A DNA stretch of 64,000 bases from Plumapathes pennacea (taxonomy: Eukaryota; Cnidaria; Anthozoa; Antipatharia; Myriopathidae): positions 12,666,184-12,730,183 of the forward strand of contig OZ038471.1 in the NCBI GenBank assembly GCA_964036295.1. The letters are read 5' to 3'. Shown in pieces: positions 1 through 64,000 of this stretch. Under the pieces are notes generated by a model, which was not told where the DNA came from, did not search any database, and worked only from the letters and a program-made list of their open reading frames with translations. The translations under genes were made by a program, and so were the position numbers. How positions within the stretch are numbered: the stretch's first letter is position 1; each line of letters starts with the position of its first letter.

Positions 1-126
1 AAACAATGTCCGCTCAGTCAGTCTTGTTCTCAAACACACTCTTTTATCATCTCAAATTACTTCACATATCAACCCCAAATTGATTCATGTTATGGTATGT
101 GCATAACAAAGCAATTTGGCACTTAC

Positions 127-3100
127 CGCAAAAACTGGCTGCAGTTCTTGGGCATCCAAGTTCCACTGATTGATGTGAGAACCAATCTGAACACCAGGGA
201 AGCCTAACTCCTATGGTGAGAAACAAGACATTTTACATCACTAAAACAGTATTTATAATACACACAGCCACCTCACACACAGAATTAGAGCAAATAGATC
301 TGATTTTGGGAGGGTATGGGGATATTACACCTCATAATTTGGGAGGAGGTGTGCTGCATGGTTCTTGAAATCTTATTTCAGACCAAAATATTTGATTTTC
401 AATACACTATTTCTGACCTGTATCCCAAAATGTTTATCCTACTTCAGCACCCCCAGGTATACAGTTTAGTTCCCATTTAATAATTGTTACCTGGATACAT
501 CTCCGTAATTCTTTAACTGCAAGGTCTGGTGCCTGCATATAGCAATGTGTGTAAATTAATATTTTGCAGCAAAACCAGTTTACTAGTACATGTACATAAT
601 TATGACTGTGTACAATACTGCAAATGCAAAATGATATTTGCAAATGATCTACTGTTAGATATTAATATTACAATACTGCACATATTTTCACTGCCTTTTT
701 ATACCCATCTTTTTGGAGATTGGCATGTCCTAATCCAGGATTGATGATCACTTTTGCATCAACATATAAGCCTACTGTATAGCCTCAGCTACAGTACTCT
801 TAACTCCAACAGAACATAAGTCACCAGATGTGGTTAAATCATTTCTAAATCCTGGCTTCAAGGCTACAGTGTTACAAAAAAGGAAAAGGGAATATAAAGT
901 TTGATTGCAGAAAGAATAAAATATTGAAAGGGAAAAAAATATGTGATACCTTCTGGAGTGGTCACCAATCCAACTAAATCTAACCTTAATTGGCTGACAG
1001 GAACTTGCAAACTTGTTTACATGTACACAATATAATATAGCAATAAAGAAAAAATCAAGCAGCTTGTATTAAACAAAATTCGTTGAATTTTATAGAGGGG
1101 GTAGCGAATGGTACCTAGAAAATGGTGGGTATCAGAAAGTTTTTGTCTGATCTCAGAATCTTGGGAGCCTTTTTGATGAGTCTCGATGTCTCATTCTTTT
1201 TTCTTTCCAGTTTAGAGTGGTTAAAGTCTCGTTTTCAGATTTTTAAACAAGGGTCTCGGCAAGTCCTGGATTTTACTATTCGTCACCACTTATAAGGGTC
1301 CCGCTTGTAGTAGTCAATATAATTACAAAGAGGGTATAAACACATTACCTGCATTGGAAGAGTCCCAAGGCCCACAAAGTTCTTTGGGTACTTGGCTACT
1401 GTCTTTGCTAGGTCATTATTGAGTAGTTGGCACAAATCAAGTGTGTCTTCAGGTTTGGCCTGTATGTATCAAACATTTCATTAAAAATCTCTACAATTTT
1501 ACTACTAACATTATTTGATCATTATGACTTGAATCGGTAAATTTATAATGAAAAATACAATACAGTATATCACTGGACCAAATTTAAGAAAGATGGTATG
1601 GCTGTACTTGAATGTGTTAGAAAATTCTTGAGTCCTTTTTTCTGAATTTTCAACATGAACAGAAGATTGTAATCAACTATTTATACATAACTTGCAGTAC
1701 TTGACATTAGGCTTTAGGTTGGTTGCTTTTTGATCAGACTCACAGGTTGACTTCAAGCAATTTAGATGTTTCATAATTTAATCTGGTTAACCTGCCCTGA
1801 ATGTACCTGACTGCCAATTTTATGGTTTCCCCTGGAATAGCAGGCAACCATAATTTTGAGCACTGAATAACACTCTTCAATTTTCCCTTGATGACAATTC
1901 TGACAGACAATTTAACTAATTATGTTACAGAAGTTTGATTTCTACAAGAGAATTACATATTAAGAAGTTTTTCTGAGTCGCCAACTTCAGCTGTCAGTGA
2001 TCTTTATTCTGGGCTCCCTTTCACTTGAATCTGTAGCTGGTGGACTTAGGGCCTCTTCATATGAGCTCGGTCAACCGGGCCAGTCCGGTCGTGTGTTCAT
2101 ATGGGAAATTTTAGCCTGGGTAACCGATATACATGTAAAGTGTCCATGATGCAAAAAGTTTTTTCCAATTCCCATTAATGCCAAATTAAAGAAGCAAGTA
2201 CATTTCAGACTCGCATAGTTGAAACATTTTCATCCTGGTTAACTGGGCTGGAGTGCTCATATGAGAAACAGGCCAGCCCGGTTAACCGAGATCCTGGTCA
2301 CAAAGACCGAGATCTCGGTTAACCGGGCTGGCCCACCCTCTCATATGAACACATCTTCAGAAACTTTACAAAGGAAAGAGTAGCAAGGCAAGATCTCGGT
2401 AACCGGGCTGGCCCGGGCTCATATGAAGAGGCCCTAAAATGTAGTACATGTACTCACCCAGTAACTAAACATAACAGGAACTGTAGACAATGCTTGTACA
2501 GCCACGCCTGACAAGAACAAAAAATTCAATTGAGGTACTGGATATTATTTAACGTAAAAGTAAAAAAGTGAGTTAGTTGTCAGCCCTGAAGGCTGTAATA
2601 TAAACAGAAGCTAAACCCTAACCCTTCATCATGCAGGACTTAGTAAACATTATCTTTTTGACTGAGAGACAGTCTGTATCTTAAAATTTACCCCAGTCAC
2701 AAAAGACCTTCTTCTGCTCTGCCATTCAATTTCTGTGACATTTTGCTTTGTGAACACACAAGCCATGCACAGTATAGTGTGTTACCAGCTCTTCAAGAAC
2801 TTAAGATTAACTGCGTCGGTGCGGTGATAAAAACGCTGGTATATTAACTGAATGACTTGATTGAGGTACTGGGAACGCTGTGAAAGTACGAGCATTAGCG
2901 CTTCATCAGAGTGATTGAAGAAGGGCTAACACTCGAAATGTCAGCTACTGTTATTCTCATGACGTTCCAGTACCTCAATCAAGTCGTTCAGTTAATATAC
3001 CAGCGTTTTTATCACCGCACCGACGCAGTTAATCTTAATTAAGTTCTTGAAGAGCTCGTATCACACTATACTGTGCATGGCTTGTGTGTTCACAAAGCAA

Positions 3101-6100
3101 AATGTCACAGAAATTGAATGGCTGATTAACATTCAGTTGAATGTACAAAGAGGTTATTACACGGGAAGGAGTGCAATACGGCGGAGTATTTTTACGAGTC
3201 GGTTTTATTTTTTCAAGCCTGCTTCAGGTGAGAAAAAATAAAACTGACGAGTAAAAAAGTAAAAATACAGCCGTATTGCACGACTTTTCGTGTAATAAAT
3301 TGTTTATTATACGACAAACGAAGCAGGGCAAACGTTCTCGCCAAGCGCAAAATGGAACAAAAAATTACGCGTTCGTAAAACTTTGCATGCGAAAATTGAT
3401 CACGTAAGCTAATAAACCAGTTGATCTGGTTCCTGACGAGTGCAATACACTCCCATCTTTGCACTCGTTTTGGCCCGTATTTGCACTCGAAAATGTGAAG
3501 TCGTGTAATAACACCATGTAGAGTATAGTTGTGTGCAAGTGATACAGTACAGCCAGTACAACTGGGCATCTTGCACTTAAACCCTCTCACTCCCAAGATC
3601 AAAACTCATATTCTCCCAACCTTTTATGAGGAAAATGTATGAGTGATGTAGTGAGAATATTGATAGTGCAATCTGGTGTAGTATGAGCATGGTATCAAAA
3701 GCAAAGTTCTCCTTACTGTATGATATTTTTTGGTGAGAAACTGGAAGAGAAAATTGAAGTTGATCACTCTTGGGAGTGAAAGGGTTAAAATAGTTACATA
3801 TTAACTGTACAGTCATGTACACATGACCTCTTACAAGTATAAACACTGACAACCAAACATACAGATTTCTACCTGTTTTCTCCATTTCCTTTAGCCTCGC
3901 CTCAGGAGACCAGCAGTTTTCATCAACCACACGAAAGAGCTTTCCATCTTTCATCATCTCTGCCTTGCCCTACATGGAGTACAATGCCAAAATGCTATAG
4001 TCGTAAATCTATCGTAAATCTGCAGTACTTGAAATTGTTGATGTACAGTATAAGTACAATTATATTAACCGGCTCGCTCACAAAGTCCCTAGCTCGTACT
4101 CACTTTACAGTGATGATGTAGTTGAATCCAGCCACCATAGCCATAGCGCTGATTAAAGAAAAAGAAAACAAAATTAATAGCGGTATCAATGCTCCAGTTC
4201 AACTGTCATGCTGTAAATACCGCCCCCCTCACGCCTCGGCCGCCCGCGTGGTCATCAGAGATCAGTTAATACTAACTTTACTTATTGTCCAGCTTTATAT
4301 TGAATTATATTAAATAAGCAAAAAGAGCAAAAAGAGACTCCACAAGAGTTATAACTACCAATTACTGTGGGCCCGGTCGACTATATATTGTAATTTAAAG
4401 TACTAAATGCTTGATGTTATATGTAGGCTTGAAACAGTACGTATTTAATAAGGCTGATCATGCAGACATTTTAATATAAAGACGTATATCTTTTTTCAAA
4501 CATCGTTTTTAATTACAACAGATCTTGGGTGGTAAAATCGATGATCCGTTCTTTCTCGTGATAATCCCCGAACGAAGTGAGGGGAAATACTCACGACACT
4601 AATGCAGTAAAATTATACCGCCTACTTGGGGACTCCAAGCCTGTCGCCATCTCGAAATTTAACGTTGTCTGTCAGTCAGTCTGTCTGGCGTACGACTTTA
4701 GGTGCGGTTACCCCGCTAACTAATAACAAAGGCCGGATCGATCACATGTGCCCTGTTGTTTTACTCGGAATAACTTAGAGAAATTAGATTTGAACGAAGC
4801 AACAATATATCGTAGCTGCGTTCACGAAAATGGAAAACTTAACTGAAAAACTTGAAACACAACAGTCTCTCGAAGCTCGTCTTCAAATGAGAAGGGAACA
4901 GGCACGAGCAGGGCGAAATCGTGAAACAAGCGAACAACAGCGCATGAATGCCGATCAAAAGCGACATGAACAGAAGCGGGTAACGCAGACAACTCCGCAA
5001 ATAGAACAGCGCTTGAAAGCAAATCGGGAACTTCAGGAGAAAAAACGGGCCGAAGAAAAGACTCCACAAAGACAACAGCGCATGAGTGCCGATCAAAAGC
5101 GTTATAAAGAGAAGCGGTTGACACAGACAACTCCGCAGAGAGAATCCAGTCGCCAGCGAGTACCTTCTCGATGTAGCAATGAATCGTCTGAACGGAGTAC
5201 CCGCAGGCTTCAAGCTCAAAATGAAGCCAACACTCGATGCCGGCAACAGCGTGCTGCAGTTATCGAGGAACGTCGCAGCCAAAAACAACAATATTTGCAT
5301 AACCATGGGTGGGCAAATCCAGAAACTCCTCCATTCCACGAACAAGAGTGGGTACGGGAGGAACTCACTGCCTTTCACAGCTTTGAGGAAAATCTCCGAC
5401 ACTTACGCTGCAAGGTATGCAAAGAAACATGGCCGATCACCAACCGTAGTATGTCCGAGCAGGACTACATCTACACCAAGTGCAAGCACGACAAAAAGAC
5501 TTCGTGTCAATTGTTCTCGGCTGACAATGACATGAATCCTGGGACAGTGCCTGCAGAACTACAGGACCTTACCGAAGTAGAGGAAATGCTGATCGCCAGA
5601 GCTTTCCCCATCATGTGTGTTTACCGTAAACACGGCGGCCAGCGTGGGTACAAAGGTCATGTCCTCAACTTGCCACAGGATGTTCAGGGATTCCTCAGCA
5701 CTCTTCCAGCCTATATGAGTGATCTGCCCGTTCTTATCATCAGGAAGCAAGGAGCAGGTAAGAATTGAAAGTTATTCTGTATGGCTTTTATGGTTGTGTT
5801 TACATTTTTTACCTCTGTGTATTGATGGCCAAATTTGCACAATGATGCATTAATGCAATACGGCCATTCTTTGTCATTATTTATTTTCAACGAAGAACAG
5901 CTGAACAAAGGATGCATGGTGAAATATTCCTGTTTAATCAGACCAATGAATGTGTTTTGTTATTATTTGCTGCATTTTCATACACAAGGATTGTTCTTTG
6001 TCATTGTTTATTTTCAACGAAGAACAGCTGAACAAAGGATGCATGGTGAAATTTTGTTTTATCTGAATTCCTGTTTAATCAGACCAATGAATGTGTTTTC

Positions 6101-8120
6101 TATTATTTGCTGCATTTTCATACACAAGGATCGAAGAGAACACAATACTGTATACATGTGTTTGTACTTTGATTTACCAATGCAAAAGCTGTAGTTTGTG
6201 TTTTAGAATATTTGCCAATTTTTACTACAATATCAGTGCCTAATTAATTTACAGTGATTTATGATCTATGCAGTTAAGTTTCTTTAGCTGTCCATATGAT
6301 GATGTGCATTTTGTTTTTATGCCATGTACACTTGATATTACGCTCAGGGATAACCAAAAACATTTATAGCAGTGTTTTGAGGAAAGAATTGGCCTCTATT
6401 ACCAGGACAACAAGTATTTATTTACAGTGCGCCAGTTCCTTTGCAGCATCCTGCATCCAGCATCCAAGATTTATGTCAATTGTGGATGAATAGTACAGGT
6501 TAGCTATGAAAGTGCATTGTATTGTGTACATCATGTGAATTATCTTATTAATCCACTTAAAACTTGGTGCCTTTTCTGATTTTTGTAGGAGCAAAGAAAG
6601 AGGTTCCTTGGCTAAACTTACACTTCGGTCCAAGTGGAAGTTCAATTTCTATGTTGTTTATAGGTAAGTACTGTATAATAAATTTGCAACAATATGTATC
6701 AAAGACAAAAACCTGAACATGTGTTTTCATCTCCAAAGATCATGCTAAAGGAAATGTTAAAGTGAAGGAATCATGCTGAGAAGCCAACTCCTGTGCTGTT
6801 AAGGGATCCTCATATACCAAGTCACTGACATCATGAAAGTGTAAGATTGTCAGGAGCCAAAAATGAACTCAATGCTGACGTGTACAACCCGATTGTCTGG
6901 TCCAACAAGAATGCCAAAGGAAAATGTTCTCAAAAACATTGGCCTGTATATTCTGTTGAGTACGCCACAAAAAAAAAATTCGGTATATCTGTATGTTTTC
7001 TTAAAATTTGGAATGGTACTGGACATACTGTGCTCAAGTGGATGACATGCTCAGAGCCAAGTATTTTCTATGTGTACTTTTTTGACACAAGGTTTTGTTA
7101 TTTTTACTTTTTATTTGTTAGAGGGTTGTTTGCTTTTTATGAAGGAAAACTTCAGTACAGTTATGTAATATAAGTGGCAATAACATGTGAGTATATAAGG
7201 CCAGCACCAAGGTAGACAGTAATCAATGTTGTAACAACAAGTTTAAACCCTTTCACACCTAAGAGTGATCAAATTCAATTTTCTCCTTCAGTTGAAAGTG
7301 TACTGTATTGGACAGTATAGAGAATATATAGCTTTTTGTACCTTTTTGGTTAAGTGAATGCTGACTAAACTGTCACTTCTCACTACATAATTTATTTTAT
7401 ATAATGTATTTTAAAAAAGCTGAGAGATTCTGCATTTAGGCTTGGGAGTGAAAGGGCTGTTTACCTGTATTAAGTTCATGATAGTTATTATTCCCTTATC
7501 CTCCAAGGGATTGTGCTCCTGCATGCTTTTGGTTGGAGAGTACGTTCCTACTTTTTCCTACAAGGTTTTGGGTTTTCGTACCAGGCAGGAGCACTTGATG
7601 AAGCTTATATAACACAAATGTATGATAAAAAGGGCACACAGTGATTAGTGTGCTGTATGATGATGATGACAATAAGAAGAATAAAAAAAATTGATGCTGA
7701 TATATATGTTGTTTTCTTATTGGGTCAGAGCTTAGTAACACAAAGTTACTATATTTCAGGCCCCTCTTTTTCTCCTTTAAGTGTTCAGCACTTGGTATAG
7801 TACAAGTAGTAAAACGTTATTTTAATACGCTTGCCCCATCAACTACAACAAGCTGGTTACATCAAAGGTCGTATAAAATAGACACATTACTTCTATGTTT
7901 ATTTTTTTGCGTCGGAACTTCTAATATATGCCAGTGCAGGACGGAGTGAGGAGGGTATCTGCGATTATCGTATTTCTAGTAAAATACTATGATGTAATAC
8001 AAATGCGTGGTTGAACGTGCGTAGTTGAAACACGTAATGAAAGTTATTTAGACTTACCTCCTTCAGATCAGGCCATCTTTCTGGTAGTATGTGACTGTGG
8101 ATATCAATTTTTAGAGACAT
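127..8120 (-). CDS. ACMSD: Aminocarboxymuconate-semialdehyde decarboxylase, 5' seven exons (3' end outside window)
   Basis: ACMSD is a zinc-dependent amidohydrolase-fold enzyme. It decarboxylates 2-amino-3-carboxymuconate semialdehyde in the kynurenine pathway, diverting carbon away from quinolinate and de novo NAD synthesis. Exons read on the minus strand: 8120-8058, 4148-4104, 3969-3873, 2507-2458, 1459-1349, 532-491, 210-127. Every junction has GT..AG and the reading frame closes across all of them, giving 164 residues, about half of the usual length near 336. The start [13 protein letters not shown] carries the metal-binding HxH at residues 8 and 10. Other family blocks are [46 protein letters not shown] and [14 protein letters not shown]. 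The gene continues beyond position 1. Introns are loaded with transposons (Helitron in intron 1, three elements in intron 3, MITE in intron 4), yet exons are unbroken. Confidence 0.95.
211..1348. other. ACMSD introns 5 and 6, mostly unannotated
   Basis: Apart from the 42-bp exon 491-532 this stretch is intronic. I see A/T-rich sequence and short G-rich patches near 305-355 and 1095-1115, but no coding block, palindrome or recognisable element end. Confidence 0.5.
2049..2434. mobile_element. MITE with TA target duplication in ACMSD intron 4
   Basis: A 386-bp element bounded by inverted ends GGGCCTCTTCATATGAG and its complement, each flanked by TA (2047-2048 and 2435-2436). Internal sub-repeats of the GTTAACCGGGCTGGCC type occur in both orientations. 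TA flanks suggest mobilisation by a Tc1/mariner-like transposase; no coding capacity is present. Its right end lies 23 bp from the exon 4 splice donor of ACMSD. Confidence 0.8.
2721..3122. mobile_element. Long foldback element in ACMSD intron 3
   Basis: Two nearly perfect inverted arms of about 158 bp (2721-2878 and 2963-3122) enclose an 84-bp loop. Both outer ends are GCCATTCAATTTCTGTG and its complement. The loop includes GCTAACACTCGAAATGTCAGC-like sequence (about 2923-2944); a related stretch lies at 12981-13010. No open reading frame is present. Confidence 0.75.
3157..3298. repeat. Short foldback element in ACMSD intron 3
   Basis: Inverted arms share TGCAATACGGC and GTCAGTTTTATTTTTTC-type blocks and are separated by only about 20 bp. 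The outer ends read TTACACGGGAA and TTTCGTGTAATA. The arrangement is a palindromic MITE with a near-central axis around 3225. Arm matching is imperfect, so ends are approximate. Confidence 0.6.
3581..3784. mobile_element. TTAA-flanked MITE, copy 1
   Basis: Inverted ends ACCCTCTCACTCCCAAG and CTTGGGAGTGAAAGGG are flanked on both sides by TTAA (3577-3580 and 3785-3788). TTAA duplication is typical of piggyBac-type transposition. The same family recurs at 7247-7456, 31296-31498, 55576-55765 and, degraded, at 23385-23570. Confidence 0.75.
4830..5756 (+). pseudogene. N-terminal exon of Helitron Rep-helicase protein
   Basis: Open for 309 codons from an ATG in the same GTTCACGAAAATG context as the other Helitron copies. 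The exon ends at a canonical donor, GCAGGTAAGA, at 5757. Residues 1-110 are a charged low-complexity region built on 23-residue repeats (cores [18 protein letters not shown] and [20 protein letters not shown]). Then comes a Cys-rich segment ([10 protein letters not shown], later [11 protein letters not shown]) and a block resembling the region before the Rep domain in animal Helitron proteins: [58 protein letters not shown]. No Rep HUH motif or helicase exons follow within the element, so it cannot encode an active transposase. Family assignment rests on this block plus the Helitron termini. Confidence 0.75.
5868..6132 (+). repeat. Tandem duplication inside Helitron
   Basis: A unit of about 126-139 bp beginning TTCTTTGTCATT and ending TTTTCATACACAAGGAT occurs twice in tandem, 5868-5993 and 5994-6132. 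The second unit has a short insertion (TTTTGTTTTATCTGAATT). The duplication lies in the non-coding part of the Helitron. Confidence 0.85.
7247..7456. mobile_element. TTAA-family MITE, copy 2, nested in Helitron
   Basis: Ends ACCCTTTCACACCTAAG and CTTGGGAGTGAAAGGG match the family at 3581-3784. The flanks are degraded (TTTAA on the left, CTGTTTA on the right), so this copy looks older. It lies within the Helitron at 4565-7979. Confidence 0.65.
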
Positions 8121-8308
8121 CTCAGCATTTGATCTGATCACAGGGAGTCAACACTGGATATAAATCTCTCGGAAAAAAGTACTCCCAAACCAAACAGCCA
8201 ACTCGATTGATTGTCTCGTTTCCAGTCTCGTGGGGGAAGCCTGCCCCCGTAAGACATCGGAGGGTCTGGGTACCAGATTGGATACGCATGCGTTTGTGAA
8301 GCTTCAAC
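8121..8308. promoter_or_regulatory. Bidirectional promoter interval ACMSD / HACD
   Basis: Only 188 bp separate the ACMSD start codon (minus strand, 8120) from the HACD start codon (plus strand, 8309), so both 5' UTRs and core promoters must lie here or overlap the genes. The interval is unique-looking and moderately CG-containing, without a clear TATA box. Function is inferred from geometry only. Confidence 0.6.
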
Positions 8309-11300
8309 ATGGCGGTGGGGCAAGTGTCAAAAGTCTACTTGGTGTTTTACAATGCGGTCCTTGCCGTGGGGTAGGTACATGTGGTACGAGTTACTTATCA
8401 ATCGCATGTGGTGCGCAATGCACATTTATTCCCCGCGCTTCGTTAATTTTTCTGCAGCGCACACACGAACTGCACCGCCCGAAAATCCGGACCTGAATTG
8501 TGCAACATTATTTATACCTGGTTTGCAAGTTTGTGATCTTCTTCAGCCTAAAACGTACTGCTGACTGAATGTTTAGTATTCGCCAGTCAATAGTTCACTG
8601 TCAGCAACACACACTGTAAATTTTTGCATTGGCACTTCTTCTGGATGCCTGTTGCGCATACGCACAAGTTTAAGTTTTTTTTGGAGAGGGGGAGGGGGGG
8701 TGGGGGGTCGAAATTGGCAGAAAAGTAACACGTTGATTGGTTTACATTATCAAATGATTCGAGAAGATGCTTTGTGATCACAAGCAACTGGGAAATATTA
8801 AACCGGATTTTAAGGAATGATTTGGCCTTCATGATTGAGAGCTTTGAAAATTGCTGTAAACAAATGCTTGATGGATTACATTACTGTATGTGTATGAAGT
8901 GTTCTGATTGCTTCTGAATATAATCTGATACATGTAGTGCTGCTATACAGTTTATGTAGCGACACAGAATATGCCAAGCTACCTCAATCCAAGTTTGCAA
9001 AATCACTGAAGTTGTGTGCAAGTAACCAAATGGTATTCCCAAGTCAAGCCAAAAGTTGCAAGAAAACCATGCATTTGTCATAAAAAAAGCTGACACAATC
9101 ACCTTTTGTTAACATTGGCTTGATTTGGCTTGGGTTGTCAAATGGTGGCAAACTTGGGTCAACTTGGATGGAAATTTAAACTTGATCAATGTCAAGCCAA
9201 ATGGGTGGCTACACAATGCCATAGTTGAAAATTTGGGTTGAGTTGGCTTGAATTCTTTCCAACTTACAGCTGAATGCCAAATAATGATTCAGAATATGCA
9301 AAAACTCTTTTGTATTGTCTAGGTGGTTTGTCATCTTGGGAATGACCACTCAACAGTTTATTACTGAAGGTGGTGTCCATGGTGGCATATATGCTAAAGT
9401 AAAAGTTCCTTTGAAGATTTTCCAGACTGCTGCAATCATGGAAGTGAGTATACTGTACTGTACATATAATGTCTATGATAGTGAGAATAGATCTATAGTC
9501 TGTTTCTCATTCACAAGTAGGCTTACAGGACTGGCTTTGATTTTTCTGCTAAAAGTGAAGACACCCAGCAGTCATCAGTCCTTGTTAATTGTTTGGTTTT
9601 ACTGCAAACAGTATTTCTTATCTTTCTTATCTTTTTTTATGTTTTAGGTTGTACACTGTATAATTGGTAAGACCTTACACAGTAGTTTTGCATGTTAGTG
9701 CTTATACATATGTCTCGTATCTTGCACTTAGGCATGTAGTACATGTATAGTGCTGTGTGGCTGTATATTTTCACCAATGGTGCAGTATTTTGCCAAAATA
9801 CAAAATGACAACAACACAATCTTGTTTTTGAGATTGATGGGAATTCTTCCCTCAGAATATTGATCTGAAAACACTATGGCTTGATAAACGAGCTGTGAGG
9901 TGTGGTCTTGTGTTACTATGTTGCGAATTCAGTTTTCTAAACAAAGAAGCTGGTCCATGCTCAATTTTGCAGATCAGAAAGTGTGTCAGGTCAGTTTAAG
10001 TTTTCAGAGTTGTATTGTCAAGTTTTGTCAAATTGTATGGCCACTTTACCTATTGCATGTTCAAGAGTACAGTCCTAATACATTACTAGCAATAGTTCAC
10101 ATGATTGTGTCAGAAACACTACAAGCAATACAAACTTATTGAGGACACTATACTCACAGTATCTAACCTAGTCTGACTAATAAATTGAATGCTAAAATTA
10201 CAACATATTAAAATGCTAAAATACAAGCGTAAAAGATAATGAAATACAGTATATTGAAATGCTAAAAGTACAAGTATATAAATACTAAAGTACAATAAAG
10301 TTTTGATTTCTTCTTTTTTTTAACAGGATTGGTGCCATCATCTGTAGTCCTTACAGCATTTCAAGTGGCATCCAGACTTTTTCTCACTTGGTGTGTAGTA
10401 CACACTGTTCCTGAAGTAGGTACACTGTATTTCACTGTAATGCTTCCTCCACACAGATACCATACTTTTGCAATAGGACATTTCCAAGATGCCCATTGCC
10501 TCTGTTTCAAAGCAAGACCTCTAGTGCGAAGCATTTGTCAATTACAGTAGTTTTACTTGTATGTTCATTTTCATACAAATGTTCTAGGCCTAAATTGTAC
10601 TGAAGGAAACGTACTTGTAATAAATTGAGCATGACAATTTTGTCAGTAATGATAAGGTGACAGCAATGTTTTGAATAGGATCCAAATTCGGATTTCTTTC
10701 TTTCTTTTTTTTTTTTTTTTTTGCTTAATCATCTCATAACTGTTGAAGTACCTCATCTTCCTCTAAAAAGAGAATAATGTACAATAGTGTGCTCAAGTAT
10801 TAATATCCCACCATTTGCAATCAAGCAGTCATCTGTGAATATCATACTTCTGATATAAAGTAGTGTGTAAAAATATACTCTATGTACCGCAAGTCACATT
10901 TGCTTTCCAGACCCTAAATTCTTTTCCTTGTCTTCTTGGCTAATAAACTACAGGATTTTGACATCTAAAAACCTGTTTTAGCTCAAAACCATTCAGAACT
11001 TTACTTTTGTAGGTAAAAGATGATACAGTTTTGACCAAAACCAGTGCAGTAGAACCCCGCTATCTTAAACAGAAATCAATTTCCCTTGAAAATGAACTTG
11101 ATAGAAATTCCCCCCTTGGTAAAACGCTGCAATTTCGATTCCCTGCTATCTCAAACTATTTCGATTCCCCTGAGAGTTCGAAATACTGAAGCAAGGTTTT
11201 CCTGTATTTGCTTTGAACAACTGGGACTAGTTAGGTAGAGCTGTCGGAAGGTGATCAGCTATATCGTTGGTTGCAGTTCTGGATTGTCAGGTTGATTTTG

Positions 11301-13571
11301 GTTCACTTAAACATCTTGGTATTTAAGTGTGACTGATAACTGAATTAAAGTTATCTTTTCTTCTTTTTCATAGGTGCAAAATAACGCTGGCATCGGGGCA
11401 TTTATTCTGGCGTGGTCTGTCACGGAAGTGATCCGTTATTCGTTCTACGTGTGTTCCCTTGTGCATTCTGTCCCCTATGCTTTACAGTGGTGCCGGTAGG
11501 TGAAGTATACTGATCGAACTACTGTTTAAAGACAACTACAGTACTCACAAATTGTTTCCCTAAAGTTTTTGTACTTTTTAAGCTCGGTACCTATGAAGTA
11601 GTTATGTGTTTAGCCCGGGGAAGGGGGAGGGGGGGTACTTCCATATATTTCCTATATAGGGATGTTCCGCCCAATAGGATATCGTTTTCAGGGTCCTCTG
11701 TGTTAAACAGGTATAACATTTTGCATTTTCGTTTTTTAAGACTAAGATCTTCTCCTCCTCCTATCCCGCCTCGACCACATTTTTGCACTCGCCATAATTT
11801 TTGCGCGATTTCTTCGTATGTTCCGGTAAAAAATATGTGAAACGCGGGCTAACGCTGGCTACGTGTATTACCGCTCACGCAACAGCAAAAACTCTGTTGC
11901 AATTAGACACGAAATTCGGTCGTGTGATTTGTCAGTTTGACATACAAGATGGCGGCCGAGGAGTTTTGTTGCGTGACAAGTTGTAACGACAGTGGTAATA
12001 CGTGCAACAAACTCGAATTTTGTGGCAGAAAATAGGAGCTCGTTCTACTTCTGCAACAAAATGTTGGATCTTGCAACATAAAAAATTTGTTGCGCGGCGA
12101 GTTGAGCGAAGGGCGTTAATACGCGCAACATCGCTCTTCAACTTGCAACGCAACAATGTTGCGCGACAAGTTGCACGATTTTGTTGCCCGTGTTACTGCA
12201 CCTTTTGATAGAAACGCTACAATGACCTTTTCCCGAGAAGCACGTGCGAACCTTTATTGAGACCTACTTCACTGGATTATAAGAGATATCTCATGATGGT
12301 TGTCTCGTATTCTCTTTCTTCTTTCCAGGTACACATTTTTCATAGTCTTGTATCCTGTTGGCGTGACGGTGAGTCTTTCAGTTACACAGTCAACTTGCAG
12401 TGCACCTAGGGCAATGTTTACATGGAAAGAGGGTGACCCTCCTAGAAGGGACACTTTCCTACAAAGGTTAGAAGATTGCCCTTGCCAAGCGCTATCCCAA
12501 GGGCTATTTCGCCTGAAAGGTCGCGCGGTCACGAGGTTTGGGATAGTAGAGATTTAAGAGTGCCGTTTTCCGCAGCCCGCAAACCTTAAACGTCAAACTG
12601 CAAAAAGTCACACGTCACGTCTGCCGTATTTCTGTTGCGGTTTCAACACCAGGAAGCATTCCTTGGGTAAGTCAAATGCTGGAGTAATAAACTCTTGTTA
12701 TTTCAGAGTTTGCTGCCTTTAGCAATTGGGACGTGTAAGTTACATCATGTGACTTTTTGCGGTTTACAAGCTGCACGGCAATCTTAAACTGTCTGGTAAC
12801 ATTACACTGCTAAAGTTAACCCCTTTGGGAGGGTAACCCTACCTCGAGTGTTTACATGGCCAAAAGTTGTTCCTACTGGGAGAGATAACCCTCCAAGGGT
12901 GGCACTACCTATCATGTAAACGGAACAAGGAATTTCAATAGAGAAGGGTGCCCCTCCTTCCATGTAAGCAAATATTGCTCAGACGAAGGAGTAGCGCTCG
13001 AAACGTCAGCTTCAAATTATTTCACGGCGTCCAGCTTTCGCATATTGACACTTAATCGATCCAAATTATACGTATTTCTCCACGCCGACGCATTCAATCC
13101 AGTTCTCTTTAGAGCTGATTTTCCATTGTTTTTTCATAGTATGCTCTATGCTCCTCTGCAGGGTGAACTTCTTACCATTTACGCCTCCTTACCCTATGTC
13201 CTGGCGTCCGGTATTTACAGCATATCGCTGCCCAATCCAGCGAACTTTCTATTCAGCTACTACCACTTCTTGATCCTCACCATGCTTTTGTATATCCCAG
13301 GTAAGTGGCTTGAACAACTAAAAACAACGTTTTCACGCGGAGTTATTGTGCCCCCTATAATCCACCTAATATTTTCTCCCGCGCTTGACGTGACCGAATA
13401 ACGTCCGCTCGGCGAACTGTCGCTAGCTATTGTCAATATTCGAACACAGTTCTATTTATTTAGTCGCAAAAACATTACGAGATGACTACAGAGTTGAAAC
13501 TATACAGACTAGAGGTTCTTAATTGAACATGATCTTTTGATTGCCGACTTCTGCCCCAGTGTATGAAGGTT

Positions 13572-13610
<39 letters not shown>

Positions 13611-13708
13611 TTTTTGCACTTGTTCTTGCAGTATTTCCTCAACTGTACTTTCACATGTTGAGACAGAGAAAGAAGGTGTTAGTACCACAGTCAAAGAAAG
13701 CTATGTAA
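8309..13708 (+). CDS. HACD2: Very-long-chain 3-hydroxyacyl-CoA dehydratase, HACD1/2 type, complete
   Basis: HACD enzymes are multi-pass ER membrane proteins that catalyse the third step of very-long-chain fatty acid elongation, dehydrating 3-hydroxyacyl-CoA to trans-2-enoyl-CoA. Eight exons: 8309-8370, 9323-9443, 9648-9666, 10327-10415, 11374-11495, 12329-12368, 13162-13300, 13632-13708. All junctions are GT..AG, phases close, and the protein is 222 residues. Family blocks include [61 protein letters not shown] and [14 protein letters not shown]. The Tyr and Glu known to be catalytic in yeast Phs1 (seven residues apart) correspond to Tyr146 and Glu153, split between exons 6 and 7. The C-terminus KKAM fits a dilysine ER-retrieval signal. 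The N-terminus is shorter than in vertebrate HACD2. HACD1 versus HACD2 cannot be settled here; the symbol denotes the pair. Confidence 0.93.
8371..9322. other. HACD intron 1
   Basis: Contains a G-rich tract near 8684-8708 and, around 9110-9260, repeated words of the GGCTTGGGTTGTCAA / CAACTTGG type. No coding block or clear element end is visible. Confidence 0.5.
11046..11190. mobile_element. Fragment of Tigger-like MITE (CAGTAGAACCCCGC end)
   Basis: CAGTAGAACCCCGCTATCTT at 11046, followed by AATTTCGATTCCCTGCTATC and GATTCCCCTGAGAGTTCGAA, matches in reverse the family seen at 30212-30770 and 54856-55007. Only one end is recognisable, so it is a degraded copy within HACD intron 4. Confidence 0.6.
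11610..11800. repeat. G-rich-ended repeat, degraded, in HACD intron 5
   Basis: Begins CCCGGGGAAGGGGGAGGGGG followed by TACTTCC and runs into CCTATATAGGGATG and TATCGTTTTCAGGG. It resembles the G/C-tract-ended family with a clean insertion at 57089-57492. The right end is not defined. Confidence 0.4.
11850..12220. repeat. CG-rich repeat with reiterated GTTGC / GCAAC words
   Basis: The words GCAACA, TTGTTGCG and GTGCAACAAAC recur in both orientations at least ten times, with TAATACGTGCAAC and TAATACGCGCAAC as near repeats about 120 bp apart. Local CpG content is far above the surroundings. It is probably a MITE or satellite-like element in HACD intron 5; ends are uncertain. Confidence 0.45.
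12411..12978. mobile_element. MITE-like element with TTTACATGG inverted ends in HACD intron 6
   Basis: GGGCAATGTTTACATGGAAA followed by GAGGGTGACCCTCC at the left is mirrored at the right by GGGTGCCCCTCCTTCCATG then TAAGCAAATATTGCTC. Internal copies of the ACATG..GGGAG word occur near 12820-12930. No target duplication is clear. Confidence 0.5.
13571..13614 (+). repeat. (TTTA)n microsatellite
   Basis: About eleven uninterrupted TTTA units directly upstream of the polypyrimidine tract of HACD intron 7, ending 17 bp before the acceptor of the last exon. Confidence 0.95.
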
Positions 13709-14107
13709 CAAACTACTCTGCCAGCAAGAATGGTGGGTGTTGCCGACATAGAAAATAGATTGGTTGCACTTTAATGTTCTGTTGCATATTTTTTATGCCG
13801 TTTCGGCGTAATGAACACAAACAAAAACGCTGTCTTTGTACTTTGACCAGAGTTGAAAAACGTCTAGAATGATTGTTCATTGTGGTGTTGAGCAGCATAG
13901 ACAAACCTGTATTAAGCGGCACACTAGGGAAATTGATTTGGGCCTTGGGTGTGGTCAAGCTTCGTTTGATTATACATAGATTTTGATTACCTGTAAACTT
14001 GAATGTGGTTTCAAGTGACAAGTCTTGAATGAAATAATGACAACAACTAAGTGTTGTACGGTCTCTAGTTGAACTCAAGTTTGAGTCGGAGTAAAAGTTG
14101 TGCCAGA

Positions 14108-14113
14108 AATAAA
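14108..14113 (+). terminator. Candidate poly(A) signal of HACD
   Basis: AATAAA lies 400 bp downstream of the HACD stop codon. A second AATAAA-like site occurs near 14188. Which is used cannot be told from sequence. Confidence 0.35.
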
Positions 14114-14371
14114 AATTTAAAACAGCGCCAGTTGGTATCGCTCATCTACACAAAATTACTGAGAATATTTCGGGACTTTTTAAGGTCTTAATAAAAGTTC
14201 ACCTGTGTCTTTGGGAAAAGATCATTGTAGCGTTGCTGTCTAATGTACATACACGCACTATACCGTATACGGTATATCGTTGTGAAGGTATCGGACTTAA
14301 GTGCCTGGTTGTTCAAAGAATGAATAGCGCTATCCACTGGATACTCGAAACAGAGGATATAGAGATTACTT

Positions 14372-14508
14372 CATGGAAAGTGCGCGCGTACGGTTTTTAT
14401 TCACGAGTTGTGAAGTATCATAAAACGAACGAGCGAGGCTTTCCGAGCGAGTGAGTTATATGATACGGAACAACGAGTGAATAAAAACTGTACAAAGCAC
14501 TTTCCATG
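14372..14508. repeat. Palindrome with CATGGAAAGTGC ends
   Basis: Arms of about 55 bp: CATGGAAAGTGC..GTACGGTTTTTATTCACGAG is mirrored by CGAGTGAATAAAAACTGTAC..GCACTTTCCATG. The centre holds GAACGAGCGAGGCTTTCCGA. A foldback MITE is the likely origin. Confidence 0.7.
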
Positions 14509-14834
14509 ATGTTTTCTGTTTATTATGTACATACTGAGACATTTATCATGGGACCGGGAAACCCTTTAACAGTAGTGAAAAATCGTCGTTCGCAGCTTGT
14601 GATTGGACGAACGATTTTTTTCACGTGTGAACAGCGTCGTTCGCGGCCTCTCATTGGCTAGAACTCATTTGCGTACGAAATTTTACGATCTGGCTTTTTC
14701 GTGAGTATGTCTCAGTATGTATATAATAAAACTGGATACGCCATTGTTTGAGTTTATTTTTATTGAGTTCGACTCATTTGAAGTTCGACGTTTGACTAAA
14801 CGAAACAACGAAACGAAATCAACTATGGTTGTTA

Positions 14835-15142
14835 GAGCCGTTTTCGGATGACTGTCGAAAACCAAAACCAAAGTAATCACACAGGCCAATCACAGAGACT
14901 GAGAGAAAACAGTTCAGCCAAGTGGAAGCCAAAGTAATTCACGTTTGGTCTTCCGTTTGGTTTTACTTTCCAATCAGCAGTGCGAGTACACGCCATCGCT
15001 TGCGTGAGAAGTGTTTGGTTTTGGTTTTGTTCCTGATTGGTTGAGAATGCTGCCAAACGTGTGTGGACCAATCGAAAAGCGACGCAAACGCAAAACCAAA
15101 GCAATCACACGATTACTTTCGACAGTCATCCAAAAACGGCTC
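14835..15142. mobile_element. TA-flanked MITE family 'GAGC', copy 1
   Basis: Inverted ends GAGCCGTTTTCGGATGACTG and complement, flanked by TA on both sides. The interior is rich in AACCAAAACCAAAG words on one strand. Four related copies lie at 18990-19288, 19464-19781, 26595-26924 and 48014-48327; the last two are one insertion duplicated with the segmental duplication. Confidence 0.8.
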
Positions 15143-15503
15143 TAGAACTTTCGTCTATAAACAATAACATGTATGAATGTATGGCCTATTACGATAGCAG
15201 TGTCGAAGCTCGTGCTCGGCTTCGCCTCACGCCCGCTGTTTGCTCCTCCGACACCCACTCCTTGACAGAGGTGCAAAACAATAATCAAAATGTCGGTCTC
15301 CGGTCTTCGACACGGTGTCCGTGCGCGTGCGGTCATCTTATGTTTGAGTCAGCGGTCATTGCACAAAAGTTTTGGTTCAGTCCCAGATTTTGGTCGTAAA
15401 ATCTCGATAAGCTAGTTCAGTGCATCTTCTATAAAAGAAGAAATGTGCACAAGAAAAAATAAGGCTTGTGAACGAGGTGAGGTCGTTTTACATAGCAATT
15501 TAA

Positions 15504-16158
15504 CAAATTGACGTCAGTTTTTTATGTGTCTGTCCTCTTATTGATCATGAAACGCGTCATAACATTGTCAAAAAGTTGTGGATCCACGAGGCGCTTCGCC
15601 GAGTGGATCCGCAACTTTTTGACAATGTTATGACGCGTTTCATGATCAATAAGAGGACAGACACATAAAAAACTGACGTCAATTTGTTTTTTACAATAAC
15701 AAAACTCAAGCGACGACGCGGGGAAAACACGCAAGAAAACTGGATTTTGTTCGATTTGACCGAAATGTTGTCAACAACTTTTCCCGCTTTCTAATTGGTC
15801 GAGGTCGAAATTCAAGACATTTCATTGGCCAAAAAGTGACAGCTTGACGTGAGCATTTCGCGCGTGCAAAATAAAATTTTGTCAAAGAAGTTGGAAAGAA
15901 ATGAAACTAGACGCTTTTCTGCTGCGGTTTTCTCGACAATTTCAAGACAAAGCTCAAGGAAATTCGCCTCTGAACACTTCTGGTTCTCTACTTCAAATGC
16001 CGAATGTCGCTTTTGCAAGAACTGAGGTAAAATTGAAGCTGAATTCACCTTCTTCGTCCAAATCACTGTCGTCAGCACTCGATTTTATGTGTCTGTCCTC
16101 TTATTGATAATGAAAATTAGCCAATCACAAAGCGAGAAACTGACGTGTTATTGTAAAA
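15504..16158. mobile_element. Composite palindromic element, copy 1
   Basis: Starts with a 183-bp near-perfect palindrome (15504-15686; ends CAAATTGACGTCAG and complement, centre around GAGGCGCTTCGCC). A body of about 400 bp follows, then another copy of the palindrome-arm word TTATGTGTCTGTCCTCTTAT (16085-16105), ending near GTGTTATTGTAAAAA. The same element lies inverted at 45236-45864 with matching body words (for example ACTTCAAATGCCGAATGTCG). A 68-codon open frame at 15901-16107 is partly shared by both copies but is not recognisable. Confidence 0.65.
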
Positions 16159-16778
16159 ACCATTTTTTGTTTTTTTTTTCTTTTTGTTTTTTGTTTTTTG
16201 CTTTTTGTTTTTGTTTTTGTTTTTTTGCTTTTCTTTTCTTTCATTGTCTATGTCTATTGTTTTGTTTTTCTTTTAGTGTGCCGCCAATGAAAATATAACG
16301 TAAAATGTACCACAGAAAAGCACTCGGTGAGTTTTTAAAGTACTCGAATGCTTATCCTAAGCCTTCCCCGCAGCAAACGCTGGTCAACGGAAGTGACGTT
16401 ACATTTCTGCCGTCACTGCACTAAGCTTTTATCCATCGCTTGTGACGTACCAATTTTGATTAGAGAGCGACGGGGACTGGAGCGAATTGAAGATTTATAG
16501 ATGACCTTTTAGTTTTTCTTCTTTTCTAAATTTCCATGAGCGACCGCTTATAGCAACCGCTGATTGGCCCACACACAATGCTATTGTTCAATCGACGAAT
16601 TATCGATTTTCCAAGCTGGGCTGACTTGTTCTGCTTTTGACGAGATAGGAGTGCTGAGAAGTCGAGTTGCGATGTACCGAAGATCGTAACGTTAATACTT
16701 GGGCGCGTTCTTGTTTTCCATGGACCCTCCTAAGTTATCACTAAAGCCTGACCCATTTTATCTTTGATTCATATTAAT

Positions 16779-19700
16779 ATGGCGGGACAAGAAGGACAAC
16801 AAGACAATGTAAATTGGACTCGATTTGGTTTAGACCCAAACGTTGAGCGATCTCAAGCACCATTTCATGTGAGATCTTCACCAGCTGGCCCTCAGATTGT
16901 CCATTCGCCTAGTCCTAAGTTCGACGACACGAACACGACAGTCAAAGAACTGTTCGACGAGGCACAGGTGAGGAGCGCTCTTTGTAATACGATCCCCCAA
17001 AAAAGTCCTTGAGCTGGCCTATGGCGGGAACAGGAGCCACGTCAGTTTCACCAGATTTATAGATTGAATTATAGTTTCACAAAAGTGACCAGAGAACGCT
17101 CAAAAAGTCCAAAAAAATAAAACTAAAAAAAAAAATAATCGCCGAGCCGTATCACTAAATTAAAATATGTATTTTGTTTGATCGATTGACAGCAGCTGTT
17201 TCTTCGATCTTTCTTGTTTTGTTTTGCTTTCCCTTTCGATGTGTCACATAAATTTTTCTTCTTCTTTTGCTGCTATGCCACGGAGCAAATCAAAGAAAAC
17301 GAACCCGAATTTCATAGGCTCCAAGGAAACACTTATGGACATGTACATATGTAAACAGATTGTAAAATGCAAATGTATTACGCCCAAAGAACATGGAGTT
17401 TCTGAAACGAACGGCGGGGACTCGGCAGCTGGACATGCTTTGATAAAATCGAGACTACCACTTTCCTTTCTTGTTTATTGGCGCAGCTAACTGCAACCTT
17501 GTTCTGTGATTTCACCAAAATCACTTGGGTTAAATTGCCTTCGGCTCACATCGCTTTGAGGCGCTGGTTATTCGAATATTTCTTTTTCAGAGCTACTTTA
17601 ATCTTCTTTTAAATCTTCCTGCTTTAAAGATGGATTAATTATTGTTCACAATTAGGAATTGACAAAATTTGAATTAGAGAAACTTATTTATGTCCTTTAC
17701 AAATTTGCAAGTTTGAAAAGTTTGCACCAACTCCCATGTAATATTCCAGACACCCAAACAATGTAAAGGAGTCTGGGAGCATACTCGCTCCCTTGGAGAA
17801 ATTTGAAGTCGAATTCTTCTGAAATGACTAAAATAAAGCATGAAGCATCATGGAAAATATTACACCAGATCTATATTGTTTTTTTTTTGTTTGTTTTTTT
17901 TTTACAAAGATTCAATCCATATCAGTTAACACAAATATAAAGCTTTTAATAAATCTGTGATCTGGAGCTTAGAACTCAGCATGCACTTGGTTTTTTCTTA
18001 ACACAATATGAATGAACAAGCATTTGAGAAACAGTGAAACAATCAGTAGTATTGGCTCTTCAGTAAGCTGGAAGAGGTTGTTTACATTCCAAAAAAACTA
18101 TAAAGCTTCAATCAGTGTCTGTGCTGAGAAATGGTGTGTCCACGAAGTTTTTATGAGCATTAAAATCACCCATGAGGACAACTGATGAAAAGCCATTAGC
18201 ATTTATGAGATCAAAAGAATTCTGTAAGTAGTCAAAGAATGTGCCAACACCTTCAGAAGATGTATTCAGTGGTCTATAGCAGACACCACACAGAGAATTT
18301 TTGACAATTTTCATAACTTTGACCCAAAGTAATTCAGAGAAGTGCTATGGGGAAAAATGAATAATTTGTATATGGAATATTCCTCCTTGCAAACAGCAGA
18401 TAAAAGGATTTTGTCATAACTGCAGTATATTGGTCACATGATCAACTGTTGATAAAGGTCCAAAGTACATGCATCCACACAACATCTGATCACTCATTTC
18501 ATTTGCAAAGTTTCAACACAGTTAGCACTCATAATATTATAATTATTGCTTTTTATGGTTTTTTGTATTCAGGGAGATCACGAATCTCAGAAGCCATGGT
18601 GGAAAGCAAATTTCTTTGTGCGTGAACCAGTCCTCTTTGGAACGTGGGATGGTAGGTCTCAAAAATTAGTGCAGGCAACTTCAGAACACAGTAGCTAAAC
18701 CATGGCAAACAGCTGCCATTTTGCCATAGCTTAAGTGACCCAAACATTGTAAAAATCACCAATTACTTAATTAATTATTACTTAAAAATAATTATATATT
18801 GCAAGAATACAACTGAGCTTGAATAGATCATTCAAATACAATACTGATGATGTTTAAAAAGCAAGTGTGTTTAGGAGAATTTCTGATTATTTTTATAATT
18901 TAATTGTTTTTTATTGTTAATCTCTTTGCACTAGCTGCCACATTGCTTTTTGCTTGAGAGCAATAATATTGTGCATTGTTGAAACAATGGAGCTGTTTAC
19001 ATGACTGTTGAAAGTAATCATGTGATTGCTTTGGTTTTACATTTAATATTGCTACACTTTCCAATATTATTGCTCCTTACAAGATTATCAACATTCTTGG
19101 CATGCAATCGGGAGCAAAAACAAAGCCTGGTTATATTCTCATGCAAGAAAGCAAGTGGTAATGGCTTGTTCTCACACTTCTGATTGGGTATTAAAAGCAG
19201 TTGCAATCACTTGGTTTTGGTTTTGCTCATACTTCAATATTGGTCGGACTTGCCGATTGGCTGTTTTGGACAGTCATCCGAAAAGCTTTCAGAGGGACAT
19301 ATATAATGACACGTATAAACCAGGCATGGGCATAAAATATTGCACTAACAAAGTATTTTCCATCAAAAGTACTTTCAATGTCTTCATTACTCATTTGTGA
19401 CATATGGTACTTTTGGGAGAAAATGCTGTGTTTTATGACTAAATGGGTTTACTCTGTTGGTTAGAGCGGTTTTCCGATGACTGTCGAAAGTAATTGTGTG
19501 ATTGCTTTGGTTTTGCATTTGCCTCACTTTCGGATTGGTCCACACAAGTTTGTCAGCATGCTCAGCCAATCAGAGACAAAACCAAAACCAAAACCAAACA
19601 CTTCTCACGCAAGCGATGGCATGTACTCGCACTGCTGATTGGAAAGTAAAACCAAATGCAAAACCAAATGCAAATTACTTCCAAATTGTCTTCCAGTTGG

Positions 19701-22700
19701 CTAAACTGTTTTCTCTCAGATTCTGTGATTGGCCTGTGATTACTTTGGTTTTGGTTTTTGACAGTCATCCGAAAACAGCTCTAACACTAAGTTGAGCTAG
19801 TACATAGAGAATAATACATGGGTGCGCAGAGATATGAAATTTATCTTCGAGTGTTCATAGCGAACGAGTGAGATGTCGAGATGAACATGAGAAGATATAG
19901 AGGATATTACACGGTGGCGCGAAGATATGAATTTTATTTTCAAATGGTAAAAACAATATTTTACAAACGAGCACTTCACGAGTGAGTAAAATATTGTTTT
20001 TACCATGAGAAAATAAAATCCATATCTTCAAGCCACCGTGTAATTTTCTTTTTATTATATTAGACACGAGTGTTTTACGAGAAATTGCACAAACAACCGT
20101 GCAAAAGTGGGAAATGATGCCAACGATATCCTCACTAGTGAGGATATGGAAAATATGCCACTCAGGTCCCAGATGTAGTTTCGTATGGATTTTACGCACG
20201 GTATATTATCCAGTAAAACACTCGTGTCTACATAATAAAATTTCATATCTCCAAGCATCCGTGTATTATTCTGCTTATTTCATAAACTCTGCTGTGATAC
20301 AGAGATTTCCGTCATAAGAAATGCAAAAACATGCAAGATCACTGCTTGGCTGATATTAACACATGTAAAAATATCATATTTTTACGTGTGTTCAGATACA
20401 ACATTTCTCAGTGGCGGAAATCTCTATATCACACATATCAGCAGCTGTTAAAGATTGACCAAGAATTAGTTTAATTAATGTGTATTTTGTTATCTCTCTG
20501 CTACTGCAATCATGACAAGTTTTGTAAATACTACATCTGTACATGTAAGTTTTCTTTCTTTGGCATTTATCAAAGTGTGAATGCATACTTGTAAAAAATT
20601 AAGTAAACTTTGTTGCTGTCTTCTAGGGGTGTTCACATCATGTATGCTGAATATCTTTGGTGTGGTGATATTTCTCAGGACTGGATGGATGGTGGTAAGT
20701 TTTCATGCAAGTCAATACATTTTCATGAGTTGAGTTTAATATGACCTGAGCCACTCTCTAAGCATGTACTGTGCACTATGTTGTCCATACTTTATTGAAA
20801 ATTAGTTTTTGAGCCTACTATATTTAATGAAATTATGTTTATCGAACTGAGAAACAATTTAAGGTCAATTTGTATTGACTGCATGCTATTGCAGTTTTAG
20901 TTCAGGTTTGTCACTGCAAGTTTATAGGCAGTGCTAGAGTAAATATGCTAATGTATCTCCTGGGGGAGGGAGGGAGGAGACCCCAAAGAGTATCGATTTC
21001 AAGCATTTTAGTCTGAAATAGGCTGTAGATTTTGTCTCTTGTCTTGAATAGGATAGTGGATTGTATATTATATTATGGGGTCGAAATGGTGATCCTTTCA
21101 TATGCCTCTAGTAAAGTGTACACCCTTTTTATGCCTTTGAACTGGAAAACATTTATAAAAATCACACAGTGCACTCACTCAGGATCGTGACTTTGCAAAC
21201 TTCTCAATCAAGGGATGAGTTATAGAACCTCTGTGAAATTCCAATATGATTTTCCTTAATTTATCTAGCTATACCCTTTTTAATACCAGAGACTTGAAAA
21301 GGGACCCCTTTAGGGAGTGCCCCCCCCCCCCCCCCCCCCACTCACTCACCCTCCCAGTCTGAATTTGGGGCAAAACTTTGGGATACAAGTCTGAAGTAGG
21401 GTAGAAGAATCACCTATTTTAAAATACAGTAATGTACGGGTTTTCAAAACCAGTTGGCACACCACAAATTGTGAGGAGGAGAACTCTTCAGGAAATTTAA
21501 TTTACAGAAAATGTGAAAAGAGAAGTACTTTTAACTTGATGATAATATTATATTTTGTTATGTACAGTAATCAACACCAATATAATAACAGTGTTGTTTT
21601 CTATTTGTTTAGGGAAATGCAGGAGTTGGGTTGTCCCTTCTGATAGTCGTCATGACCTTGTTAGTTGCCTTGGCACCTGCTCTTTCAGCCATAGGTGTTT
21701 GTGAACGATGTAATGTTGAGAGTGGAGGAGTTTATTTCCTGCTGGCTCATGTTCTTGGCCAACGAATTGGTGGAACAGTAGGCATCCTGTACTCATTTGG
21801 TCAGGTAAAACTAACACTGTATTTTGTAGTTGATTCCAAAGTTGCTCCCCATTGTGCTTCGGTGTATACCAGAGCCTTGCTTGTGAAAAGTAATTTTGTT
21901 CACAAACACATATTTTATGAAAAGTAAACATGTTTATATGCTAGCTAGTATAATCAGGAGGCAGCATGGCAGAGTGTCGGTTAGGGTGCCGGACTCGAAA
22001 TCCCAGAGGTTCCAGGTTTAAGTCCCGCTGACTGATTACTAACTGAATTTGCAACACAGTAGCCCCGGGTTCAAATCCTCAACCACGTTACGTAAATAGC
22101 CAACTGGTTTAGCCTCCGACCAGTTGGGATTCTTAACAAATTTACGTTCTGTTTAATATGATATTTGGTTTATGCAGTTCAAGTCTCCTCTGATTAGCAC
22201 GACAGTGCTAAATACATTGAGACTTTGATAGGATGATTTACGTAATTTGTCTTTATTTTTGGTGTCATGTTTTTCATTTGCAGGCTGTTAGTATTTCACT
22301 TTTCTGTGCTGGCTTTGGCGAGTCTATGGCAGAAACCATCAACTGGCAAAGTGCCTGGGCTGTCCGAGTCATTAGTCTGTGCACGGCTTCAGTTTTGCTC
22401 GTAGTTGTTTTAGCAGGAGTCAAGTGGGTTGTCAAGTTGCAGCTGCTGCTACTGGCCATCCTCATGTTGTCTGTACTGGATTTTGTTGTTGGTACCTTTG
22501 CCCATACTGACAAAGGTGAGTGTCCCAAAATATTGGGTTTGGTAAGCGCGATTTATTATGTGAAAAACGTAATGTAAGTTCCCACGGGGTAATTTAGGCT
22601 CTTCCGTACTAGTTTGTTTTTGTTTGAAAAGGAATTAAATTTTTTTTATGCATTTTTGGCTTCCACCACACTAAAAGGATGACTTGAAAACCGTAAGTTT

Positions 22701-25700
22701 TCAAAAATGGGTTAGTTTTTTAATGAAAACAAATTGGTGTGTACAGTCAACTTGGAAAATGGAGGATTAGATTAGATTAGCTGCTTTTGGCTAGAAAGGT
22801 CTAAGCATACAGGTAACACCGTAACAGAATTCGCCTGCAATAGCTTTGATCAGCAGATGAAGCTTCACATATTGTTTTATGCACCTTCATGATAATTTGC
22901 AGAGCACATATATCATCAATAACTACAGTTACAATAGTCAAAAGATTACAATAACTATTTAACTAATTAACAATGACTGCAGTAAGAGTTATATCTTATG
23001 TTTGACTGATTTTAAATTATTTGAAATAAACAACTAAATGAATATAAAATACACCAATGATAAATTTACACCCTGCGCCCTATAAAGTGGAGAGGTTTGC
23101 CTTTATACAGAATTGTACCTAAGCACTATACTGAGTTGTCCTGTTGACACTTCTCTCGTAGCTGCTGGCTTCACTGGATACAGCACAGCTAACATGGAAG
23201 ACAACGCCCCACCCGCGTATTCGGGCGGCGAGAACTTCTTTACTGTGTTTGGAGTGTTCTTTCCCAGTGCTACAGGAGTCCTAGCTGGCATCAACATGAG
23301 CGGAGACCTTAAAGATCCGTCAACAAACATACCAGCAGGAACTCTGGCTGCCTTAGGATTCAGGTACAACACTCGACCGATTAACCCTTTCGCTTCCAAA
23401 TTCAAAACACAGATTCTCTCAACCTATTAAAAGGAAAATTACGAGGAATGTAGTGAGAATTGATAGTTTGATCAGCTATTATCTGAGCAAGGTATTAAAA
23501 GTCATAAAGTTCTCCTTACTGTTTGATATATTTCTGGTGAGAAACTGAAGGAGAAAATCGAAGCACTCGACCAATTAACACTGGTCAGCGTTTGTCGCTA
23601 TCTAAAGCCTTAGCCAAACGAGATGCAGGTCGACGTAAGTCGATGCAAGTTCGACATGACATTAAACTTGCATCGACTTGCAGAAGGGTGACCAAGGGAG
23701 ACGCAAGTCGGTGCAAGCTCATGCGAGCTTTGTAAAAACTATTTATTTTCTTTTTACGGTTCTGAGTCAGAATCCGAATCATGTCTCGCTCGAGCTGAAA
23801 CTTAATAAGTAGGCGTTATTTTTAATTGATTAATTTGTTTATTTTCGATTTAGACTTGCTTTAGTTTGGCAACGTGCTCTTCGCTGTTGTAGGTGAAAAA
23901 CATGCGTCGAACATGTTCAAAATCGATGCAAGTCCGCGCAAGTTTGAAAACTTTATCGACTTGCGTCAACTTGCACCTCGTTTGTCCAGGGCTTAATTTT
24001 CTCTAACTGGAGGTAAAGTTTAAGTTCAGGTTCAAGCTCCGTTTTTAAGCTCGGCACCTACGAGGTAGGAGCGAGCTTTATGTGAACGGTCCAACAGGAA
24101 TGTGTCAATGTGTCCCGGTGCTGCCGTGAAGGTGACTGCTCTTACTATTTGTTTTTGTTTCTAGTGGAGTACTTTACATCCTGTTTGTGATCCTTCTTGG
24201 TGCCGTGTGTACAAGAGAAGCTTTGCTGACAGATTACATGATTGCATCCAAGGTAAGATTTTTTCAACCTCGGTGATGTAACCGAGACAGCAAGTATTAC
24301 TTTGTGTCGTGTCTTGTACAAGTACAGCACAAAACTGTGCCGAACGAATGTTCTTCACCCAAAGCCGGATTCGTGGTTTACTCTGTAACGGTTTTACGTA
24401 ACGATTTTTGTAAGTACATTTAATGCAACGGGCCTCGTCTGTGCAATCATTACCAAATATTTGGTCAAGTTTCCTCTAATGAAGGGCCCACACTTCAATT
24501 ATCAACGAAGTTCACTCATAACAGAGTTTAACATATCCGTAGAAGTGATTGGCCAATGCAGTTCTGATCTTTTTAGTTGAATAGCAGCGATCATTTGGAT
24601 TATATTAAAGTCACTATTGTTGTGTTTTAGATGGAATGCACTCAGTATAATTTTCCCTCGTGTCACCTCGTGATTGCAGTTGTCTGTTATGTCTCCCTTA
24701 CAGGTTTCTCTTGTTGGTGTGTTGTTCTTGTTTGGCTTGTACGTCTCCTCTCTTTCCTCGTGCCTCGGCGCTCAGTATGGCGCTCCACGAGTTCTGCAGT
24801 GTATTAGTTGGGAAAACGTTGTTCCCCTTATCAAGCCTCTCGGCAAAGGCGTAAGTTCCTTATTCTTTTATATGTTTTAGTACGGCGGTTAATAGTGGGT
24901 CGTCGGTTAGTGTGCGACCTCGAGCAAGAGGTTTACGGGTTTTGGTACCGCTGAGGGTACTCAACATCAAACGCTGACATTTTTATGTGACGCGGCACCG
25001 TTTAGGGGTCGGGTGTGTGCAGTCGAATGAATTTTTTTTTTGTTTATAAACGGCAAGGGATAAAGTGCTTCGTGATATCATCTTTATAGCAATTAAAGGC
25101 ATCAAAACCTTCAATTCTTGGTATGCTTTTATGGTACCTTTTAGGGGTCAAAGTAAGCTCGAGCCACGCCTGTTTTCAAAGCTGACGACGTTAGATAAAA
25201 TAACTTTACCTTTACATTTTAGAGTCGTAGATTAAAATATTGCTTTTTTTTCTCCATAGAGAGGACCAAACAAGGAGCCTTACGTAGCTGCAATAAGCGT
25301 GGCAGCGGTTGCCATGGCATTTATTCTTATAGGCAACCTGAATGCTTTAGCACCTATAGTTACGATGCCATTCCTGCTGACTTACGCAGCAATAGACTAC
25401 GCTTATTTTAAACTTGCTATGAGCTATGACCTCCGGCAGAAACAAAAACTAGCTGAGCGTACTACTCCGGAAGCTGTGCCAACTAAAGATGCGTCAGCAA
25501 GTTCTAAATTAGTCACACTTGAACTAGGTGTAAATGGAAAGTATGGCGCGGCCGACTTGGAAAAACATGACTTTGGTTCGGTCCGATTTAGCCCAGATGA
25601 ATCAGAAAAAGATGATTCTGATGAGAAAGAAAACATCCATAAAGATGACGTGCCTGAGACTGATGCAGACTCGGGTGGCGACAATAGGACCCAGTTTCAA

Positions 25701-28700
25701 AAAACCGGAGAGGACACGCCCCTTGGCGAGGAAACTAACAATGCATTCGCCGCCAGTGATACATCCCTTCTGGTGCAACAAAAAGCGAAACAAGGTCAGT
25801 CTTAGAGCGTGTTCTTTTGGGACTATTCCGTCTGTTTCTATTCCAGAATAAACGGTAATCGTGTTCTTTTGAGAACTATATCTGATTCCGGAATGAACGG
25901 AATAGTGTTCCGTCCATTCTGCTCTCAATAGCAGAATAAACAGAATAGCGGATTATTCGGAATGGGCAGAATAGCCGGAAATCGTGTTCGTTTGGTACTT
26001 TTTGCCTTATTCTCTCACGTCTGCTATTCTGTTCTTTTGGGAACTGGTATTCTGCCATTCCTATTCCGGGATAGGATTATTAAACGGAATAGTCCCAGTA
26101 GAATGCACCCTAAAGATATGAGTATTGTCGTAACCACCCTGCCCTCGTTCTGAGTGACTTCACTTGTTGTGCATGAAGAAGTCAATGTCAGTGTTTTGTG
26201 GCAATTTGTTTTAGTCGAAGGGTCTCTTCGGTTGTTTCTTGCAATATCCACATACATGAAGACTTTAGAGGCAGGTCCCGGCTCAATTTTTCCCCATCTT
26301 GTCAACGTTCGTAATTATTAATAAATTTAACTATGTTTGCGTTTGCGTTTTGTTGATTGTTTTCTTGTTTGTTTGTTTGTTTTTCAGAATCGCCAAAGAA
26401 GGTGAAAAGTTTCAGCGAAGAAAGACAAATCAAATGGGAGATTGAGAAACAACCATCTTCCTATTATTCTGACTTATGTAACAGATGGGTTTCGTTAGCT
26501 GGGGTGAGTTGTGAAAACGTTAGAAAAACAGTAAATGTATTTATTTGTTGACTCTATTTAATTTATAAATCAGAAGTTATCTGAACAGTCTATAGAGCCG
26601 TTTCCGCGTGACTGTCGAAAGTAATCGTGCGATTGCTTTGGTTTTGCGTTTGCTACGCTTTCCGATTGATCCTAACAAGTTTAGCAACATTCTTGGCCAG
26701 TGAAAAGCAAAAGCAAAACCTGGTTGCGATATTCTCACGCAAGAAAGCAAGTGGCGATGGCGTGGTCTCGCACTGGTGATTGGTTAGTAAACCAATCGCA
26801 ATTACTTGGCTTTGGTTTTGGTTTTGTTCGTACTTCTAATGGTCCGACGTGTTTTTTCTCGCCTCATTGATTGGCTCTGTGATTGCTTTGGTTTTGGTTT
26901 TCGACAGTCATCCGAAAAGCGCTCTAATTCGGTAGGTTTATACAGAATAATATAAGTTCTTTACGAGATAAGCCCCCTTATAATCACAAATTGATCTACA
27001 AACGAATAATTGAAACTGCAGATATCTGACATCATTATTACACAACGCTGTCATTTCTGACACTCAAAATCACAAGTTCCAGTAAAGACCTGGGACTATA
27101 AAATGATAATTAAAAAGAAATAGCACAAATCATAAAATGATTATACTATGTCAGTTATAGAATTCTTACAAATTACGATTAAAAAAACTATAGGAAACTA
27201 TTATAGTTCACTTTAATTTTTAGCTGACTAATACTAAATTTTTATTCACCAATCCATACATATCTGCTTAATACACTATTTCTGAACTTTCGAGTGCAAT
27301 CAAATTGATGTATTATGCTATGGATCTGAAAATTTGCATGTCTGCATATTATGCGATGATTTTTCCATTTCTGGCACTCCAAACGCCCGAGGTAATGAAT
27401 TTTTTGTCACATGGTGCACTTTTAGGCCATGTGACCAGATCCTGCAAAGGGGGCTTGTTGAACCCAATTGCCAGTTTTGAATCGAATTGCAAGCTTTGTG
27501 TTTCTTCTATTTGCAGGTCTTTGTCAGCATTCTAATAATGTTTCTTATCAACTGGGGCTATGCACTTGCCAACATTTCTGTTGCACTTATTGTCTATATC
27601 TACATCGGCCAAGCAAATCCAGGATTATCAAAAGGTACGCTTTATGTTATGCTTTTTATTTTTAAACATTCACCGCCAGTTTATACATGAAACATGGAAT
27701 AAACGACATTATCTATTTTATCAGATCAATACCGGTGGATTTCTTCTGTGTAGTAATTGCCATGAAATATCGTTGACATTCCGTGCTTATAATATAACTG
27801 TTGTTAAAACGGATCAATAACCTGTAATATATCGTAGTTCTGACTCAGTTTGGAAAAGTTGGCAAACCCTTGATGGACACCCTACCTCATTACATAAAAC
27901 GAGGTCCTAAAAATTGTGAGGATGAAATTCCCAGTAAACTTTTTTAAAATGTTTGAGGTTTTTGCATTATTTGGGTAATATTTATGCGAAGGAGGCAGCA
28001 AATCAACACCGATAGCAGAAACTGACCGGGATCAGCGGAGGTTCTGGGGATGCAGGTTCAGTAACGCAAGGTTTCCCTAGTAATCCCGCGGGTTGAAATA
28101 ATCAAAATAACGCGCCAGAGACTTTTTCCGGATTCGTCGAGTGACATTGCTGGCCAATCAAATGCGGCCATGTGCACATGCGCACGACGTTATGATGTTC
28201 CAGCACATGCTCAATAATCGCGTTCTACTCATTTAGTGTGTGCGAGTGGACAAATTATGGAAAATACAGCAGCTTATCAATGCTTTCGGACAGACAGCAT
28301 TTCACTTCCATTGTAGAACCCCAGCCTATAGTTTATAAATTATATTTGACAGAAGTGGCGCGCGGATTTTGGCCATATTTTAAAACGGATGGGACCGGAA
28401 ATTGGCCAAGATAAGTTCGCTGCTGTTACGTTTTTGTCATTTTGTTCCTCAAGTGTCTTGTTCTGTAAATCTGTGTTTGGTAGGAATTGCGAGTGACTTC
28501 GTCTTTACCAAGTGGTTGCAGTCTCTGTGGGAAAAACTGACCAGGTTTGTACTAGCTACTCAGTCATTGTATCATTGATATTGAGAGGAATCTGCTCCGT
28601 ATCAACCTCAAATTGACCACACCTCAGATATCAGGGCATCATTATGATTAGTCGAGTGAAAATGGGTACTGGCAAAATTTGCCTCTTCAAGGGTAAATCC

Positions 28701-29431
28701 GGGTCAATATATAACGCGTTCCCGTTTAATATAGCCTCATCTAAACACGCTGGAATTTGGGAGAACACGAGGACGCCGAGTGGTTTCCTTAGCTACTCGA
28801 GTGTTCTCCCAACTTCCCGCGTGTTTAGATGAGGCTATATTACACGGGAACGCGTTGTATATTTCTTTTATAAATAATTAGTCATTCAAATACATCACGT
28901 ATTACGTCAGCGTGTAATATATTCTCATCTTACACGGTATTTACTCGATATTTACAAACAGCTCAGTATAATTGATGTAATGGTACCGTAAAATAGCATC
29001 ATGTTCCAAATAACGTATCAGACAGCTCCAAGCAGCAGTTGTCTGTCCTTTACAGAGGCCCTCTCACCGTAGATGCTTTGCGCGCCCTGTGACTGACGGC
29101 GGCCATTTTCGTGTCATACGAAAATGGCTGATTCTCATATTTTTTCTGTTTTATTGCGAAATAACTCAACACAAACGCTCCTGTTGTAAATATAAACATA
29201 GGCGCGCAAAACATCTACGGTGAGAGGATCTCTTTTACATTACTAATCATGTGTGCGGTTTATAATTTTTCCTTCAGGAAAAGCTCACCAGAGCAGCAAA
29301 TTGTGGTAGTGCCGAAGACTGGTATTCCATACGGCCTTTCCACCTATCAATTGACCGAGGAAAATGCAGACTTTGCTTACCGAGACAAACGCCATCACTC
29401 TTCGGTTGTGACGACTATTGGACCTCAGTAG
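16779..29431 (+). CDS. SLC12A8: SLC12A8-type cation-chloride cotransporter family membrane protein, complete
   Basis: SLC12A8 (CCC9) is a divergent SLC12 member with an APC-type transmembrane fold. Its substrate is debated; mammalian SLC12A8 has been reported, and disputed, as a nicotinamide mononucleotide carrier. Thirteen exons: 16779-16967, 18573-18651, 20627-20694, 21613-21804, 22284-22515, 23162-23363, 24165-24252, 24704-24850, 25260-25794, 26388-26503, 27517-27634, 28484-28544, 29278-29431. All are GT..AG and phases close, giving 726 residues (human about 714). Blocks include [93 protein letters not shown] and the SLC12A8-specific tail [21 protein letters not shown] hydrophilic loop in exon 9 (about residues 460-570) is acidic. 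The start ATG has A at -3 and G at +4. The 3' end is duplicated as a dead copy at 47838-52612. Confidence 0.95.
18108..18320 (-). pseudogene. Non-LTR retrotransposon endonuclease fragment
   Basis: A 69-codon open piece on the minus strand in SLC12A8 intron 1. It reads [14 protein letters not shown], then a spacer, then [10 protein letters not shown], the GDFN(A/S)H motif of apurinic-type endonucleases of CR1/L2/Jockey retroelements. No other domain is attached here, so it is a truncated relic. Confidence 0.75.
18990..19288. mobile_element. TA-flanked MITE family 'GAGC', copy 2, degraded
   Basis: GAGCTGTTTACATGACTGTT at the left and GGACAGTCATCCGAAAAGC at the right match the family ends with several substitutions, and the TA flanks are lost. 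It lies in SLC12A8 intron 2. Confidence 0.6.
19464..19781. mobile_element. TA-flanked MITE family 'GAGC', copy 3
   Basis: GAGCGGTTTTCCGATGACTG and its complement at the right end are flanked by TA. The interior has the family's ACCAAAACCAAAACC tract. It lies in SLC12A8 intron 2, 175 bp after copy 2. Confidence 0.8.
19810..20270. mobile_element. Nested foldback elements in SLC12A8 intron 2
   Basis: Outer arms AATAATACATGGGTGCGCAG..ATATGAAATTT and the near-complement ending GTGTATTATT bracket 461 bp. Within them an independent palindrome (19905-20044; ATTACACGGTGGCGCGAAG and complement) has its own axis at AACGAGCACTTCACGAG. One foldback element seems to have inserted into another of the same class. 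Confidence 0.65.
20285..20450. repeat. Foldback repeat with GAGATTTCCG arms
   Basis: TGATACAGAGATTTCCGTCA at the left is mirrored by GGCGGAAATCTCTATATCA at the right. A small palindrome (ACACATGTAAAAATATCATA and complement) forms the middle near 20360-20393. It lies in SLC12A8 intron 2. Confidence 0.55.
20957..21352. mobile_element. G/C-tract-ended MITE in SLC12A8 intron 3
   Basis: Begins CCTGGGGGAGGGAGGGAGG and ends in a poly-C tract plus CACTCACCCTCCCAG. Internal words such as GTGTACACCCTTTTTATGCC and CTTGAAAAGGGACCCC parallel the insertion at 57089-57492. No target duplication is visible. Confidence 0.5.
21958..22150 (+). mobile_element. tRNA-derived SINE-like element in SLC12A8 intron 4
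   Basis: The 5' part has tRNA character: TGGCAGAGTGTCGGTTAGGG then GCCGGACTCGAAATCCC and GGTTCCAGGTTTAAGTCC, resembling degenerate A and B boxes. A second unit (GCCCCGGGTTCAAATCC at about 22060) looks like another B box. A tRNA-unrelated tail follows. It does not fold as an intact tRNA. Confidence 0.55.
22516..23161. other. SLC12A8 intron 5, nothing distinct
   Basis: A/T-rich sequence between exons 5 and 6. I see no coding block, clear inverted ends or structured repeat. Confidence 0.5.
23385..23570. mobile_element. TTAA-family MITE, degraded, in SLC12A8 intron 6
   Basis: TTAACCCTTTCGCTTCCAAA at the left matches the family end, and internal AAGTTCTCCTTACTGTTTGA and GGTGAGAAACTGAAGGAG match copy 1 at 3581-3784. 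The right terminal repeat is lost. Confidence 0.55.
23603..23997. mobile_element. MITE with ACTTGCATCG sub-repeats in SLC12A8 intron 6
   Basis: AAAGCCTTAGCCAAACGAGA at the left and CTCGTTTGTCCAGGGCTTAA at the right form imperfect inverted ends. Between them the words GTCGATGCAAGTT and AACTTGCATCGACTTGC recur in both orientations. No coding capacity. Confidence 0.6.
24890..25010 (+). repeat. Possible degenerate tRNA-derived SINE head
   Basis: GTCGGTTAGTGTGCGACCTC and GGGTTTTGGTACCGC loosely resemble tRNA A and B boxes at about the right spacing in SLC12A8 intron 8. The resemblance is weak and no SINE tail is evident. Confidence 0.25.
25802..26114. mobile_element. MITE with GGGACTATTCCG inverted ends in SLC12A8 intron 9
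   Basis: TTAGAGCGTGTTCTTTTGGG then ACTATTCCG at the left is mirrored by CGGAATAGTCCCAGTAGAAT then GCACCCTAA at the right. Internal copies of GTGTTCTTTTGAGAAC and GAATAGCGG occur. It starts only 8 bp after the exon 9 donor, so the donor sits nearly at the element boundary. Confidence 0.65.
26595..26924. mobile_element. TA-flanked MITE family 'GAGC', copy 4 (SLC12A8 intron 10)
   Basis: GAGCCGTTTCCGCGTGACTG at the left and GACAGTCATCCGAAAAGC then GCTC at the right, with TA on both sides. Its duplicate is at 48014-48327, so this insertion predates the segmental duplication. Confidence 0.8.
28708..28862. repeat. Palindromic element in SLC12A8 intron 12
   Basis: ATATAACGCGTTCCCGT then AATATAGCCTCATCTAAACA at the left is mirrored to CGGGAACGCGTTGTATAT at the right, with the axis near GGTTTCCTTAGC. 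Its duplicate is at 51887-52041. Confidence 0.75.
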
Positions 29432-30211
29432 AGCCGTGAACGTCCCACATCCAAAAAATATGGTTATTTATTTGGCTGAAAGTCTAAATTATAGTGAACC
29501 GTCTCATTTTTATTTATTCGTTTAGTAGGTTACAATTGAAAAAATCAACAGAATGAAGAATATATAAATGAACCGCGTTTTATTTTGAATGAAAATGAAG
29601 ATCAAAGTTTGCGTTTTAAATTGTAAATATTGTTTTCGGGAGCTTATAACGGGACTTTGCTTTAATCCATTCTATTTACTGCCCAGGGCAGTGATTCACG
29701 TTGAACGTGTTCCAGTGATGTCAAAGAAGATATTATTTCATAAATATATACAGAATTTAAATTTCTGTGCTGTCAAATGTCCGTCTGCGAGTATCTATTT
29801 ATTTGTCCGTCTATTAAGACGGTTTTTCGAGGACGATTTAATCGACTAGACAGGTAACTCGCCCATATAGCCCCGTCTTTAATTCACACAATACATTGAA
29901 TATCAAAACATTTCGTTATACATCCAAGAACATATCCTTATACCTTCATGCAATTCTAGTATTACGCCGAGACTGCATGTACTCTGATTTTGACATTAGG
30001 CCAAAAATGGCCTAATCTCAAGAATCTCAAACACTTCAAAGTTTCAGAAAAGCTTTCTGGGACTATAACGAGACTTTCTGCAATACATTTTTATGATCAT
30101 TTTTATGATCTTTAAATTGAAAACGGTGAAAGTTCATCCCTTGGGAGCTGCGCGGGAGCGCCACGCTTTCTTACACCTTTTCTGCCTTTCGTACCGTCTT
30201 TACTTCATATA
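29432..30211. other. SLC12A8 3' UTR and downstream region
   Basis: Follows the SLC12A8 stop. Nearly identical sequence recurs at 52613-54855 apart from a Helitron insertion there. A small open frame at 29589-29849 is preserved in both copies, but only because the DNA is duplicated. I see no independent gene. Confidence 0.6.
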
Positions 30212-30770
30212 CAGTAGAACCCTGCTATTCGAACTCTCAAGGGAATCGAGAAATAGTTCGAGATAGCGGGGTTCTACCGAGGTGGAGTTTCTATCAAGTT
30301 CAATTTCCAGGGAAACGAATTCTGTTCGAGATAGCGGGGTTCTACCGAGGTGGAGTTTCTATCAAGTTCAATTTCCAGGGAAACGAATTCTGTTCGAGAT
30401 AGCGGGGTTCTACCGAGGTGGAGTTTCTATCAAGTTCAATTTCCAGGGAAACGAATTCTGTTCGAGATAGCGGGGTTCTACCGAGGTGGAGTTTCTATCA
30501 AGTTCAATTTCCAGGGAAACGAATTCTGTTCGAGATAGCGGGGTTCTACCGAGGTGGAGTTTCTATCAAGTTCAATTTCCAGGGAAACGAATTCTGTTCG
30601 AGATAGCGGGGTTCTACCGAGGTGGAGTTTCTATCAAGTTCAATTTCCAGGGAAACGAATTCTGTTCGAGATAGCGGGGTTCTACCGAGGTGGAGTTTCT
30701 ATCAAGTTCAATTTCCAGGGAAACGAATTCTGTTCGAGATAGCGGGGACTTGAGATGCGGAGTTCTACTG
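30212..30770. mobile_element. Tigger-like MITE with expanded 68-bp tandem repeat
   Basis: Ends CAGTAGAACCCTGCTAT and GATGCGGAGTTCTACTG, with TA on both sides, are like pogo/Tigger terminal repeats. Inside, a 68-bp unit (GTTCGAGATAGCGGGGTTCT..AGGGAAACGAATTCT) is repeated seven times head-to-tail with almost no divergence, about 30258-30750. The paralogous element at 54856-55007 has a single unit: 559 bp versus 152 bp, a difference of six units. The repeated frame of 62 codons is an artefact of the repeat. Confidence 0.85.
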
Positions 30771-30899
30771 TATACCCAGTTGAACATTGTGTAAAGTCCT
30801 TCTGAAGACACTTGTGCCGTAGGTAATCAAATTTAGAGGTCTTTTTACTACTTGAAGCAGAAAGCTAACGGAAAGTTGCTCAACCTTTGTGAATTCAAC

Positions 30900-31240
30900 A
30901 TGGCGTCCAAAGAATCCGCCAGTACAAGATCTAGTTCTAACTTGGAATCCTATACAAGTGAGCAAATACAAGTCAGAGCTATTCAACACTGAATTAACGA
31001 AATATCTTTAATCCGTTGCATTTCAAGAAACCTTGAGTCAAACGCTGAAGAGCGTCATCGACGAAGCTGTCAAAGTGGCAACGAGGCCTCTCAAAGAAAA
31101 GATCAACTATCTTAAGAGCTAGCTCTTCCTGAAACGCCGACGCTATAACGTTCGCATAACTTGAATTGAGGAAGAAGAGTGACAAGATTGCTGCTGAAAG
31201 GTAATTTGCTTTCTTTGACAAGGAATTGGGAGTAAGCTCG
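30900..31240 (+). pseudogene. Possible retroelement ORF1-like relic, copy A
   Basis: From ATG at 30900 the frame reads MASKESASTRSSSNLESYT then SEQIQ, where four extra bases relative to copy B (55137) shift it. In copy B the frame goes on as ELFNTELTKYL, a stop, then FQETLSQTLKSVIDEAVKV and PLKEKINYLKSQLF, an amphipathic coiled-coil-like stretch. It could be an ORF1 or N-terminal remnant of a retroelement, or an unrelated dead exon. I do not recognise it. Confidence 0.35.
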
Positions 31241-31295
31241 TTTAAATGTGTACGTGCATTATTACAGATTAAGAATAATAAAATCACTATATTAA

Positions 31296-31498
31296 CCCTT
31301 TCACTCCCAAGAGTGATCAACTTCAATTTTCTCTTTTCAGTCTCCCACCAGAGATATATCATACAGTATGGAGAATTTGGCTTTTGATACCTTGCTCAAA
31401 TGACAGCTGATTAAAACACAAATTTTCTTTCCATCACTTATACATTTCCTCATTTTATGATTGGGAGAATTTGTATTTTGAGCTTGGGAGGGAAAGGG
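31296..31498. mobile_element. TTAA-flanked MITE, copy 3A
   Basis: CCCTTTCACTCCCAAGAGTG at the left and GCTTGGGAGGGAAAGGG at the right are directly flanked by TTAA on both sides. Duplicate at 55576-55765. Confidence 0.8.
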
Positions 31499-31689
31499 TT
31501 AAGTTAAATTGTGAGATAACACTCGTTAATCTAAATATCACCAAATAATAACAATAATATTGATAATTACAAATTAACTAAATCTAAGCTAAAACAATAT
31601 TAAGTAGCCTAAGCCTAGAAGGAAGAACAATATTAAGTAGCCTAAGTAAATACACAAACTCTATTTAAACCCAGTAAAAACAATGATGA

Positions 31690-33565
31690 AACGTATGCAG
31701 CAGGCTTGTTTGAGTAAATATCAAAGTCATGTGGTACAGAGGTGGCAAGAACATGCAATATTGGTTGTGAGAGAAAGATTTTGTACTGTTGATTTGAAAA
31801 TTGCAGAAGAAGTTATATTTCTTGTGTCATTAGGCAGGTTGTTCCACAGCCTAACTGCTAAGTTGGAAAAGGAATTGTGCAAAAACCTACATTATAGATA
31901 CATTTATGTAACAATACTAATGCCTGAATGTAACGCCTATGCCGTAAGCTATCAAGGTCTACAAGATTAAGTAAGCTGTCATATGACTGAGATTTAGCTA
32001 CATTAAGAAAAGTCCGGATTGCATATTGGTTGGTAATTTCGAGTTTCTGAGAGAGGCCATGTGTCAGTCCCACTAATACTGGAGAGCAGTATTCCAAATG
32101 TGGCAAGATGAAAGCCTTGTAGATCTTAATCATAACATCCATAGGGATAAATTTACGAAGCCGCCTGAGGGAGGCAACTTTGGTATTAACCTTGTTACAA
32201 CTAAGTTTTAGGTGAGACTTAAAGCTTAGGGTGTTGTCTATAGTGAGACCCAGAAGTTTGAATTTGTCAACAACCTCTAATGGCTGGCCATCAGCTTCTG
32301 AATAAAACTGATATGGTACCAACTCCTTTCTCAGGGACAGAACCTTCGTCTTTGTGTCGTTAATTGTTAAGTAATATTATAGTTAAACCAGGCAACAAGC
32401 AAATTAAGATCATTCTGGACAATAACCTGTAACGTATCAGCATTAACATGGGATGAATACTCAGTTGTATCATCTGCATACAGTCTGAGAGATACATTGT
32501 TCACAAAAAAGTTCAGGTCGTTAATAAACAAGTTAAACAGTTTGTGGACCCAGGATTGAGCCCTGAGGTACCCCATGTTTAATTATTGCAAAGTCAGAGA
32601 AGGAGTTACTCACTCTTACTCGTTGCTTTCTCTGAGTTAAGTATGAACGTATAAGGGCAGTAGCATTGTCTATAAAACCATAGGCCTTGAGCTTACTAAT
32701 TAGTAGACTATGGCAAACAGAGTCAAAGGCTCTGGAGAGATCAACAGCTACAGCAACGACTTGAATGTTCACCATTGTCTAGGGAGATCCGGAAGTCTTC
32801 AGTCATCTTAAGCAGTGCTGTCATGCAAGAGTGGCCTTTGAGGAAACCAGATAGATTGTCAGATAGTATTTGATTGGCGAATTCAAACAGCTGATTGTAT
32901 TGAATCCTTTCAAAAATCTTGGAGATCGATGTTAGGATGGAAACTGGGCGAAAGTTGGTTTTGTCTGTTTCACTTTCCTTAAACACTGGGCTGACGTTGC
33001 TCTCGTTCCACTTGCTAGGCCATACACATGCATTAATGCAGTGGTTTATAAGTTTGGTCAACGGTGAAGAGATGTAAGGACCTGCGATACGGAGAATCCT
33101 TGGCGAGATCAAGTCAGGGTCCGTAGCCTTGTTAGGCTTTAGTCCGTTCAGCAATTCCATAACTTCCGGTGCCTCCACTGTATGAAAAGAGAATTTAATA
33201 TCCTTGAATCTTTGATGTATTTCCTGGACACTCGGATGAAAAGAAAATGCCCCCTCGTGTAGATTAGGAATATGGTCAGCCACACAGTTCACAAAATAAT
33301 TGTTGAAGGTGTTAGCAACTTTAATAGGATCTGTTATAAGATGCTCTGACGACTTACATGCACTCTTAGTTGGTAAAAGTGGTTTGAACTTCGTCCAGAA
33401 CTCACCAGGATGTTTGCAATCAGTAGCTGCTTGGATACAGTAATACTTCAGTGACCTGCGCTTTAATGATGTTACAAGGTTTCTGTGAAGTCTAAACTGT
33501 TCCCAGTTGTGGTCAGACTTGTTCTTGGGAAACTTCCTGAGAAGTCTATTACGTCTTATATGATA
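31690..33565 (-). pseudogene. CR1/Jockey-type non-LTR reverse transcriptase, broken, copy A
   Basis: Minus-strand ORF2 remnant split by frameshifts. In order: a linker (NHCINACVWPSKWNESNVSP), RT palm and finger motifs (FRPVSILTSISKIFERIQYN, AVDLSRAFDSVCHSLLISKL, HGVPQGSILGP, LRLYADDTTEY) and a C-terminal region (FKLLGLTIDNTLSFKSHLKL, FILPHLEYCSPV). The YADD catalytic motif is intact, but the frame breaks near 32760 and 32560, and relative to copy B about 100 bp near 31890 are missing. No endonuclease is attached. The family could be CR1, L2 or a related clade; phylogeny would be needed to choose. Confidence 0.85.
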
Positions 33566-34630
33566 GCATGCGAGTTAAAATCTATCAACATGAAATCGAC
33601 TGAGCACACTGTGTTGGGCCACCTAAAGCTGATGTTCCACGCTCGATGATTTTCAGACTCCAGAGCTTTGGAACGAAGATCCTGGTAATGAAGAACAGGA
33701 GGAAAATTAAAAGAGAGAATTTACACGTAAATGAAGATTTAACAAAACCGAACCAGCCGGTGGAACCTCTAGTGCCGGCATGCAAGTTCGCAAAGAATTC
33801 CGGAAAGTGGGCCTTGCATACAGTCTGGACGAAGCCATTTTTCTCAAACGGCAGGATAACGGGAGTATAATCCGAATAAGACGCACCGTCTCGTGACGTC
33901 AGTGCCGCTTTGCCAGACTGTGGCCTTATGTCTCCAGACACCTAGCTCTGTATGACTCTTAATTGCTACAATCATGGTCAAAATTGTTGGGACGATCCCC
34001 CCCCCCCCCCCCCCCCTTTCAATGTTGGGTAGCGGAGCATGGTTACGACTTATAACTGTACCACGGGCCAACATTGGATGGAGGGGAGGGGGAGGGACCT
34101 GAAAACAAGAAATATGAGACCCCCATAGATTGTACGGATTTACATTGTGCTTCTGATGTGTGCCGTATGGGGAGCGTCCCATGATTGTAGTTGTTCTATT
34201 TTTGATGTATACTTTGCACCTAGTTTAATTAGTTTAGTTTATTGTGTTCCGTCTTGTGTTCTTTCAAGCGCCCTTGACCCGAGCTGTATTATCTTTGTTG
34301 TTTGTAACTCCTCGCAGGGGTGCAGCCAGTCATATTTTACAAATCATAACTTAAGTACGGGGAAACACAAAGAAAGACAGATAGACTACCCTAACTTATA
34401 CAGAAACACCAAGGCCAAGTACACAGGCCAACGCCAGCCTCGTTAACTCCAAACCACCGACGTTCTGCACAGCAGATGGTGTTGAAAAATGCGGATTTGA
34501 TATCAGTCTGCCATTAAGCGACATTCCACGGCACCTTATACAAAGTATAAAATATCAAGTTTCTCTGGAGAGAAACCAGTTTATGCAGAACACCGTACAT
34601 CGAGTTAGTGTCGTGGATAAGACAAACAAA
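33566..34630. promoter_or_regulatory. Upstream region and 5' UTR of receptor gene A
   Basis: Runs from the end of the retroelement to the receptor start codon. It holds a poly-C tract (33999-34017), a G-rich patch near 34080-34100 and sequence collinear with 58385-59403. The promoter should lie here, but no specific element can be named. An upstream ATG at 34583 is not preserved in copy B. Confidence 0.45.
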
Positions 34631-37600
34631 ATGTCGACACCAACCAGCACTGGCCGGGCTTCTACCGGTCCGTTTCTATCTTGTGTCACCATTTTGTTGT
34701 TATGCGCCGGTTTTCTTCGAGTTGAAGTCAAGATGAAGGAACACGAAACAGAGATAGACGACCTAAAGGCACAGTTGTCTTCACAGAGCTCTCTACAAAA
34801 GTCTATTGTGACTGGTAAGTAAAACACGACACTTTCATTTTGCTTGATTAGTAAACTGCCCAGACATCTAATGCGACGTATTAGCCATATTACATAGGAA
34901 ATTGACTGGGCGTTTGTTTGGGACAAAAGGAAAGTGGCCGCAATTTTCTGGGGTGGACGTAAAAGCGGGGTTCCACTGTACATGGACAAAAGTACAATAC
35001 TAAAGCTATCGGCCTGATGGGAATTTCTTCACTCCTTGTGCTGAGCGAACTTAATCGACATGCTCAGAAGGAATTTAGTTCAGAAACTTCCGCTTTGACA
35101 TTTTTTCTCACTTTTGAAGCAGAGCTAAGGTATTGACGAGAATGGAATTTGTGCTCAAAGCAACACTATGTTGTGTGGCCGCAACACCCAAACATCTATT
35201 TAGCCTGTGCTGGATACCGTAGTGGTAAACATGTTGCAGTTCATAAAGTTCCCTTCACCACCCATTTGATGCTTTTCCATGCGGGATCACTTAGTCTAGT
35301 CCTTCAGCAATTTAAATGTTTTCATTTCAAAACGATGCCTCCCATTTGCGATATTTGCACTGATCGAGAAAGCGAAGCGCTGTGCTCAAACAGATTCATT
35401 ATTTTAGCAGTGTTTAAAAATTCCGTCGATCGTGTTTTCGTGCGGAACAAGGTGAGATAAAAACGCATCGAAATCGAACTGAAAAAGCGTATCCAAGGTC
35501 CCTTGAATGTGCCACTGGCCGCATTTTATAATTTTGTATTTATGAGGCATTCCTCAAGTTGTCACAAGGTATAATAAGTCGATATGTTTTTAGTTGTCTT
35601 TCAGTTTTGTACGAGATTGAGCCGGATCAGTTTCGTTCTGTTAGGTAATTAAACCTTCGACAATGTTTCAATGTGTTCCAACGCATTGAACACTGTCGTG
35701 TGGCCGGCAACACCCCCAATCTATTTAGCCGTGCCTGTACTGAGCCCATTGGACGCTTTTACATGTCGCATGCATCGACGAGGTTTCAGTAATTTTCAAG
35801 GGAAATATGCAAGCCGGAAACGCAACGGTAAACTTGCCAAAACCTGATCTTCGACAATTTATTGAGACAATTATCAAATAACATTCCAGACCTATGACAC
35901 AAGAAAAACGGAACAGAGTTTTCCGAAGTTGTTCCCTCTCATATTCATTTTATTACATATGAACGCAGTGCCTTTATATTCCTCAGATGACAATTTTTGA
36001 TGGCAAAAAGGAAAATTCCATTGCCTGAACAGAGCAGCCAAAATATGTATGTCTCGATGGAAATAAAACGATCATCAGAAACGGAAACAGTACAGGATCA
36101 GTTAAAAGAGTCCCCCCCCCGTCCTTATTGGTTCTATTCGTTTCTGTTTCATTTGCTTTCCGGAATATCGTATTTTCTCACAGCGGGAAGGCGAATTAAA
36201 AAAAAAAACTCACCTTCGATTTCATTTCCGCCAAAAACGGATTATAACGACACGGAAAGGTCGCGATCCTTTGAGGAGATCATTTTGTTTATTTGTGACT
36301 TGTACTGAAGCATATCCGGTCTTTCTCAGTCTTAGTTTGTATATTTTCTCTGAACAAACTGTATCTGCAGTCATTCAACATGTGCCCAGATATCTAATGC
36401 GACGTATTAGCCATACTAGAAATACGATAATCGCAGATATCCCCTCGCTCTGCCATTGATTGGACTTTTACTTTGGTACTGCTCAACAAGAGCAGCCTTT
36501 GTTCTACCGAAATGTTGACTCAATCTTTTCTTCGAAGTCAAGTGCTACACGCAAAGGAAGGAGTAAAAGAATGGTGTGTTTTGCGGTACTTTTTGCATTG
36601 AAAAAAGACTGAGCCGGTCGATTGTGTGACGTCGTATGTATTTCCCACGGTCGGCACGTCAAATTAATTTATACAGTCTGCCAAGCACGTTCTCTGAACA
36701 AACTGTATCTGCAGTCATTCAACATGTCCACCAAAAAATCAAGATCTATTTAAGAGGACTTGACAGATCACTCATTTATACATGAGTAACTCTATATTGG
36801 AAAACACCAGGCAAGTGTCACTAGAAAGTTTCGGGAATTTTCACTTTTACTTTTTTTTCACGTTTGAAGCAGAGCTAAGGTATTGACAGGATGAAATTTA
36901 TGCTCAAAGCAAGGCTATGTTGTGTGGCCGCAAACCAAACATCTATTTAGCCTTTACTGGACTAGCCTGTACTAACAGTGGTAAACATGCTGCGGTTTAA
37001 AAAGTTCCCTTCATTGTTTTCATTTCAAAACGATGCTTCCCATTTGCAATGTTTGTACTGATAGAGAAACGGAAACAGTACAGAATCAGTTAAAAAGGTC
37101 CCCTCTTTCTGATTCTATTCGTTTCTGTTTCATTTGCTTTGCGGAATATCGTATCATTCGTGGACTCTCACGGCGGGAAGGCGAAGTAAAAACTTTAACT
37201 CACCTTCGATTTCATTTGCACCAAAAACGGATTATAATTAAACGACACGGAAAGGTCGCGATCCTTTGACGAGATCATCCTGTTCATTTGTGACTTGTAC
37301 TGAAGCATATATTCGGTCTTTCTTAGTCTTAGTTTGTATATTTTCTCTGAACAAAGAGTATCTGCAGTCATTCAACATGTCCACTAAAAATAAAGACCTG
37401 AATAAGAGGACTTGACAGGTCACTCATTCATACATGCGAGTAACTCTATATTGGAAACACCAGGCAAGTGTCACTAGAAATGTTTCGGGTAAAACCACAA
37501 AGCTGAGTTGACAACTGCCAAAGAAATCACCACTGTCGTCTTCGACAGTTTTGATATTTGAAGAGCTTGACTCAGCGCAAGACTCTGCACTTGCGAATAC

Positions 37601-40399
37601 TTAGCTCGATTTAGTAACTCGATTTCATACAGTGCTTCTCTATTGTATTTAAGTTAAAGTATTTCTATTTGAATTACATTTCGACAAAACCTGATGGCGG
37701 CCCGGTTGGACGAACTTGAACGGTAAATTGCTCATTCACATGGTCGCAATGTCTCGGTATTTTAAATCTCTACGGATTGATTGCAACCCAAGAAGAAGGG
37801 TTAACTGTCAGTAAATTCAGTGTCAATCTTGCTCAAAATTTCTTATGTACATGTACGTTGATCTTAAACTTCCTTTCCTTGTGTTTCATAGCGATATTTG
37901 ACACTGAAGACCCTAAAGAAGAAACCAATAAGGACACTACAAATGTGCGAATTCGTCGTGACGTCACAGCTCCCCGGTCCAACAGCACACCTTCCGCCAT
38001 AAAAGAACAACTCGTTAAGAAGATTGATCGCCTGGTCACTGAAGCAAGCCTCAAGATATGCGCTGACAAGGGAGCCGTCTGTTTACCAGGTCCCTCTGGT
38101 CCTCCCGGTGAGCCTGGCTCCCGAGGTCAGAAAGGATCACGTGGTCGAAGAGGATACAAAGGCAGACAAGGACCCAAAGGAACTCAAGGCATCATGGGAC
38201 CACCTGGAAGAAACGGAAAGCAGGGCATCATGGGATCTGTTGGAGCGCGTGGCGAGAAAGGCGAGAGAGGCGAAGGAGGTCCGCAAGGTATGCCGGGAGT
38301 GAAGGGAGATCCAGGGGAGTCAATCAGCACTCCCAGTGTTGTTATCAGCCCAACATCGCTGACCGTGAATGAGAGCGAGGCTGCCTCGATGCAGTGTTCA
38401 GCTGGTGGTAATCCTAAGCCTGTGATAGTGTGGAGTAAAGTCAGTGATTCACTGCCTGTATTGCGGTCAGCGGTGCTTCGTGGTAAGTTGGAGGTTCAGA
38501 AGTCACAGATGAATGACTCCGGAGTATACCAGTGTAAGGCAACAAACATTTTAGGAGTGGCACAGCAACAAGTCAGGCTTCGAGTTAATGGTTGGTAATC
38601 TTTTTATGTTTATCGACTGCATTACCTATATTTACGCTACACCATTCTTTTATCGAAGCGCACTTCCCTTCGTTTAGGTGAGCTTAATCCACACAAAGAC
38701 TGGTATTGATGATTAACAGTTTAATCGCATTCTTCTTAGTCATTCCGGTGAAGAATTTCTTTCATTTCACACGAGGTGATGACTATCAAAAAAGATTTGC
38801 CCTTTCAGCAAATACCTGAACAAAACACTGAATAAAAAGAAACATTGATTATAAGCACTCTGCTCAGATACTTGTACTTGTTTTCTAGTTAGCTATTCAG
38901 TGTTGTAATTCTACCTTTGCTCTTTCAGGTCGCCCTCGTATCTCTCTTTATCCGGGTCCCTTACACGTCAAAGAAGGAACCAACATTGTCCTTCCAGTCT
39001 GTCACACCACTGGATATCCAAACCCGACGGTTACCTGGAAACGAACATCTCAACCAATCCCGAGTCGTCGAGTGAGTTTTACTGGAAATAAACTGAGAAT
39101 CAACTCAGTCCAAAAAACCGACACAGACACTTATACTTGTGAAGCTTCCAATCTCCTGGGCTCATCCTCTGCATCAACCTTCCTTGTTGTTGTAGGTTTT
39201 CCTACGTTTACTCTCAAGCCACCAGAAAATGCTACTCATGTTAGGGGAGAAACATTGACTTTAAATTGTAGTGCTGTAGGAGATCTACAGCCAGTGATGA
39301 GCTGGTGGAAAGATGGCGGACAACTGCCGCGAGATAGAACCACGATGACCAATGGGCTGCTGACAATAAAAAATTTGCAAAGTCACGATGCGGGGGAGTA
39401 TGTGTGCACTGCAACGAGCGCGACGGTCTCTGATGTGCAGGCCAGAACTCGTGTCAGCATTGTAGGTAGGTCAATAATAAGACATAGTTAATTGTTGTGT
39501 GCAGCTTTTTAATTTGCTTTAATTTAAAACACCATTTCCAAGTTGCTCGTTACTCTCAGGCTCAGTGCAAAGCTTGTCTTCATATGTACTAAAATATCCT
39601 TTATTTTTAACATTTTCTTTGTAGCAAAAACCGTTTTGACATATGTCTTTGTGTTTGAAAACACACATACACAAAAAGGAAGCTATTATGAAAAAAACGG
39701 GACAAAGTTAAATATGTTCTTGGATTTATTTCATGGTGGTATAACAAATAAATTCTGTCTGTAAGCATGCCAGCACTAATGGCAACAATTTACTCTGAAC
39801 AATATTACTTCTCCAGAGTTGTTTGACTCGCGCTTCTCCTGTCCTGTCACTAGTCTAAGCTTATTTTGTCTTGTAAGTAGTTACACCATCATGTAAAATA
39901 TCTTTGTCTGAAATTTGCCAAATATTAACGCAAATCAGTTTTGAAAGCGAGGCGAAAAACACCTCGTATTTATATAAAAATTTCCTGGGATTTATAAATT
40001 ATAAATTTAAGGAAATGCACTTTATCGTCGGAAGTTTTACTTATTAAATTCAGTCTGACACTTTTTTTTTTGTATCTTAATCCTTCCACAGACATACCTG
40101 TACGCCTAACACACGGGTCCTATGGTCGGGTGGAAGTTTTGGCTAACGGCGCGTGGGGAACGGTGTGTGATGATGCTTTTGACACTAACGCCGCCAATGT
40201 GGTGTGCAGACAGCTCGGCTACTCCGGAGCAGCAAGTTATCATTGTTGTGCGCATTTCGGACAAGGCAGCGGAGATATATTGATGGATAGTATAAAATGT
40301 ACTGGATCGGAATCTTCCATACATGACTGTGCTCATATTGGATATGGTGTACATAATTGTGCTCATTGGGAAGATTCAGGTGTGAGGTGTTCGACTTAA
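34631..40399 (+). CDS. Type II membrane collagen-Ig3-SRCR scavenger-receptor-like protein, copy A, complete
   Basis: Four exons: 34631-34814, 37892-38590, 38929-39465, 40092-40399. All introns are phase 1, and the protein is 575 residues. Domains: short N-terminus; one hydrophobic anchor at about 14-31 (FLSCVTILLLCAGFL) with no separate signal peptide, hence probably type II; charged coiled coil at about 33-60; dibasic RIRR at 81-84, a furin-type site; CADKGAVC; 26 uninterrupted Gly-X-Y triplets at 128-205; Ig domains with Cys pairs 230/276, 319/365 and 408/454; one SRCR domain at 475-575. The SRCR domain has the WGTVCDD and VVCRQLGYSG motifs and lacks the first and fourth group B cysteines, so it is group A-like with an extra Cys-Cys. 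Anchor, coil, collagen and SRCR match class A scavenger receptors such as MARCO; anchor, furin site and collagen match colmedins. A role as a cell-surface or shed pattern-recognition or adhesion protein is inference. The ATG at 34631 is chosen because it is conserved in copy B. Confidence 0.88.
35040..37160 (+). repeat. Reiterated segments within intron 1 of receptor gene A
   Basis: Blocks recur in direct order. TTTGAAGCAGAGCTAAGGTA..GGCCGCAA occurs at about 35115 and 36866. TTTCATTTCAAAACGATGC is followed by CCCATTTGC at 35323 and 37018. GGAAACAGTACAG..TCTATTCGTTTCTGTTTCAT occurs at about 36080 and 37064. The intron seems to have grown by at least two rounds of internal duplication. Short open frames in these blocks share CTDRE but no recognisable domain. 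Confidence 0.65.
36384..36689 (-). mobile_element. Helitron 3'-end fragment in a patch insertion
   Basis: Present in copy A only. A 36-bp segment (TCTCTGAACAAACTGTATCT..AACATGT) occurs on both sides (about 36347-36383 and 36690-36727). Between them lie 32 bp matching 34859-34890, then a reversed Helitron 3' end starting CTAGAAATACGATAATCGCA at 36416 and running about 270 bp in line with 53274-53545. The Helitron 5' end is missing. Confidence 0.75.
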
Positions 40400-40716
40400 A
40401 ACCTCAGTCTAGAGTGTTCATTAAGCAGTCGCATGAAGCCAGTAACTGTAACATAATATGATTTGTTTATAATATTTGCAATAACATATTTGTTCATTTG
40501 TTCACTACTCACTTTGACCATTACAAGACAAATGAATATTTACGAAGAATATTTTAAGTGACCTATAACGCAAATCATATTTTGAAATCGCTCTCTACTG
40601 TCAATGCAGTTCAGTGTCACGTGCGGGGCAAACTAACAATGGGCACACGCGACATTGTGCCGCTTTGTCACTTCCCTGGTAAGGAAACCGGTCCATTGTG
40701 AGGAACAACCAGTAAG

Positions 40717-40722
40717 AATAAA
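40717..40722 (+). terminator. Candidate poly(A) signal of receptor gene A
   Basis: AATAAA lies 318 bp after the SRCR exon stop codon and is the first clear canonical signal in the 3' flank. Confidence 0.35.
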
Positions 40723-41149
40723 GCGGGTCAGTACTCGAACGAAGGCTTTTACAATTTAAACTTCATTCATTCCATAATAGATTACTATCCAATGGAAGTT
40801 GCTGGTAGAAATTTGCGCTTTACAAGAAGTAAAGACACGTAACTAAGGATGAAAGGTTTTTCTTCTGTAGTCTGTGGCGACAGAAGTCACACGCAGCACC
40901 CGTACAGTTAACTGACGCATTAATAAGAACAAACAGCATGACTGTCCACACCAATCCGCACTGGCTGGGTCCGGATAAGATTTCTACCTAATACTATAAA
41001 CTCTAAGCCCCTAAAGTCCCGCATAGCAGATTAGATATTAACAATGAATGTCGACATACCTGGACAGCCTACCCAAAGTATAATATTGCTACATTTATCT
41101 GGACTGAAATCGGGGCGGGGTAGAGAAATGAGCCTGAGAACGAGGTCTC

Positions 41150-41260
41150 CAGAGCCGGCGGTAGCTCAGCGGTTTCTCAGCTGGGGCAGTGCAATGCCCC
41201 ATACATAACGTGGCAGTGAAACCGACGAACGGGTCGAGATTTTCTACCTCGGAGCAAATT
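41150..41260 (+). mobile_element. tRNA-derived SINE-like head
   Basis: GGCGGTAGCTCAGCGG fits a tRNA A box (TRGYNNARNGG) and ACGGGTCGAGATTTTC approximates a B box about 60 bp later. The acceptor stem does not close, so it is not an intact tRNA; a SINE is more likely. Confidence 0.5.
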
Positions 41261-43028
41261 GAGTTGCTGAGCCTTCTTCTCTGCGGCTTCATCCAACAAC
41301 TACCACGCATTAAACGCCGGTTAGTGCAAAGAGAACATTCAGTTAGGATACAATGGAACCGCTTACTGTAGGCGACATTTAGAAGACTTTCTTGCCGCCG
41401 ATGCAGTCAAACCCTGACCCTGTATAAGACTCACGAATTTGTAGAAAGTCCTCATAAACAGCTGTCTGTCAGTGGGATTTGTTGAGAAATCTGTTCAGAT
41501 GTTGTAATTATGTTGTATTTTGGGTTCTAACAAAAAAAGATGCATGCAGAGGAAGAATTTGTGTACCAGGATTAAAACCGCTGTGATGGTGATCATGATT
41601 GCAGCAATGCAGGTGAGTTAATCTTTCCAAATGTATATCTTCCATCCCCTGTTTTTATTATACTGTAACTTGTGAATGTGAATGAACGAGTTATTGTAAG
41701 TAAGAGGAAATTTTACTTGCTCAGTCGGTCGTTCCATGGGTATAAACTTTTGCCAGAACCAGGTTCCGCTGACCAGTCCATAATGCTGGTGCAGGCATTA
41801 CAGTGTTACTACATACACTAAGCTCGTGTTTGATCTGTGACTGGATTAAGATCCCAGGACCATTAATTTGTGAACTTCAAGATCTACTTCAGAGTCATAT
41901 TGCTGTGTTCAAACCAACTTCCACTACTTAGCTAGGACCGCATTTGATACTAAAACTCCTGATCTGCTTTCATGTGCTGTTGACTTTGCAGAGTTCAGTT
42001 GTCTGCTATGTCTGTGTTTGTTTTTTGTTTTGTTTTGTTTTGTTTTTTTCTACATAACATGTTTACATACAAGATAGTAAATAGTTTAAAAGTAAACTAA
42101 TTAGGTGCTTTTCCTGTAATTATGTTTTACATTATTTTCATTGGCGGCACACTAAGGGAAAAAACAAGCAAACAAACAAAAAAGCAAACAAATAGAACAA
42201 ACAAACAAACAAAAAGAACATGATTTTTAAACATATTAGGAATGCATAGTCTGGAGTCAAAGTAGAACTAGACTTTTGAGCGGTTTAAACATTTGGTTGA
42301 TGTATATACTTCATTTCTGCTGCTAAGAGCTGTATATTTTCACCCCCAGTTAAATGAGGTTTAGGTTTTTTAAAATGATTTTTGTTCGGAGAAGAGCTAC
42401 AAGAACAGTCGTTGAGCCGGGTTTGCAGACAAGCATTTTTTTCTGATACTCTCTGTCATAGCATTCTCTTGTGGCAGCAAAAATATGACCTCTGCTTTTT
42501 GTACTTCTCATATTTGTTCAAAACAGATTATCCCCTCCACGATAGTTTCATGCTTACCCTTTGCCCTGTCATACTCCCTTTGTTTTTGAAGGCAAGCTTC
42601 ATTTATTTCAGAATTCAAAGCGACAGTCGCCCAACTCTGTTCTGACTTTGCTGAGTGTGCATCGCTTATATGGAGGAAACTCCCTTATAAGGAACAAACT
42701 CCCTTATAAGGAGAGGATAGTTGCCATATTAGTCTCCTTACATGTGTTGTCTGCCTGTGACTGAATGACTGACTGACAAACATTCACTTGATGACATATA
42801 TCATTACTTTTACCACCCTCGCTCAAGCTTGGGGAAGGGGGTTAATTATTTAAAAAAGCTGAAGGCTATCTTTTAATTTTTTTATAAAATTTTGAAAAGT
42901 ATTTTATGCCCATGTAGAAAAGAGTGTGATCCAGTGATATCGTTTTGGAATTAAGGCAAAGTATCATTGATGCTGATAATGAACCTTGCTGTTGTGAGTA
43001 AACATAAACTATAATATGTGTATCATTT

Positions 43029-44381
43029 TCCCCGAACGAAGTGAGGGAAATATTTACGACGCTAATGCAGCATAGTCGGCTCATTTGAAGACTCCAAGCG
43101 CGTCGCCATCTCGAAATCTAATGTTCGTGTGTTTGTTTGTGTGTGCGATGCGACCTTTTTAGGCCAGGTGCCTAAGGCAATGTCCAAATAAGGCAATGAC
43201 GTAATTATTATCGACTATAGCCACCGCCATGTTTTTAAGAAAGATTTGAACGAAGCAACAATTGTACGTAACTGCGTTCACGAAAATGAATTTGAAAGCT
43301 ACAAAACTTGAAACAGAACGGTCTCGCGAAGCTCGTCTTCAAAAGAGAAGCGAACAGGCACTTCAAGAGCAAAAGCGGACCGAAGAGAAGACTCCGCAAA
43401 GACAACAGCGCATGAATGCCGACCAAAAGCGACATGAACAGAAGCGAGTAACACAGACAACTCCGCATAGGGAACAGCGCTTGAAAGGAAATCGGGAGCT
43501 TCAGACGCCGTTTTGTGTTAAACTCAGATACTTATTTAGAAAGGACAAGCAACAAAGGTTAGTCAGTGGAAACCGAACAATCACCGTGACAAATATATTG
43601 TATCCCGTATAGCTTTTAACTCGATCACTTCAAGAATGTATTAAAATCTGTATGCTGATCATTTTCCCTCGAAGTATTGTTTTACTACGCTTCTGTCGCC
43701 AGTTTCGGCTACCGTATTCGCTCAGAGCAATCGGAACTTGGAGTCTTGAATGATTTAGTCAGATCAGTGTCTTATTTTTCTGTAATCTGACACGTGGTGA
43801 TGGCAGCGAGAATCGTTTACAAGCCCTTAGAAGTATTACTGGGTCTGAAGCCCGTGTATAATTTGAAGTAAACTGTTCAAGTTTTGCTTTGATTCTGGGA
43901 GAAATCTTGCTGTTTTGAGTGAGTTCACATACAAAACAATTCGAGCCTATTAAATATGCATGTCTGAATCTGGTGCATGCAGTCCAGAGTAAAAACAAAT
44001 CGCACAGGAAGCCTATTTAATTGTACTGCCTATGAATTCAAAATTGGAAAATCAGTGTTCCTTTTTTCCCGTACTACGACGGCCGACCAACTTCAAACTT
44101 TGAGTATTAAATTTTGAGAACGTGCTTGGCAGACTGTATGAATTAATTTGACGTGCCGACCGTGGGAAATACGTACTTCGTCACGCAATCGATTCTTTTT
44201 TCAACGCAAAAGTATAACACACACCATTCTTTTTCTCCTTCCTTTGCGTGTAGCACTTGAGTTCGAAGAAAAGATTGAGTTAACATTTCGGTAAAACAAA
44301 GGCTACTCTTGTTGGGAGTTACCAAAATAAAAGTCCCATCAATGGCAGAGTGAGGGGTATCTGCGATTATCGTATTTCTAG
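43029..44381 (+). mobile_element. Non-autonomous Helitron (spacer copy)
   Basis: Starts TCCCCGAACGAAGTGAGG at 43029 and ends TATCGTATTTCTAG at 44381, followed by T. The preceding base is T rather than the expected A. It is the same subfamily as 53274-54737: truncated charged-repeat ORF followed by a shared non-Rep segment. Length 1353 bp. Confidence 0.85.
43286..43612 (+). pseudogene. Truncated Helitron ORF with foreign C-terminus
   Basis: From ATG in the GTTCACGAAAATG context, the frame gives the charged 23-residue repeat region ([20 protein letters not shown]). It then switches abruptly to TPFCVKLRYLFRKDKQQRLV and stops. The join, GELQ/TPFC, is the same in the copy at 54020-54484, so both derive from one rearranged ancestor. 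It lacks the Cys-rich and Rep parts. Confidence 0.6.
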
Positions 44382-45235
44382 TATTTATTTGTTTTCGGGA
44401 TTTTTTGTGAGTGATTGTGAGAGTGAAGTGAGAGTAAAAAGCTGTTACTTGGAATGTGGCTGAAATATGGTATCTATGAGTTGCTGGAACAAAGTAGATC
44501 TACAGTAGAAAAGTATATGATTTGTATATATGTGTGTACAGTACATTATATTGCCTGTCTGTATTTATGAGGCTGTCTCTGTAAAATCCTCAGGGTCATT
44601 TCGGCTCGAGAAATAGATTTCGCTCTTAGTCTGCTCATCAGTAGTACAATGCATGTAAGTAACAAAAGCGCAAATGGAATGGATAAATTTTCTTTTCTAT
44701 TGGAAATATCCGGCCAGACCCATAGTCGCCTCTCACTCCCAAAATGGCCACGATGAAATATTGAAAATTGGGGAAAAGTAAAATCTCCGTTCATTAAGAT
44801 AGAAACGTTCTAACTTACCATAGTTTGTTTCTCTAAAGTACAACTCTAGTACGTTCTGGTAATATGAGTCTTAGCAATATTACCGTAATTACCTTGGAGC
44901 AACAGGCATTAGAATGACGGAAGTTCAGTAAATGTTCCACAAGCCCAGAATTGGACCAACTTGAAGGGTAAATATCTTCTAACCTGCACTTAGCTGGAAC
45001 ACGTACTTGGTAAGCCTTGAAAGTTCATTCCTTCTACTTTAATCGTCAGCAAAAATAAAATTGTGCACTTGTCATTTGTTCGATTGGTGAAGAGTTAAAT
45101 TTGCATAATTTCCACCAATTTCGGTTGTTACACTTCAATGATTCCGGTATTAATTCTTTAACAATTTCGCTAAAAAACATTTTCGCCAACAATTCCGAGA
45201 TTGCTTGCAAATGCAAAGTAGTTATTGATGTATAT
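44382..45235. other. Spacer, nothing distinct
   Basis: A/T-rich sequence between a Helitron and a palindromic element. No coding similarity, inverted ends or tandem repeat was found by eye. Confidence 0.5.
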
Positions 45236-45864
45236 AAATTTTTACAATAACACGTCAGTTTCTCGCTTTGTGATTGGCTAATTTTCATTATCAATAAGAG
45301 GACAGACACATAAAATCGAGTGCTGACGACAGTGATTTGGACGAAGAAGGTGAATTCAGCTTCAATTTTACCTCAGTTCTTGCAAAAGCGACATTCGGCA
45401 TTTGAAGTAGAGAACCAAAAGTGTTCAGAGGCCAATTCCTTGAGCTTTGTCTTGGAATTGTCGAGAAAACCGCAACAGAAAAGCGTCTAGTTTCATTTCT
45501 TTCCAACTTCTTTGACAAAATTTTATTTTGCACGCGCGAAATGCTCACGTCAAACTGTCACTTTTTGGCCAATGAAATGTCTTGAATTTCAACCTCGACC
45601 AATTAGAAAGCGGGAAAAGTTGTTGCCAACATTTCGGTCAAATCAAACAAAATCCAGTTTTCTTGCGTGTTTTCCCCGCGTCGTTGCTTAAGTTTTGTTA
45701 TTGTAAAAAAACAAATTGACGCCAGTTTTTTATGTGTCTGTCCTCTTATTGATCATGAAACGCGTCATAACATTGTCAAAAAGTTGCGGATCAACTTTTT
45801 GACAATGTTATGACGCGTTTCATGATCAGTAAGAGGACAGACACAAAAAACTGACGTCAATTTG
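45236..45864. mobile_element. Composite palindromic element, copy 2 (inverted)
   Basis: Inverse orientation of 15504-16158. It starts TTTTTACAATAACACGTCAG, has the body with ACATTCGGCATTTGAAGTAG, then a palindrome at 45712-45864 with a shorter centre (AAGTTGCGGATCAACTTT). Both copies share the TAAGAGGACAGACACATAAA arm word. Confidence 0.65.
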
Positions 45865-45876
45865 TTAAATATATAG

Positions 45877-46009
45877 ATCTTATTAACCTCGTTTGCTTGG
45901 TCCGTATACAGTAAGTTATGGACCGAGTTTTTTTCGTCCCCTAATGGCGACGAAAAAAACGAGGATCCATAACTTACGGTATGGACCATACAAACGAGGT
46001 TAATAAGAT
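45877..46009. repeat. Palindrome with ATCTTATTAACCTCG ends
   Basis: ATCTTATTAACCTCGTTTG..TAAGTTATGGACC is mirrored by CATAACTTACGGTATGGACC and CAAACGAGGTTAATAAGAT. The centre is TTTTTTTCGTCCCCTAATGG. It lies 12 bp from the preceding palindromic element. Confidence 0.75.
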
Positions 46010-46509
46010 ATTTATTATATGGCTTTAGATCTTTCGGCAAACATAAAACAAGGCCCCAACGAGTACTCGTCTCGTTCATTCAACAACATCAATCGCGATC
46101 AGGCATGAATTACGCACGTTTGTTTTCACAACAAATTCAGTTAACAGCTTACAATTCTACCGATTTGAAAATCTTGAAAGAAAATAAGCGTCTGTCGAAC
46201 CAACTGCCTAGATAAATACTAATTTGTTCTGAGCTGAATGAAAAGGCCCATAGCGTGTGTCAAACAACGACACTGCAGTGAACTTTATTCGGTGAACGAC
46301 TCGAACTCGCCCTTGCTCGCTCACTAAAGATTTAAAAAAACTGCAGTCTTATCTGTTTCCAGAAAAAACTGCTTTGTAACTCAGAGTATTTTTTATTCTT
46401 TTGAATAAGTTTCTTACACGTACAATAATGTAGAAGGCAAAATGGCACTAAAAGAAAAACATTTCATCACAAACTGCGACCAACACATCGTTGAAAGCTA
46501 TATTATTCA

Positions 46510-46930
46510 AAACTCACCGCTTAATTTTCCTGCCTCCTTGTGGAGCGTTTAGGTTTCTTCCAGCAAAATAAACGTCCTCAAATCACCACGGCGTTTTTGT
46601 CCCAGTCAGTGATTTCGAAATACAGAGTTCTCGTGCATTGTGAAAAATTTATTTACAGTCTTCACAGTGCGCCATGACGAGCAAACATGTCTGCAAAACT
46701 TGATTCTTGCACGGTTTTAGTCATAACTGTTCACGGTGATTGTTCGCTTTCCACTTTCTTCCTGGCAAGTGTGCAAATTTTAACACAGGGGTAAAACAAC
46801 CCTCCATACTCTGCAGCACTTGTTGTCAATGACGGCTGAGGTCGCAAGCAATTTTTTCCTCGGACGTTTTCCTTTTTCGTAACGGTCATTTTCCAAGATT
46901 GTAAACTTTCCCCGATCATCATAACTTAAC
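46510..46930 (-). other. Exon-like segment related to Helitron cargo
   Basis: On the minus strand this stretch ends in a GTGAGTT donor-like site (near 46516). It has a loose, collinear resemblance to 49990-50320 inside a Helitron: the words AATCACTGTGGA/AATCACCGTGAA, TTTTGAAATCATTGAAGACG versus TTTCGAAATCACTGACTGGG, and TTTGCTGGAAAAG versus TTTGCTGGAAGAA. A shorter match (CGAACAATCACCGTG) also occurs in the 43029 and 53274 Helitrons. Coding status is unclear. Confidence 0.4.
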
Positions 46931-47150
46931 AGTGAGTATCCGGAACGTTTAAACTTCCCATTGCACTTCTGGGCCTTTTATGATCACAAACGTTGAGCAA
47001 CTTTTCGAGTAATCATTTGCGATCCACATGTGCAAACTGATTTTGCGGTCCGTACAGGAAAGTATGGACCGGTAAATTAACCAATGTAGCGTGCGTAGTA
47101 TCAGTGCCATATAATATATATATATATATAGTGCCATATAATATATATAT

Positions 47151-47553
<403 letters not shown>

Positions 47554-48013
47554 TCATTCCCGAAAAGGTTGTCCAGTTGAAATATATATTTAGGCAATTT
47601 TATCTATCACGTGACCACTGAAATAACCGTATAACTATAAAGAAATACATAATACATTAAGTCAGCATGTTTATATAATTTTATGGTATATATATATATA
47701 TATATATACCAATAAAGAGAAATAAAGTCGCGAATTGGTTCTGGGTACGTGGTGTCTTCCTGCAGACGACAGTGAGAAGGCTGAGAAGTAGTTCCAATAT
47801 AGTGCCGTCTAAACGAAAACGTGAGTGATATTTGTGAAGAAATACAAATCAAATGGGAGATTGAGAAACAACCATCTTCCTATTATTCTGACTTATGTAA
47901 CAGATGAGTTTCGTTAGCTGGGGTAAGTTGTGAAAACGTTAGAAAAACAGTAAATGTATTTATTTGTTGACTCTATTCAATATATAAATCAAAAGTTATC
48001 TGAACAGTCTATA

Positions 48014-48327
48014 GTGCCGTTTTTTGCGTGACTGTCGAAAGTAAACGTGCGATTGCTTTGGTTTTGCGTTTGCTACGCTTTCCGATTGGTCCTAACAAGT
48101 TTAGCAACTTCTTGGCCAATCAAGAGCGATATAATCACGCAAGAAAGCAAGTGACGATGGCGTGTTCTCGCACTGCTGATTGGAAAGTAAAACCAATCGC
48201 AATTATTTGGTTTGGTTTTGGTTTTGGTTTTGTACTTCTAATTGGTCCGACGTGTTTTTGCTCGCCTCATTGATTGGCTCTACGATTGCTTTGGTTTTGG
48301 TTTTCGACGGTCATCCAAAAAGCGCTC
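48014..48327. mobile_element. TA-flanked MITE family 'GAGC', copy 5
   Basis: Duplicate of 26595-26924 within the pseudogene's intron 10. It has a slightly degraded left end (GTGCCGTTTTTTGCGTGACT) and internal small deletions. Confidence 0.8.
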
Positions 48328-48973
48328 TAATTCGATACTAGGTTTACAGAATTATAGAAATTCTTTACGAGATAAGTCCCCTTATAATCACAAATCAATC
48401 TACACACGAATAATTGAAACTGCAGATACCTGATATCATCGTTTCACAACGCTGCTATTTTTGACACTCGAAATTACAAATTTCAATAAAAACTGGGACT
48501 CTAAAATGACAATTAAAAAATAGCACAATAGCACAAATCATAAAGTGATTACACTACGTTAATTATAGAATTCTTAAAAAATTACGATAAAAAACTAAAA
48601 CTATAGGAAACTATCATAATTCACTTTAACCTTTTAACTGACTAGTACTAATTTTTTTTTCCACCAATCCATACATATCTGATTAATACAATATTTCTGA
48701 ACTTTCGAGTACTACCAAATTGATGTATTCATGCTATGGATCTGAAAATTTGCATGTTTGCATATCATTCGATGCTCTTTCCATTTCTAGCACTTAAAAT
48801 GCCTGAGGTAAGGGTTTTTCGTCACGTGGTGCATTTTAGGCCACGTGACCAGATTTTGCAAAGGGCCCATCAGGGCTTGTTGAACCCAACTGCCAGCTTT
48901 GAATCAAATTGCAAGCTTTGTATGTGTTTCATCTATTTGCAGGTCTTTGTCAGCATTCTAATCATGTTTCTTA

Positions 48974-50674
48974 CTAGAAATACGATAATCGCAGCTTTCT
49001 TCTCGTTCAGTAGTGGGTTTTCGGAAAGCGGGATTCTTGTTTATTTTCCGTTCAGAGATTATTTAATTTTTTTTTTTGCAAACCACGGCTGTGTAGCAAC
49101 GTCACCAGTCGGCCACTAAAAAAAATCTTTGTCACACGGCAGTCTGATTTAGTTCAGACAACGTGTACAGTCTGCAATTTTCGTAGACACTAGCTGAACT
49201 TCAAAATTCGCTGAGAAAACATTTACACGCAACTACAGAATAGTCGATCTTGGACACCGAAGATTTTATGAATTTCAAGAAAAGCCGCGATTTCTCCAGC
49301 CAATGCTTTATCCTAACCACATACGTGTATGTTTGTTTTTTTGTGTGTGTGCCAAATTTAGAACCATCAAAGCGAGTCGCTTGTTTACACGCTTTCGAAG
49401 TCTCGGAATTGTGTGAATTTTGGCAGGGATTCAATTTTGAACACAACAACTTTTCAAACTGCGTTTGACGATTTTAAAATCTTTGACAGAAAAAAAAATC
49501 AAGTCACTAAATAATACAAGGTCCGATTTTATTGAGCGAGCAAACCCGGTCACTAAATAATTCAAAGTCCGATTGTGTTGAGCGAGTATCTTACGGGGGT
49601 TCCGCTTGTAGACATATTGTTTAATTTGGAAAGCAGTGGCCGGATATTTTCTACTTTAATAGCCTTCAAAAAGCAAAAGCATTTTAACCCGGTTACATTT
49701 TATCCTTGAATACACTGTGCCAACAAACGCGGCGACAAAACTTCACAGCATGTGTCAGACTGTCAATGAAATTATGCAAACATGTCAGGAATCGGATGAC
49801 ACAATTTTGTACGAAGGCACTCTGAAATAGCTTTGAAAACCAGCGAAAAGATCACAGTATAATCCTACTTGGCCTTCAGGACAGTTCCCGGGGCATCAAA
49901 CGACAAAATATACGGCATTTGTTGAAATACCAATGATAACACGACCGTCGTTTAACAAAAGTGTATTTAACGTTAATTGATGTAAAATTTCAAAACTCAC
50001 CGGTTCCTGAAAGCCATAGCTTTAGCTCTTTTCCAGCAAAGGAAACAAAACCCAAAACACTATTGTTTACGTCTTCAATGATTTCAAAATACCCTGTATA
50101 GAGCAGTCCTCATACAGTACGAAAATTCCACTTTTGTGTTGTCATCTTGTCAAACTTGGATTCTGAAAACTGCATTCCTGTTATTGCGAAAGGTGAAATT
50201 TTCCACAGTGATTGTTCGATTTCCACCGACTGTATTTTGCTATTCCTTTCTGAAGAAGTGTCTGCGTTTTAACACAATACTGGCGTCTGGGATTGTGTTC
50301 AGGTCGACCAGTTGGGCCTTAAAGAATCCGTTTTAAGTCTAGTAAAGCTTGCCTCCCATGCACTGGCAAAATATCCGGGCAATTTACAGCCGTCCATCGA
50401 ACTGCTTGGCCTTGTATCTGCATCTTGCTGTACAAAATCACTTCAGTTCGTACTCTACCGCATGTCACCAAGAAAAGGGCGGTTTACAGTTAAGCTGCCG
50501 ATGTAACCTCGCCTGCTGTGGTCGCTCGACGCATAGGGCCTTGGGACGAAGTCGTATGCCACACACAAACACACAAACATTAGATTTCGAGATGACGACA
50601 CGCTTGGAGTCCCCGATAAGGCGATAATACTACTGCATTAGCGTCGTGAGTATTGCCCTCACTTCGTTCGGGGA
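48974..50674 (-). mobile_element. Helitron inserted in SLC12A8 pseudogene exon 11
   Basis: Reverse orientation: 3' CTAG at 48974 and 5' TCCCCGAACGAAGTGAGG ending at 50674, 1701 bp. The flanking bases rejoin TTTCTTA|TCAACTGG exactly as in the uninterrupted exon at 27517-27634, so the ends are exact and no target bases were duplicated. It carries an exon-like cargo (49990-50320, minus strand) and no Rep-helicase coding. Confidence 0.95.
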
Positions 50675-51886
50675 TCAACTGGGGCTATGCACCTGCCAAC
50701 ATTTCTGTTGCACTTATTGTCTATATCTACATCGGCCAAGCAAATCCAGGATTATCAAAAGGTACGCTTTATGTTATGCTTTATGTGAAATCATTTACAC
50801 GGAGTATGCGACATCAAGGAATTTATGTTATAAAATGATTTTCTCTGTATGGTAAATTCCCATGAAACTTCCACAAAGTTACAGTTGATAACGGCCACAT
50901 ATCGGTGACATTCCGTGCTTGTAATGTAACTGTTGTTAAAATGGATTGATTACCTGTTATAATATATCGTATTTCTGATTCAGTTTCGAAAAGTTGGCAA
51001 ACACTTGATCGACACTCTGTATCATTACTTAAAACGAGGTTCTAAAAATTGTTGGGATGAAATTCCCAGTACACTTTTAAAAACACTCGTAAGGTTTTTG
51101 CATTATTTGGGTAATATTTATACGAAGGAGGCAGCAAATCAACACCGATATCAGAAACTGACCGGGATCAGCGGAGGTTTGGGGATGCAGGTTCAGTAAC
51201 GCAATGTTTCCCTAGTAATCTCGCGGGTTGATTTGGGTAGCAACCATAGTCATAGTTACTCCCGCCGTTTACCCAGCGAAGGAGGCATCAAAATAACGCG
51301 CCAGACACTCAATTTGGCGTATTGGGCAATTTGCGTTTGTCCGGATTCGTCAAGTGACATCGCTGGCCAATCAAATGCGGCCATATGCAAATACGCATGA
51401 CGTCATGATGCTTTCGCACATGCTCAATAATCGCGTTCTACCGATTTAGTGTGTGCGAGTGGACAAAGTATGGAAAATACAACAACTTGTCAATGCTTGC
51501 GGACAAGCAGTATTTCACTTCCATTATGCAACCCCTATATTTTATAAATTACATTTTAAAAAGGATGGGACTGGAAATAGGCCAAGATAAGTTCGCTGCT
51601 GTTACGTTTTTGTCATCTTGTTCCTCTAAGTGTCTTGTGCTGTAAATCTGTGTTGGGTAGGAATTGCGAGTGACTTTGTCTTTACCAAATGGTTGCAGTC
51701 TCTGTGGGAAAAACTGATCAGGTTTGTACTAGCTACTCAGTCATTGTATCATTGATATTGAGAGGAATCTGCTCCGTATCAACCTCAAATTGACCACACC
51801 TCAGATATCAGGACATCATTATTATGATTAGTCGAGTGAAAATGGGTACTGGCAAAATTTGCCTTTAAAGGGTAAATCCGGGTCAA

Positions 51887-52041
51887 TATATAACGCGTTC
51901 CCGTGTAATATAGCCTCATCTAAACACGGTGGAAGTTGGGAGAACACGAGGACGCCGAGTGGTTTTCTTAGCTACTCGGGTGTTCTCACAACTTCCCGCG
52001 TGTTTAGATGAGGCTATATTACACGGGAACGCGTTGTATAT
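51887..52041. repeat. Palindromic element, duplicate copy
   Basis: Counterpart of 28708-28862 in the pseudogene's intron 12, with a few substitutions in the arms. Confidence 0.75.
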
Positions 52042-53273
52042 TTCTTTTATAAATAATTAGTCATTCAAATACATCACGTATTACGTCAGCGTGTAATATA
52101 TTCTCATCTTACACGGTATTTACTCGATATTTACAAACAGCTCAGTATAATTGATGTAATGGTACCGTAAAATAGCATCATGTTCCAAATAACGTATCAG
52201 ACAGCTCCAAGCAGCAGTTGTCTGTCCTTTACAGAAGCCCTCTCACCGTAGATGCTTTGCGCGCCCTGTGACTGACGGCGGCCATTTTCGTGTCATACGA
52301 AAATGGCTGATTCTCATATTTTTTCTATGTTTTATTGCGAAATAACTCATCACAAACGCTCCTGTTGTAAATATAAACATAGGCGCGCAAAACATCTACG
52401 GTGAGAGGGTCTCTTTTACATTACTAATCATGTGTGCGGTTTATAATTTTTCCTTCAGGAAAAGCTCACCAGAGCAGCAAATTGTGGTAGTGCCGAAGAC
52501 TGGTATTCCATAGGGCCTTTCCACCTATCAATTGACCGAGGAAAATGCAGACTTTGCTTACCGAGACAAACGCCATCACTCTTCGGTTGTGACGACTATT
52601 GGACCTCAGTAGAGCCGTGAACGTCCCACATCCAAAAAATATGGTTATTTATTTGGCTGAAAGTCTAAATTATAGTGAACCTTCTCATTTTTATTTATTC
52701 GTTTAGTAGGTTACAATTGAAAAAATGAACAGAATGAAGAATATATAAATGAACCGCGTTTTATTTTGAATGAAAATGAAGATCAAAGTTTGCGTTTTAA
52801 ATTGTAAATATTGTTTTCGGGAGCTTATAACGGGACTTTGCTTTAATCCATTCTATTTACTGCCCAGGGCAGTGATTCACGTTGAACGTGTTCCAGTGAT
52901 GTCAAAGAAGATATTATTTCATAAATATATACAGAATTTAAATTTCTGTGCTGTCAAATGTCCGTCTGCGAGTATCTATTTATTTGTCCGCCTATTAAGA
53001 CGGTTTTTTGAGGACGATTTAATCGACTAGACAGGTAACTCGCCCATATAGCCCGTCTTTAATTCACACAATACATTGAATATCAAAACATTTCGTTATA
53101 CATCCAAGAACATATCCTTATACCTTCATGCAATTCTAGTATTACGCCGAGACTGCATGTACTCTGATTTTGACATTAGGCCAAAAATGGCCTAATCTCA
53201 AGAATCTCAAACACTTCAAAGTTTCAGAAAAGCTTTCTGGGACTATAACGAGACTTTCTGCAATACATTTTTA

Positions 53274-54737
53274 CTAGAAATACGATAATCGTAGAAACCC
53301 CCTCACTCTGCCATTGATGGGACTTTTACTTTGGTAACTCCCAACAAGAGTAGCCTTTGTTTTACCGAAATGACGACTCAATCTTTTCTTCGAACTCAAG
53401 TGCTACACGCAAAGGAAGGAGAAAAAGAATGGTGTGTTATACTTTTGCGTTGAAAAAAGAATCGATTGCGTGACGAAGTACGTATTTCCCACGGTCGGCA
53501 CGTCAAATTAATTCATACAGTCTGCCAAGCACGTTCTCAAAATTTAATACTCAAAGTTTGATATTGGTAAAAAAGGAACACTGATTTTCTAATTTTGAAT
53601 TCATAGGCAGTACAATTAAATAGGCTTCCTGTGCGATTTGATTTTACTCTGGAAGGCATTCACCAGACTCAGGCATGCATATTTAATAGGCTCGAATTGT
53701 TTTGCATGTGAACCCACTCAAAACAGCAAGATTTCTCCCAGAATCAAAGCAAAACTTGAACAGTTTACTTCAAATTATACACGGGCTTCAGACCCAGTAA
53801 TACTTCTAAGGGCTTGTGAACGATTCTCGCTGCAATCACCGCGTGTCAGATTACAGAAAAATAAGACATCTGACTAAATCATTCAAGGCTCCAAGTTCCG
53901 ATTGCTCTGAGCAAATACGGTAGCCGAAACTGGCGACAGAAGCGTAGTAAAACAATACTTCGAGGGAAAATGATCAGCATACAGATTTTAATACATTCTT
54001 GAAGTGACCGAGTTACAAGCTATACGGGATAGAATATATTTGTCACGGTGATTGTTCGATTTCCACTGACTAACCTTTGTTGCTTGTCCTTTCTAAATAA
54101 GTATCTGAGTTTAACACAAAACGGCGTCTGAAGCTCCCGATTTCCTTTCAAGCGCTGTTCCCTTTGCGGAGTTGTCTGTGTTACCCGCTTCTGTTCATGT
54201 CGCTTTTGGTCGGCATTCATGCGCTGTTGTCTTTGCGGAGTCTTCTTTTCGGCCCGCTTTTTCTCCTGAAGGTCTCGATTCGCTTTCAAGCGCTGTTCTC
54301 TTTGCGGAGTTGTCTGTGTTACCCGCTTCTCTTCATGTCGCTTTCGATCGGCATTCATGCGCTGTTTTCTCTGCGGAGTCTTTTCTTCGGTCCGCTTTTG
54401 CTCTTGAAGTGCCTGTTCCCTTCTCTTTTGAAGACGAGCTTCGCGAGACCGTTCTGTTTCAAGTTTTCTAGTTTTCAAATTCATTTTCGTGAGCGCAGTT
54501 ACGTACAATTGTTGCTTTGTTCAAAACTTTCTTAAAAACATGGCGGTGACGCGTCGATAGCCTTATTTGGACATTGCCTTAGGCACCTGGCCTAAAAAGG
54601 TCGCATCGCACAAACACACAAACACACAAACAAACACACGAACATTAGATTTCGAGATGGCGACGCGCTTGGAGTCTTCAAATGAGCCGACTATGATGCA
54701 TTAGCGTCGTAAATATTTCCCTCACTTCGTTCGGGGA
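53274..54737 (-). mobile_element. Non-autonomous Helitron with charged-repeat ORF
   Basis: Reverse orientation, 1464 bp. The empty site at 30085-30105 (CAATACATTTTTA|TGATCATTT) shows the insertion point between A and T with no duplication. The 5' end is TCCCCGAACGAAGTGAGG (54737), the 3' end CTAG (53274). It belongs to the same subfamily as 43029-44381. Confidence 0.95.
54020..54484 (-). pseudogene. Helitron charged-repeat ORF with foreign C-terminus
   Basis: 155 codons from ATG in the usual GCTCACGAAAATG context. Four alternating 23-residue repeats, of EEKTPQRKQRMNADRKRHEE and [20 protein letters not shown] type, are predicted to form a long charged helix. The frame ends with TPFCVKLRYLFRKDKQQ and ITVTNIFYPV. 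Compared with 4830-5756 the Cys-rich and Rep-adjacent segments are missing. Whether it is translated is unknown. Confidence 0.55.
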
Positions 54738-54855
54738 TGATCATTTTTATGATCTTTAAATTGAAAACGGTGAAAGTTCATCCCTTGGGAGCTGCGCGGG
54801 AGCGCCACGCTTTCTTACACCTTTTCTGCCTTCTGTACCGTCTTTACTTCATATA

Positions 54856-55007
54856 CAGTAGAACCCTGCTATTTCGAACTCTCAAGGGAATCGAGAAATA
54901 GTTCGAGATAGCGGGGTTCTACCGAGGTGGAGTTTCTATCAAGTTCAATTTCCAGGGAAACGAATTCTGTTCGAGATAGCGGGGACTTGAGATGCGGAGT
55001 TCTACTG
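54856..55007. mobile_element. Tigger-like MITE, unexpanded copy
   Basis: 152 bp with the same ends and TA flanks as 30212-30770 but only one 68-bp unit, presumably the ancestral state. Confidence 0.85.
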
Positions 55008-55136
55008 TATACCCAGTTGAACATTGTGTAAAGTCCTTCTGAAGACACTTGTGCCGTAGGTAATCAAATTTAGAGGTCTTTTTACTACTTGAAGCAGAAA
55101 GCTAACGGAAAGTTGCTCAACCTTTGTGAATTCAAC

Positions 55137-55450
55137 ATGGCGTCCAAAGAATCCGCCAGTACAAGATCTAGTTCTAACTTGGAATCCTATACAAGTGAGC
55201 AAATACAAGAGCTATTCAACACTGAATTGACGAAATATCTTTAATCCGCTGCATTTCAAGAAACCTTGAGTCAAACGCTGAAGAGCGTCATCGACGAAGC
55301 TGTCAAAGTTGGAACGAGGCCTCTCAAAGAAAAGATCAACTATCTTAAGAGCCAGCTCTTCCTGAAACTCCGACGCTGTAACGTTCGCATAACTTGAATT
55401 GAAGAAGAAGAGTGACAAGATTGCTGCTGAAAGGTAATTTGCTTTCTTTG
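55137..55450 (+). pseudogene. Possible retroelement ORF1-like relic, copy B
   Basis: 36-codon opening frame MASKESASTRSSSNLESYT..QELFNTELTKYL to TAA at 55242-55244. The same frame then reads on as AAFQETLSQTLKSVIDEAVK. It lacks the extra bases that break copy A. Identity unknown. Confidence 0.35.
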
Positions 55451-55575
55451 ACAAGGAATTGGGAGTAGTAGTTTAGTAGTAGTTTATTTCAACACTTTTC
55501 ACCGAATGAGCAAAAGCTCGTTTAAATGTGTACGTGCATTATTACAGATTAAGAATAATAAAATCACTATATTAA

Positions 55576-55765
55576 CCCTTTCACTCCCAAGAGTGATCAA
55601 CTTCAAATTTCTCTTTTCAGTCTCCCACCAGAGATATATGCAGTATGGAGAATTTGGCTTTTGATACCTTGCTCAAATGACAGCTGATTAAAACATAAAT
55701 TCACTTATACATTTCCTCATTTTATGGTTGGGAGAATTTGTATTTTGAGCTTGGGAGGGAAAGGG
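55576..55765. mobile_element. TTAA-flanked MITE, copy 3B
   Basis: Duplicate of 31296-31498 with TTAA on both sides and a few internal deletions. Confidence 0.8.
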
Positions 55766-55965
55766 TTAAGTTAAATTGTGAGATAACACTCGTTAATCTA
55801 AATATCACCAAATAATAATTAATAATAATATTGATAATTACAAATTAACTAAATCTAAACTAACTAGATCTGGAAAAAACAATATTAAGTAGCCTAAGCC
55901 TAGAAGGAAAAACAATATTAAGTAGCCTAAGTAAATACACAAACTATTTAAACCCAGTAAAAACA

Positions 55966-58385
55966 ATGATGAAACGTATGCAGCAGGCTTGTTTGAGTAA
56001 ATATCAAAGTCATGTGGTACAGAGGTGGCAAGAACATGCAAAATTGGTTGTGAGAGAAAGATTTTGTACTGTTGATTTGAAAATTGCAGAAGAAATTATA
56101 TTTCTTGTGTCACTAGGCAGGTTGTTCCACAGCCTAACTGCTAAGTTGGAAAAGGAATTGTGCAAAAACCTTGTTTTGCAGGTAGGCTGCTTCAAAATGA
56201 TAATCACCTCTGAGGCTATAGACACTATCACGGAAAGAGAAAAGTTCCTGTATATATATAGGGGCTACATTATGGATACATTTATGTAACAATATTGAAT
56301 GTAACGCCTATGCCGTAAGCTATGAAGGTCTACAAGATTAAGTAAGCTATCATATGACTGAGATTTAGCTACATTAAGAAGAGTCTGGATTGCATATTGG
56401 TTGGTAATTTCGAGTTTCTGAGAGAGGCCATGCGTCAGTCCCACTTAAATACTGGAAAGCAGTATTCCAAATGCGGCAAGATGAAAGCCTTGTAGATCTT
56501 AATCATGACATCCATAGGGATAAATTTGCGCAGCCGCCTGAGGGAGGCAACTTTGGCATTAACCTTGTTACAACTAAGTTTTACTTGAGACTTAAAACTT
56601 AGGGTGTTGTCTATAGTGAGACCCAGAAGTTTGAATTTGTCAACAACCTCTAATGGCTGGCCATCAGCTTCTGAATAAACTGTTATGGTACCAACTCCTT
56701 ACTCAGGGACAGAACCTTAGTCTTTGTGTCGTTAATTGTTAAGTAATTATAGTTAAACCAGGCAACAAGCAAATTAAGATCATTCTGGACAATAACCTGT
56801 AACGTATCAGCATTAACATGGGATGAATACTCAGTTGTATCATCTGCATACAGTCTGAGAGATACATTATTCACAAAAAAGTTCAGGTCGTTAATAAACA
56901 AGTTAAACAGTTTGTGGACCCAGGATTGAGCCCTGAGGTACCCCATGTTTAATTATTGCAAAATCAGAGAAGGAGTTACCCACTCTTACTCGTTGCTTTC
57001 TCTGAGTTAATTATGAACGTATAAGGGCAGTAGCATTGTCTGTAAAACCATAGGCCTTGAGCTTATTAATTAGTAGACTATGGCAAACCCGGGGGGGGGG
57101 GGGGGGGGGGACTGTCAACCCCTTACCTTTAAAATACCATCTTGGGGGCAAAATCGGACCCTTTTATATACCTCCAGTACAAATGCACCCCTTTTTTATA
57201 CCTTTGATGCGTCCGGCAGACGATTCCACGGCGGGGTGGTTCCCTCTTTTAACAAGGCGGAGTTTCCGGTCTTCCGCCGTTTTTTTCCCCCGGTTTTTCC
57301 TGGCGTTTTTCGTACCCCTTTAAAATACCAAAATTATTTCCTCGCTCCACCCTTTTTATTGACCCTTTAAAATACCTAAAAAACGTCATTTTCCTATACC
57401 CTTTTTTATACCTCGATCGTAAAAATACACCCCTTTCGGGCGGAGCCTCCCCGTATAGCCGATCATAGGGAGTACCCCCCCCCCCTCCCGGGTGGCAAAC
57501 AGAGTCAAAGGCTTTGGAGAGATCAACAGCTACAGCAACGACTTGAATGTTCACCACTGTCTAGGGAGATCCGAAAGTCTTCAGTCATCTTAAGCAGTGC
57601 TGTCATGCAAGAGTGGCCTTTGAGGAAACCAGATAGATTGTCAGATAGTATTTGATTGGCGAATTCAAACAGCTGATTGTATTGAATCCTTTCAAAAATC
57701 TTGGAGATTGATGTTAGGATGGAAACTGGGCGAAAGGTGGTTTTGTCTATTTCACTTTCCTTCTTAAACACTGGGCTGACGTTGCTCTCTTTCCACTTGC
57801 TAGGCCATACACATGCATTAATGCAGTGGTTTATAAGTTTGGTCAACGGTGAAGAGATGTAAGGACCTGCGATACGGAGAATCCTTGGCGAGATCAAGTC
57901 AGGGCCCGTAGCCTTGTTAGGCTTTAGTCCGTTCAGCAATTCCATAACTTCCGGTGCCTCCACTGTATGAAAAGAGAATTTAATATCCTTGAATCTTTGA
58001 TGTATTTCCTGGACACTCGGATGAAAAGAAAATGCCCCCTCGTGTAGATTAGGAATATGGTCAGCCACACAGTTCACAAAATAATTGTTGAAGGTGTTAG
58101 CAACTTCCCAGTAGGATCTGTTATAAGATGCTCTGACGACTTACATGCACTCTTAGTTGGTAAAAGTGGTTTGAACTTCGTCCAGAACTCACCAGGATGT
58201 TTGCAATCAGTAGCTGCTTGGATACAGTAATACTTCAGTGACCTGCGCTTTAATGATGTTACAAGGTTTCTATGAAGTCTAAACTGTTCCCAGTTGTGGT
58301 CAGACTTGTTCTTGCGAAACTTCCTGAGAAGTCTATTACGTCTTATATGATAGCATGCGAGTTAAAATCTATCAACATGAAATCG
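55966..58385 (-). pseudogene. CR1/Jockey-type reverse transcriptase, broken, copy B
   Basis: Duplicate of 31690-33565. It keeps the C-terminus missing from copy A (AVRLWNNLPSDTRNIISSAI, then FKSTVQNL), typical of the end of CR1-like ORF2. The YADD motif persists at 56683-56946. The region between AVDLSKAFDSVCH and the next motif is split by a 404-bp MITE (57089-57492), and further frameshifts are present. Confidence 0.85.
57089..57492. mobile_element. G-tract-ended MITE with 8-bp target duplication
   Basis: 404 bp beginning CCGGGGGGGG and ending CCCCCCTCCCGG, flanked on both sides by TGGCAAAC, which occurs once at the empty site (32711-32718). Eight-bp duplication is typical of hAT-type insertion; other superfamilies are possible. 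No ORF of note. Confidence 0.9.
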
Positions 58386-59403
58386 ACTGAGCACACTGTG
58401 TTGGGCCACCTAAAGCTGATGTTCCACGCTCGATGATTTTCAGACTCGAGAGCTTTGGAACGAAGATCCTGGTAATGAAGAACAGGAGGAAACTTAAAAG
58501 AGAGAATTTATACACGTAAATGAAGATTTAACGAAACCAAACCAGCCGGTGGAACCTCTGCCGGCATACAAGTTCGCAAAGAATTCCGGAAAGTGGGCCT
58601 TGCATACAGTCGGGACGAAGCCATTTTTCTCAAACGGCAGGATAATGGGAGTATAATCCGAATAAGACGCACCGTCTCGTGACGTCAGTGCCGCTTTGCC
58701 AGACTGTGGCCTTATGTCTCCAGACACCTAGCTCTGTATGACTCTTAATTGCTACAATCATGGTCAAAATTGTTGGGACGATCCCCCCACCCCCCCCCCC
58801 CCCTTTCAATGTTGGGTAGCGGAGCATGGTTACGACTTATAACTGTACCACGGGCCAACATTGGATGGAGGGGAGGGGGAGGGACCTGAAAACAAGAAAT
58901 ATGAGACCCCCATAGATTGTACGGATTTACATTGTGCTTCTGATGTGTGCCGTATGGGGAGCGGCCCATGATTGTAGTTGTTCTATTTTTTATGTATACT
59001 TTGCACCTAGTTTAATTAGTTCAGTGTCTTTTGTTCTTTCCAGCGCCCTTGACCCGAGCTGTGTTATCTTTGTTGTTTGTAACTCCTCGCAGGGGTGCAG
59101 CCAGTCATATTTTACAAATCACAGCTTAAGTACGGGGAAACACAAACACAAGACAGATAGACTACTCTAACATATACGCAACCACCATAGCCAAGTACAC
59201 AGGCCAATGCCAGCCTCGTTAACTCTAAACCATCGACGTTCTGCACAGCAGATGGCGTTGAAAAATGCGGATTAGACTGATATCAGTCCCAAGCGACATT
59301 CCAGGGCAGCTTAAACAAAGCATGAAATATCAAGTTTCTCTGGAGAAAAACCAGTTTGTGCAGAACACCGTACATCGAATTAGTGTCGGATGAGACAAAC
59401 AAA
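58386..59403. promoter_or_regulatory. Upstream region and 5' UTR of receptor gene B
   Basis: Collinear with 33566-34630, including the poly-C tract (58784-58803) and the downstream AGCGGAGCATGG block. Small indels and substitutions distinguish it from copy A, including loss of the upstream ATG. Confidence 0.45.
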
Positions 59404-62400
59404 ATGTCGACATCAAACAGCACTGGTCGGGCTTCTACCGGTCCGTTTCTATCTTGTGTCACCATTTTGTTGTTATGCGCCGGTTTTCTTCGAGTTGAAG
59501 TCAAGATGAAGGAACACGAAACGCAGATAGACGACCTTAAGGCACAGTTGTCTTCACAGAGCTTTCTACAAAAGTCTATTGTGACTGGTAAGTAAAACAG
59601 GACACCTTCATTTTGCTTGATTAGTAAACTGCCCAGACATCTAATGCGACGTATTAGCCATATTACATAGGAAATTGACTGGGCGAATGTTTGGGACAAA
59701 AGAAAAGTGGCCGCAATTTTCTGGGGTGGACGTAAAAGCGGGGTTCCACTGTACATGGACAAAAGTACAATACTAAAGCTATTGGCCTGATGGGAATTTC
59801 TTCACTCCTTGTGCTGAGCGAACTTAATCGACATGCTCAGAAGGAATTTAGTTCAGAAACTTCCGCTTTGACATTTTTTCTCACTTTTGAAGCAGAGCTA
59901 AGGTATTGACGAGAATGGAATTTGTGCTCAAAGCAACACTATGTTGTGTGGCCGCAACACCCAAACATCTATTTAGCCTGTGCTGGATACCGTAGTGGTA
60001 AACATGTTGCAGTTCAAAAAGTTCCCTTCACCACCCATTTGATGCTTTTCCATGCGGGATCACTTAGTCTAGTCCTTCAGCAATTTAAATGTTTTCATTT
60101 CAAAACGATGCCTCCCATTTGCGATGTTTGCACTGATCGAGAAAGCGAAGCGCTGTGCTCAAACAGATTCATTATTTTAGCAGTGTTTAAAAATTCCGTC
60201 GATCGTGTTTTCGTGCGGAAGAAGGTGAGATAAAAACGCATCGAAATCGAACTGAAAAAGCGTATCCAAGGTCCCTTGAATGTGCCACTGGCCGCATTTT
60301 ATAATTTTGTATTTATGACGCATTCCTCAAGTTGTCACTAGGTATAATAAGTCGATATGTTTTTAGTTGTCTTTCAGTTTTGTACGATATTGAACCGGAT
60401 CAGTTTCGTTCTGTTAGGTAATTAAACCTTCGACAATGTTTCAATGTGTTCCAACGCATTGAACACTGTCATGTGGCCGGCAACACCCCCAATCTATTTA
60501 GCCGTGCCTGTACTGAGCCCATTGGACTCTTTTACATGTCGCATGCATCGACGAGGTTTCAGTAATTTTCAAGGGAAATATGCAAGCCGGAAACGCAACG
60601 GTAAACTTGCCAAAACCTGATCTTCGATAATTTATTGAGACAATTATCAAATAACATTCCAGACCTATGACACAAGTAAAACGGAACAGAGTTTTCCGAA
60701 GTTGTTCCCTCTCATATTCATTTTATTACATATGAACGCAGTGCCTTTATATTCCTCAGATGACAATTTTTGATGGCAAAAAGGAAAATTCCATTGCCCG
60801 AACAGAGCAGCCAAAATATGTATGTCTCGATGGAAATAAAACGATCATCAGAAACGGAAACAGTACAGGATCAGTTAAAAGAGTCCCCCTCCCCCCCCCC
60901 CCCCCCCCCCCCCCCCCCCGTCCTTATTGGTTCTATTCGTTTCTGTTTCATTTGCTTTCCGGAATATCGTATTTTCTCACGGCGGGAAGGCGAATTAAAA
61001 AAAAAAATCACCTTCGATTTCATTTCCCCCTAAAACGGATTATAACGACACGGAAAGGTCGCGATCCTTTGAGGAGATCATTTTGTTTATTTGTGACTTG
61101 TACTGAAGCATATCCGGTCTTTCTCAGTCTTAATTTGTATATTTTCTCTGAACAAACTGTATCTGCAGTCATTTTTTAATCAACATGTCCACCAAAAAAT
61201 TAAGATCTATTTAAGAGGACTTGACAGATCACTCATTTATACATGAGTAACTCTATATTGGAAAACACCAGGCATGTGTCACTAGAAAGTTTCGGGAATT
61301 TTCACTTTTACTTTTTTTTCACTTTTGAAGCAGAGCTAAGGTATTGACAAGGATGAAATTTGTGCTCAAAGCAAGGCTATGTTGTGTGGCCGCAAACCAA
61401 ACATCTATTTAGCCTTTACTGGACTAGCCTGTACTAACAGTGGTAAACATGCTGCGGTTTAAAAAGTTCCCTTCATTGTTTTCATTTCAAAACGATGCTT
61501 CCCATTTGTAATGTTTGTACTGATAGAGAAACGGAAACAGTACAGAATCAGTTAAAAAGGTCCCCTCTTTCTGATTCTATTCGTTTCTGTTTCATTTGCT
61601 TTGCGGAATATCGTATCATTCGTGGACTCTCACGGCGGGAAGGCGAAGTAAAAACTTTAACTCACCTTCGATTTCATTTGCACCAAAAACGGATTATAAT
61701 TAAACGACACGGAAAGGTCGCGATCCTTTGACGAGATCATCCTGTTCATTTGTGACTTGTACTGAAGCATATATTCGGTCTTTCTTAGTCTTAGTTTGTA
61801 TATTTTCTCTGAACAAAGAGTATCTGCAGTCATTCAACATGTCCACTAAAAATAAAGACCTGAATAAGAGGACTTGACAGGTCACTCATTCATACATGAG
61901 TAACTCTATATTGGAAAACACCAGGCAAGTGTCACTAGAAATGTTTCGGGTAAAACCACAAAGCTGAGTTGACAACTGCCAAAGAAATCACCACTGTCGT
62001 CTTCGACAGTTTTGATATTTGAAGAGCTTGACTCAGCGCAAGACTCTGCACTTGCGAATACTTAGCTCGATTTAGTAACTCGATTTCATACAGTGCTTCT
62101 CTATTGTATTTAAGTTAAAGTATTTCTATTTGAATTACATTTCGACAAAACCTGATGGCGGCCCGGTTGAACGAACTTGAACGGTAAATTGCTCATTCAC
62201 ATGGTCGCAATGTCTCGGTATTTTAAATCTCTACGGATTGATTGCAACCCAAGAATAAGGGTTAACTGTCAGTAAATTCAGTGTCAATCTTGCTCAAAAT
62301 TTCTTATGTACATGTACGTTGATCTTAAACTTCCTTTCCTTGTGTTTCATAGCGATATTTGACACTGAAGACCCTAAAGAAGAAACCAATAAGGACACTA

Positions 62401-63926
62401 CAAATGTGCGAATTCGTCGTGACGTCACAGCTCCCCGGTCCAACAGCACACCTTCCGCCATAAAAGAACAACTCGTTAAGAAGATTGATCGCCTGGTCAC
62501 TGAAGCAAGCCTCAAGATATGCGCTGACAAGGGAGCCGTCTGTTTACCAGGTCCCTCTGGTCCTCCCGGTGAGCCTGGCTCCCGAGGTCAGAAAGGATCA
62601 CGTGGTCGAAGAGGATGCAAAGGCAGACAAGGACCCAAAGGAACTCAAGGCATCATGGGACCACCTGGAAGAAACGGAAAGCAGGGCATCATGGGATCTG
62701 TTGGAGCGCGTGGCGAGAAAGGCGAGAGAGGCGAAGGAGGTCCGCAAGGTATGCCGGGAGTGAAGGGAGATCCAGGGGAGTCAATCAGCACTCCCAGTGT
62801 TGTTATCAGCCCAACATCGCTGACCGTGAATGAGAGCGAGGCTGCCTCGATGCAGTGTTCAGCTAGTGGTAATCCTAAGCCTGTGATAGTGTGGAGTAAA
62901 GTCAGTGATTCACTGCCTGTATTGCGGTCAGCGGTGCTTCGTGGTAAGTTGGAGGTTCAGAAGTCACAGATGAATGACTCCGGAGTATACCAGTGTAAGG
63001 CAAGAAACATTTTAGGAGTGGCACAGCAACAAGTCAGGCTTCGAGTTAATGGTTGGTAATCTTTTTATGTTTATCGACTGCATTACCTATATTTACGCTA
63101 CATCATTCTTTTATCGAAGCGCACTTCCCTTCGTTTAGGTGAGCTTAATCCACACAAAGATTGGTATTGATGATTAACAGTTTAATTGCATTCTTCTTAG
63201 TCATTCCGGTGAAGAATTTCTTTCATTTCACACGAGGTGATGACTATCAAAAAAGATTTGCCCTTTCAGCAAATACCTGAACAAAACACTGAATAAAAAG
63301 AAACATTGATTATAAACACTCTGCTCAGATACTTGTATTTGTTTTCTAGTTAGCTATTCAGTGTTGTAATTCTACCTTTTCTCTTTCAGGTCGCCCTCGT
63401 ATCTCTCTTTATCCGGGTCCCTTACACGTCAAAGAAGGAACCAACATTGTCCTTCCAGTCTGTCACACCACTGGATATCCAAACCCGACGGTTACCTGGA
63501 AACGAACATCTCAACCAATCCCGAGTCGTCGAGTGAGTTTTACTGGAAATAAACTGAGAATCAACTCAGTCCAAAAAACCGACACAGACACTTATACTTG
63601 TGAAGCTTCCAATCTCCTGGGCTCATCCTCTGCAACAACCTTCCTTGTTGTTGTAGGTCTTCCTACGTTTACTCTCAAGCCACCAGAAAATGCTACTCAT
63701 GGTAGGGGAGAAACATTGACTTTAAATTGTAGTGCTGTAGGAGATCTACAGCCAGTGATGAGCTGGTGGAAAGATGGCGGACAACTGCCGCGAGATAGAA
63801 CCACGATGACCAATGGGCTGCTGACGATAAAAAATTTGCAAAGTCACGATGCGGGGGAGTATGTGTGCACTGCAACGAGCGCGACGGTCTCTGATGTGCA
63901 GGCCAGAACTCGTGTCAGCATTGTAG
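59404..63926 (+). CDS. Type II membrane collagen-Ig3-(SRCR) receptor-like protein, copy B, 3' exon outside window
   Basis: Exons 59404-59587, 62353-63051 and 63390-63926, with the same sizes, phases and splice sites as copy A. All three are open, giving 473 residues plus a split codon; the SRCR exon, if present, lies about 550 bp past the window edge. Differences from copy A within the anchor, coil, collagen and Ig parts include P4S, T5N, Tyr150Cys inside the collagen helix, G233S, T279R, S377T, F385L and V399G. RIRR at 81-84 and all Ig cysteines are kept. No disabling change is seen, so it looks like a functional paralogue rather than a pseudogene, in contrast with the neighbouring SLC12A8 copy. 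Confidence 0.85.
59588..62352. other. Intron 1 of receptor gene B
   Basis: Collinear with 34815-37891 and carries the same reiterated blocks. It lacks the 36-bp-flanked Helitron insert of copy A and has a longer poly-C tract (60886-60919). Confidence 0.7.
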
Positions 63927-64000
63927 GTAGGTCAATAATAAGACATAGTTAATTGTTGTGTGCAGCTTTTTAATTTGCTTTAATTTAAAACACCATTTCC

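Follow-up and report, generated by a model that had tools for sequence, protein, structure and literature searches.

The cnidarian ficolin-like proteins (CniFLs) are said to have been first reported in the Aiptasia genome paper. As defined by a search for collagen, immunoglobulin (Ig) and fibrinogen domains, CniFLs mostly have one transmembrane domain (TMD) and three Ig domains, some also carry WAP domains, and several copies are described in most species (PMC5094078). For the class A scavenger receptors (MARCO, SR-A1 and SCARA5), the RGR motif of the MARCO SRCR domain is given as RGRAEVYY, and type A SRCR domains are described as multi-exon (PMC4491621). The MACIT transmembrane collagens (XIII, XXIII and XXV) are described as type II-like, with a short coil and a furin-type site between the transmembrane segment and the collagen (PMC4678570). 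The available text of a scavenger-receptor survey of six anthozoans reports only two collagen-SRCR proteins, with CUB and with no mention of Ig domains; the SR-A-like proteins of Acropora digitifera described there combine collagen and SRCR, as does the gene examined in this study, but with CUB and two collagen domains (PMC5119243). Collagen is among the commonest partner domains of SRCR in a survey of 29 metazoans (PMC10855680), and the tables of that survey may therefore include an unnamed Ig-collagen-SRCR protein. The name CniFL occurs in six papers found, one of which is about a plant. A literature search covering abstracts and excerpts, mainly of papers available without subscription, found none on a CniFL-type shaft that carries an SRCR, C-type lectin or F5/8C head.

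Gene model and comparison with described proteins

The DNA examined is a 64,000-nucleotide stretch of the Plumapathes pennacea assembly (C10:12666184-12730183), hereafter the window. It contains a gene with four exons on the forward strand (34631-34814, 37892-38590, 38929-39465 and 40092-40399), with GT-AG borders throughout, all three introns in phase 1, and a joined frame that is open for 575 residues plus a stop codon. The Pfam scan of this product identified collagen (1.7e-13), three Ig domains (Ig_3, 9.8e-47) and SRCR (3e-28, residues 483-574). The gene is a real observation with the domain order given in a preliminary description of this DNA: the splice borders and open frame bear out 575 residues in four exons with phase-1 introns, the claimed 26 perfect Gly-X-Y triplets are found at residues 128-205, and Pfam places three Ig domains between the collagen and a C-terminal SRCR domain.

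Exon 1, recognized by its open frame and GT donor and ending in phase 1, encodes a short N-tail, a putative hydrophobic anchor (approximately 34673-34717) and the start of the juxtamembrane region. Exon 2 (frame and Pfam) encodes a linker with a furin-like site, R-I-R-R, between anchor and collagen (residues 81-84; 37948-37959), a second helical segment, a C-x6-C pair, the uninterrupted Gly-X-Y run (38089-38322; sequence and Pfam) and Ig1; the coiled coil and helical segments of the shaft were judged by eye. Ig2 and Ig3 are encoded by exon 3, which has a phase-1 donor (frame and Pfam), and the SRCR head, with six canonical cysteines and a CC pair, is contained with the stop codon in exon 4 (frame, Pfam and alignment). 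An AATAAA read in the sequence 318 bases past the stop (40717-40722, forward strand) is a candidate polyadenylation signal.

A second copy of the gene at 59404-63926 repeats exons 1-3 with 93-99% amino acid identity, indicating that the gene model is more than chance. Its exon 1 (59404-59587), exon 2 (62353-63051, with the furin-like site retained and Y150C in the collagen) and exon 3 (63390-63926), all on the forward strand, are followed past the window end by an SRCR exon 4 at C10:12731125 (window-equivalent 64942-65252), giving a full frame of 576 aa. The Tyr150-to-Cys change lies in a Gly-X-Y triplet and could either form a disulfide between chains or be a flaw. The left unit of a tandem segmental duplication spans 26417-39539, in pieces 83-99% identical to a partner at 47836-64000, with the units offset by 21-25 kb. 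Between the two gene copies, exons 1-3 differ by 4 synonymous and 10 non-synonymous changes (dN/dS 0.82 on 14 changes, too few to judge selection) and the SRCR domains by 1 synonymous and 2 non-synonymous changes plus one extra codon, which points to a young duplication or, less likely, a haplotype artefact.

The window gene shares with the CniFLs the collagen, the three Ig domains and a single recognition domain at the C-terminus, and has a hydrophobic segment, a putative anchor, where most CniFLs have a TMD, but its head is SRCR and it lacks the defining fibrinogen domain (PF00147). For its shaft, this likeness is one of common descent with the fibrinogen-headed genes of its own genome and one of published plan with the CniFLs of other species. 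Like the class A scavenger receptors, it has a putative hydrophobic anchor, collagen and a C-terminal SRCR domain with six type A cysteines; unlike them, it has three Ig domains between collagen and SRCR, a furin-like site, a CC pair, and a shaft of other kinship. Compared to the MACIT collagens, its RIRR motif (a predicted site) similarly lies in a non-collagenous stretch near the putative transmembrane segment, but it has one block of 26 triplets, rather than three collagenous domains and a conserved C-terminus, and carries Ig and SRCR domains.

Shaft relatives and their heads in the P. pennacea genome

The 290-Mb, 24-contig assembly was searched with exon 2, comprising the linker, furin-like site, collagen and Ig1. 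With 150 of 1195 candidates scored, at least 155 matches were found, of which at least 73, window pair included, formed a strong shaft set (E <= 1.3e-17); some of these span just a portion of the exon, and broken genes may account for several. Weaker rows were left out; most of them were single Ig matches or second pieces. Each shaft was paired with the next downstream domain on the same strand, within 20 kb and before the next shaft, using rows hand-picked from the match lists. By position, the 73 shafts were followed by Fibrinogen_C (15), a fibrinogen-like head of the L087 type (12), F5/8C (8), C-type lectin (6) or SRCR (2, the window gene and its tandem copy); a further 13 had a COLFI/fibrinogen-like tail in the Ig2-3 exon, and 17 were left over. 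The 13 tails were assigned by open-frame length and one read example (L085), and two of them, 2.0 and 4.5 kb from the shaft, are less sure. Heads other than those read in DNA were assigned from coordinates only, with the C9 C-type lectin resting on a 40% match; the F5/8C family search (150 of 1240 candidates scored) was kept out of the pairing. Among the matches listed, there was no fibrinogen on the same strand within 20 kb downstream of the window gene. Between the tandem copies, no fibrinogen exon was found among the matches listed or when 99 open frames were scanned with a simple motif, and no EGF exon was found by pattern in intron 3 of either copy.

The heads that were read gave Pfam matches to fibrinogen (L060, 1.1e-78), F5/8C (L088 and L090, 4.6e-15 and 7.8e-17), EGF_3 (L082 exons, 4.7e-12), ALK_LTK_GRD (L089, 5.2e-7), Fibrinogen_C (L085, 9.8e-6, with COLFI at 6.1e-5 under the cut-off) and Lectin_C (L086, 1.1e-4, barely above the cut-off). 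The L087 head had no Pfam match, and the PDB search gave only a chance-level match to Intelectin-1 (E 0.55). The shafts of L082 (C1) and L089 (C11) fall among the 17 without a positional head. The L087-type head, of approximately 215 residues and fibrinogen/intelectin-like, has 83 matches in the genome, mainly on C10 and C6, many of them without a listed shaft beside them.

Exon 2 of the window gene is 60-70% identical to the shafts followed by fibrinogen in this genome, and paralogues of exon 1 precede shafts headed by fibrinogen, F5/8C, CTLD or SRCR, indicating a shaft of the CniFL kind. Among 46 exon-1 matches, 31 precede a shaft exon by no more than 9 kb (fibrinogen 14, F5/8C 6, C-type lectin 4, SRCR 2, EGF-SRCR 1, no assigned head 4), 11 are near solo SRCR exons and 4 are elsewhere. 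The MARCO-like plan proposed in the preliminary description was not upheld, as the shaft is not specifically MARCO-like; it has the same plan as the CniFLs and also occurs in paralogues with fibrinogen, lectin or F5/8C heads. A phase-1 donor follows Ig3 in the window gene and in five others read (L060, L082, L086, L087 and L090; phases worked by hand). On C1, a paralogue has EGF exons at C1:10249267, 10255661, 10281110 and 10281780 and an SRCR exon with one in-frame stop at 10282979; it may be a shaft-EGFn-SRCR gene extending over 39 kb, a linkage that we infer across 16 kb of unread DNA.

A tree was built from 35 of the 73 shaft exons, with representatives chosen for each head. In it, the window pair clusters with the C1 gene (C1:10.247) with support of 100/96, and these three stand with fibrinogen-headed rows at 89/92, below the tool's star. 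With nine head labels, counting 'unknown' as one, this tree requires nine changes, one above the minimum, compared to an average of 20.6 when labels are shuffled. The C-type lectin, F5/8C and fibrinogen labels must each change at least twice to fit the starred branches, the second fibrinogen change stemming from a shaft with the 'unknown' label. The tree is read without a root, as a count of head changes and not as their order. The shaft is under purifying selection, with dN/dS of 0.38 against the C1 paralogue (0.33 for exon 3) and 0.24-0.26 against three fibrinogen-headed genes.

It seems rather likely that one anchored, furin-releasable collagen-Ig shaft has served as a chassis for at least seven recognition heads, joined largely through phase-1 junctions and changing along the shaft tree, and that the result is a germline swap-head repertoire of dozens of genes of which the CniFLs are one branch. 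These heads would be fibrinogen, SRCR with or without EGF repeats, C-type lectin, F5/8C discoidin, the Pfam-less fibrinogen/intelectin-like domain, the COLFI/fibrinogen-like tail and an ALK/LTK-type glycine-rich domain. Such a family is of more interest than the single SRCR-headed gene. Animals without antibodies must broaden recognition through fixed genes, and a shared shaft would yield many detectors. If one shaft takes exchangeable heads, specificity (the head) and effector behaviour (anchoring, trimerisation and shedding) can evolve apart, a separation that resembles vertebrate collectins and ficolins but within one paralogous family. The question would then shift from an ancient MARCO to whether the head sets the ligand and the shaft sets release and clearance. 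In addition, since 15 of the 73 shafts (a lower-bound listing) are followed by fibrinogen, a survey defining CniFLs by fibrinogen would miss most of the shaft relatives in this genome.

SRCR exons also occur alone in this genome. Eleven solo copies on C10 (near 8.55, 11.45, 11.54 and 14.55-14.97 Mb; L070-L075 and others) are 76-82% identical to the window SRCR, each with an exon-1-like remnant with stops within 9 kb. L070 and five further fetched loci, which match it at 96-98% identity over 2.7-3.3 kb, lack a shaft exon within 1.5 kb. The solo loci look as if one piece of an old tandem array, consisting of the SRCR end of one gene and the start of the next, had been dispersed. Compared to six of the solo copies, the window SRCR has dN/dS of 1.1-1.5 at dS 0.08-0.11, suggesting that selection has been relaxed or has changed for the window head, the solo copies or both; constraint is claimed for the shaft and not for the head. 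These six copies have one canonical cysteine fewer and may be decaying.

Proposed function and alternative explanations

Judging from its sequence, the window gene probably encodes a trimeric pattern-recognition receptor in which a CniFL-type shaft, anchored and/or released by furin, carries an SRCR head instead of fibrinogen. The N-terminal segment would insert as a type II anchor, short helical segments and the collagen would bring three chains together, and the Ig domains would hold three SRCR heads off the membrane. These heads may attach with avidity to microbial or poly-anionic surfaces, probably in a calcium-dependent manner through Asp501 and Glu567, which align with the calcium-site pair of CD163. 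A furin-type cut after Arg84 could turn the trimer into a soluble, opsonin-like molecule, and the protein may thus act both as a surface receptor and as a secreted recognition protein. We infer an immune role for the window gene. Exaiptasia ficolins with a TMD and Ig domains are reported to rise in Vibrio infection, with ligand binding still to be shown there (PMC7654579); these infection data concern fibrinogen-headed relatives in another species only. The symbiont recognition considered in the preliminary description is not favoured as a specific role, since CniFL expression is cited as higher in aposymbiotic anemones (PMC4840205) and CniFLs are reported from non-symbiotic species as well (PMC5094078).

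The N-terminal hydrophobic stretch is short, approximately 15 residues (about 15-29). The flank FLRVE(V/L)KMKE beside its core is kept in the three paralogous exon-1 sequences read, which favours a putative anchor; the segment could instead be a cleaved signal peptide. Of 34 readable shaft exons, window pair included, 29 have an RX[KR]R motif 28-59 residues ahead of their first long Gly-X-Y run, and 33 have the looser RXXR in this position; the thirty-fifth sampled shaft (L086) was left out because the fetched stretch was too short. The recurrence of this site suggests that the head may be shed by furin-type cleavage, and the site in the corresponding position of transmembrane collagens is described as cleaved by furin (PMC4678570). 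The 14-residue N-tail has no tyrosine (by eye) and thus no obvious signalling motif. Through a cleaved signal peptide or a constitutive furin cut, the product could also be a soluble multimeric opsonin or an extracellular-matrix adhesion protein and never a receptor. The short hydrophobic core, the recurrent furin-like site and the tyrosine-free tail all fit such a protein, but conservation of exon 1 on both sides of the core and the TMD reported in most CniFLs (PMC5094078) make it a possible but somewhat doubtful explanation, and the type II anchor remains preferred.

That the gene is instead a true orthologue of the MARCO/SR-A1/SCARA5 lineage that gained Ig domains is extremely unlikely, given that its shaft is common to fibrinogen-, lectin- and F5/8C-headed paralogues and that its SRCR domain shows no preferential similarity to class A in score or fold, occupies a single exon, and reads YGRVEVLA where the MARCO bacterial-binding motif has RGRAEVYY, so that RGR is absent. 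The earlier designation of this domain as group A-like holds for the six type A cysteines but not for the extra CC pair (525/526) or the confinement to one exon. It is also very unlikely that the tandem genes are a pseudogene pair or an assembly artefact, with haplotypes placed in series or an SRCR exon belonging to another unit. The copies are 0.3-4% different over aligned stretches, and the eleven SRCR-exon copies scattered on C10 lack a strong shaft match within 20 kb upstream, both of which would fit such an artefact; but both genes are complete, with splice sites and SRCR intact, a single chromosome-scale contig contains them 24 kb from each other with insertions distinguishing them, and the C1 paralogue likewise has EGF exons followed by an SRCR exon.

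SRCR relatives and other features of the window

The AlphaFold2 model of the SRCR domain had a mean pLDDT of 97.7 with a 32-row alignment as input, which was used in place of the single sequence (pLDDT 37.6). Kinship with MARCO, SR-A1 or SCARA5 was considered by score and fold, and no preference was found; search scores and fold Z values lie close together among many SRCR proteins. In the SRCR tree, the window pair falls into one group with the SRCR exon of C1 and the solo ones of C10 (92/86, no star). When used as queries, neither the full protein nor the SRCR domain found a relative in viral contigs. Of 56 candidate stretches from the SRCR alignment search, 43 were confirmed (42 loci in genome_contigs and 1 in viral_contigs), and 31 of these 43 entered the alignment. 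Nearly all are titled as bacterial MAGs, and a few are in sponge-symbiont bins, which may hold host DNA. One locus in a deltaproteobacterial MAG (L002:8971-9270) encodes an SRCR domain 57-59% identical to that of the window, with the unusual CC pair in common. Three bacterial MAG contigs (L013, L030 and L035) have Gly-X-Y runs followed by SRCR in one frame, presumably of independent origin or transferred, and this order alone therefore proves no immune role.

Several other features were observed in the window. Reverse-transcriptase-like frames lie just 5' of both gene copies (32744-33574 and 57523-58140, reverse strand); the Pfam scan covered the former, with RVT_1 at 2.5e-06 under the cut-off. 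In the left duplication unit, 30256-30747 is a tandem array of a 68-bp repeat, with approximately seven copies that are identical; the arrays listed for the right unit include none of this kind. The forward strand at 22221-25802 probably contains exons of an amino-acid permease-like transporter (AA_permease 2.5e-09 at 23086, weak at 22221 and none at 25260), and a forward-strand frame at 12889-13398 matches PTPLA (8.1e-09). A 324-residue frame at 4794-5765, also on the forward strand, matches DUF6570 (1.7e-19), and related stretches at 43029-43504 and 54158-54743 suggest a mobile element.
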